38,294 bases of DNA from positions 1 to 38,294 of the forward strand of contig CAKZVB010000098.1 of NCBI GenBank assembly GCA_937922015.1, given 5' to 3'. Source of the stretch: an uncultured Granulosicoccaceae bacterium. Lineage in GTDB: Bacteria; Pseudomonadota; Gammaproteobacteria; Granulosicoccales; Granulosicoccaceae. The notes under the pieces were generated by a model. The model had not been told where the DNA came from. It worked only from the letters and a program-made list of their open reading frames with translations, and did no database searches. The position numbers and the translations under genes are program-made. Positions 1-38,294 of the stretch are shown piece after piece. Numbering within the stretch: the stretch's first letter is position 1; each line of letters opens with the position of its first letter.

Positions 1-285
1 TTGTTTCTATCAGGAACCACTCTACCGCTTGATCTGCCTCCAGACGTTGAAGAAACACTAAAGGATATGGCGGACACGGTTGATCGGTTGGAAAGCAATC
101 TACCAGACCGTGAAAAGATCGATGACAACGAACCGAATCTATACTCGTTGAGAAAGTTTCTAAACGTGGTTGGTCTAGATCCGGAGGCACATGGTATGAA
201 ATTGGGACAAGTATCAAATAAATGGTATTGGATGACACAAGAGGAATATCAGAGATACAGTCGCACTCGGGCACAGTTGCCATAG
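1..285 (+). CDS. C-terminal part of an unrecognised protein (truncated by window edge)
   Basis: The frame is open from base 1 to a TAG at 283-285, so the gene almost certainly begins upstream; the TTG at base 1 is probably an internal codon. The visible 94 residues are hydrophilic, rich in Asp/Glu and Leu, without membrane segments or a recognisable motif; an N-terminal amphipathic stretch (PPDVEETLKDMADTVDRLE) could be helical. The C-terminus is rich in aromatic and charged residues (KWYWMTQEEYQRY). I do not recognise the family and propose no function. It is separated from the next gene, which is on the opposite strand, by about 355 bases. Confidence 0.55.
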   Translation: MFLSGTTLPLDLPPDVEETLKDMADTVDRLESNLPDREKIDDNEPNLYSLRKFLNVVGLDPEAHGMKLGQVSNKWYWMTQEEYQRYSRTRAQLP

Positions 286-640
286 TATTGAGGCGGTCCA
301 GACTGGGTTGGATTGTCCGCTTTAACTTAGTTACATTTATTACTGTTTGAGCACGACTGGCCGGTTTGGGCACATAGCGGATGTACGGAACATTACTTTT
401 CGCCCTTACAAGAAGTGGACTGATAAAGAAGACCGAATCTCAGCCGACGACTGGAGACTGTGGGAAACCTGACGCGTGACAAGGACACACTCATACTGAT
501 CCTCGTAGTGCGCAGGGTTCCAGTGTATGAAAGTTCCGCTCAGTCTATTAAGCGTCTGATGCAACGGTCTTCCTTTAAAGGCACTCGTCGCCCTTCACCC
601 GTCACCTGCCATCATCAACAGACTAAATGACAAAGTGTAT
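286..640. other. non-coding gap with a weak hairpin
   Basis: No convincing gene on either strand. Just after the stop of the truncated gene, positions 293-320 can form an imperfect hairpin (GCGG...CCGC outer arms with TCCA/TGGA inside), followed by only three T residues. It could be a weak terminator for the truncated gene. Both neighbours end into this gap (convergent), so terminators are expected here, but no strong GC stem with a T run is visible. Confidence 0.4.
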
Positions 641-1258
641 TCACACCGACTTGCTCAGCGGCTGGTAAACAAAACGATACGTCAGCCAGCCGAGTAACCA
701 GCCACCTGCAATGTCGATCAGTTGATGCTGTCTGATCAGGACCACTGACAGGACAATAATCAGCATCCACACAACAGCAATAGTTGACCACGCGGTGTTC
801 GCTTCCTGATTTGCGATCGCCAGCAAAATTAACGTGCTGTAGGTGATGTGTAGTGACGGGAAAAGGTTGTGCGGAAGTGCCAGGGTATAGAGGATACCGT
901 ACAGCAGTTGCGGTTCCGGCAGCATCGCCGGCCGTTGATGTGCCAGTTCGGCTGGAAGGACGAAATATATCGCGCCTGCTACTATCGTCGCCGTTACAAA
1001 AGCCACACAGAGCGCGCGAATCTGACGCTCAGTCAGTGAGCACAGCGGCAACAGAAACAGTAAAATGACGGACAGATAGCCATAGATAAAACCCGGGATG
1101 AATGGCAGCTGGACCTCCCAGTCCAGGTACAGTCGCACTTTTTCTGGTCGCTGTGCCGTCCAATAGTTAAGCACGCCGTACACGAGCGCAAAGGTAATGC
1201 CGGCGACCAGATAGTATCCGGCATTTTTTTGTATCTTCTGGATTGTGGGTAATTGCAC
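641..1258 (-). CDS. PAP2-superfamily membrane phosphatase/phosphotransferase
   Basis: This is a 205-residue polytopic membrane protein with about six hydrophobic segments. A PAP2-type signature is visible: PSLH at residues 134-137 in a short loop, then R-x-H-x3-D (R176, H178, D182) leading into a last helix. These match phosphatase domains 2 and 3 of the superfamily (PSGH and SRx5Hx3D), with S-L-H in place of S-G-H, the variant typical of the inositolphosphoryl-ceramide-synthase-like (Aur1-like) branch. The first motif, KX6RP, is not obvious; QRP at 108-110 is a candidate. Members dephosphorylate lipid phosphates or transfer head groups at the membrane. The start is GTG at 1258. It is transcribed divergently from the Rieske operon across 156 bases, so it may be co-regulated, but its membership of that pathway is unproven. 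Confidence 0.75.
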   Translation of the reverse strand: MQLPTIQKIQKNAGYYLVAGITFALVYGVLNYWTAQRPEKVRLYLDWEVQLPFIPGFIYGYLSVILLFLLPLCSLTERQIRALCVAFVTATIVAGAIYFVLPAELAHQRPAMLPEPQLLYGILYTLALPHNLFPSLHITYSTLILLAIANQEANTAWSTIAVVWMLIIVLSVVLIRQHQLIDIAGGWLLGWLTYRFVYQPLSKSV

Positions 1259-1414
1259 TTAATTGGTGATGGTTAGCTGTGGCGGCCACCCGGCAGTTGA
1301 CCTGAGAGGCTGGCACTGCTCCATCATAACCCCGGGGTTCTTGACAGCGTTGTAAGTAGCCATTTGGCGGCTCAAACCGCAAAATGGTGTTGAGACAAAC
1401 GAAGTATAAATAAA

Positions 1415-2464
1415 TTGCTAAAAGATTATTGGTACATCGCCTGTAAGGCCGCTGACATTCAGCGTGGGCCAGTAGCATTTACGGCCTTCGAGCAGCCGCT
1501 GGTGGCGTTTCTAGGCCGCAACGATAAGCCTGCGGTGTTAATTGACCGTTGCGCTCATCGCAATGCACCCTTGTCTGAAGGGGCCGTGCGCGAGGGTCTG
1601 CTGGTGTGTCCTTATCACGGCTGGTCATACGACACCGACGGCTCGCTGGCAGTGCTTCCGGTTTGTCCGGCAAGCAGTGCTGCCACAACTCCAGTCAGCA
1701 CAGATGCGACAAAGACAGCTTCTATCAACATAGCCGTGGACTCGTGGCCCTGTGTCGAGCAAGACGGCTATATCTGGTTTTGTCTGTCACATCAGCCGGC
1801 CACTGAAAAACCTCAGCCATTTGCGCACATGCAGGAGCCCGGCTGGACTTCTTTCACAATGGATACCTTGTTCGACGCACCGGTAGACACTTGTCTGGAG
1901 AATTTTCTCGATTGCCCGCACGCCACCTTTGTCCACCGTCACTGGTTTAGAACACCGACGCTAAAACAGGTTAAGGCGGAGGTTCGCATCAATTGGGACG
2001 GTGCAGAAGCAGAATACTTTGATGAACCCAGAGAGCAGAGTGTTGTCTGGTCGCTGTTGACCAGAAAAAAATCTACCATGAGGCATATCGACCGCTTTAT
2101 TGCACCGGCAACCAGTCGGGTAGACTACGATTTTTCGGACAGCCGGTATTACGTTATTACCTCGAGTTGTACGCCGGTAAACGAAACGCAAACGCGTGTG
2201 CACACGGTGGTTACCTTTCGCTTTGGATCTTTTGGCAGGCTGGTTAGATTCTTCTTCAAGCCGCTGTCGATGCGAATTATTAAACAGGATGTTGAAATAG
2301 TCAGGCAACAACAAGCCAATATCGATCGTTTCGGTGGCAGGCGATATAGAGTGATACCCCAGGATCTTTTATATCGGCATATTGTGCAGTGGCGAAACAG
2401 CATTGAAAAAGGCGAACCATTGCCATCAGAGGCGCCACCTGAAACCATCAACCTTGTTCTATAG
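1415..2464 (+). CDS. Rieske non-heme iron oxygenase (VanA-like), first gene of the biosynthetic operon
   Basis: 349 residues, the usual size of single-component-type Rieske oxygenase alpha subunits. The N-terminal Rieske domain has C46-x-H48 and C65-x2-H68 (CAHRN...CPYHGW), the ligands of the [2Fe-2S] cluster. The C-terminal catalytic domain shows N163/D166/H169/H174 (ENFLDCPHATFVH), matching the mononuclear-iron site and the bridging Asp. The family hydroxylates, demethylates or desaturates with O2 and electrons from a reductase; no reductase or ferredoxin gene is nearby. The start is TTG at 1415: an in-frame TGA at 1391 leaves no ATG, and the protein begins right at the family's conserved W-Y start region. 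The next gene overlaps its end. The substrate is unknown. Confidence 0.88.
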   Translation: MLKDYWYIACKAADIQRGPVAFTAFEQPLVAFLGRNDKPAVLIDRCAHRNAPLSEGAVREGLLVCPYHGWSYDTDGSLAVLPVCPASSAATTPVSTDATKTASINIAVDSWPCVEQDGYIWFCLSHQPATEKPQPFAHMQEPGWTSFTMDTLFDAPVDTCLENFLDCPHATFVHRHWFRTPTLKQVKAEVRINWDGAEAEYFDEPREQSVVWSLLTRKKSTMRHIDRFIAPATSRVDYDFSDSRYYVITSSCTPVNETQTRVHTVVTFRFGSFGRLVRFFFKPLSMRIIKQDVEIVRQQQANIDRFGGRRYRVIPQDLLYRHIVQWRNSIEKGEPLPSEAPPETINLVL

Positions 2465-3110
2465 CTTTTACTTGCAAAGATTAATAACAATCTGTGTGGT
2501 AACCATGATCATGCTGGCGATTGGTTTTCACTATCTGCAAAATAGCGGAGCTATCAAAGGCGGGTCTGTACCTGCGGTCAAGACGGCATGGCTGTTCACT
2601 GTGTTGTTTTACTGGTATGTGCTGCCTGCGATCTACAGCGCTGACAAATCACTACCGACAATGGTCAGGCAGTTATTTGCCGTAGTGCTGATCAATATGA
2701 TAGTGCGCGCACTAGTTGAACTACCTATGATGTATGTAACGCAAACATGGCTGCACATCTACGGAATTGGTCATGATATTTTCAGTGCCTTGTTGTGTCT
2801 GGCCATCGGCCTGATGTTGATGTCGCCGGGTTTATTGTCGGTAGTGTTAAGATCACAGGTAGCAAAAAAACAAGGCACAACCTTGCCAGGCTGGTTGCAT
2901 GGCTACTTCATTTTCAGTGCATTTTTGTTTTTGATGGAAGCCGTGTTTGCCAACTATTTGCGCAATGTCACCGGTGCCGATGGAAAAATATTTTTTCTGC
3001 CAATGGAGTCATCGCACGGGCTGATGCTTAGCATCACTGCTGTGGTGGTGGCAACAACCTGGGGTGTTATCATTTACCAGATGAGACAGTGGCATGAGCC
3101 GCGCACTTAG
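2454..3110 (+). CDS. unrecognised polytopic membrane protein
   Basis: A hydrophobic protein of about 200-218 residues with about six predicted membrane segments. Short charged loops contain AKKQGTT and a C-terminal MRQWHEPRT tail. I see no catalytic motif and do not recognise a family. The start is uncertain: TTG at 2454 would overlap the preceding Rieske stop by 11 bases and suggests coupling, while ATG at 2505 or 2511 gives a slightly shorter protein; none has a strong ribosome binding site. The 3' end overlaps the following gene by 17 bases. Its position between an oxygenase and acyl-transferring enzymes suggests a membrane partner, anchor or transporter for the pathway, which is inference from context only. 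Confidence 0.7.
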   Translation: MFYSFYLQRLITICVVTMIMLAIGFHYLQNSGAIKGGSVPAVKTAWLFTVLFYWYVLPAIYSADKSLPTMVRQLFAVVLINMIVRALVELPMMYVTQTWLHIYGIGHDIFSALLCLAIGLMLMSPGLLSVVLRSQVAKKQGTTLPGWLHGYFIFSAFLFLMEAVFANYLRNVTGADGKIFFLPMESSHGLMLSITAVVVATTWGVIIYQMRQWHEPRT

Positions 3111-3870
3111 AGCTCAAATTCAGACGCTTGATCACCTGGCGCCGGGCATTGAGGATGGTATGTTTGCCATTTACAACCGCTACTATGAGGCCACATCACG
3201 GCAAAGATTTCTCGCCGATCTCAACTGCAAAACGCACGTTGTGCTGTTGTTTGATGAGCAGAACCGTATTCGCGGTTTCAGCACAATAGCCAGATATTTT
3301 CACACTATGGTCAGCCCGTTAAATATACCGGCAACCGTACAGGTGCTGTTTTCCGGTGACACCATCATTGAACACGATTACTGGGGGCAACAGACGCTGC
3401 CGATTGCATGGATAGAGCAGGCGGGCCGGTTTAAAGCTCAACACCCGGATCTTCCGCTGTATTGGTTGCTTATTGTTAAGGGATATAGAACATACCGCTA
3501 TCTGTCGGTGTTTACGAAAAAATACTACCCGGCCGCACCCGAGCTAACATCAGAGTGTGCAAGAGATGATACGGGTAAGGATTACCCGTCGATAAATTTG
3601 CAATCTTTGTCGCATGGACTGGCAAGTGAAAAATTTAACAAGGCCTACAACAAAGATACAGGTTGTATTGTATTTCCGGAATCTCATGGGCATCTTGCTG
3701 AAGGCTGGGCAGACATTCCGGAGCGGGTAAAATCACGGCCTGAGGTGGCCTACTTTCTGGCGCGAAATCCAGGCTTTCATCTCGGACACGAATTAGTCTG
3801 TCTGACAGAGTTGTGTGCGGACAATCTGACACGTCGCGCGCGTACCGCGTTTGAACGCGGATTAAGCTGA
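3094..3870 (+). CDS. GNAT-like (acyl-CoA N-acyltransferase fold) protein
   Basis: 258 residues, soluble. The N-terminal two-thirds has the strand/helix rhythm of a GNAT fold: a beta strand with bulge-like RIRGFSTIARYF (about residues 57-68), a long strand VQVLFSGDTII, and a following segment HDYWGQQTLP in the place where the acyl-CoA pyrophosphate loop (R/Q-x-x-G-x-G/A) normally sits. The loop is degenerate, so the assignment is tentative. It starts at ATG 3094 inside the preceding gene and ends TGATG, sharing bases with the GH3 gene start, so it is probably translationally coupled to it. Pairing with GH3 suggests it handles the same acyl or amine substrate. A non-catalytic relative is possible. 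Confidence 0.6.
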   Translation: MSRALRAQIQTLDHLAPGIEDGMFAIYNRYYEATSRQRFLADLNCKTHVVLLFDEQNRIRGFSTIARYFHTMVSPLNIPATVQVLFSGDTIIEHDYWGQQTLPIAWIEQAGRFKAQHPDLPLYWLLIVKGYRTYRYLSVFTKKYYPAAPELTSECARDDTGKDYPSINLQSLSHGLASEKFNKAYNKDTGCIVFPESHGHLAEGWADIPERVKSRPEVAYFLARNPGFHLGHELVCLTELCADNLTRRARTAFERGLS

Positions 3871-5477
3871 TGCAGGATGCCTGGTTAAAAATTGCCGCGC
3901 AAACGAAATCAACACATCAGCGGCTGCTGCACGCCTGTATGAATGTGCGCAATAGCCAGAACGATATTCTGGCAGATCTTCTAAAAGATAACCGTACTAC
4001 TGACTTTGGTCGACGCTACGGATTTGAAGACATACTAAATGCAGATAACCCGCTGCAGGCCTTTCAGGCGCAAGTGCCGATACAAACTTATGATTCAATA
4101 GAGCCCTATATGCGTTCACAAATGAGCGGCGAGAAATCGCTGCTTGCGGAGTCGGTATTATTTTACGAGCCTACCGGCGGCAGCAGTGGCGGCAGTAAGT
4201 TCATCCCGTACACACCGGCCGCCCTGCGTTTACTGCAAGCCGCTGTTGAACCCTGGTTGTTTGATTTAATAGACTCCCGGCCTGCGTTGTCGCGAGGGCC
4301 GTCCTATTGGTCGGTGAGCCCCGCGATCCGTAGCGATAATTGCACTGAAGATGGTACCCGTATCGGCGCGGGTTCTGATCTGGAATTTCTGCGGGACGAT
4401 TTACAGGCGCATTTCTATGCCACTATGGTGAATGCGGAGGCTATAGCTCAGGCGACTGACTACCAGCACTGGCAACAGCTGACCTTGTTAACCCTGCTGA
4501 TGAATGAAAACCTCAGGTTGATCTCGGTATGGAGCCCTTCGTTTCTGACCACATTGCTCAGGTCCCTGCATGTGCATAGAAGCTGGCTGTCAAAGACTCT
4601 GGACAATCCGGTGGCGGCCGGGCTTGGTGCGATAGAATGGCTGGGGGATCCCGTCCAAAACCAACAAGCCATTGATCGGCTGCAAGCGTCGTTGTCAGTG
4701 ACCGGAGCAGACCTGCCGGTGTCGACCGCAATGCTTTGGCCGAAGCTGGATACCATCAGTTGCTGGACACACGGACCTGCCGCAGGGCCGGCGGCCGGGC
4801 TGCAGCAATGGTTCCCTGAAGTTACTATTCAGCCCAAAGGGCTATTGGCAACAGAAGGTGTGGTGACGATACCGCTCTCGTACACAGCCTGGCCGGTACT
4901 GGCGGTACAAAGTGGTTTCTTTGAGTTTGTTGATAGCTCGAACCAGATAGTGCTGCCGGAAAACCTGACCAGGGGCGACTATCGTGTTCTGATCACCAAC
5001 GCCTGCGGGCTGTACCGCTATGACATAGGCGATCAGGTGCGAATGCACGGGATGTACAAGCAGGCACCGATGCTCGAATTTACAGGGCGAACCAGTAACA
5101 CCAGTGATCTGGCGGGTGAGAAACTTGAAGAATCATTTGTCAGTGCCTGCCTTAGGCAAATTCCGGGTTTGAGTATTCTGGCCCCGGCCGGTAGTCACTA
5201 TTGCCTGTACATTGACCATAACCCTGAGACAGATCAGCCTGAACTCATCAATAATCACGCAACTGAACTGGATACGCGCCTGTGCAACAACCCTCAGTAC
5301 CGCTACGCACGCGAACTGGGTCAACTGCAGCCTGTACAATTGCGCCGTATACCTGATCTGGCCGCGCTTCATATCAAATGGCAAACTGACAAAGGACAGG
5401 TGATCGGTGATATCAAGCCGGTGGCGCTCTGCACCGACACAGCCTTCATTGCGTATCTGGAAAAACAGCGCCAATGA
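3870..5477 (+). CDS. GH3-family acyl-acid amido synthetase
   Basis: 535 residues, close to the usual GH3 length. GH3 enzymes belong to the adenylate-forming superfamily: they activate a carboxylic acid with ATP and, in characterised plant members, join it to an amino acid. The ATP-binding motifs are present: PTGGSSGGSKFIPYT at 101-114 (phosphate loop), ATEG at 327-330 and YRYDIGD at 382-388. The small C-terminal domain follows to residue 535. The acyl substrate cannot be read from sequence. It overlaps both flanking GNAT-like genes (TGATG upstream, ATGA downstream), so the three are likely made in fixed ratio and may act together in forming an acyl amide or activated acyl adenylate. GH3 proteins are best known from plant hormone conjugation; bacterial members are mostly uncharacterised. 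Confidence 0.9.
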   Translation: MQDAWLKIAAQTKSTHQRLLHACMNVRNSQNDILADLLKDNRTTDFGRRYGFEDILNADNPLQAFQAQVPIQTYDSIEPYMRSQMSGEKSLLAESVLFYEPTGGSSGGSKFIPYTPAALRLLQAAVEPWLFDLIDSRPALSRGPSYWSVSPAIRSDNCTEDGTRIGAGSDLEFLRDDLQAHFYATMVNAEAIAQATDYQHWQQLTLLTLLMNENLRLISVWSPSFLTTLLRSLHVHRSWLSKTLDNPVAAGLGAIEWLGDPVQNQQAIDRLQASLSVTGADLPVSTAMLWPKLDTISCWTHGPAAGPAAGLQQWFPEVTIQPKGLLATEGVVTIPLSYTAWPVLAVQSGFFEFVDSSNQIVLPENLTRGDYRVLITNACGLYRYDIGDQVRMHGMYKQAPMLEFTGRTSNTSDLAGEKLEESFVSACLRQIPGLSILAPAGSHYCLYIDHNPETDQPELINNHATELDTRLCNNPQYRYARELGQLQPVQLRRIPDLAALHIKWQTDKGQVIGDIKPVALCTDTAFIAYLEKQRQ

Positions 5478-6580
5478 GTCGTTATCGTTTTGCTTTAGCC
5501 ACTGAAGAAGACGACGACGCGCTTCGTCACCGTATGACTCAGGACATCATGGAAGGGCCGATTTCGGTCAGCTTCAGGCGCGAGCCAGGCTACTTTGCGG
5601 GTTCGCTTTTACAAGGCGCGCAGACGCAGGTAATCACCTGTACTGATCAACTATCGAATACCATAGTAGGGATCGGAACAAGGGCAACTCTGCCAACCTA
5701 TATAAACGGTAGTGTTGCACGCACAGGTTATCTCTGTGATTTGCGCGGCGATGCCAGTGCGCGTGGTGGATTATTACTGGCACGCGGTTATCGTTACCTG
5801 AAGCAGTTGCATGAAGCCGATCCGCTGCCACTGTATTACACAATGATTCTCGACGGCAACGAGAAAGCCCTGGAACTTCTTGGCAGTGGCCGCGCCAATT
5901 TGCCATGCTATCGGGCGATGGGGAGAGTTAATACACCGGCGATATTATTCGGCCGTAAAAGAAAATTTAAATCAGATCCATCGCTGCACCTTGGTACCCC
6001 GCAACCTGCCGACATGGAAGCGGTGTTGTCTTTTGTTAATCGCTGCAATCAGCGCTACCAGTTTGCCCCGGTATTTGATCTTGGTGATTTTAACAACGGG
6101 CGTCTGGCCGGTTTAAGCTGTGAAGACTTTACCGTTGCCTGGTGTGGTAACAAAATCACCGGTGTCACGGCCTGTTGGGATCAGCGTGCAACGCGACAGA
6201 TCCACATTGAAAAATACTCTGCTGCGCTGAGAGTTGCTCGTCCCTTATACAACCGGCTGGCAAATATTATCGCCTACAAGCCATTGCCATCGGTGGGGCA
6301 GTCACTGGCATGTGTATACCTGAGTATGGTTGCCATTGAAAATGACGACGCTACTGTTTTCAGTAATTTGCTGGAACACATTTACGCAAGCAGACGCAAC
6401 GGCCCGTGGCAAATGTGTTTTGCCGGCCTGCATGAAGATCACCCGTTGAACCGTGTTCTGGATGGATTTCGACAGATCAAAGCGGCCGGGCAATTATTCG
6501 CGGTACACTGGCCGGAGGACCAATATGCCTTTGATCAGTTGGACCGGCGAATCCCACATGTTGAGGCAGGAGCACTGTAG
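5474..6580 (+). CDS. GNAT-family acyltransferase-like protein
   Basis: 368 residues. The N-terminal half resembles a GNAT domain: a beta strand (NTIVGIGTRATLP, about residues 58-70), then TGYLCDLRG and the segment DASARGGLLLARGYRYL (about 93-109), which fits the acyl-CoA-binding turn and helix better than the equivalent in the upstream GNAT-like gene. The C-terminal half appears to be a second, more diverged GNAT-like domain (GVTACWDQ, then helix), so it may be a tandem-domain protein. It starts with ATG overlapping the GH3 stop and ends three bases before the next ATG. Likely role: acyl transfer to an amine in the GH3 pathway (inference). Two distinct GNAT-like genes flank GH3 directly, which is unusual. 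Confidence 0.7.
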   Translation: MSRYRFALATEEDDDALRHRMTQDIMEGPISVSFRREPGYFAGSLLQGAQTQVITCTDQLSNTIVGIGTRATLPTYINGSVARTGYLCDLRGDASARGGLLLARGYRYLKQLHEADPLPLYYTMILDGNEKALELLGSGRANLPCYRAMGRVNTPAILFGRKRKFKSDPSLHLGTPQPADMEAVLSFVNRCNQRYQFAPVFDLGDFNNGRLAGLSCEDFTVAWCGNKITGVTACWDQRATRQIHIEKYSAALRVARPLYNRLANIIAYKPLPSVGQSLACVYLSMVAIENDDATVFSNLLEHIYASRRNGPWQMCFAGLHEDHPLNRVLDGFRQIKAAGQLFAVHWPEDQYAFDQLDRRIPHVEAGAL

Positions 6581-6583
6581 CTC

Positions 6584-9391
6584 ATGGTGACGATAGAACG
6601 ATTTCCGCAACTGCGTGATCCACGAATACCGGTTGCGCTGATATTATTCAGCTATCTGGTACTTGGCGTTACCACGCTCGGTTTTAATCGCAGCCCGTTG
6701 CAGATGCTCTTTGTGATTGCGATGGCCTGCAGCATTGATGTGCTGCTCTATCGTTTGGTTAACCGGCAGTGGCTGTTTCCGCTTAGCGCACTTATAACGG
6801 GTATGTCCCTGAGTATCTTGGTGAACTACGCACACGGCAGTCTATTGCCTGTAATACCGGTCTTTATGGCTATCGCTTCAAAGTACCTGATTACCTACCG
6901 TGGCCGACACGTCTACAATCCGGCCTTGTTTGGCATTGTCTCGGCGTTGTTGCTGGGTGGCAGCATGATGAGTGTGTCGCCGGCTTATCAGTGGGGTGGC
7001 TATCCGGCAATTGCCATGTTCATTGTTACCGCTGCCATCGTAACCTTTGTTCTAAAAATAAACCGGTTGGTTCTGGTGTTTTCCTTCCTTGGATTCTACA
7101 CCATTGCGTTGTGTGTTCGAGCCTGGCTTACACAGCACCATGTGCCCCCGCAGGTGTTGTTTATGGGGGCGTTAACGGCGCCGGCATTTTATCTGTTTGT
7201 TTTTTTCATGATTACCGATCCGGCTACTTCTCCGGTCAGCAGACGCGCGCAGTTTTTCGCCGCCTTTGCCATTGTCAGCATCGATTTTTATCTGCACACG
7301 CTTGAAAGCCTGTATACGTTTTTCTATGCCGCATTCATCTTTTTCTCGCTGCGGTTTGCCTGGCTGCACGCCAGAGACTGGTTGTCGGACCCTGTAAACC
7401 GGGTAGCACCGCTGGCGGCCATGAAACGTCTGGCTTGTGTGGTCTTGCTGGGTGTAAGTGGCTGGTTCTTTTCGCAGCAGTTGCAGGTGTTTGATCTGAA
7501 GAGGTCGCTCGATTTTAGACTCGTTTCAATTCCCGTAAGTCAGTCTGGACTGCAGGCCTCTGATGGTAAGGTGTTGTCTTTGGTTGACTCCAGAATTCAA
7601 CACATCGCCAAATGGGTTTTATCCGTTGGCGATGCGGTCGCTGTTGCCGACTACGATAACGATGGTCTTCAGGATATATTCCTGACTTACCCTTTAAAGA
7701 ACGCCGAACAACGCGGGGCGCTGTACAAGAACCTTGGTGAGTTCAGGTTTAAGCGTATTGATCTGCCAGCTATCACTGAAAGAATGGCAGACGAGAGAAG
7801 CGGTCTGCCGTCAGCGGCATTATGGTTTGACTATGATAACGATGCCGACGTCGATCTGTTTATTGGTATGGGCTACGGCAAAAACCTGTTGCTGCGTAAT
7901 AATCTGGCGGAAACCGGGCGTGCAGAATTTACCGATGTATCAACGAGTGTTGGCCTTGACGACTACTCCGTTACATTGACGGCCAATGCCTTCGATGCAG
8001 ACAATGACGGGCGTCTGGATTTACTGGTGGGCAACAGTCTGAATCCCTGGCTGCCTGACTACCCGGTGCCGACGAAACTCAATATATTCGATTTACCGCA
8101 GGCCGCCGATGAAGAAGATCGCCGCATGTTTAATTTTATGCACCGAACCTGGCACGATGCTGATAATGGTGGCGAAAATTATTTCTATAGCTACAACGGT
8201 AAACAATTCGAAAAACAGACAACAACGGCATCGGGCCTGAGCGGACACCGGTGGACAATAGACATTGGCACCGGCGATCTCGACAACGATGGTGACACGG
8301 ATCTATACCTTGCCAATGACTTTGGACCCGACGAGCTATTTCTAAACAGCGGTGGTCATTTTTCTCGCAGTAAAGGGCGGTTTTCCGGCGAGGCGGGTGC
8401 GGATACCTACAAGGGTATGAATGCCTCGGTTGCCGATTTTGACAACAACGGTTCCCTCGATGTCTATGTTTCAAATGTCCATGAGGCTCTGCAGGCCGAG
8501 GGCAGCCTGTTGTGGATGAACGATGGCAGCATGGCATCGTCGGGATGGCGTGCGTTAAGCGATCAGGCCAGTAGCAAAAACGCATTGAATGAACGCCGTT
8601 TTGGCTGGGGCGCTACGGCGGCTGATCTGAACCTCGATGGTCGGCAGGATCTGCTGCAGGCAAACGGAATGGTTGGTGATAAGTACGATAGTTTGTACGA
8701 AGGCTGCCCTGACTACTGGTATTGGAATGATCAAATTGCGCTCACCGGTCCCGACATACATGGTTACGCCGATCAGTGGGCCGATTTGCGCGGGCGCTGT
8801 ATATTCCCCGATGAGCCAGACCGTGTTATGTTGAATGAAGGACGTTATTTTGTTGATGTGGCAGCCGCCGCAGGCTGGCTGAATCACGATTCATCCCGAG
8901 GTATTGCTACCGCTGATTTTGACAATGACGGAGACCCTGATGTCATCGTTACACACCAGTTCAGTGAAGCGGCAATATATAAAAATGTCGCGAGCCATGA
9001 TCACCACTGGATAGGATTTGATCTTGTCGGCGATGGCCGCAGTTGCAATACTGATGCAATAGGCAGTCGGGTAACTATCACTCCAGTTAAATCAGATGAT
9101 CCTGCTGTTGATAGCGGTGACTGGACACAGCAAATCAGAGAGGTTGTCGCAAGCAATGGGTTTTCCTCGCAGAATGATTCACGGTTGCTGTTCGGGCTCG
9201 GTGAATACTCCGGATTGATCAATGTACTGATGAGCTGGTGTGGACAAACCCCCCGCGATTACCAACTGGCACCTGATCAATACCATCGCTTGCAGCAGTC
9301 GGCGCATATGGCCAAATTCGATGCAAAGCCATCACGGTTGACAGTACCGGTAACCCCTCTAACTTCAGAGTATCAAGTTGAATTACGCTGA
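6584..9391 (+). CDS. RnfD/NqrB-like membrane domain fused to VCBS/FG-GAP repeats and ASPIC/UnbV domain
   Basis: 935 residues in three parts. Residues 1-about 300 are eight to ten membrane helices resembling RnfD/NqrB, the flavin-carrying subunits of ion-pumping Rnf/Nqr complexes: TYRGRHVYNPALFG and the hallmark FFMITDPATSPVSRRAQ are visible. The Thr that carries covalent FMN in RnfD (SGAT motif, just before this segment) appears replaced (APAF), so the flavin may be absent. From about 350 to 790 there are seven Ca-loop repeats of the DxDxDG type (DYDNDG, DYDNDA, DADNDG, DLDNDG, DFDNNG, DLNLDG, DFDNDG), typical of a secreted beta-propeller. Residues about 805-905 match ASPIC/UnbV, as in CRTAC1-like proteins. 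The propeller is probably periplasmic. Its role in the operon is unknown. Its stop overlaps the next start. Confidence 0.8.
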   Translation: MVTIERFPQLRDPRIPVALILFSYLVLGVTTLGFNRSPLQMLFVIAMACSIDVLLYRLVNRQWLFPLSALITGMSLSILVNYAHGSLLPVIPVFMAIASKYLITYRGRHVYNPALFGIVSALLLGGSMMSVSPAYQWGGYPAIAMFIVTAAIVTFVLKINRLVLVFSFLGFYTIALCVRAWLTQHHVPPQVLFMGALTAPAFYLFVFFMITDPATSPVSRRAQFFAAFAIVSIDFYLHTLESLYTFFYAAFIFFSLRFAWLHARDWLSDPVNRVAPLAAMKRLACVVLLGVSGWFFSQQLQVFDLKRSLDFRLVSIPVSQSGLQASDGKVLSLVDSRIQHIAKWVLSVGDAVAVADYDNDGLQDIFLTYPLKNAEQRGALYKNLGEFRFKRIDLPAITERMADERSGLPSAALWFDYDNDADVDLFIGMGYGKNLLLRNNLAETGRAEFTDVSTSVGLDDYSVTLTANAFDADNDGRLDLLVGNSLNPWLPDYPVPTKLNIFDLPQAADEEDRRMFNFMHRTWHDADNGGENYFYSYNGKQFEKQTTTASGLSGHRWTIDIGTGDLDNDGDTDLYLANDFGPDELFLNSGGHFSRSKGRFSGEAGADTYKGMNASVADFDNNGSLDVYVSNVHEALQAEGSLLWMNDGSMASSGWRALSDQASSKNALNERRFGWGATAADLNLDGRQDLLQANGMVGDKYDSLYEGCPDYWYWNDQIALTGPDIHGYADQWADLRGRCIFPDEPDRVMLNEGRYFVDVAAAAGWLNHDSSRGIATADFDNDGDPDVIVTHQFSEAAIYKNVASHDHHWIGFDLVGDGRSCNTDAIGSRVTITPVKSDDPAVDSGDWTQQIREVVASNGFSSQNDSRLLFGLGEYSGLINVLMSWCGQTPRDYQLAPDQYHRLQQSAHMAKFDAKPSRLTVPVTPLTSEYQVELR

Positions 9392-10343
9392 CATAGCACA
9401 ATCCTGGTACCCGCTTGCTACCAGTCAATCACTCAAGCCGGGCACCTCGGTGCAGGTCGAGGCATTCGGTCGGCGGCTGGTACTGTTTCGAACCAGACAA
9501 CGGCAGCTCGGACTGATGCAACGCAACTGCGTGCACATGGGGGGTGACCTGAGTCAGGGAGCTGTGACTGATACTGGTATACGTTGTCCGATCCACAGCT
9601 GGGAGTTCTCAACCACTGGACAAATCACCGGCAATGCAAGATCGGACACAGGCAAAGCAAAATCCCCCTGCCAGACGGCCATCGTGTGTCAGGAAGCCAA
9701 TGGCGTTATACACGGCTACTTTGGTGATTCACCCGCTTTTGACTTGCCTACCGCACCAACGCCGGTGCTGACATCATCCGTATACACTTCAGATGTCCCT
9801 ATGCGCTATGACATACCGACTATTTTCGGCTTCGATACCGAGCATTTTGAAACCGTACACAAACGTGGCGTAGATTCACTAACAGTCTACCAGAATCACA
9901 AAGTTCATCTGGGCGCACGTGTACACGCCAGTGTCAACGGCCGGCGTTTCGGTGATCGTATAATGCGCGCCCTGGGTATGCGCAGCATTGAGCTGGATAC
10001 GGATTTCTGGGCCGCTAATATTTTATTTGGACAACACAGGCAAACCAATACCTTCGTTTTTATCTCCGGTATGCCTGTCAGTGAACACCTGACCCGGGTT
10101 TATGCATCTGTGATGCAGGAGCGTCCGTCCGGTGGCGTGGTAAAACAGCTAATCGGTCGGCTGCGTTTTGCGATGGCCAGGCCGGTAATACGTGCATTTA
10201 TTTCACAGGATGAAAATGCACTGTCGGGTGTGAGGTTTGATCCTGAATCACCTTATATTCTGTATGACTCCGCCATATACCAATGGCTTGATCATTATAA
10301 AACGCTGCCTCGTCTGTCGGACTGGCGTGCAGAAGAAAAATGA
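9378..10343 (+). CDS. second Rieske non-heme iron oxygenase (distinct subfamily)
   Basis: 321 residues. The Rieske cluster ligands are C51-x-H53 and C70-x2-H73 (CVHMGGD...CPIHSW). The catalytic iron site is D153-x2-H156-x4-H161 (GFDTEHFETVH). Sequence around the cluster and the aromatic-rich segment after it differ clearly from the first Rieske gene, with CPIHSW instead of CPYHGW, so this is not a recent duplicate; it looks closer to the KshA/DAF-36-like group that acts on sterol-like or other hydrophobic substrates, though that placement is uncertain. The start is TTG at 9378, overlapping the previous stop by 14 bases; the stop overlaps the next ATG (ATGA). It needs an external electron donor that is not encoded in the operon. 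Confidence 0.85.
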   Translation: MNYADIAQSWYPLATSQSLKPGTSVQVEAFGRRLVLFRTRQRQLGLMQRNCVHMGGDLSQGAVTDTGIRCPIHSWEFSTTGQITGNARSDTGKAKSPCQTAIVCQEANGVIHGYFGDSPAFDLPTAPTPVLTSSVYTSDVPMRYDIPTIFGFDTEHFETVHKRGVDSLTVYQNHKVHLGARVHASVNGRRFGDRIMRALGMRSIELDTDFWAANILFGQHRQTNTFVFISGMPVSEHLTRVYASVMQERPSGGVVKQLIGRLRFAMARPVIRAFISQDENALSGVRFDPESPYILYDSAIYQWLDHYKTLPRLSDWRAEEK

Positions 10344-11311
10344 AGCGCACTTTGTTTCTCAGTGCGGTCGGTGACCGGGTCCGTCTTAGCCGGCAGGCAG
10401 GCGAATTATCACAGCGGTACAGCGATCAGTTGCCGACGACGGCACAATTGAAGTCACTTGCAGAACAATATGATTTAAATACAGCAACGCTGGTGCTGGA
10501 GCAGTGTCTGCGCCACGATGTGCGGCATGGTGATTTCATCAGACAGGTTGAGCAGTCTGCACTGACGACATCGATAATTCACAAGCCACCCCGGCTGGTG
10601 ATCGTGCCCGGGCTCTATTACAAAGAGCATCCGGGCCTGGGCGGGGACGCCAATCTTATTTGCCAGATCGCCAGACAGTTTGGCATTGATGCAGAAGTAG
10701 TACCCACCAGAAGCCTGGGGAGTATTGAGGAAAACAGCGATATTTTGCATCACTATCTGCAGACCCGTAGCAGCGAGCCTTTCTGGCTGGCTTCGATAAG
10801 CCGGGGTGGCGCTGAAATTAAATGGCTACTATATAAACACACTACTGCAAGTTACCTTAAGAATTTACAGGGGTGGGTAAGCGTCAATGGCATCGTATGC
10901 GGTACCAGAGTGTTTGACAAAGTCCGGGAGAGCATTCTAATGCGGGGGCTGTTTCGTGCCATGGCGAGGCTCAATCGCATAAATCCTCTGCTGGTTGACG
11001 AGTTACACCATTCACGTAATCAATGGGCTGATACCCTATTGCCGGAGAATACTCAGTATATAAACGTTATTTCACTGCCCATGGATTGGGATATTACCGC
11101 ACCGGTACAGTCCCGCTACAAGCAGCTCTCACAGTACGGGCCTAATGATGGTGCAGTCGTATTAGGGGACTATTTATCAGAACCCGGATTGTGTTTTCCG
11201 GTTGTCGGCGCGGATCATCTAATGCGTCAGAGCAACCTTTCCACTATTTTTTATCGGCTTATAAATCATCTGCTGGTGAACCCGTCCCGCACTTCGGAAC
11301 AGAGAACATGA
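10340..11311 (+). CDS. alpha/beta-hydrolase-fold protein
   Basis: 323 residues. After an N-terminal helical region (1-80) an alpha/beta hydrolase core begins at RLVIVPGLYYKEHP (about 85-98), giving the oxyanion-loop strand. The nucleophile elbow is SISRGG (152-157), with S154 as the likely catalytic Ser and Ser instead of the usual first Gly of GxSxG. A late acid candidate lies in PMDWDITAPVQ, and GADHLMRQ provides the catalytic His. Substrate could be an ester, thioester or lactone; acyltransferase activity is also possible. The gene begins in an ATGA overlap with the second Rieske gene and ends in an ATGA overlap with the next. No signal peptide, so cytoplasmic. Confidence 0.78.
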   Translation: MKRTLFLSAVGDRVRLSRQAGELSQRYSDQLPTTAQLKSLAEQYDLNTATLVLEQCLRHDVRHGDFIRQVEQSALTTSIIHKPPRLVIVPGLYYKEHPGLGGDANLICQIARQFGIDAEVVPTRSLGSIEENSDILHHYLQTRSSEPFWLASISRGGAEIKWLLYKHTTASYLKNLQGWVSVNGIVCGTRVFDKVRESILMRGLFRAMARLNRINPLLVDELHHSRNQWADTLLPENTQYINVISLPMDWDITAPVQSRYKQLSQYGPNDGAVVLGDYLSEPGLCFPVVGADHLMRQSNLSTIFYRLINHLLVNPSRTSEQRT

Positions 11312-11907
11312 AAAGCGTTATAATTTTTTCACTATCGATAGCTGCATTCTTCCACAACAGCGTTTTCGCGCAAAATACCTATGAATCCGAAAGACAGGAG
11401 CTAAGGCAGCTGCTAAAGGTGATAGAAGACGGTATTAATGATAAGAGCGTCTCAGCCATTGAGCCCTATGTTAAGCCCAATACCGTCATGGTGTTTCAGG
11501 ATGCAGTCGTGACAAAAGGCATTGAGGAATTTTCGGACTATTTCGGGCGTATACTCGGCGCTGGTGATGCATTGATAACTGAAATGTCAGTTAAGGCGAC
11601 CATTGGAGCTCCGGCAGAATTCTATGGTGAAAACGTGGCGGTGGCGTTTGGCAAGCTTGATTCTACCTACACACTCAGAACCGGTAAAACTATTGATCTG
11701 GAAACGCAATGGACCACCACAGTGGTCAGACAAGCAGACACATGGAGCATTGCGTCGCTGCATTTTTCAAACAACCTGTTTAACAATCCCATCCTCAACA
11801 CAAGTAAACGATTAAACTGGATAATGGCAATAGCCGGTCTGTTGCTTGGTTTGTTGCTGATGTGGCTTTTCAAAAGACTTACTCGCAGGTCTGTAAGGCA
11901 GGATTGA
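11308..11907 (+). CDS. exported NTF2-like (SnoaL/DUF4440-type) protein with C-terminal membrane anchor
   Basis: 199 residues from ATG 11308, the start that overlaps the upstream stop. An N-terminal signal peptide (MKSVIIFSLSIAAFFHNSVFAQ) with a cleavage-like A-x-A/FAQ boundary precedes a domain of about 120 residues. That domain has the NTF2-like pattern: an N-terminal helix with DDGIND-like turn, VMVFQDAVVTKGIEEFSDYF, then strands ending WSIASLHFSNN. A C-terminal transmembrane helix (about 170-187) followed by KRLTRRSVRQD anchors it, predicting a periplasmic domain with a cytoplasmic basic tail. NTF2-like folds bind hydrophobic small molecules and some catalyse cyclisation or isomerisation. 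A periplasmic late step or product carrier is possible; none can be proven. Confidence 0.72.
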   Translation: MKSVIIFSLSIAAFFHNSVFAQNTYESERQELRQLLKVIEDGINDKSVSAIEPYVKPNTVMVFQDAVVTKGIEEFSDYFGRILGAGDALITEMSVKATIGAPAEFYGENVAVAFGKLDSTYTLRTGKTIDLETQWTTTVVRQADTWSIASLHFSNNLFNNPILNTSKRLNWIMAIAGLLLGLLLMWLFKRLTRRSVRQD

Positions 11908-11911
11908 TACT

Positions 11912-12817
11912 ATGGCAGGGCATAACATAACCGGAAAGCGACTGGACGCAGTAAATACAATACTATGTCTCGTAGTTCCCGGTAGTATGGTCGGTATGTT
12001 GTATGTCGCGTCGAATGTCGGATGGCTGGCGACTTTTGCAATCGGGTTAGTCTTTTCATTTTTGATGTTGACAAACTATGCGTTGATGCATGAGTCGGCT
12101 CACAATTATTTGCATAGTGATAAGCATTTAAATCAGCTTCTCGGGGCCGTTACCTCATGGCACTTTCCAATGTCCGGGAGTTTTCTTGCGCTTACGCATC
12201 AATTTCATCATCGCTGCAATCGTACCGACCATGAGATGTTTGATTACTACTATTCCGATGATAACAAGCTGGTAAAATTTGCACAGTGGTACGCGGTGCT
12301 GTTCGGTCTGCACTATCTCATTGTACCGATAGGCAGTCTGCTGGCGGCGATCGCGCCGGGTTTTTTCAATTTACCGGTTTTCCACAAAGCACGCTCGGCA
12401 AACAAACTATTTGCCAACATACGCGGGCGCCTGGTGTGGAGCATCAGGATAGAGGTGTTAAGCGGACTGATCTACTGGGTGATTCTCTGGCAAAGCCTGA
12501 ATCTGCATTTACCATCAGTGTGTCTCTTGTATGCGTGTGCAGGTTTTCACTGGTCCACACGTCAATATCTGACACACGCCTTTACGCCGAGAGATGTTCG
12601 CAACGGTGCGATAATCCTGCGTGCGGGAAAACTGATGCGTTTAGTGTTGCTCAACGGGAATTTCGATCTGGTCCATCACCAGAAACCACACCTGCCATGG
12701 ACACAACTGCCGCAGCACGCCACCGAGGGAGAGCCACATGTCAGTTTCTGGAAGCAATATCTGGCCATGTGGAAGGGGCCGCGCCCCAATCATGAGCCGG
12801 CACCGGTGCCCGAGTAG
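11912..12817 (+). CDS. membrane fatty-acid desaturase family protein (last gene of operon)
   Basis: 301 residues with four or more membrane helices and the three His clusters of membrane di-iron desaturases: HESAH at 60-64, HQFHH at 96-100 and HHQKPH at 255-260. These enzymes insert a double bond (or hydroxylate) in acyl chains using O2. It begins four bases after the upstream stop. The last 28 bases overlap, tail to tail, the end of the radical SAM gene on the other strand. As the only clear lipid-modifying enzyme of the operon besides the second desaturase in the opposing arm, it suggests an acyl-chain substrate. A carotenoid- or alkane-hydroxylating relative cannot be excluded. Confidence 0.85.
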   Translation: MAGHNITGKRLDAVNTILCLVVPGSMVGMLYVASNVGWLATFAIGLVFSFLMLTNYALMHESAHNYLHSDKHLNQLLGAVTSWHFPMSGSFLALTHQFHHRCNRTDHEMFDYYYSDDNKLVKFAQWYAVLFGLHYLIVPIGSLLAAIAPGFFNLPVFHKARSANKLFANIRGRLVWSIRIEVLSGLIYWVILWQSLNLHLPSVCLLYACAGFHWSTRQYLTHAFTPRDVRNGAIILRAGKLMRLVLLNGNFDLVHHQKPHLPWTQLPQHATEGEPHVSFWKQYLAMWKGPRPNHEPAPVPE

Positions 12818-14562
12818 TTATTTTTAACGGCTGTAGCCTTGTCTTTAACCATCACTACGGCCTGTGGCGGAAAATCTGCGATAGGGGTTAACGGTGAGTG
12901 TTCAATGTCCGGTGATTTCAGTGAGGTGTTTAAATCCCTGGAAAAGCGTTTATCGCACCATTTTCCTATTCGCTTTATAGCAGAGTGCAGGACGGGGTGC
13001 TGACTGATGCTCTGTTGTTGGTAGTTGAGCATATCGGCCCGTAGCGCGGAATCGTAGCGCAGTATACCTTTATAGAAAATCGCTGCATCCAGAGATACTT
13101 TGTTTATTATTAACTTTTCGCTGAGTTGCCATTGGTGCTCTGTGGCCTGAAGGCAATCCATTGTGTTGTGCTTCCAGTACGGCGAAACTGTGCGTTCATT
13201 TTGCATGGTCACCAGGCCAAAGCGTTGTCTGTTACTTTGGTTTAAAACAGGAACGTTGGCAACTCGTGTGGAGAAGGTCGCCAGAAAATGAAAATCAGGC
13301 GGATGGTTTTTCATGAAGTTGTAGGTGGCATCAATGGATTTCTGTGTTTCACCCGGGAAACCGACAATTAACGAAACCACCGTAGTCAATCCTACTCTGC
13401 GGCAATTATCCAGCGCTTGCGCGTTGCTATCTATCCGCGTTCGCTTATTCATATTGTTCAGTTGCTGCTGATCGCCGGACTCGATACCAATTTGAACCTG
13501 ATGAACCCCGGCCTTTTTCATTAGTCTTACAATAGATTCGTCGCAGAGGTCATCCGCTCTGGCGTAGCAAATCCACTTAACATTAACCTGTAACTCAATG
13601 AGTTTTTCGCAAAATTCGATCAGTCTTTTTTTGGGCATGGTGAATAAACTGTCAAGGCAGGTGATGAACTCCATGCCAATCTCGTTCTTATAGCTGAGCC
13701 AGTCCTCCGCCATCTTTGCAGCGCTCTTGGTACGAAATTTTGTATCGTCAAACAAAAAAGGGTAATTACAAAAAGAACACCGGTAGGGACAACCCCTGAC
13801 GCTTTCATAGTGAATCATTTTGTAGGTGCAGTCATGATCTATCTGAGATTGCCTCCAGTCCGGTCGCGGCAGATGATCCAGAGAGCGAGTGGGTGGCACC
13901 CCGCTATAGATAAACGTTGAAAGTGAGCGTTTTTCCAATCGTCCGGTAGGAGGTGGCTCCAGGGTATTAAAACCTGACTGTATCCAGTGACAGATCTGTG
14001 GTATCAGGTATTCTCCGTAACCAATTGCGATGAGATCTGCCAGAGAGTGACCTTGCCAGTTGTCGGCAATGGTGCTAACCATTGCTCCACCCAGAACAAT
14101 ATAGTTGTTGTCGCGATGTAGCCGCTCCAGAACGGGATCCAGTTCGCTCAGGTCTCTTAAAAAGGTGGTAGAGGCAAAAACTACGGCACAGGTGTTTAAT
14201 TTTGCTTCAATATTATTTTGACCACTAAACAGCTCGTCGTAGGTGGCAAATTCGACGGCAATACCATGCTCATGCAGAATTCCACTGAGCACAACTTCGG
14301 TGAGTTCAGGTGTATCAAAGTTCTCATTGGTTTCGAATACATGCCGTATTCTTTCATACAACGGGCTTTTGCGAACTTTCTGGCCTTTTCGATGAAGCTC
14401 GCTTAGTACCACCGGAAATGCCGTAGTAATTTTTATTTTTGTCTCAAGCCAGGTGTGTTCAGATGCCCGCCATTGGCTAAATTGTTTTTTAAGGGCAACA
14501 ACAAGTGAATGCTCTTTCAGGGTGAGAAATCCCCCGGTGATGATAAGCACCTTAGGCGGCAT
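12790..14562 (-). CDS. radical SAM protein with N-terminal B12-binding-like domain
   Basis: 590 residues. Cluster ligands C258-x3-C262-x2-C265 (RGCPYRCSFCNYPF) bind a [4Fe-4S] cluster that cleaves S-adenosylmethionine. The preceding region (about 90-200) has the Rossmann-like layout of a cobalamin-binding domain (YIVLGGAMVS, AIGYGEYLIPQ), but the DxHxxG cobalamin signature is not evident, so B12 binding is uncertain. Conserved SAM-barrel elements VQIGIESGDQ and GFPGETQ follow. Members methylate, cyclise or rearrange hydrophobic substrates. ATG at 14562. Downstream of and 61 bases from the second desaturase on the same strand, so probably one transcript. Its stop overlaps the end of the opposite operon. 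Confidence 0.85.
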   Translation of the reverse strand: MPPKVLIITGGFLTLKEHSLVVALKKQFSQWRASEHTWLETKIKITTAFPVVLSELHRKGQKVRKSPLYERIRHVFETNENFDTPELTEVVLSGILHEHGIAVEFATYDELFSGQNNIEAKLNTCAVVFASTTFLRDLSELDPVLERLHRDNNYIVLGGAMVSTIADNWQGHSLADLIAIGYGEYLIPQICHWIQSGFNTLEPPPTGRLEKRSLSTFIYSGVPPTRSLDHLPRPDWRQSQIDHDCTYKMIHYESVRGCPYRCSFCNYPFLFDDTKFRTKSAAKMAEDWLSYKNEIGMEFITCLDSLFTMPKKRLIEFCEKLIELQVNVKWICYARADDLCDESIVRLMKKAGVHQVQIGIESGDQQQLNNMNKRTRIDSNAQALDNCRRVGLTTVVSLIVGFPGETQKSIDATYNFMKNHPPDFHFLATFSTRVANVPVLNQSNRQRFGLVTMQNERTVSPYWKHNTMDCLQATEHQWQLSEKLIINKVSLDAAIFYKGILRYDSALRADMLNYQQQSISQHPVLHSAIKRIGKWCDKRFSRDLNTSLKSPDIEHSPLTPIADFPPQAVVMVKDKATAVKNNYSGTGAGS

Positions 14563-14623
14563 GGCTGACTACTTTGTGGAAAATTAAAATCAGACAACTC
14601 CCGGCTGTTCGGTAAACATGTTT

Positions 14624-15622
14624 TCAGCCCTTTTTAAGGGCAGCCGGCGCGCTTGTTTTTTTGCGGGCTGGTCTGACCAATCCCAACGGGCGGAGATCGT
14701 TCCTTACTGAGGCACTGAAAAATCCCCACAGAAAGCCCCCGTAGGAGTGGTTGCTGCAAGCGCGTGGCAGATGTTCCCAGATATTACGATGGACTTCGTG
14801 TAAATGGTAGCTTGGTACTTTAGGGTACAAATGATGTGCTAGGTGGTAGTTTTCATACAGCATTAGCCAGGCCGTTATCGGTGATGTATGAATAGTGCGG
14901 CTGGCGAGTAAAGGGTCGCCCTGGCGGCCTAATGCATGGGAGGCAAGGCCGCGAATATTGGTAAGCACGTTCATGACGAGCAGCGGCAATAACCAGTAAT
15001 GCAGGATCCACTGCTGCGGTACAGTGAGCAGGGCTGTCACGGCGACTGTTATTATTATCCCGTACTCGAATAAGATACGTTTGCGTACGTTTCTATTGGC
15101 GTGCCGCCAGGCCAGTAGCGGTATAAACAGAATATAAAGAAGCGAGCCTGCTATCAACTGCAGGTAGTAACATAACCAGACAATAAAGCGATGTTGTGTG
15201 TGCTGCTGATAGGTGCCAAAATCTCTGGCTCTGCCAAGTTCAATATGGTGATAGGTGTGGGTTAGTCTATAAGCGCTTGCTGATATCAATAGCGGCAGTG
15301 CCACCAGGAACGATGCCTGATTATTGGCTTTCTTGTTGCTGGCGAGTGTGCCATGTAAGCCTTCATGTAGAAAAAGCCCCAGGGAATTATAGGCGACCCC
15401 CATTAACAGCGTGCCGACACTTAGCAAAAGAGCAGTCATCAAGCCCGATTGAGCACTTGCTATGAAAACAAGCCCGGAACCGATCGAAAATAATATGGCA
15501 AACACAGCCACTTCAACCAGTCGCTTATGACGGCTGAGTGTATGCCATTGTAAAAACTGAGCGGCGTGTCCCTGCGATAATGTATTTTGTAACGAGCGTA
15601 GATCCGGTGCGGGAGTGGTCAT
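14624..15622 (-). CDS. second membrane fatty-acid desaturase family protein
   Basis: 332 residues from ATG 15622, chosen over an upstream TTG at 15688 because the extra residues do not look conserved. The His clusters are HEGLH at 86-90, HTYHH at 122-126 and HLAHH near residue 270 (ENYHLAHHLYPKVP). There are four to five membrane helices. It is only distantly related to the plus-strand desaturase (11912-12817): the third cluster is of the classical HxxHH form there is not. It therefore probably has a different regioselectivity or substrate. It leads a two-gene unit with the radical SAM gene, converging on the main operon. An upstream A/T-rich stretch (15623-15758) could hold the promoter. Confidence 0.85.
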   Translation of the reverse strand: MTTPAPDLRSLQNTLSQGHAAQFLQWHTLSRHKRLVEVAVFAILFSIGSGLVFIASAQSGLMTALLLSVGTLLMGVAYNSLGLFLHEGLHGTLASNKKANNQASFLVALPLLISASAYRLTHTYHHIELGRARDFGTYQQHTQHRFIVWLCYYLQLIAGSLLYILFIPLLAWRHANRNVRKRILFEYGIIITVAVTALLTVPQQWILHYWLLPLLVMNVLTNIRGLASHALGRQGDPLLASRTIHTSPITAWLMLYENYHLAHHLYPKVPSYHLHEVHRNIWEHLPRACSNHSYGGFLWGFFSASVRNDLRPLGLVRPARKKTSAPAALKKG

Positions 15623-15758
15623 TTGATTTGATATTGTCGTTGATATACTCCAGGTTACACACTGTAGACTAAATCTACAGACAATCAAAATCGAGATGTT
15701 GTTACACTGTTGTAGCGTATCGGAATATAAAGGTTCCGGACATCAAAATCCGGTGTAA

Positions 15759-16151
15759 CTACTGCAGATTGTCAGGCCCGAAAGACATTGGGAGCAGTTT
15801 CCCCAGTGTTGTTTGCAGTCGCAGTTCTTTGTCGTCACATATTAGTACGGTTGTATCGTCGGTAGAAAATTCTCTGATGCGCTGTCTGCATCCACCGCAG
15901 GGCGTGCAGGGCTCTGTGCCTTTGCCCGCTACTGCTATGGCGATTATTTTTTTATCTCCGCCTGCAATCATGGCGCTGATGGCGCCGGCTTCTGCACATG
16001 AGCCTACGGGGTAGGCGGCGTTTTCTACGTTGCATCCGCTATAGATTGTGCCTGACTCTGATAGTATCGCTGCACCTACTTTAAAGTTTGAGTACGGTGC
16101 GTAGGCACTTTGCATAATGCGCTGTGCCTGTTTGATCAGTTCGTTGTGCAT
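15759..16151 (-). CDS. cdd: cytidine deaminase
   Basis: 130 residues from ATG 16151, the typical length of the homotetrameric type. It hydrolyses cytidine and deoxycytidine to uridine and deoxyuridine in pyrimidine salvage. The zinc site is C52-A-E54 (SCAEAGA) and P-C-x2-C (C85 and C88 in PCTPCGGC), with E54 as the proton shuttle; the substrate-binding motif NVENAAYP is at 41-48. It lies 48 bases downstream of the Sel1-like gene on the same strand, which may place both on one transcript. An upstream in-frame extension to 16193 exists but lacks conservation and would lengthen the protein beyond the normal size. Confidence 0.93.
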   Translation of the reverse strand: MHNELIKQAQRIMQSAYAPYSNFKVGAAILSESGTIYSGCNVENAAYPVGSCAEAGAISAMIAGGDKKIIAIAVAGKGTEPCTPCGGCRQRIREFSTDDTTVLICDDKELRLQTTLGKLLPMSFGPDNLQ

Positions 16152-16199
16152 AACTATTGATTGTCGCTGTGGTGGCTTGTGATGGCAACTCATGGTGAG

Positions 16200-16811
16200 T
16201 CAGGGTAGTATCATCCACCATTTTTTGTTTATTTTCTTTTCGATTGTTTTCGCGAACTGGCACGCTTCATCTTCTTCGCCGTGAATGCATCCGGTTTTTA
16301 AGACACTTAAAGCCAGTTCGGTATCCTTTTCAACGCCCAGGCCTCTGGAGAGCAGCATTCCGTACATAGTGCATCCCCAGGCGTCTGATTTGCTGCAGGT
16401 GTGTTTGAATGTTTCCGGGTAGCAATCAGTGTTGTCTGGATCTTTGGCCATTAAGCTGGTGGCGAAGTTTGTGCAGGCTGTAATAAGACCTTGTTCGCAG
16501 GCCATGCCAAACAGTCTTTTCGGGTATTTGTCATCGACATTATTAGCCTGCAAGTGAATGGCCAGACCAAAGCAATGGTTAGGGCTGCCATTCATGCATT
16601 GAAGCAGGCAGGAATTACCTTCGGATGAACAGTTTGAAATATGATCTTTATATTCTGCTTCAGGTTCTTTGTAATTTTCCACAGGACATGAAGTGTCGAA
16701 TGCTGTCAATTCACTGTAGTTATCAATGAATGACAGAAGTACTTCATCGGGCTCGGCCTGTGCGACAGGCAGCAACATAAGGTTCAGTAATATAATGTTC
16801 AGTAATTTCAT
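16200..16811 (-). CDS. exported Cys-rich Sel1-like-repeat protein
   Basis: 203 residues. An N-terminal signal peptide (MKLLNIILLNLMLLPVAQA) is followed by a mature protein with about 15 Cys. Repeated helical pairs of the Sel1-like type are visible: KRLFGMACEQGLITACTNFATSL, TFKHTCSKSDAWGCTMYGMLLSRGLG, and ALSVLKTGCIHGEEDEACQFAKT, each broken so that regular A-x-x-L and Cys pairs occur at fixed spacing. Such Cys-rich Sel1-like proteins (HcpA type in Helicobacter) form disulphide-stabilised solenoids in the periplasm. The function is not readable. It precedes cytidine deaminase on the same strand by 48 bases. Confidence 0.72.
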   Translation of the reverse strand: MKLLNIILLNLMLLPVAQAEPDEVLLSFIDNYSELTAFDTSCPVENYKEPEAEYKDHISNCSSEGNSCLLQCMNGSPNHCFGLAIHLQANNVDDKYPKRLFGMACEQGLITACTNFATSLMAKDPDNTDCYPETFKHTCSKSDAWGCTMYGMLLSRGLGVEKDTELALSVLKTGCIHGEEDEACQFAKTIEKKINKKWWMILP

Positions 16812-17113
16812 TGTACTTCCCAGCCAAAACTTGCTTGTGTTTGATTAAGAATCTCAGTGGTCTTTGTGTTGCCGCGTTTGTAAGCAGGGCGCCGGAAACC
16901 GTTTAGTATTGGCTCCGTCGCCAATAGCATGTGACAATAGAACGATGATATCAAGCGGCTGCAGCCATGAATTTCTGTTCCAGCTGTGTATTTTCGAATA
17001 CCTTTCTAAATGGAATTCGTATGTGGCCATTATTGGACAGGCTGCTGGTTGACTGTCCACCTTAACTGTCTGACTTTTTTCTGAATATTAATCCTGAAAA
17101 TACATCTGTCCGG
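16812..17113. other. non-coding gap with stem-loop near the permease gene
   Basis: About 300 bases between divergent genes, with no convincing reading frame. A 7-bp perfect inverted repeat, TGGACAG (17034-17040) and CTGTCCA (17053-17059) around a 12-base loop, is followed by a T-run at 17075-17080. It could be an operator, a leader hairpin for the downstream MFS permease, or a remnant terminator. No good -10/-35 pair was found by eye. Confidence 0.35.
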
Positions 17114-18253
17114 GTGTTAGCTACCCTCGGATCAGGACCCCGCGTGGCGGCGGTGTTTGCGGCACTTTTCTGGGTGCTGTGTATCAGTACGGTCTACCTT
17201 CCAGAGTGGTTGCACCGAACCGGGCTGGATACCGCGCAGGTGGCACTGGTTCTTGCCTGCGCTACCTGGCTGAAAGTGCCATTGACACTTGCGGCTGGCT
17301 ATACAGCGGATCAGCTGGGACGGCGTAAGGCTGTGCTGATTGTGGGGAGTGGTGTTGTGATGTTGGGCTTCCCTCTGTTGTTTGTGGTTAATGGTTATTA
17401 CTGGCTGTGTTTATTATGGGCGGTTGTGGGTGCGCTGACATCTACCATGGTGCCGCTGGCTGACAGTATCAGTGTCACTGCGGTAAGACGCGAAGGGCTG
17501 ACCTATGGTCGCATGCGCATGTGGGGGTCGTTAAGTTTTCTGCTTGCCAGTATGTTGGGTGGCCTAATTATTCGTCATTATGGCAATAACGCCGTCGTAT
17601 GGTTATTGTGCGGTGGTGCGCTGGCGTTATTTTTATGTGTCTTGTTGTTGCCGGACTACAACTCCAGGCGTCCGATGCAACCAGATCTTTCTCTGTTCCC
17701 TGTATTAAAAATTCCGGGCTTTGTTGTTTTTCTATTGGTGGCAGCCACGCTGATGGCCAGTCATGCGGCGTTGTATAGTTTATCGACTGTTCACTGGGCG
17801 GCAGTGGGTATAAGCCTTCCCGTAATAGGTATGTTATGGGCGACGGGTGTGGTGGCTGAAATCATAATCTTTTTTATTTCTGCCAGAGTTATTGGCAAAT
17901 TCAGTCCCTGGAGCCTGTTGTTCATCGCGGGAGTAGTGGGCCTGGTGCGCTGGTCCCTGACGGCGGTGGTCGTTGATGTGGTTTTGCTGTTTTGCATTCA
18001 ATCCCTGCATGCAATTACGTTTACATTTACGCAACTGGCAGTGGTAAATTTTATTGCACGCAAAGTGCCTGAAGAGATGACTTCCAGTGCGCAGACTATC
18101 TATGATAGCTGTGCGTTGGGGTTGATTTTCGGGTTGGCGTTGTATGTCAGTGGGTTGTTGTCTAAAGTTGATATTAGCTTTTCTTTTTGGGCCATGGCGA
18201 TGATGTCGGGCGGTGGGGGATTGGTGGCGGTTTATTTTGCCTGGCGGGAGTGA
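17114..18253 (+). CDS. MFS transporter (MFS_1-like / HcaT-like branch)
   Basis: 379 residues with about 12 hydrophobic helices, typical MFS length. The cytoplasmic loop between helices 2 and 3 carries GYTADQLGRRK (about 56-66), matching the MFS motif G-x3-D-x2-G-R-R. The sequence RRxxLTYGRMRMWGS (about 126-140) is characteristic of the branch that includes 3-phenylpropionate/nucleoside proton symporters. Substrate unknown. The start is GTG at 17114. It stands alone between the Sel1/cdd unit and a non-coding repeat region, so no operon context helps. Confidence 0.82.
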   Translation: MLATLGSGPRVAAVFAALFWVLCISTVYLPEWLHRTGLDTAQVALVLACATWLKVPLTLAAGYTADQLGRRKAVLIVGSGVVMLGFPLLFVVNGYYWLCLLWAVVGALTSTMVPLADSISVTAVRREGLTYGRMRMWGSLSFLLASMLGGLIIRHYGNNAVVWLLCGGALALFLCVLLLPDYNSRRPMQPDLSLFPVLKIPGFVVFLLVAATLMASHAALYSLSTVHWAAVGISLPVIGMLWATGVVAEIIIFFISARVIGKFSPWSLLFIAGVVGLVRWSLTAVVVDVVLLFCIQSLHAITFTFTQLAVVNFIARKVPEEMTSSAQTIYDSCALGLIFGLALYVSGLLSKVDISFSFWAMAMMSGGGGLVAVYFAWRE

Positions 18254-18750
18254 TTTATTGTTTTATGTGTTCTGCTTTGATGATGTGTCTATTAATACGT
18301 ACTGCTTTTACTGCTGCTTTGGCGTGCCATCCATGGCATTTTTTCGAAGCCAGTCCCTGGCTGTACGAGTCACTTTTCACGGGCGGAAAGTAACCAAAAA
18401 CCCTCTTTGCTTGATTCGCTGCTACCTTGCCCTTCGGGTTCCTACGGAATTTTTTAAAATCATCCGGAGTCGGGCCGCGCCAGACGCACATCCCTGCGCT
18501 GCTGGCGCTCACGCTGGCATCCATGGCGCTTTGACCCGACTCCGGATGATTTCAAAAAACAAGGCAGACGCTGGTGAGGGGAGGTGACAGTTCCGGACTC
18601 TGTTTGAGAGATAAAAGAAACGGATGTCACTGACAGGACTATCTTTGGTTGTGTTTTGCTGTGTTGTTTAGGCTTTTATTTGATTTTGCTTTTTAGATGT
18701 TCTGCTTTATAGCACTGCTATAGCAGGCTGACTCTTCTGACGGATTCTGA
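18254..18750. other. non-coding region with nested inverted repeats
   Basis: About 500 bases between convergent genes. Besides the perfect repeat listed separately, 18369-18378 and 18385-18394 form an imperfect hairpin (GTCACTTTTC / GGAAAGTAAC), 18325-18338 is a near-palindrome (TGCCAT-CC-ATGGCA), and 18708-18722 is the palindrome TATAGCA-C-TGCTATA. Both strands have open frames of about 90-120 codons here, but they coincide with the inverted repeats and show no protein-like composition, so I treat the region as non-coding. A dispersed chromosomal repeat is a reasonable guess. Confidence 0.5.
18457..18552. repeat. perfect 18-bp inverted repeat with 60-base loop
   Basis: The left arm AAATCATCCGGAGTCGGG (18457-18474) is exactly complementary to the right arm (18535-18552). 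The loop is GC-rich with further short repeats (GGCATCCATGGCG, and the same core at 18325-18338). On the transcript this would be a long stem-loop between two convergent genes. No T-run follows directly, so it is not a classical terminator, though it could still terminate in both directions. Possibly part of a repeated intergenic element. Confidence 0.75.
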
Positions 18751-19671
18751 TCACGCCAGGTCTGCGCTGATGGTGTAGCCGCTGTTTGAAAGTGTCTGCG
18801 CTATGGCGGCGATATGGTCCGGTCCTACTTCGCAGCAGCCACCTACGATTGATGCGCCGCGGCTTACCCAGTCCATTGCGAACGCGGCGTATTCATCGGG
18901 TCCGAGGTCGTGTCTGGCTTCGAGGCTGGCTACGGTGCCTCCGGGTTGTAGTGCAGCGATTGACGTGAAGCCGTTGGCATAGGCACCGACCGGGCGTGTG
19001 CTTGCGTCCAGCTGCGGCCAGCAGCTGGAGATGGATTCGGGTTTACTGCAGTTAAGCATCACGGCGTCCACTTCCAGTTCATCGAGTATTTCAATCGCCT
19101 GCTGCAGGCTTTCGCCGCTGCGTAGATTACCGGAGTTGTTGTCTTCTACGGATAACGCTACCCAGATTGGTTTGCCGCTTTCAGCAGCAGCTATTGCAAC
19201 GGCACGGGTTTCGCGCAGCGACGCTATTGTTTCGGCCATAAAGAAATCCACGCCTCTGGCCTGGGTGGTAACCAGGTCGCGGTAACTTTCCAGTGCGGTT
19301 TCAAAATCCGGGGCGATATCAGGACGGTAGCTGGCGACTAGTGGACCAAGACTGCCGGCGATTTTAACGCCGCTTACACCTGCCTTGTCTCTGGCAGTAT
19401 GTGCAAGCTCAATGGCTTTTTCCGTCAGGGGTTTAAACTGTGTCGGGTCACCCCATCGCTGTAGTCGATCCGGTGTAACGGAGTAGGTATTGAGAGTAAT
19501 TACCTTTGCACCGGCATTGATATAATCGATGTGCAGGTCGCGGACAATATCGGGCATTTCCATCATTACTGCAGCCGACCACATAGGTTGCGGCGCGCGT
19601 TTGCTTCTTCTGATTAATTCCTGGCCCATTCCGCCGTCAAGCAGAACAATGGAAGTGGTGTTGTTTTTCAA
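18751..19671 (-). CDS. homocysteine S-methyltransferase family protein
   Basis: 306 residues, usual single-domain length. The family transfers a methyl group from S-methylmethionine or a related donor to homocysteine. The DGGMGQEL segment at residues 12-19 forms the start of the barrel. Zinc ligands are C208 (MLNCSKPE) and C279-C280 (GGCCEVGPDHI). It is similar in plan to MmuM, but the substrate is not certain; a betaine- or other methyl-donor enzyme is possible. ATG at 19671. It is followed downstream by the repeat-rich gap and preceded 109 bases away by dgt on the same strand, so it may be co-transcribed. Confidence 0.85.
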   Translation of the reverse strand: MKNNTTSIVLLDGGMGQELIRRSKRAPQPMWSAAVMMEMPDIVRDLHIDYINAGAKVITLNTYSVTPDRLQRWGDPTQFKPLTEKAIELAHTARDKAGVSGVKIAGSLGPLVASYRPDIAPDFETALESYRDLVTTQARGVDFFMAETIASLRETRAVAIAAAESGKPIWVALSVEDNNSGNLRSGESLQQAIEILDELEVDAVMLNCSKPESISSCWPQLDASTRPVGAYANGFTSIAALQPGGTVASLEARHDLGPDEYAAFAMDWVSRGASIVGGCCEVGPDHIAAIAQTLSNSGYTISADLA

Positions 19672-19780
19672 TAGAGTTAACCCTGTCGCTCTGTGAATAA
19701 TGCGGGTTAAGCCCCTTTTACCCGAGTGTCAGATGCTGGAAATTCGCGGGTAGTTTGGGTCAAGAAGTCAATCCGGTCAA

Positions 19781-21136
19781 TTAAATTCGGTCAAATATTG
19801 AACCAGCGCTGGGTGTGGAGAAGCGATGATAAATCCGCGTGGCTGAAGCGTCGGTTAATGCTGAAATGTAGTCGCAAATCAGCCGGTTCGGGTTGTCGTT
19901 TTCCTGACAGTTTTCGTAGACATCGCCTGGCAGCAAGCGTTCCGGATTGTGCAGATAAATATCGAAAATTTTTAAAATAACCTGTTGTCCGCGATACTGC
20001 AATGCCTGAAGTTCAGGTAATAATATGACTTCATGCATCACAAATTTTTTCAGTAGCTTTAACATTTCAAACGCGTGTGGTGCCATCTGAGCCTGCAGCC
20101 GAAGCAGCGGGTGGTCGAATTCTTTGTTTTCAATAATTGAAATATTATTGATCAGCCAGCCAACCAGTTTGCTGATGGCATGTTTGCGTCTTTTGTTGCT
20201 GCCGCTAAACAGGTTCTCGGTGTAGAAGTCGGCGTTGTCGGTGATTGGATTGCCGGTTATCTGTTGCAGCGGTTCTAAAAACTCGTGCTGCCATTGTCTG
20301 GGTGAAAGCAGTGACATGGCGACGGCGTCTTCGAGGTCGTGTACGCCGTAGGCAATATCGTCAGCCAGCTCCATTATCGATGTGTCGAAGCTTTTATAGA
20401 TGGTTTTTAAATGACTGTTTTTTGATGGTTCTGTGGTGCTTAGGAATACTTCTCTGTCGCGGCTGGAGAAAGGCTCAAGAGTCCATTGCAGTACGTCTCT
20501 TTCATCGGTATAGATACCTTTGGGCGGGTGCCATTCATCAAGGTTAAGTGAGTGGTCTTGTTGTAGTGCCGTATCGCTATAGCGTGCAAGCTCTGTACAG
20601 AAACCCGGGTACTTAACAATGCCAAGTGTGGCGCGCCGCGTGAGGTCAAGGCCGCTGTTTTCTGAGTATTCGCCCAGGCGGGCAAGAATTCGCAAAGTCT
20701 GACCGTTGGCTTCAAAACCGCCGGAGTCCCGCATCATGTAGTTTAGTGCGACCTCACCACCATGGCCGAATGGTGAGTGACCGATATCGTGAGCCAGGCA
20801 GGCAGCGTCCATCAAACCAGAGGGGGCCAGCCATTGCTTGTGTTCCTCGGCCTCAGTGGTGGCGCGCAAGTGTTCGCAGATACCAGAGCCTATCTGGGCT
20901 ACTTCAAGTGAATGAGTCAGTCGCGTGCGATAAAAGTCGCTTTCGCCCAGACCAAGCACCTGCGTCTTTGATTGTAATGCTCTAAACCAGGCGCTGTGTA
21001 TAACGCGTGCGCGATCCCGCTGAAAATGGCTTTCAATGGTGCCCGCATTAAACCGGGTTTTTTTAGACGTCCTTTTTTGGGAGCGACGTGCGATCCAGTC
21101 ATCCAATGCGATATTTCCTTTGGGTTTTACTGACAA
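19781..21136 (-). CDS. dgt: dGTPase-type deoxyguanosinetriphosphate triphosphohydrolase
   Basis: 451 residues. HD-superfamily metal site: H75 within TRLTHSLEVA, H116-D117 in AHDIGHSPFGHGGE, the histidines H120 and H125 in the same stretch, and a later Asp (ELADDIAYGVHDLED). These features match dNTP triphosphohydrolases (dGTPase, about 450-500 residues), which cleave dNTPs to the nucleoside and tripolyphosphate, affecting the dNTP pool and in some cases phage defence. Whether it prefers dGTP cannot be told from sequence. The YGVHDLEDA segment fits the clade-1 enzymes. ATG at 21136. Adjacent to the methyltransferase gene, but no functional link is apparent. Confidence 0.9.
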   Translation of the reverse strand: MSVKPKGNIALDDWIARRSQKRTSKKTRFNAGTIESHFQRDRARVIHSAWFRALQSKTQVLGLGESDFYRTRLTHSLEVAQIGSGICEHLRATTEAEEHKQWLAPSGLMDAACLAHDIGHSPFGHGGEVALNYMMRDSGGFEANGQTLRILARLGEYSENSGLDLTRRATLGIVKYPGFCTELARYSDTALQQDHSLNLDEWHPPKGIYTDERDVLQWTLEPFSSRDREVFLSTTEPSKNSHLKTIYKSFDTSIMELADDIAYGVHDLEDAVAMSLLSPRQWQHEFLEPLQQITGNPITDNADFYTENLFSGSNKRRKHAISKLVGWLINNISIIENKEFDHPLLRLQAQMAPHAFEMLKLLKKFVMHEVILLPELQALQYRGQQVILKIFDIYLHNPERLLPGDVYENCQENDNPNRLICDYISALTDASATRIYHRFSTPSAGSIFDRI

Positions 21137-21300
21137 TGTACACGTTGATGATTTGAGCGTTTCAATACTATTTTACCGCGAATTATACTGTGATTACTGA
21201 ATATTCTTGTGACCTGGTGGTGTGGCGAGCCTGCGCCGCAGAAGCTCTGCTGCTGCGAACGTGCTGACGGCTTCTACCGTGCAGGCTGGTGACCAGATGT

Positions 21301-21981
21301 TTAAACCGCATGGGCATCCAGCATCCAATGTACGGCGTCGACAATATCGTACACGGGCAGTCCGGTGTGGGTGCGTAGCTCGGCTTTGTACGGTGACAGG
21401 TTTGTGCATTCCAGAATTATCGCCCGTAGTCCCGGGCACTTTTTCAGTAGCCTGTCAGACGCTGTTAGAACTTCAGTTAATGCAGATTGGCGATCGAGAG
21501 TAGCGCAGTCTTCGGCAATGGTTTTTTTCAGGCTGTCGCTCTCGAGCAGTCCCTCTATGGCGGCAGGTATAAACTGACCAAGGTGCAGTGTGTTTAATTT
21601 TTCCTTGTCGAAAGTCAGTACACCCAGATATTCGCAGCCGCCATGGCAACTGCTTAACAAGGGCAGAAGTGTCAGTGACGAGGTAATCACGGGTGTGGGG
21701 CTGAGTTGCGCCAGCTGTTGCTGCATGGAAGATAAAAAACCGCACGAGGTTGTGATAATGCTGACGTGCTGTTTTGTCAGTTCAGTGGCGGCAATTTCAA
21801 TGTCTTGCTTTACTGTCGTGGCAATGGATTTGCCAATGACAATTGTGGCCGGGGTGGCACTTTCTATTGACTGGTAGATAACCGGGTGATTAAACGAGGT
21901 CGGGTTGCCAACATCGCCCGGTAACCTTGGAAACTTTGTGTTCAAAATAAGAACACCTATGGTACGAGTTGGATTTTCCAT
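21301..21981 (-). CDS. Asp/Glu-racemase-superfamily protein
   Basis: 226 residues. The two catalytic-type Cys of the superfamily are present: C80 (ITTSCGF) and C192 (LECTNLSPY), in the two Rossmann-like halves. The N-terminus starts with IGVLILNTKFPRLPGDVGN. The closest pattern is the uncharacterised group of aspartate/glutamate racemase-family proteins rather than MurI, which is longer and has different surrounding motifs. It could racemise an amino acid or act on a hydantoin/maleate-like substrate. ATG at 21981. It is separated from the outer-membrane-protein gene by a terminator, so it has its own transcription unit or depends on leakage. Confidence 0.8.
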   Translation of the reverse strand: MENPTRTIGVLILNTKFPRLPGDVGNPTSFNHPVIYQSIESATPATIVIGKSIATTVKQDIEIAATELTKQHVSIITTSCGFLSSMQQQLAQLSPTPVITSSLTLLPLLSSCHGGCEYLGVLTFDKEKLNTLHLGQFIPAAIEGLLESDSLKKTIAEDCATLDRQSALTEVLTASDRLLKKCPGLRAIILECTNLSPYKAELRTHTGLPVYDIVDAVHWMLDAHAV

Positions 21982-22035
21982 GGCTGTGAACCAAATCCTG
22001 ATTCATGTGGTGCGGAAATTCAGTATAAAGCGGGC

Positions 22036-22065
22036 AAAAAAAACGGGGGCAATGCCCCCGTTTTT
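22036..22065 (-). terminator. rho-independent terminator of the outer-membrane-protein gene
   Basis: A perfect 7-bp GC stem (CGGGGGC at 22044-22050 with its complement at 22054-22060, three-base loop) is extended by A/T pairs. Read on the minus strand it ends in a run of eight T, the classical layout. It lies 17 bases after the stop of the outer-membrane-protein gene. Confidence 0.92.
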
Positions 22066-22082
22066 CCTACACCCGGCTGTTT

Positions 22083-23369
22083 TTACTTAAGACGGTAGTT
22101 AAATCCGGTAGTAAAGTTGATACCCGGATCATCTCCGATTGAACCTGCCTGGTTCGGATCGGTGTCAGACTGAGTCAGGTTTAACCCAACGCTGTATTCA
22201 AGGCTGTTACCCAGATCGAAAGCGTAGCGAGTATTCAGTACGTGGGTTGTTGTCTCTTCTGTTTCGTTGTCGGAAAAGCTCATTCTCCAGCTATTGGTCC
22301 AGTCAATCATGTCTGAGACTTCATGTGTGTAAGTCATCTCGTTGTTGATCACCTGAATGGTGTTGTCACCGAATACCGGCTCGTAGCTTAGCGTGTTAAT
22401 GAACTGGCCTTTGTAACCGTATGGTTTGGCGTATTCCCATTCGAGAAGTAACTTGGGATCGTTGTCTGCAATACCGGACAGGTCACTTGCCTGGAAACCA
22501 GCTCCGGCGCGTACAACCCAGCCGTGTTTGCGAACACTGATTGGCTCATCTACCAGAACGTCGTCCATAGTAATTGCACCCAGTGCACCAAGCTTGCCGT
22601 CGCGAATAGACCCGCTGCGTGCGATCGCGGCTTCAATTGCTGCGTAGAAGTCAGGACGGTATTCATCCGCACCGAATTTACTTTGGAATTCCTGTTCCCG
22701 ATCAATGATTTCAGCTGCTTCGAGTGCGATTGAGTCTGGAATCGGGCCGGTCAGTAAGCCTTCGTTGTTTAACTCTTCAACAATTCGGATTACTTTTGCC
22801 AGTGGAGTGGCGTTGTATACGCGACCGTAACCAAGACCCAGTGTTGCTGAAACATCGTCTTCCGCACTGCTGTCACGGCTTTCGAATTCACCCTGGCCAA
22901 ACCAGAAAGCTTTTGGATAAGCAGATTGGTGAAAGTAGGTATCAATAACACCGTCAGCCTTGATGCCCCAATCGTCCGTCGATGGGTTAGGCACGTCGAC
23001 GAATTCAGTCTGCGCCACGCCGGCATCATCTAATACCGGATCGCCGTTCGCATCCAGAACGTCCGTTTCAACAGTGCTGGTCTTCTTTGACGATTTAGAT
23101 CCGCCGGCATCCAGCGTTACACCGTAGCTCCACGAGCGCGGCAACGTGCTGAAGCTTTTCTGGTAATCCGCAACGAGAGAGTAGTTGTAGCCGAGTCGAT
23201 CGTTATCAGCATCACCAGCAGGTTCGTTGGCGTTCAGGCTGCCGGAAATATAGGCCTCATCGTAGACGCTGTTTGCGACGGTGTAGTCTTCCAGTGATAG
23301 CGCGTTTGCCATCACCGGGATGCCGCTGACGGCAATCGCCAGCAATGTTTTCTGGATGTTGAGTTTCAT
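22083..23369 (-). CDS. predicted outer-membrane beta-barrel protein
   Basis: 428 residues. An N-terminal signal peptide (residues 1-23, ending ANA) is followed by alternating amphipathic strands rich in Tyr, Asn, Asp and Gly, with the last residues NFTTGFNYRLK. A C-terminal amphipathic strand ending in an aromatic-rich segment fits a barrel in the outer membrane. A low-complexity helical section (about 190-270) interrupts the barrel and may form a plug or periplasmic part. I do not recognise a named family; a porin-like or DUF-type barrel is likely. The gene has a good ribosome binding site (AGGAG, 10 bases before ATG), its own promoter and its own terminator, so it is probably highly expressed and monocistronic. 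Confidence 0.78.
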   Translation of the reverse strand: MKLNIQKTLLAIAVSGIPVMANALSLEDYTVANSVYDEAYISGSLNANEPAGDADNDRLGYNYSLVADYQKSFSTLPRSWSYGVTLDAGGSKSSKKTSTVETDVLDANGDPVLDDAGVAQTEFVDVPNPSTDDWGIKADGVIDTYFHQSAYPKAFWFGQGEFESRDSSAEDDVSATLGLGYGRVYNATPLAKVIRIVEELNNEGLLTGPIPDSIALEAAEIIDREQEFQSKFGADEYRPDFYAAIEAAIARSGSIRDGKLGALGAITMDDVLVDEPISVRKHGWVVRAGAGFQASDLSGIADNDPKLLLEWEYAKPYGYKGQFINTLSYEPVFGDNTIQVINNEMTYTHEVSDMIDWTNSWRMSFSDNETEETTTHVLNTRYAFDLGNSLEYSVGLNLTQSDTDPNQAGSIGDDPGINFTTGFNYRLK

Positions 23370-23404
23370 TGGGTTAACTCCTGGGGATAGGAATGGTTGT
23401 TTAG

Positions 23405-23454
23405 AGTGTGGTTTTTAGTTATAGAAATAATCTATGTGTTTTTTTCACCACACT
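23405..23454 (-). promoter_or_regulatory. inverted repeat in the leader of the outer-membrane-protein gene
   Basis: AGTGTGGT (23405-23412) and ACCACACT (23447-23454) are exact complements, about 34 bases apart. They bracket the first part of the transcript, with the outer copy touching the -10 element. They could be an mRNA stem that protects or controls translation, or paired operator half-sites. No further support. Confidence 0.4.
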
Positions 23455-23482
23455 AATATAAAGGATTGTTGGGATTTGCCAA
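23455..23482 (-). promoter_or_regulatory. sigma70-like promoter of the outer-membrane-protein gene
   Basis: On the minus strand, TTGGCA (23482-23477), a 16-base spacer and TATATT (23460-23455) lie about 90 bases before the ATG. The elements match the sigma70 consensus at four or more of six positions each. Confidence 0.6.
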
Positions 23483-23936
23483 CAGATCGGACATTACTGA
23501 CCAGTCATTTACAGGTGAACTATTGTTAACACACGCAGAAGGGTGCCCGTAGTGCTCAGACACGGGTTAAAAGTACTCGCAAATATTCCGTTTCGTATTG
23601 TTCGTGGATATGTTGGATTACCGGATCTGCCCTATGACACATTTTGTGACATTGCGGGCAGTGGCGGGAAATGCCCTGCAAACCAAAACAGACAGCCAAC
23701 CGTGTGATTCTGTTTTGTGCTGCTGTTACACGCAGGCGACGGGCTTAATTGGTGCCCATCCAGAAACAAGCGCTACTGCGGACCGCTCATGCACGCAATC
23801 CTTCGCCGACCACATATAGTTACTTATGAATGACCCATTGATTGGCAACGGATGGGCCCACATTTGGCAGGCAAAATTTCACGCACCTGAGTGATCCTCG
23901 CTACGCCCTGTTTCTGGATGGGCCGGCAACATGCAA
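23483..23936. other. non-coding region with a paired inverted repeat
   Basis: About 450 bases between the promoter of the outer-membrane-protein gene and the end of the Mrp-like operon. A 73-codon plus-strand frame (23598-23819) exists, but it is Cys-rich, has no ribosome binding site and is not family-like. The only clear structure is the repeat listed next. No terminator with a T-run was found for the upstream Mrp-like operon. Confidence 0.5.
23754..23923. repeat. 15-bp inverted repeat flanking a 140-base segment
   Basis: GCCCATCCAGAAACA (23754-23768) and its exact complement (23909-23923) bracket 140 bases. A further partial copy (GGATGGGCC) lies between them near 23850. The arms extend weakly with one mismatch. 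It could be a tiny non-autonomous element, a regulatory stem or chance; no flanking target-site duplication is evident. Confidence 0.55.
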
Positions 23937-25625
23937 TTACCACAGATAAAACATCAGAAACACAAGCAAGGTTGCTGTGATCAACCCAACCATGCCGGTT
24001 GAGTCTACCGAGCGGGTTAGCCAGGCTTGAGGACCGACAAGCTGATCAATTTTACTCAGGCTGCGTTGAGTCAGTGTGGCAAGACCGGTAAATAACATCG
24101 CCTGAGTGCTTGCTACCGCAGTGCTTACCGGCGCAATAATTTTTACCGCGGCTTTACGGTATAGCCAGTCGGTATCAAGGTTTACCGATTTGATTTCGGG
24201 TGGGTACAGACCGGTCAGGAACAGCACAGTAAACGCCAGCGCCGAGAACATCAGCAGCTGTAGCTGGGTAATCACATGTGCTGTGGTGTACGGCGCGTAG
24301 TCCACCGGGTAGGGCATGATGGCATAGAGCGCATCCGGATAAACCCCGATGGCGATACAAAGGAAGGCGGCGATGCCCATCGCCCACAGCATGTTTAAAG
24401 GCGCTTCTTCACAACGTTTGCCACTGTCGTGTGCAAAAAAAGCAAAGAACGGAATTTTGATGCCGGAGTGGTCCATTACGCCGGCAGAGGCCATCAGCAG
24501 GATGAGCCACACAACCGTGTGATGTTCCACCGCAACAGCGGTGAGGATCATTGATTTTGAAATAAACCCGGAGAACAACGGAAAAGCTGAAATCGACAGT
24601 GAACCTATAATGCAAAAGAACGTGGTCCATGGCATAGACTTATACAGGCCTCCCAGTTCAGAGGCCTTTATTGTTTTAACCCGGTATAACACAGCGCCCA
24701 TTGCCATAAATAACAGGGCTTTATACAAGATATGACTGAAAGCGTGGGCGGCTGTGCCGTTTAGCGCCATCTCTGTACCAATGCCAACGCCCACCACCAT
24801 AAAGCCCAGTTGGTTGTTGAGGCTGTAGGCCAGCACCCGCCGCAGATCGTTTTCAATGACGGCGAAGAATATCGGGAAGGCGGTCATGGCAGCGCCAATC
24901 CATATCAGGATCTCGGTACCGGCATAGCCTCGGGCAAGTGCATATACCGCAAGCTTGGTCGTAAACGCTGAGAGAATAACGGTGCCGGTGACAGTCGCTT
25001 CGGGGTAGGAGTCCTGCAGCCAGTTGTGTAAAAACGGGAATGCGCATTTGATACCGAATGAAATGAAAATCAGTAGTGTCGCGACTGATGTCAACCCCAG
25101 GTTATCAAAAGCAATGCTGCCGGTGTCGTGCAGGTGCATAAGTACACCCGTTAGCAGAATTACGCCTGAGCCTATCTGGATCATCAGGTAGCGCATTCCT
25201 ACGCGGTAGGCACGTTCGGTACGCCTTGCCCAGATTAAGAACACGGACGCGATGGCGGTGAGTTCCCACCAGACGAACAGGGTAATCATGTCACCCGCCA
25301 GAACCGCACCGATGGCGGCACCCTGATACAGCAGGGCGGCAACCTGTTGCACGGTATCTTTCAGGTGGAAAGCATATAGAGCCCCGATGAAGGCTGCTAT
25401 GTGGAATATCAGAGCCCAGACAAAAGCCAGTTTATCCAGTCGGTAGGTGGTCAGCTCCAGCCCGAAGATACTGACCTGTCCGTAGCTGCCATGTGGTGTT
25501 AGCAGTAGCAGCGCAATGCCGATGACGGGAACAAGCAATGCGACATAACGACGAGTGCTGGCTGGAATTAATGGCAGCAGGCAGCCTGCAATAATAAATA
25601 GCAGTGCGGGACTAAGGCTTGTCAT
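23937..25625 (-). CDS. Mrp-like antiporter subunit, third NuoL/MrpD-type pump protein
   Basis: 562 residues with about 14-15 membrane helices. It belongs to the proton/cation-pumping antiporter family shared by complex I (NuoL/M/N) and Mrp. The helix-5 acid E121 (LFVWWELTAIAS) and helix-7 Lys K193 (GIKCAFPFLHNW) are kept, as needed for proton transfer. A C-terminal region with extra helices and the VNLDTDWLYRK segment is the type found in NuoL-like subunits near the end of the chain. Last gene of the operon, overlapping the small upstream membrane protein by 14 bases. It is unclear whether it pumps with the other two or serves as the terminal subunit. Confidence 0.85.
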   Translation of the reverse strand: MTSLSPALLFIIAGCLLPLIPASTRRYVALLVPVIGIALLLLTPHGSYGQVSIFGLELTTYRLDKLAFVWALIFHIAAFIGALYAFHLKDTVQQVAALLYQGAAIGAVLAGDMITLFVWWELTAIASVFLIWARRTERAYRVGMRYLMIQIGSGVILLTGVLMHLHDTGSIAFDNLGLTSVATLLIFISFGIKCAFPFLHNWLQDSYPEATVTGTVILSAFTTKLAVYALARGYAGTEILIWIGAAMTAFPIFFAVIENDLRRVLAYSLNNQLGFMVVGVGIGTEMALNGTAAHAFSHILYKALLFMAMGAVLYRVKTIKASELGGLYKSMPWTTFFCIIGSLSISAFPLFSGFISKSMILTAVAVEHHTVVWLILLMASAGVMDHSGIKIPFFAFFAHDSGKRCEEAPLNMLWAMGIAAFLCIAIGVYPDALYAIMPYPVDYAPYTTAHVITQLQLLMFSALAFTVLFLTGLYPPEIKSVNLDTDWLYRKAAVKIIAPVSTAVASTQAMLFTGLATLTQRSLSKIDQLVGPQAWLTRSVDSTGMVGLITATLLVFLMFYLW

Positions 25626-25980
25626 TGTCAGCTCCGTTTAAAGCTGCGTCTTTGTTTGCAGAGTCATTGTCAATTTCATTATTCAGGTCTGAATCTTCCG
25701 CGTCGTAGTAGGTTTCTTTGCGGCCGATTAGTTTGCGTATTTGCTTTGCGCTTAACACAATAAAGCAGTAGCTCAAAAAGCCATACCAGGCATAAAAGGC
25801 AGGCCACATTTCAAAATCGAAGTGGCCGTGCTTGTGGTACAGGAAGTCTGCGATTACCAGTGCAATGCAGATGACTACCAGTGACCAGACAATGAGACGA
25901 ATGTTTTCCGGCTTGTCCAGCCACCACGTTTTTCCGTCCGGATCGGGGTGGCCTTGGTTGGGATTATTCTGATCACTCAT
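25612..25980 (-). CDS. small two-helix membrane protein within the Mrp-like operon
   Basis: 122 residues: a polar N-terminus, two hydrophobic segments (VWSLVVICIALVIADFLY at about 31-48 and a second near 60-80), then a long acidic, Asp/Asn-rich tail. I recognise no family. It overlaps the second antiporter gene by four bases (ATGA) and the third by 14, so it is translated with them. It may be an accessory subunit that holds the third pump in the complex. Confidence 0.65.
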   Translation of the reverse strand: MSDQNNPNQGHPDPDGKTWWLDKPENIRLIVWSLVVICIALVIADFLYHKHGHFDFEMWPAFYAWYGFLSYCFIVLSAKQIRKLIGRKETYYDAEDSDLNNEIDNDSANKDAALNGADNDKP

Positions 25981-27449
25981 TGTGCGGGTGCTCGCAGAGG
26001 AATGAGGCTGATAAAATCATTCAAAGCATCGCCAAAAAAGAAAAGTAAAATGGTGCCCGCCGCAGTTATGCACAGTGGCACCACGCAAAGCATGGGCGCT
26101 TCACTTATACCGTGGGGCTGGCCGTTACTATCCGGAGCGGCATAGAATGCTCGCGCCGCCACGGGGATGAGGTAGGCAATATTTAGCAGTGAGCTTAGTA
26201 ACAGAGCGCCAACGATAATCCACTGTGTGGCATCAATTGAACCCATTAGCAGGTGCCATTTTGCCCACGAGCCACCAAGCGGGGGCAGGCCGATAATGCT
26301 TAGCGAGCCGATAAAAAACGCCGCGAATGTAAATGGCATTTTATAGCCCAGACCGCGCATGTCACTGATTTGTGTCTTTTTAGTGGCGATGTATATAGCG
26401 CCGGCGCAGAAGAACAGAGTGATTTTACCCATTGCATGCATGGCAATTTGCATGGCAGCGCCGATTATCCCTGCGGCATTCGCAAGCATGGCGCCAACAA
26501 TAACATAGCTCAATTGCCCGACTGTTGAATAGGCCAGTCTTGCTTTCAGGTTATCTTTGGTCAGTGCAATAAATGATGCGGCAGTCAGCGTGAAGGTGGC
26601 TACCCATAAAGCGATGGTGCCGGCCCCCGTTTCTGCGATGAGGTCGATACCAAAGATATAAATTGATATTTTTAAAATGGTAAAGACACCGGCTTTTACA
26701 ACGGCAACCGCGTGCAACAATGCGCTGACAGGGGTTGGCGCAACCATCGCGGCTGGCAGCCAGCGATGAAAAGGCATTAACGCGGCTTTACCCGTGCCGA
26801 ATGCAAACAGAGTTAGCAGAATAATTGCGGTGGTTGGTGTGACATTGTCAGCCAGAATGCCACCAGCGCGAAAATCAAGTGTACCGGTCAGGCTGTAGGT
26901 CCATAGCGTGGCCAGTAGCAGAAAGCCGATCGAGGTGAACAATAAGATACCTAAATAGGTTCGACCACCGCGGCGGGCTTCTTCGTTGCCCTTGTGGGTA
27001 ACCAGCGGGAAGGTCGCCAGTGTCAGCATTTCGTAAAACACAAAGAGTGTCAGTAGATTGCTGGCAAACGCAATACCCATAACGGCAGTAATGGAGAGTG
27101 CAAAACAAAAGAAAAAACGCGTTTGATTGGGTTCGTTAGCGCCGCGCATGTAGCCCATGCCGTAGATCGTGGTGAGGATCCACAGACCGGAGGCGATCGT
27201 TGCGAACATCAGTCCCAGTGGTTCAACCTGCAAGGCGAATGAAACGCCTTCAATAGGTTTGGCAAGTATGATCCCGGGCGCGTCACCATTGAGTACGTAG
27301 GGGTAGATGCAAAGCACCAGCAAAAATAAAATGGACGCCGTAACCAGGCTGATGGCATCGCGTGTATTTGCTGAAGACTGTAAAGACAGCAGCAGTCCAC
27401 CCGCCAGTGGAACAATCAGGGTTGACAGCAGCAGAATTGACTCGTTCAC
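25977..27449 (-). CDS. Mrp-like antiporter subunit, second MrpD/NuoM-type pump protein
   Basis: 490 residues with 14 hydrophobic helices. The key pump residues are present: E140 in helix 5 (LFVFYEMLTLATFP) and K221 in helix 7 (GTGKAALMPFHRWLP). The P-x3-WLPxA-xxAPTPVSALLHA segment is characteristic of the family. It follows the first MrpD-like gene with a four-base ATGA overlap. It is clearly paralogous to its neighbours but divergent. Standard Mrp has only MrpA and MrpD as pump-like subunits, so this one is the extra copy. Confidence 0.88.
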   Translation of the reverse strand: MNESILLLSTLIVPLAGGLLLSLQSSANTRDAISLVTASILFLLVLCIYPYVLNGDAPGIILAKPIEGVSFALQVEPLGLMFATIASGLWILTTIYGMGYMRGANEPNQTRFFFCFALSITAVMGIAFASNLLTLFVFYEMLTLATFPLVTHKGNEEARRGGRTYLGILLFTSIGFLLLATLWTYSLTGTLDFRAGGILADNVTPTTAIILLTLFAFGTGKAALMPFHRWLPAAMVAPTPVSALLHAVAVVKAGVFTILKISIYIFGIDLIAETGAGTIALWVATFTLTAASFIALTKDNLKARLAYSTVGQLSYVIVGAMLANAAGIIGAAMQIAMHAMGKITLFFCAGAIYIATKKTQISDMRGLGYKMPFTFAAFFIGSLSIIGLPPLGGSWAKWHLLMGSIDATQWIIVGALLLSSLLNIAYLIPVAARAFYAAPDSNGQPHGISEAPMLCVVPLCITAAGTILLFFFGDALNDFISLIPLRAPAQ

Positions 27450-28924
27450 AGGCCAACCCCCAGCAGTGTTTCTGCCACACGGCCCGCGACGCCTGCAGTC
27501 AGCCGGGTGTCAATACCGAAGTAAATAGTGAGTAGAGCGAATATCCAGCATGGGATAAGAATGGAAGTTGCCACTTCTTTAACATCTTTGTGTTGAGCGG
27601 GCGCTGGCTTGAAGTAGGCGACGTCGATAATCTTGCCAATGTAGGCCACAGCCATTAGCGAGGAGATGATTAGCATAACTGCCAGTATTACCCAGCCGTT
27701 TTCAAGCGCTGCATTGATTAAGTACCATTTACTGACGAAACCGGCGGTAAGTGGTATGCCAACGAGGCCTGCGCCGAGTACAGCAAAAGCGCCGGTCGTC
27801 AATGGCATGCTTCGGCCAATGCCGGCCAGGTCTTTAATGTGACTTGAGTTAAGGCGGTAGATCATTGCTGCAAGGCATAAAAATAAACCGGCTTTAATCA
27901 TTGCGTGATTAAACATATGGGTCACGGTTGCGGTGAGCCCGGCAACGTTTACCATGGCGATTCCAAGAGACATATAGCCCAGTTGAGCAACGCTTGACCA
28001 AGCCAGAAGTCGCTTGACGTCAGATTGAAACACAGCGATAAGTGATGCGATAAAAATACCTGCAACACTCAGGGGCAATAGCAGTGCATCAATGTGCATC
28101 TGCTTAAATGAAAACTCAACTCCGTAGACATCAAAAATAAACCTGATCATTACGTAGAGAGATACTTTGGTTGCCGTAGCAGCAAGAAAAGCAGTTGTCG
28201 CTTTGGGTGCATATGTATAGGCGTTCGGTAACCAGTAGTGCAGGGGAAATATAGCGATCTTAAGTGCTATACCCACAATAAAAAATGCAAATGATGCCTG
28301 CACAACGCGGTTGTCGGCATGCTCAGGCAGGCGAACCGCCAGGTCAGCCATATTTAGAGTGCCGGTCACCATGTACATAAAACCGATGGCGATCAAAATA
28401 AAGGTAGCGCCGATAGTGCCCATGATCAAATACCTGAAAGCGGCGGTGAGCGCGCGTCGATCGCGGCCCCTTGCAATCAGCGCGTAGGTTGACAGAGATG
28501 ATATTTCCAGAAAAACAAATACGTTAAAGGCATCGCCGGTGATAGTGATTCCGATAAGCGATGCCATACACAGCAGGAAGGTGGTGTAGTAAAGGCTGTG
28601 TCTGTGGCTGCGCATAGCGGTTCGCAGTGATTCCCGAAGTACAGTGATGACCAATGAGCCGAATAATGTCACCAGTATTAGTACCAATGCGCTGAGCTCG
28701 TCGATCCGTACTTCGATGCCCCAGGGGGGAGGCCAGCCACCCATGTGGTAGCTTATTTCATTGCCACCCCAGACCTGATGCATCAGTGCCATTGATGCGG
28801 CAACAGATAACCATGCCGCGATGACAGCAAGTTTCCATGCGATGTCGCCATTGCGGATCATCGAGCAAATGGGGGCTGCGAGTAACGTTAGCAGCAGCAC
28901 GATTGCTGGTAATTGATAAATCAT
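27446..28924 (-). CDS. mrpD: MrpD-type antiporter subunit
   Basis: 492 residues with 14 hydrophobic helices. E140 (VFVFLEISSLSTYA) and K222 (ALKIAIFPLHYWLPNAY) are present, with SDVKRLLAWSSVAQLGYM in the discontinuous helix. Of the three pump-like genes it is closest in order and type to MrpD, following mrpC directly with a four-base overlap. In Mrp systems MrpD exchanges cytoplasmic Na+ or other cations for protons as part of the large complex. Confidence 0.88.
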   Translation of the reverse strand: MIYQLPAIVLLLTLLAAPICSMIRNGDIAWKLAVIAAWLSVAASMALMHQVWGGNEISYHMGGWPPPWGIEVRIDELSALVLILVTLFGSLVITVLRESLRTAMRSHRHSLYYTTFLLCMASLIGITITGDAFNVFVFLEISSLSTYALIARGRDRRALTAAFRYLIMGTIGATFILIAIGFMYMVTGTLNMADLAVRLPEHADNRVVQASFAFFIVGIALKIAIFPLHYWLPNAYTYAPKATTAFLAATATKVSLYVMIRFIFDVYGVEFSFKQMHIDALLLPLSVAGIFIASLIAVFQSDVKRLLAWSSVAQLGYMSLGIAMVNVAGLTATVTHMFNHAMIKAGLFLCLAAMIYRLNSSHIKDLAGIGRSMPLTTGAFAVLGAGLVGIPLTAGFVSKWYLINAALENGWVILAVMLIISSLMAVAYIGKIIDVAYFKPAPAQHKDVKEVATSILIPCWIFALLTIYFGIDTRLTAGVAGRVAETLLGVGL

Positions 28925-29316
28925 GTGTTTTTTGCAACCACGGTGCTAACCGCTGTTTCTTTGTTCTCGTTTTCTATGTCCATCTCTGCGATATCGTCTT
29001 CGTCTACGGTATCGTAGGCTTCATAGATGCGTACAGTAATTGCCAGGCCAAGGGCTGTGGTTGCAACACCCACCACAATCGCGGTGAGAATTAGTACATG
29101 CGTTAAGGGGTTGCTATACGCCGTAAAGCCATCGGCAATAATGGGAGCTGTTCCGCCACTGATTTTTCCCATCGATATAAACAAAAGAAATACGGAGGTC
29201 TGAAAGACATTCAGGCCGATTATTTTCTTAACCAGATGTCTGCTGGACATCACAATGTATAGGCCTGCCATCATTAAGATAATAACAACCCAATAATTAA
29301 ATAGTCCGGCTATCAT
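28921..29316 (-). CDS. mrpC: MrpC/NuoK-type subunit
   Basis: 131 residues with three membrane helices. It has the NuoK-like GLNVFQTSVFLLFIS and the typical DPLTHVLILTAIVVG-like element (here NPLTHVLILTAIVVG), shared by MrpC and NuoK. A C-terminal acidic tail of about 30 residues extends beyond the usual length (about 110-115). It is separated from the upstream fusion gene by one base and overlaps mrpD by four, so it is in the same transcript. Confidence 0.9.
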   Translation of the reverse strand: MIAGLFNYWVVIILMMAGLYIVMSSRHLVKKIIGLNVFQTSVFLLFISMGKISGGTAPIIADGFTAYSNPLTHVLILTAIVVGVATTALGLAITVRIYEAYDTVDEDDIAEMDIENENKETAVSTVVAKNT

Positions 29317-29317
29317 T

Positions 29318-30286
29318 TTAAAGTGAGCGCTCCGAAAAGGAGAAAAAGATATTTATCATTACTGCGGCGACTGTAATTCCTACGCCGAGTTCTATGATAA
29401 GAATGCCGTAGTGCTGACCGTGTAACGGATCATGGGCAACGGCATCGTAGTCCAGAAAATTGGCGCCCATTAACATGCCGTATACACCAACCGCGGCGTA
29501 CAGTAGCAGGCCAACTGCGGGAAGGTAGGCAAGTTTTCTTGGCGGTATTAGTTTCTGTGCGGGAACAATGCCATAAATCAAAGCGTACAGAATAATACCA
29601 CTGGCAAATATAACGCCTGCCTGAAAACCACCGCCCGGTCCGAAGTCACCATGCCATTGAACGTACAATGCAAATATAAGTACAGGTGCAATTACAAGGT
29701 CTGACACTTCGCGAAGTACAATGCTTTGACGCATCGATTCTACACCGGCGACGGGGTTGGCTGTTCGTTCGATACCTGATTTTCGAGTACCCGCGCCAAG
29801 TAACAAAAATACACCTATAAAAGCCGTGAATACCACTCCTACTTCGCCCAGGGTATCGTAGCCGCGATAGCTTGCCAGTACTGACGTAACAATATTTGGT
29901 GGACCTACTTCGGCCATCGATTCGTTAAGGTAACGAGGTACTACGTGTTGTTGAGCGGGGGCGTCGGGACTGCCAAAGCGGGGCATGTCAAACGTGGCGT
30001 ACATTAGTACCGCGCCGGTACATAAAACGATCGCCAGTGGCAGTATCTGTTTCTTGCGTTGGGTCGGTTTTGATACGCGGCCAACGATTGCAATAGCCGC
30101 GAGGAAAAAGATGGTGGATACTCCAGCGCCGACGGCGGCCTCAGTAAAGGCTACATCAACCGCGTCAAGCACCATGAATATGCTTGAGACAATCAGGCTG
30201 AAGAAGCTCGTCATCAGTACCGCTGACATGAGTTTTTCCATGCGAATAATTATAATGACGGTCGCTACCAGCATGATTAGTAACAA
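29318..30286 (-). CDS. fusion of MrpA C-terminal (MbhD/MbhE-like) region with MrpB
   Basis: 322 residues from TTG 30286. Residues 1-80 match the DUF4040/MbhD-like domain (DVAFTEAAVGAGVSTIFFLAA), residues about 110-160 the MbhE-like stretch (NIVTSVLASYRGYDTLGEVGVVFTA), and residues 175-315 MrpB (VLREVSDLVIAPVLIFALYVQWHGDFGPGGGFQAGV). In classic Mrp the first two parts are the C-terminus of the about 800-residue MrpA; here the N-terminal NuoL-like half of MrpA is missing and the rest is joined to MrpB. The start is in doubt: the conserved N-terminus continues upstream to about 30307-30310, where only ATA or ATC codons exist with a good GGAG at 30319-30316. Confidence 0.88.
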   Translation of the reverse strand: MLLIMLVATVIIIIRMEKLMSAVLMTSFFSLIVSSIFMVLDAVDVAFTEAAVGAGVSTIFFLAAIAIVGRVSKPTQRKKQILPLAIVLCTGAVLMYATFDMPRFGSPDAPAQQHVVPRYLNESMAEVGPPNIVTSVLASYRGYDTLGEVGVVFTAFIGVFLLLGAGTRKSGIERTANPVAGVESMRQSIVLREVSDLVIAPVLIFALYVQWHGDFGPGGGFQAGVIFASGIILYALIYGIVPAQKLIPPRKLAYLPAVGLLLYAAVGVYGMLMGANFLDYDAVAHDPLHGQHYGILIIELGVGITVAAVMINIFFSFSERSL

Positions 30287-30350
30287 GCCGTTGATGAAGA
30301 GTTCTATGATGGTATCTCCGTGTCTGCTGGTAGACTTGGGGTTGTATTAT

Positions 30351-30740
30351 TTATTGGGTTTTGGAGTCTGTTGGTGCTTCTGTTGTGTCTTGCACCGGGT
30401 ATTCGGACTCTGCGTTTTTATCCAGCCGGTTTACAATGTTGGCCAGTCGCGGGTGGATTCCTGCAACATTCACAGTTAACGCCAGTGCATGTATAGCTGC
30501 AAGACTTGTGACTAAAAGGAAGAAAAAGATGAACAGTAGTTTAAGTGCAACAAGATAGTTTGGGGCTTGTAGTGCAAGGCCGCAAAGTATAAGTCCGGCA
30601 CCCATGCTGTCGAGTATACTTGCGGAGTGAGCACGGGTAAAAAAGTCAGGCATTCGAAGTAGCCCTATGCCAGCGGTAATGCAAAAGAATCCACCCAGCA
30701 ACAGTAAAACCCAACTTGCGATATCCAGAATTATGTTCAT
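30351..30740 (-). CDS. mrpG: MrpG-type subunit
   Basis: 129 residues from ATG 30740, with three membrane helices and the typical family start VLLLLGGFFCITAGIGLLRMPDFFTRAHSAS split around the conserved G-x-G-L-L-R-x-P-D-F-x-R-x-H block (about residues 26-42). An extra C-terminal tail is rich in Asp, Glu and Thr. It stands between mrpF (14 bases) and the AB fusion; these subunits are needed for complex assembly. Confidence 0.9.
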   Translation of the reverse strand: MNIILDIASWVLLLLGGFFCITAGIGLLRMPDFFTRAHSASILDSMGAGLILCGLALQAPNYLVALKLLFIFFFLLVTSLAAIHALALTVNVAGIHPRLANIVNRLDKNAESEYPVQDTTEAPTDSKTQ

Positions 30741-30754
30741 CAACAAAGAACCTG

Positions 30755-31051
30755 TCAGTCGTTTTTGGTATAGATCGAAGTATCGATGGGGTCGGATCCA
30801 CCAAGATTTCCGAATTTGATAAATTTCAGTATTGCCAGTGTGCCTATAAAATTTATAAGCGCATAGGCCAGTGCAATATCAAGAAATTCAGGGCGGCCCA
30901 TCAGAAAGCCGAGAACCGCAATAAACAAGACGGTAGCACTTCCTCCGGCGTTAATCGCCAGTATGCGGTCGTAGATGGTCGGTCCCAGCATGCTGCGGGT
31001 TAAGGCCATGATCATGGTGGCGAGGATGGCCAGGACAGCGGCGACAAACAT
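30755..31051 (-). CDS. mrpF: MrpF-type subunit
   Basis: 98 residues from ATG 31051, three membrane helices. The GPTIYDRILAINA and FLDIALAYALINFIGTLA blocks are typical of MrpF. The start shares one base with the mrpE stop (TAATG), indicating translational coupling. A longer frame upstream exists but overlaps mrpE entirely and has no family support. Confidence 0.92.
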   Translation of the reverse strand: MFVAAVLAILATMIMALTRSMLGPTIYDRILAINAGGSATVLFIAVLGFLMGRPEFLDIALAYALINFIGTLAILKFIKFGNLGGSDPIDTSIYTKND

Positions 31052-31527
31052 TAGCGATTTCCTTCCAGTTTGCTGACGCGACGGTCCATCTCGCCGTTGT
31101 GCAGGTCGGCTATTGAATCCGCAGACAGCGCGTGTACTTCTATAAGGCCCGGCTCTACATCTATAGATAAGGTGCCTGGCGTCATGGTGATAGAATTGGC
31201 GTGAATGACCAGGCCCAATGCAGTTTCCTGCGTGGCTTTGACAGTCACAATGGTGGGAGAAATGTCCATTTGTGGTTGCCATATACGCTTTGCGACATCG
31301 ATGTTGGATTTGACAACTTCCCAGGCAATCCACGGGATATAACCAATCATGCGAGCAAATATCAGTAATGGCCGCTCGCGGGAATCAACAACCTGAAGTT
31401 TTGAGGTGATCAGCGCGGCAAAAATGCAGGAAGCCAGTCCGAAGGCCAGCATGAGTGGCTCGAACATGCCGCTCCATAGCAGCCACAACGCCATACACAG
31501 TAAAAATGGTGTTAGAAATCTATTCAT
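31051..31527 (-). CDS. mrpE: MrpE-type subunit (first gene of Mrp-like operon)
   Basis: 158 residues. Two N-terminal membrane helices and WEVVKSNIDVAKRIWQP (about 67-83), then the soluble part with NSITMTPGTLSIDVEPGLIEVHAL (split around TPGT), are hallmarks of MnhE/MrpE. It starts the nine-gene minus-strand operon at 31527; no strong ribosome binding site or promoter is visible immediately upstream. In classical mrp operons E comes fifth after A-D, so the order here is rearranged (E-F-G first). Confidence 0.9.
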   Translation of the reverse strand: MNRFLTPFLLCMALWLLWSGMFEPLMLAFGLASCIFAALITSKLQVVDSRERPLLIFARMIGYIPWIAWEVVKSNIDVAKRIWQPQMDISPTIVTVKATQETALGLVIHANSITMTPGTLSIDVEPGLIEVHALSADSIADLHNGEMDRRVSKLEGNR

Positions 31528-31858
31528 TGAAGATTTTGCTATTCAGGTAAACAATCGTAAATGGTACTAAAAACCGAGGTTAAGAGTAAGGCTGTTTGTG
31601 ATCCAATTGGTTTTTTCAAAGCAAGTTTTGTGCGTGGTCGACATTTTAATTTCCACGCTGATGAGAAAAAATCCTCTGTGCTGATTCCGTCATTGATGGT
31701 GCTGATATGCCTTTCCGGTTGGCCGGTGTGTCTGTATTGTGGTACGGTTTGCGCCGTCATCTAAGACAGAATGCTGCGTTACGGCTCAAGGAGGGGCCTG
31801 CTCCAGGCTGCGCAGAATCGAATATGTCTCTTTACAACAAACGAAGGGCGAAAAAAAC
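31528..31858. other. divergent control region between mrpE and aapJ
   Basis: About 330 bases between the two divergent operons. Reading frames on both strands (67 and 73 codons) overlap each other, have no ribosome binding site and no family likeness. The region must hold promoters for both operons. By eye I find no convincing -35/-10 pair. A purine-rich GAAGGGCG about 12 bases before the aapJ ATG is the likely ribosome binding site for aapJ. Confidence 0.45.
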
Positions 31859-32881
31859 ATGAATACACTTTCCAAATTTGCAGTGAGTGCTGCCGCAGCC
31901 GCGCTGCTGGTAGCCAATACCTCAACAGCGGGAACACTGGACGACACCAGAGCTGCCGGCGAGCTCAAGTGCGGTATCTCTACGGGTGTCCCGGGTTTTG
32001 CATTTACCAGTGACGCCGGCGACTGGCAGGGCTTTGACCCGGCGGTTTGTCAGGCGGTTGCAGCTGCAATCTTCGGCGATACATCCAAAGTCAAGTACAC
32101 AACAACTACCGGTAAGACTCGTTTCACAGCGCTAGCGTCCGGTGAAGTTGACATGCTTGCTCGTAATACCACATGGACTTTCAGCCGTGACACGGATCTG
32201 AAGCTCGATTTCGTCGGTGTTAACTATTATGACGGTCAGGGTTTCATGGCGCCTGCAGACCTTGGTGTGGGCAGTGCCAAAGAACTAGACGGTGCATCGG
32301 TATGTATCCAGACAGGTACCACTACAGAGCTTAACCTTGCAGATTTCTTCCGTGTAAACGGAATTTCTTATGAGGCAGTGCCGATCGAAACTAACGACGA
32401 AGCGCGTACTAACTATGAAGCCGGTCGTTGTGACGTGTACACCACTGATGCCTCTGGTCTGGCGGCAACTCGTTCATCTTTCGATGATCCAAGTGCACAC
32501 GTGCTAATGCCTGAAATAATCTCTAAAGAGCCCCTTGGACCGCTGGTTCGTCACGGTGACAGCGAGTGGGCTGATATTGTTCGCTGGACTCTGAACGCGT
32601 TGATCACTGCTGAAGAGCTGGGTGTGACGTCAGAAAACGTCGATAAAATGGCTACAGGTACTGACAACCCTGAAATCAACCGTCTGCTCGGTAGCGAAGG
32701 CGACCTGGGCGCGATGATTGGTCTGGACAAGGCATGGGCGTGGCGTGCTATTAAAGCCGTTGGCAACTACGGTGAAATTTTCGATAAGTACATCGGTAAA
32801 GATACTCCAATCGGTCTTGAGCGTGGACTTAACGCTCAGTGGACTGACGGTGGTCTGCTGTACTCTCCTCCATTCCGCTAG
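31859..32881 (+). CDS. aapJ: general L-amino-acid ABC transporter, periplasmic binding protein
   Basis: 340 residues from ATG 31859. A signal peptide (1-23, ending STA) is followed by the conserved start of the family (TRAAGELKCGIS). The family blocks GFDPAVCQAVAAAIFGD, DMLARNTTWTFSRD and DGQGFMAP, and the C-terminal GLERGLNAQWTDGGLLYSPPFR (split), match the AapJ/BztA type of polar-amino-acid binding proteins (cluster 3), which are about 340 residues. A longer frame from 31739 lacks a signal peptide at its own start and was rejected. First gene of aapJQMP, with a stem-loop after it that would keep its message in excess. Confidence 0.93.
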   Translation: MNTLSKFAVSAAAAALLVANTSTAGTLDDTRAAGELKCGISTGVPGFAFTSDAGDWQGFDPAVCQAVAAAIFGDTSKVKYTTTTGKTRFTALASGEVDMLARNTTWTFSRDTDLKLDFVGVNYYDGQGFMAPADLGVGSAKELDGASVCIQTGTTTELNLADFFRVNGISYEAVPIETNDEARTNYEAGRCDVYTTDASGLAATRSSFDDPSAHVLMPEIISKEPLGPLVRHGDSEWADIVRWTLNALITAEELGVTSENVDKMATGTDNPEINRLLGSEGDLGAMIGLDKAWAWRAIKAVGNYGEIFDKYIGKDTPIGLERGLNAQWTDGGLLYSPPFR

Positions 32882-32894
32882 TCGGTATAGGGTG

Positions 32895-32921
32895 AAAGGG
32901 TGCGCAAACGGCGCACCCTTT
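32895..32921 (+). promoter_or_regulatory. intercistronic stem-loop after aapJ
   Basis: The 11-bp perfect inverted repeat AAAGGGTGCGC (32895-32905) / GCGCACCCTTT (32911-32921) with a five-base loop lies 13 bases after the aapJ stop and 67 before the likely aapQ ATG. It lacks a T-run, so it is more likely a stabilising or attenuating hairpin than a full terminator. Confidence 0.75.
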
Positions 32922-32988
32922 GGCTGTATCTCGCTGAGGCAGGAAGCTGTAAATTGCCTTGGTATTAAGTAAAATACCGCGTGCAACT

Positions 32989-34221
32989 ATGTTCTCGCGA
33001 ACGCTACAGGACCAGCTCTTGGCGACCACAATAGATATGCGCGGCCCTCCGAAATCGGGTTTTTCAATTGGAAAAATCTGGACGGATAAAAAATCACGAG
33101 GGGTCATTGTTCAGGTCATAGCGATGGCCATTTTCTGCGCCGTTGTTTTTTATCTCGCTAACAACGTTGTTGAAAATTTTCAGAAACTCGGCAAGCCTTT
33201 CGGTTTCGATTTCCTCGAGCAGGAATCAAACTACGATATCAATCAGACACTGATTTCATACAACTCGCAAAGCTCTCATGGGCGTGCTGCTGTCGTCGGT
33301 ATTCTGAATACACTGCTAGTTGCCTTCTGCGGAATAATTCTCGCAACCATACTCGGGTTTATCCTCGGGGTGCTGAGGCTCTCTCCTAATTGGCTGGTTA
33401 ACAAGCTTGCCTACTGCTACATCGAGTTTGTGCGGAACGTACCGGTGCTGGTGCATATTCTTCTGGTGCATGGAATAATGGTTCACTCGTTGCCGCATCC
33501 GAAACAGGCCATCAATGTTGCGGATAGTTTTTTCTTATCCAATCGCGGTTTCTATATGCCGCAACCCGTGTTCCAGCCGCTGTTCTGGCTGGTGGTCGCA
33601 GCATTTGTGTTTGGTTTGATCTATGCGTTCTGGTATCGACGGGCCGCCAGAATTAAACAGGCTGCAACCGGTGAGCAGTCACCTGTATTCTGGGTGATGC
33701 TGGCGTCTATTATCGGCTTGCCTATTCTTGCCTTTTTGCTGACAGGATTGCCAATTGAATGGCAGGATCCAGTGCAGGGCAAGTTTAATCTGAAAGGTGG
33801 TATGGCAATCAAGCCGGAGTTCATGGCGCTATGGCTGGCGCTGTCATTGTATACCGCAGCCTTTATAGCAGAGATTGTCCGATCCGGAATCATGGCGGTC
33901 GATAAGGGTCAGTCCGAGGCAGCATTGGCACTCGGCCTGCCGCGTAAAAGAACAATGAATCTGGTGGTGATTCCTCAGGCACTAAGAGTGATCATTCCGC
34001 CACTCACCAGTCAGTATCTCAACATCACAAAGAACTCCTCGTTGGCGATTGCGATTGGCTATATGGATATTGTCGCCACCATTGGTGGCATTTCACTCAA
34101 TCAAACCGGGCGTGAAATGGAGTGCATGATCATTGTGCTTGGTCTGTATCTTTTCTTCTCGATTACTATTTCAATGATTATGAACTGGTACAACAACCGC
34201 ATAGCGCTGGTGGAGCGATAG
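32989..34221 (+). CDS. aapQ: general L-amino-acid ABC transporter permease (AapQ/BztB type)
   Basis: About 410 residues. The N-terminal half holds a long periplasmic loop between membrane segments; the C-terminal half is a BPD_transp_1 permease domain with the EAA-type loop (EAALALGLPRKRTMNLVVIPQALRV, split around G-L-P-R) that contacts the ATPase. This extended layout is specific to AapQ/BztB. The start is not certain: ATG 32989, TTG 32959 (AGGAAG 12 bases upstream) and ATG 33037 are in frame; I chose 32989. One base from aapM. Confidence 0.88.
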   Translation: MFSRTLQDQLLATTIDMRGPPKSGFSIGKIWTDKKSRGVIVQVIAMAIFCAVVFYLANNVVENFQKLGKPFGFDFLEQESNYDINQTLISYNSQSSHGRAAVVGILNTLLVAFCGIILATILGFILGVLRLSPNWLVNKLAYCYIEFVRNVPVLVHILLVHGIMVHSLPHPKQAINVADSFFLSNRGFYMPQPVFQPLFWLVVAAFVFGLIYAFWYRRAARIKQAATGEQSPVFWVMLASIIGLPILAFLLTGLPIEWQDPVQGKFNLKGGMAIKPEFMALWLALSLYTAAFIAEIVRSGIMAVDKGQSEAALALGLPRKRTMNLVVIPQALRVIIPPLTSQYLNITKNSSLAIAIGYMDIVATIGGISLNQTGREMECMIIVLGLYLFFSITISMIMNWYNNRIALVER

Positions 34222-34222
34222 C

Positions 34223-35335
34223 ATGTCTGCCGCACAAAAATATGTACCAGGTGAGCATCCGGATTTAAAGCCGCCTTTAGGTCAAACCGGATTATTGTTC
34301 TGGCTGAGAACGAATTTTTTCTCATCCACCTTTAATGTCGTTCTTACGCTCGTAACGCTCTATTTTTTGTACCTGATTCTGCCTCCAATGTTTAATTGGC
34401 TGTTTGTTGATTCAGCCTTTGTGGCTGACTCACGGGTGCATTGCAGAGAGTTGGGTACAGGTGCTTGTTGGGGTTTTATCGAGAAGCGATTCGGGCAGTT
34501 TACGTATGGTTTCTACCCGCTGGAAGAAAGATGGCGTGTCAATCTGACCTTTCTTTTATTTGTGATCGCAACGTTACCCGTGCTTTGGGATAACATGCCC
34601 GGTCGGCGGTCTTTCCTGTGGTTTTCGTTAGTTTTTCCATTTGTGGCTGCGTGGCTGCTGCTTGGTGGGTTTGGCCTTGAGACTGTTGATACCGATCAAT
34701 TCGGTGGCTTTATGCTGACGATGGTGATTGGTGTCACCGGTATTGTTTTCTCGCTGCCGTTGGGGATTCTGCTGGCACTTGGCAGGCAGTCAAACCTGCA
34801 TTTTATCCGCTGGCTGTGTACCGGGTTTATTGAGTTTTTTCGTGGTGTCCCGTTGATCACATTGTTATTTGTTGCATCGACAATGCTTAACTACTTTCTG
34901 CCACCCGGAACTTCCTTTGATCTGTTGCTTCGTGTGCTGATCATGGTGACATTGTTTTCTGCCGCTTACATCGCCGAGGTGGTGCGGGGCGGTTTGCAGG
35001 CGATACCTAAAGGGCAGCATGAAGCAGCTGATGCAATGGGGCTTAAGTATTGGGCATCAATGCGTCTGGTGGTATTGCCACAAGCGCTGAAGATTTCTAT
35101 TCCGGGTATTGTGAATACCTTTATAGGTCTTTTTAAAGACTCGACACTGGTAGTTATTATCGGTTTGCTTGACCCTCTCGGTATTGGCCGTGCTTCCCTG
35201 TCTGATTCCAAGTGGCAGGGCTTGTCGACAGAGGTCTATGTGTTTATAGCGCTGTTCTTTTTTGCATGCTGCTTCAGTATGTCCAGATATTCGATCTATC
35301 TGGAGAATAAACTGAACACAGGTCATCGAAACTAA
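34223..35335 (+). CDS. aapM: general L-amino-acid ABC transporter permease (AapM/BztC type)
   Basis: 370 residues. Three or four N-terminal helices with a Cys-containing periplasmic loop (HCRELGTGACWGFIEKRFGQ, split) are followed by a BPD_transp_1 permease domain with GVTGIVFSLPLGILLALGRQS and the EAA loop HEAADAMGLKYWASMRLVVLPQALK (split around G-L). It partners AapQ as the second half of the membrane channel. It begins one base after the aapQ stop. Confidence 0.92.
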   Translation: MSAAQKYVPGEHPDLKPPLGQTGLLFWLRTNFFSSTFNVVLTLVTLYFLYLILPPMFNWLFVDSAFVADSRVHCRELGTGACWGFIEKRFGQFTYGFYPLEERWRVNLTFLLFVIATLPVLWDNMPGRRSFLWFSLVFPFVAAWLLLGGFGLETVDTDQFGGFMLTMVIGVTGIVFSLPLGILLALGRQSNLHFIRWLCTGFIEFFRGVPLITLLFVASTMLNYFLPPGTSFDLLLRVLIMVTLFSAAYIAEVVRGGLQAIPKGQHEAADAMGLKYWASMRLVVLPQALKISIPGIVNTFIGLFKDSTLVVIIGLLDPLGIGRASLSDSKWQGLSTEVYVFIALFFFACCFSMSRYSIYLENKLNTGHRN

Positions 35336-35378
35336 TTTTTATCCGCTGAATTTTTTCTGCGAAGGATACAACTGAATC

Positions 35379-36167
35379 ATGAACGAACTGGATTCCGCTC
35401 AATCTACACAGGCAAACATGTCTATCAGTGATCAGGAGATGATCCGCATTACTGAGATGCACAAGTGGTACGGCCAGTTCCATGTGTTGAAAAATATTAA
35501 CCTTGATGTCAAAGCGGGCGAGCGAATTGTTATCTGTGGGCCATCAGGGTCTGGTAAATCGACTTTAATCCGTTGCATGAATCGACTGGAAGAGCACCAG
35601 AAGGGTGAAATCTGGGTGGATGGTGTCGAGCTTACCGGTGATCTAAAAAACATTGAGCAGATACGCCGCGAAGTCGGTATGGTTTTTCAGCACTTCAATT
35701 TGTTCCCGCACCTGACGGTGCTTGAGAACTGCACGCTGGCACCAATCTGGGTGCGTAAAATGCCAAAAGATGAAGCAGACAAGATCGCCATGGGCTTTCT
35801 TGAGCGGGTGAAGATTCCCGAGCAGGCAGGCAAGTTTCCCGGGCAGTTGTCCGGTGGCCAGCAACAGCGTGTGGCGATCGCTCGCAGTCTTTGTATGAAC
35901 CCTAAAATCATGTTGTTTGATGAGCCGACTTCAGCGCTTGACCCGGAGATGATTGCCGAGGTGCTCGATGTCATGGTTGAGCTTGCGCTCGACGGTATGA
36001 CAATGCTGTGTGTGACCCACGAAATGGGTTTCGCGAAGAAGGTAGCGAACCGCGTTATCTTTATGGACGGCGGCGAGATTATTGAGCAGAACGAGCCGGA
36101 CGAATTTTTTAATAATCCGCAGTCTCCCCGTACTCAGGAGTTCCTCAGTCAGATTCTTGCGCATTAA
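35379..36167 (+). CDS. aapP: general L-amino-acid ABC transporter ATP-binding protein
   Basis: 262 residues. Walker [10 protein letters not shown] at 54-62, ABC signature LSGGQ at 157-161, Walker B IMLFDEP at 177-183, and the switch His in CVTHEMGFA. These match the GlnQ/HisP-like polar-amino-acid ATPases. It is the fourth gene of the aap cluster, 43 bases after aapM. The order J-Q-M-P is the classic one and imports a broad range of L-amino acids in Rhizobium and relatives. Confidence 0.95.
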
Positions 36168-36271
36168 TCGGACAGTGTGGTTTTGGAGTGATCTGCATTT
36201 TTTACCCGGCAGGCGGTTTAATTTGTTGCTGTAGATGATATAAAAGGTTGTAGCCGTAACCGGGGCATCTT

Positions 36272-37423
36272 ATGTGGGTCAGTGAGAAAGTCTGTGTAGA
36301 CACCAGGGAGTATTTTAATCTGGTGTGTCAGGCGATTGCCGGGGCTCGCCAGTCGGTATTGCTGGAGATGTACATTTTCCGGGACGACAACCTTGGCGGG
36401 CGATTGCTGGACGTTTTACGCGATGCTGCGAGGCGCGGCGTCAGTGTGAAGGTGATTGTCGACGGAGTAGGTTCCCCCCGCTTTAACCACAGTTTTCTGC
36501 AATATCTCGATGGGCAGAATATCTTAGCCCGCGTTTATCATCCCGTGCCAGATATTCTCAGAGACATACGCCGGCCATCCCTGATGCGGATGCGGCGCTT
36601 GCTTCTGAGTATCAATAAAAGAAACCATCGCAAGTTGGTGGTGGTTGACGGAGCTGTTGCCTTTGTCGGTTCGTGTAATGTGGCGGACATGCACAGCGAA
36701 TGGCGGGAGACAGCCGTGCGAGTGACTGGTGACGGAATTGCCGGGCTCTGTCGTTCGTTTGAGCTGATCTGGAGTCGTTCCACACATCCCGACCTGCCTG
36801 CGGCAAGGCGGTTGCAGCAACGTCTGTGGGCGCGGCGTGAGTCGGGTTCAGTCAGTAATTCAGCGCATGGTGAGGCTCGGATGGCTCAGTTTGTAAGAAT
36901 GAATTACACGCGTCGCCTGCGCTTGGCGCACAACGCCGAGTTGGCGGCCAGAATAAGCAGGGCGACAGATCGGGTGTGGATCACCAACGCCTATTTTGTA
37001 CCCAGTCCGGCGATTCTGGCGGCGCTGCTTAAGGCTACCCGCAGTGGCTGCGACGTAAAACTGATTTTGCCGGGCAAAACGGATGTTAGTCTGGTGTCCT
37101 ACGTCAGTCGTACGTTTTATTTAGGGTTGATGCGTGCCGGGGTGCAGATATATGAATATCAGCCGGCCGTGCTGCATGCCAAAACACTTCTGGTAGATGA
37201 CTGGGCCTGTGTGGGTACGACAAACCTCAACCATCGCAGTTTCTACCATGATCTTGAGGTTGATGTTGCGCTGTACACTGATGTTTCCCGGGCGGTTCTC
37301 GCTGATCAGTTTGAAAAAGATCTGAATGTCTCGCGGCAAATGACCAGTGATTGTCTGCGTCAGCGTTCGGTATTTGAAAAGCTGAGCGGTGCGCTGGTTT
37401 ATCCGTTTCGAAGTTTCATTTGA
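36272..37423 (+). CDS. phospholipase D family protein, cardiolipin-synthase-like (ClsB-type)
   Basis: 383 residues, cytoplasmic or peripheral with no strong membrane helices at the N-terminus. Two HKD motifs are intact: H119-x-K121-x4-D126 with GSCN after it (NHRKLVVVD), and H302-x-K304-x4-D309 with GTTNLNHRS (HAKTLLVDD). The family makes cardiolipin from phosphatidylglycerol or phosphatidylethanolamine by phosphatidyl transfer; length and lack of the N-terminal helices favour ClsB. Stands alone between aapP (104 bases) and the tRNA-tuf operon. Transport of other phosphodiesters cannot be excluded. Confidence 0.85.
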   Translation: MWVSEKVCVDTREYFNLVCQAIAGARQSVLLEMYIFRDDNLGGRLLDVLRDAARRGVSVKVIVDGVGSPRFNHSFLQYLDGQNILARVYHPVPDILRDIRRPSLMRMRRLLLSINKRNHRKLVVVDGAVAFVGSCNVADMHSEWRETAVRVTGDGIAGLCRSFELIWSRSTHPDLPAARRLQQRLWARRESGSVSNSAHGEARMAQFVRMNYTRRLRLAHNAELAARISRATDRVWITNAYFVPSPAILAALLKATRSGCDVKLILPGKTDVSLVSYVSRTFYLGLMRAGVQIYEYQPAVLHAKTLLVDDWACVGTTNLNHRSFYHDLEVDVALYTDVSRAVLADQFEKDLNVSRQMTSDCLRQRSVFEKLSGALVYPFRSFI

Positions 37424-37614
37424 ATGCCATAGAATTGTGGTGCTGGAATTGGTGGCCTCAGGTGACTGTATCTGCTGTGTTTTTCTGAAACTGGTCTACT
37501 ATACTTTCTGGCGCTGAGCGGATATCGGCAGTTCTGTAACAAATAGAATGTTCAATGTTGGTTGTGCGCTTGCTTATTTCGTTGTAAGCTTGCTGGTTCG
37601 GCCGAGTTGAATTG

Positions 37615-37643
37615 TTGACACTTGGTTGTTTGACAATCATAAT
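37615..37643 (+). promoter_or_regulatory. sigma70-like promoter of the tRNA-tuf operon
   Basis: TTGACA (37615-37620), a 17-base spacer and CATAAT (37638-37643) lie 13 bases before the first tRNA. The -35 is perfect and the -10 differs at one position. A second TTGACA occurs at 37630. The sequence between -10 and the tRNA (TCCGCTC) is GC-rich, like discriminators of stringently controlled stable-RNA promoters. Confidence 0.85.
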
Positions 37644-37656
37644 TCCGCTCTTGTGC

Positions 37657-37740
37657 GGAGGGATTCCCGAGCGGTCAAAGGGGGCAGACTGTAAATCTGC
37701 TGCGTAAGCTTCGGAGGTTCGAATCCTCCTCCCTCCACCA
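37657..37740 (+). tRNA. tyrU: tRNA-Tyr (anticodon GTA)
   Basis: 84 bases including an encoded CCA. The acceptor stem GGAGGGA pairs with TCCCTCC, the anticodon arm is GCAGACTGTAAATCTGC with GTA, a long type-II variable arm is present, and the T arm is GGAGGTTCGAATCCTCC. First of three tRNAs upstream of tuf. Confidence 0.97.
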
Positions 37741-37807
37741 TCTGTGCAATAGCATCGGTCTGGAAGCCGGTGATTGATCATTGTCAACGCGATACAGGTT
37801 GTGTCAA

Positions 37808-37881
37808 GCGGGTGTCGTACAGTGGTAGTACTCCAGCCTTCCAAGCTGATAACGTGGGTTCGATTCCCATCACCCGCTCCA
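37808..37881 (+). tRNA. glyT: tRNA-Gly (anticodon TCC)
   Basis: 74 bases with encoded CCA. The acceptor stem GCGGGTG pairs with CACCCGC, the anticodon loop CTTCCAA carries TCC, and the T arm is GTGGGTTCGATTCCCAT. Lies 67 bases after the Tyr tRNA, matching the tyrU-glyT order of E. coli. Confidence 0.97.
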
Positions 37882-37953
37882 GATTAGGTGGCGTCGATAC
37901 AGGGCATGGTCTCGGTTTCGGGGTTAATGAAGAAAGTAAGACCGAAGAGCATT

Positions 37954-38028
<75 letters not shown>

Positions 38029-38129
38029 GGTTAGGCCGGTTACTGCCAAAAGCGGGAGCCGTAAGTTGCAAGCTGTTTTAATACTAGAACATATTTTTAT
38101 AGACCAACAACAATCCAGGGTCATTAGTA

Positions 38130-38294
38130 ATGTCTAAGGAAAAATTCGAACGTAACAAACCGCATGTAAATGTTGGCACTATTGGTCACGTAGACCATGG
38201 AAAAACCACATTGACAGCGGCGTTGACAAAAGTTCAGGCAGAAGCCATGGGCGGAGACGTCAAGGCATTCGACCAGATAGATAATGCGCCGGAA
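38130..38294 (+). CDS. tuf: elongation factor Tu, N-terminal part (cut by window edge)
   Basis: The first 55 residues are visible, beginning [15 protein letters not shown]. The G1 loop GHVDHGKT is at 19-26, and FDQIDNAPE near the edge is the start of the switch-I-proximal segment. EF-Tu carries aminoacyl-tRNA to the ribosome. It is the last gene of the tRNA operon, with a leader of about 100 bases after tRNA-Thr. AGGG 10-14 bases before ATG is the likely ribosome binding site. Confidence 0.97.

Follow-up and report, generated by a model that had tools for sequence, protein, structure and literature searches.

Amide-forming enzymes of the GH3 family are best known from plant hormone chemistry, UnbU and UnbV proteins belong to enediyne clusters, and Rieske enzymes of the VanA/PaO type are often degradative. 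A bacterial GH3 pathway is described for the ornithine lipids of Singulisphaera acidiphila: the GH3-like OlsH carries out ATP-dependent N-acyl ornithine synthesis independently of both ACP and CoA, and O-acyl transfer is performed by OlsI, an alpha/beta-hydrolase (PMC12493201). We found no description in the literature of the cluster family presented here, in agreement with the original prediction, which knew of no described cluster with this set of genes.

The locus lies in a window (that is, the whole stretch of DNA analyzed) of 38,294 nucleotides from an uncultured Granulosicoccaceae bacterium. The source genome is a draft, 81% complete, and the cluster sits at the beginning of its contig. 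Approximately 13 genes are involved, from the PAP2 gene at 641 to the end of g12 at 15688. Judging from sequence, we give a probability of roughly 0.6 to the reading that they encode a dedicated, nonmodular biosynthetic pathway, the product of which is probably an oxidized fatty or small molecule. The genes are as follows.

g0, 641..1258, minus strand: PAP2-family membrane phosphatase (Pfam PAP2, 4.9e-10)
g1, 1415..2464, plus strand: Rieske oxygenase, VanA/PaO-like (Pfam Rieske, 3.6e-19; VanA_C, 6e-14)
g2, 2382..3110, plus strand: membrane protein without assigned family (five hydrophobic stretches; DUF6338 below cut-off)
g3, 3094..3870, plus strand: core protein without Pfam family, perhaps GNAT-like (conserved residues)
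g4, 3870..5477, plus strand: GH3 acyl acid amido synthetase from a distinct clade (Pfam GH3, GH3_M and GH3_C; motifs; tree)
g5, 5474..6580, plus strand: tandem-GNAT acyltransferase (profile matches of the family)
g6, 6584..9391, plus strand: RnfD/UnbU-like membrane part, FG-GAP propeller and UnbV/ASPIC domain (Pfam)
g7, 9378..10343, plus strand: second Rieske oxygenase (Pfam Rieske, 1.4e-17)
g8, 10340..11311, plus strand: hydrolase-like protein (conserved Ser154, Asp270 and His293 in alignment)
g9, 11308..11907, plus strand: NTF2-like protein, hydrophobic at the N-terminus and with a membrane anchor at the C-terminus (CaMKII_AD, E 0.009, below the curated cut-off)
g10, 11912..12817, plus strand: membrane di-iron fatty acid desaturase/hydroxylase (Pfam FA_desaturase, 1.8e-16)
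g11, 12790..14562, minus strand: radical SAM protein close to the B12-binding group (Pfam Radical_SAM, 4.6e-20)
g12, 14624..15688, minus strand: second desaturase/hydroxylase (Pfam FA_desaturase, 8.9e-31)

An ORF check confirmed the genes of the original prediction at their positions, including the ten plus-strand ORFs packed within 1415-12817, which overlap or leave short gaps at their junctions. The locus bounds needed correction: the PAP2 gene at 641-1258 had been overlooked, and the end of g12 lies at 15688 rather than 15622. Spacing between g1 and g2 is approximately 40 bases if g2 starts at ATG 2505, its likely start, with the longest ORF beginning at 2382. Overlaps occur at g2/g3 (17 bases), g3/g4 (1), g4/g5 (4), g6/g7 (14), g7/g8 (4) and, assuming that g9 starts at ATG 11308, g8/g9 (4); g5 and g6 are separated by 3 bases, and g9 and g10 by 4. 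On the opposite strand lie the genes for the radical SAM protein (12790-14562) and the second desaturase (14624-15688). A Pfam scan of 18 window proteins (641-21136) detected no ketosynthase, condensation or carrier domains, so the predicted lack of a polyketide or peptide synthetase holds for these proteins. The same 18 proteins include no ferredoxin or reductase that might serve the Rieske enzymes.

By its domains and motifs, g4 is a GH3-family amido synthetase, predicted to form amides in an ATP-dependent reaction. It matches Pfam GH3 with an E value of 3.5e-33, and its three GH3 domains score 115.6, 56.9 and 25.2 bits, all above cut-offs. Within the GH3 adenylation motif, T102 is conserved in 56/57 sequences, T328 and E329 in 57/57, and R383 and D388 in 56/56. 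Its neighbor g3 matches nothing in Pfam or NCBIfam, and nothing in PDB up to an E value of 1. Relatives of g3 are encoded in 430 of 455 pattern stretches from a single scan of a one-genome-per-species collection, and S87, G88, D89, T90, K129, G130 and T133 are invariant (80/80).

The locus was originally predicted to encode two GNAT-like proteins. For g5, this assignment is upheld by profile matches at the family level: Acetyltransf_1 is matched by 10 of 37 members (best 1.6e-5), though not by the window protein itself, and the two halves of g5 match PDB GNATs at 9e-4 and 2e-3. That g3 is a GNAT is a guess. Among 61 members of its family, two GNAT models are matched by one member each (E values of 0.02-0.04), two members match an unrelated model just as weakly, and g3 aligns to the first half of g5 with a profile-match probability of 56%.

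Linkage between g3 and GH3 extends well beyond this genome. Of 369 genomes sampled from the class, nine (counting the window's own) carry g3 and all nine carry GH3, which occurs in 19/369 overall (hypergeometric 2.9e-13, with relatedness ignored). The two genes are adjacent in seven of the nine. One genome (G213) has a GH3 fragment, below cut-off, abutting g3 at a contig end, and another (G346) has g3 and GH3 on separate contigs, each alongside further cluster genes. Among 80 named g3 loci, GH3 is in view in 58 (within 200 bases of g3 in 40 of these), elsewhere in the genome in 15 and absent in 7; the last figure suggests that g3 has a role in some other context as well. Besides G346, there are 14 genomes in which GH3 is located beyond the stretch around g3, in some perhaps only because contigs end, and in 13 of these 14 it is flanked by g1-, g5- or g10-type genes. 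Against the cluster GH3 model, such distant GH3s score 405-558 bits (best per genome, 14 of 15), compared with 89-264 bits for 14 GH3s without g3, and a tree splits 59 cluster GH3s from those 14 with support of 100/99. Separation of the genes elsewhere, which had been named as evidence against a new system, therefore does occur (G346 and the 14 genomes), yet the scattered genes still co-occur within a genome, which favors a single pathway. The 7 of 80 genomes with g3 but lacking GH3 speak against it.

According to record titles, the 80 best g3 stretches come from Proteobacteria, Cyanobacteria, Verrucomicrobia, Synergistales, Elusimicrobia and others; carriers include Accumulibacter, Gallionella and Pelagibius, as well as the named strains Paraburkholderia oxyphila, Sulfitobacter algicola, Massilia glaciei, Chitinimonas viridis and Budvicia aquatica. 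Conserved synteny in unrelated genera had been proposed as a check, and the cluster does recur there, in rearranged form. By sequence comparison, the locus is a member of a large family of biosynthetic clusters that undergo rearrangement, and the idea of one coherent GH3-centered locus with desaturases, Rieske enzymes and membrane or periplasmic proteins is borne out by conservation in unrelated genera.

The constant part of this family is g3 with its dedicated GH3, usually accompanied by g5 (41/58 GH3-bearing named loci), while the oxidizing enzymes are exchanged from one lineage to the next. Elsewhere, radical SAM proteins, mostly paired, replace the g1-g2-g6 module of Rieske enzyme, membrane protein and UnbU-UnbV fusion. 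In type A loci, g1 occurs in 16/17, g6 in 15/17 and g2, by definition of the type, in 17/17; g1 and g6 are each found in 0/20 type B loci. Exceptions are a g7-type Rieske gene in 7/20 type B loci and a radical SAM gene in 4/17 type A loci. Oxygen-dependent and radical SAM tailoring consequently appear interchangeable around one core. The two Rieske genes and VCBS fusion that had been suggested, with GH3, for neighborhood searches are co-located here but are not constant elsewhere. Both Rieske proteins retain their iron ligands (CxH, CxxH and D-x2-H-x4-H in 38/38 homologues of g1; 28/28 for g7), and in one locus (L042) an FA_desaturase-family protein occupies the place of g7.

In g10, H60, H64, H96, H99 and H100 are conserved in 27/27 homologues and H255 and H256 in 26/26, with H68 (20/27) and H260 (7/26) variable. 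The second desaturase, g12, matches a GntB-type NCBIfam model below cut-off (2e-20), and its closest relative sits within a Kastovskya cluster (L052, 190 bits). For g11, the best NCBIfam model is PhpK-type (9e-52; 176 bits, cut-off 600), and near-orthologues score approximately 650 bits in L040, L045 and L059. Metal ligands are conserved in the radical SAM enzymes, as they are in the Rieske and di-iron enzymes. An anti-phage defense system was also considered and rejected: in a PADLOC search of 10 proteins (g2 to g9, g11 and g12), the single match was g11 to one model at 69 bits, and no system was found. A scan of 78 unlabeled ORFs within clusters yielded 50 families, some plainly neighbors such as SAICAR synthetase; FA_hydroxylase (8), amidohydrolase (6), SDR (4), Mpo1-like (3) and P450 (2) were among them and speak for lipid-type chemistry. 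In a distant A. baumannii form (L026), the window profiles detect only g3, GH3 and g5, and this locus also carries HlyD, MFS and TolC-type genes.

The g0 gene is divergent from g1, an arrangement identical in L040 and L045, and has homologues in 24/58 GH3-bearing named loci; P134, S135, H137, H178 and D182 are kept in 27/27. In g6, eight hydrophobic stretches extend up to residue 292, and the N-terminus matches NQR2_RnfD_RnfE at 31.3 bits (cut-off 27.7), with the best stretch restricted to the C-terminal portion of the profile. The g6 gene occurs in 16/58 GH3-bearing loci, confined among named loci to type A and the types of two related clusters. The g8 family conserves Ser154 (12/12), Asp270 (10/10) and His293 (10/10), and 0/12 members match named hydrolase models. 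The g9 gene is found in 27/58 GH3-bearing loci.

We propose that g4 would activate a free carboxylic acid at the expense of ATP and couple it to an amine with no carrier protein; the acid would probably be a fatty acid or another aliphatic one. An additional acyl group, derived from CoA or ACP, could be attached by g5, and perhaps also by g3. The chain would be desaturated or hydroxylated by g10 and g12 and hydroxylated by g1 and g7, and g11 may alter an unactivated carbon. A hydrolase or O-acyltransferase role is conceivable for g8. Removal of a phosphate is the putative role of g0, and g9 and g6 presumably operate at the membrane or in the periplasm, during a final step or release.

The product might instead be a structural membrane aminolipid, an oxidized acyloxyacyl amino lipid made by OlsH/OlsI-like enzymes with extra chain oxidation, and not a secreted metabolite. 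We regard this as possible but doubtful. GH3 and the hydrolase-like g8 parallel OlsH and OlsI, and the PAP2 gene, desaturases and recurrent FA_hydroxylase and Mpo1-like genes would suit such a lipid; on the other hand, patchy spread (g3 in 2/48 genomes of the same order) is unusual for a structural lipid, g4 is not an OlsH, and g8 is present in only 11/58 GH3-bearing loci, although some loci are truncated by contig ends. The HlyD, MFS and TolC-type export genes of L026 are easier to reconcile with export of a small molecule than with a membrane lipid.

It is unlikely that the genes form a catabolic set, in which Rieske enzymes, desaturase and hydrolase degrade a hydrophobic compound and GH3 activates the acid. 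The VanA/PaO-like type of g1 is compatible with degradation, and the best NCBIfam match of both g1 and g7 is the sterol monooxygenase SdmA, far below its cut-off, but the 18 scanned proteins include no ring-cleavage, beta-oxidation or reductase family, and neither the radical SAM swap nor the presence of PAP2, propeller and NTF2-like proteins fits. Very improbable, too, is an enediyne- or polyyne-like product with triple bonds formed by the desaturases: g6 matches UnbV and RnfD-like domains, and adjacent CRTAC1-family and "enediyne biosynthesis protein" genes on Streptomyces plasmids match both of its halves, but no PKS was detected among the 18 proteins, and g6 is limited in distribution as noted. 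We give hardly any weight to inactivation of plant hormones by amino acid conjugation. All 10 PDB sequences matched by g4 at E values of 0.01 or lower are plant GH3 enzymes (best approximately 1e-12), but carriers include Cyanobacteria, Accumulibacter, Gallionella and Pelagibius, none of which is known as a plant associate, and the fixed partners g3 and g5 and the oxidizing enzymes would be left unexplained.

If the biosynthetic reading is correct, g3 marks an uncharacterized pathway without PKS/NRPS signatures in the part scanned, probably in hundreds of species, given the 430 stretches confirmed in the one-genome-per-species scan. GH3 would have a bacterial role beyond ornithine lipids, UnbU/UnbV proteins would have a second context, and the family would offer a natural setting in which to compare oxygen-dependent with radical SAM tailoring on a single scaffold; the named-strain carriers render the pathway testable. 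A broader proposal, which we advance tentatively, is that these clusters make widespread carrier-free natural products or specialized lipids, keeping a GH3-g3-g5 core and exchanging the Rieske/UnbU-UnbV module for radical SAM pairs, perhaps building the scaffold with or without oxygen.

HpnJ, TIGR04072 and PhpK, B12-binding radical SAM proteins of lipid/hopanoid pathways, are matched by g11 and by the five radical SAM proteins of the Citrobacter cluster, all well under curated cut-offs. The enediyne proteins UnbU and UnbV are encoded by two separate genes, whereas g6 carries both domain types in one chain from a fused gene; lacking a PKS among the 18 proteins scanned, the locus was rejected as an enediyne cluster. 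Plant GH3 enzymes (JAR1, GH3.12 and kin) share family and conserved motif residues with g4, which instead falls in a bacterial clade tied to g3. The nearest tested precedent is OlsH, but it is a different GH3, with g4 scoring 53 bits (E 2e-14) against the NCBIfam cut-off of 620. Both have a GH3-family enzyme in a bacterial operon, here alongside the putative hydrolase gene g8, and the reaction is likely to be N-acylation that depends on ATP and needs no carrier. This locus adds g3, g5 and Rieske, desaturase, radical SAM, PAP2 and UnbU-UnbV genes.

The cluster occupies positions 641-15688 of the 38,294-base contig, which comes from a 5.0 Mb draft genome that is 81% complete. Its genes are as follows.

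641-1258, minus strand: PAP2 gene (g0)
1415-12817, plus strand: ten genes, for a Rieske protein (g1), a membrane protein (g2), a core protein (g3), a GH3 protein (g4), a tandem GNAT protein (g5), an RnfD-like/FG-GAP/UnbV fusion (g6), a second Rieske protein (g7), a hydrolase-like protein (g8), an NTF2-like protein (g9) and a desaturase (g10)
Ending at 15688, minus strand: genes for a radical SAM protein (g11) and a second desaturase (g12)

ORF positions bear out the original prediction that g1 to g10 overlap or touch at nearly every junction and that g11 and g12 lie on the opposite strand. Pfam searches likewise recovered the families it had named: two Rieske proteins, a full-length GH3, two desaturase-family proteins and one radical SAM protein. 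The searches also assigned the FG-GAP/UnbV protein g6 an RnfD-like membrane part. No Pfam family matched the window proteins g3, g5 and g8 themselves, and g2 and g9 match only under the curated cut-off. From g13 (cytidine deaminase) and g14 onward the genes belong to ordinary Pfam families, for which reason they were excluded from the system. Base composition gives no sign of a recent arrival of the cluster: measured in 2 kb steps, G+C stays at 0.475-0.534 across the window and forms no compositional island. A promoter scan found 23 sites, about equal to the 20.1 (sd 4.8) in shuffled sequences. Terminator-like patterns are in excess in positions 1-17200 (31, against 18.1 (sd 4.0) in shuffles), and several lie within genes. 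A reading of the locus as anti-phage defence was rejected: of ten proteins compared with PADLOC models, g11 alone matched one (69 bits).

In a first look at a plasmid collection, the GH3 query matched nine records. A Citrobacter portucalensis plasmid carries, in one stretch, g3, GH3, radical SAM genes, g5, PAP2, a g9-type protein and a g10-type desaturase. This gene set indicates that the window's PAP2 gene belongs to the system, and that g3 and GH3 are its constant part. A DNA search of E. coli genomes with the Citrobacter g3-GH3 pair gave no match, and a scan of the genome_contigs collection with the GH3 protein singly found zero relatives. When g3 was used to query 369 genomes of the class, more clusters emerged, several with a gene order near that of the window. 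In genome_contigs, 455 stretches fitted a pattern, and a profile built from 13 g3 proteins confirmed 430 of them as relatives. The 80 highest-scoring of these 430 (loci L037-L116), a choice biased towards the window's g3, were used for comparison; a 200-base probe showed that seven of the 80 are identical in DNA to loci already found through the genome search. Relatives of g3 in Azospirillum (locus L028) have 26-27% identity.

Profiles of the window genes were compared with six-frame translations of the 80 loci, in some of which contig ends conceal genes. GH3 was detected in 58 loci, g5 in 41, g1 in 39, g9 in 34, g0 and g10 in 28 each, g7 in 27, the radical SAM family in 25, g2 and g12 in 18 each, g6 in 16 and g8 in 12. 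The loci were sorted by gene order.

Types of gene order among the 80 loci
Type A (window-like), 17 loci: g2-g3-GH3, mostly with g1 ahead and g5-g6 behind
Type B, 20 loci: g3-GH3-radical SAM (mostly a pair), then g5
Type C, 12 loci: g3-Rieske; in 10 of these loci GH3-g1 stands on the opposite strand (exceptions L043 and L116)
Type C order with GH3 out of view, 5 additional loci
Type D, 4 loci: g3-g5 and g10-GH3-g1
Mixed, 5 loci
Remaining loci without GH3 in view, 17 loci

The unbroken row g3-GH3-g5-g6 occurs in only 12 of the 17 type A loci. Seventeen of the 20 type B loci have the radical SAM pair; L075, L083 and L108 show a single gene, the latter two at contig ends. Since types were assigned by gene order, the presence of g2 in type A and of radical SAM genes in type B is true by definition, but the distributions of g1 and g6 are not. 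The former is present in 16/17 type A and 0/20 type B loci (Fisher 1.3e-9), and the latter in 15/17 and 0/20 (1.5e-8), both values being uncorrected for relatedness. The division has exceptions, in that a g7-type Rieske gene occurs in seven of 20 type B loci and a radical SAM gene in four of 17 type A loci.

In a GH3 tree, in which the tool flagged long branches for some rows, 59 rows from clusters separate from 14 GH3 proteins without g3 with support 100/99. The rows nearest by path to the window's GH3 are from a Sedimenticola and a cyanobacterium, with 42% identity at most. The loci were listed by hand: L071 (type A) and L075, L083 and L108 (type B) were unlisted, L050 (type A) was lost to a length filter, and other sources contributed L008, L026, L027, L036 and L129. 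On this tree type B requires four changes, two of them forced by well-supported branches, so the modules were probably swapped more than once.

The association of g3 with GH3 was assessed in the 369 class genomes, a sample drawn evenly rather than by similarity and including the window's genome. Nine genomes carry g3, and all nine are among the 19 with GH3. The initial search had matched 11 genomes, of which G067 and G235 were discounted: their matches are short, contain internal stops, have E values of about 2e-4 and are absent from the profile search. The window's own order is represented by 48 genomes of one family, and only two carry g3; the second (G032, which shares DNA with locus L109) has a type D cluster. 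The spread over phyla, as judged from record titles, together with the GH3 tree, would fit horizontal movement or much loss.

Among the 80 loci, 22 lack GH3 in view, and these fall into two groups. In 15, the genome carries GH3 elsewhere. Fourteen of these genomes were re-read (16 regions), the other being one whose g3 ends the contig. The best GH3 proteins within these regions score 405-558 bits with the cluster GH3 model, which favours cluster GH3s because it was trained on them, and g1-, g5- or g10-type genes lie beside that GH3 in 13 of 14 genomes, the GH3 of the remaining one lying on a 4 kb contig. Two of the 16 regions, L164 and L165, hold additional GH3s of general type, scoring 271 and 286 bits; two further ones, of G424 and G425, lie outside these regions. 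For L038, L060 and L063, the split between g3 and GH3 is probably due to contig ends; other loci show a genuine separation, among them L039, L046, L049, L051, L053 and L056, which belong to cyanobacterial genera by record title. The genes of genome G346 lie on two contigs: g3 with two radical SAM genes and a desaturase on one, and GH3 with two radical SAM genes, g5, g9 and PAP2 on the other.

The other seven loci (L048, L057, L064, L068, L078, L079 and L087), alphaproteobacterial by title or taxonomy, have no GH3 anywhere in the genome. Their g3 proteins are 40-43% identical to that of the window, and in L057, L064 and L068 the neighbouring ORFs are alike in length (about 1000 and 1120-1180 residues). 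This other context makes them a candidate second use of g3.

Catalytic residues, whose roles are those typical of the families, were counted in relatives long enough for alignment. The Rieske motifs (CxH/CxxH and D-x2-H-x4-H) are present in 38/38 relatives of g1 and 28/28 of g7, and the radical SAM cysteines in 29/29. Seven histidines of the g10 desaturase boxes are retained in every aligned relative (26 or 27), as are the boxes of g12 in 19/19. GH3 conserves T102 in 56/57 relatives and T328 and E329 in 57/57, PAP2 conserves P134, S135 and H137 in 27/27, and g8 conserves Ser154 in 12/12 and Asp270 and His293 in 10/10.

Additional genes were sought in the 58 loci with GH3, reduced to 51 by removal of seven near-duplicates; 78 of the 104 unlabelled ORFs found were picked by hand. 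Recurring families are FA_hydroxylase (eight), amidohydrolase (six), SDR (four), Mpo1-like (three), and P450, Asp/Asn hydroxylase and AurF-like (two each); the matches listed cover 25 of 50 families, and many singletons resemble ordinary neighbours. Together with the two desaturases and PAP2, these recurring genes suggest that the substrate may be a long aliphatic one. In a distant form of the cluster in Acinetobacter baumannii (L026:11414-18778), HlyD, MFS, g3, GH3, TolC-type and g5 genes stand in a row. The HlyD and MFS genes before g3 and the TolC-type gene between GH3 and g5 suggest that the GH3 product there is a small molecule that is exported. Given lipid-type genes on one side and export genes on the other, the product may either be kept in the membrane or leave the cell.

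Several individual genes were also observed. In type C, L044:7274-9388 is an ORF of about 700 residues with an amidohydrolase and an Mpo1-like domain (the latter just below the cut-off), and L070, L074, L089 and L107 have ORFs of similar length. A Pyr_redox_2/Fer4_20 oxidoreductase (L058:7502-8956) immediately precedes a g1-type Rieske gene and is possibly an electron supply of a kind absent from the window proteins scanned; in L038 and L060, a 484-residue ORF of the same length is similarly placed. Of 59 plasmid records matching g6 (for example, NZ_CP097323.1), 46 are from Streptomyces, and in all nine Streptomyces records among the matches listed, the match spans adjacent genes annotated as CRTAC1 family and RnfD-type or enediyne biosynthesis proteins.

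The original prediction held that the locus was undescribed. Among the matches listed from open-licence PMC literature, with subscription papers and preprints outside this scope, none has a title or opening abstract lines that present a cluster of this kind, which is weak evidence of novelty. Three candidates were rejected on the accessible parts of their texts: the Pbo cluster of Pseudomonas syringae (PMC8473136) is a PKS/NRPS system, with GH3 and Rieske occurring 0 times; the text on tRNA-dependent peptide systems (PMC2922099) mentions GH3, desaturase and UnbV 0 times; and the UnbV protein of P. syringae pv. tabaci (PMC2745422) is a single table entry only.

GH3 proteins couple an activated acid with an amine, a reaction established for the plant family. 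The nearest described system is OlsH/OlsI, enzymes of ornithine lipids. According to the accessible part of its description, OlsH, another GH3, performs such a joining for ornithine without requiring ACP or CoA, the acid used in the assay being 3-hydroxypalmitic acid (PMC12493201). The window's GH3 is not OlsH, as it scores 53 bits where the OlsH cut-off is 620. We rate the system among non-modular, amide-forming gene clusters, and there is a real chance that, once its product is known, it will form a class of its own.
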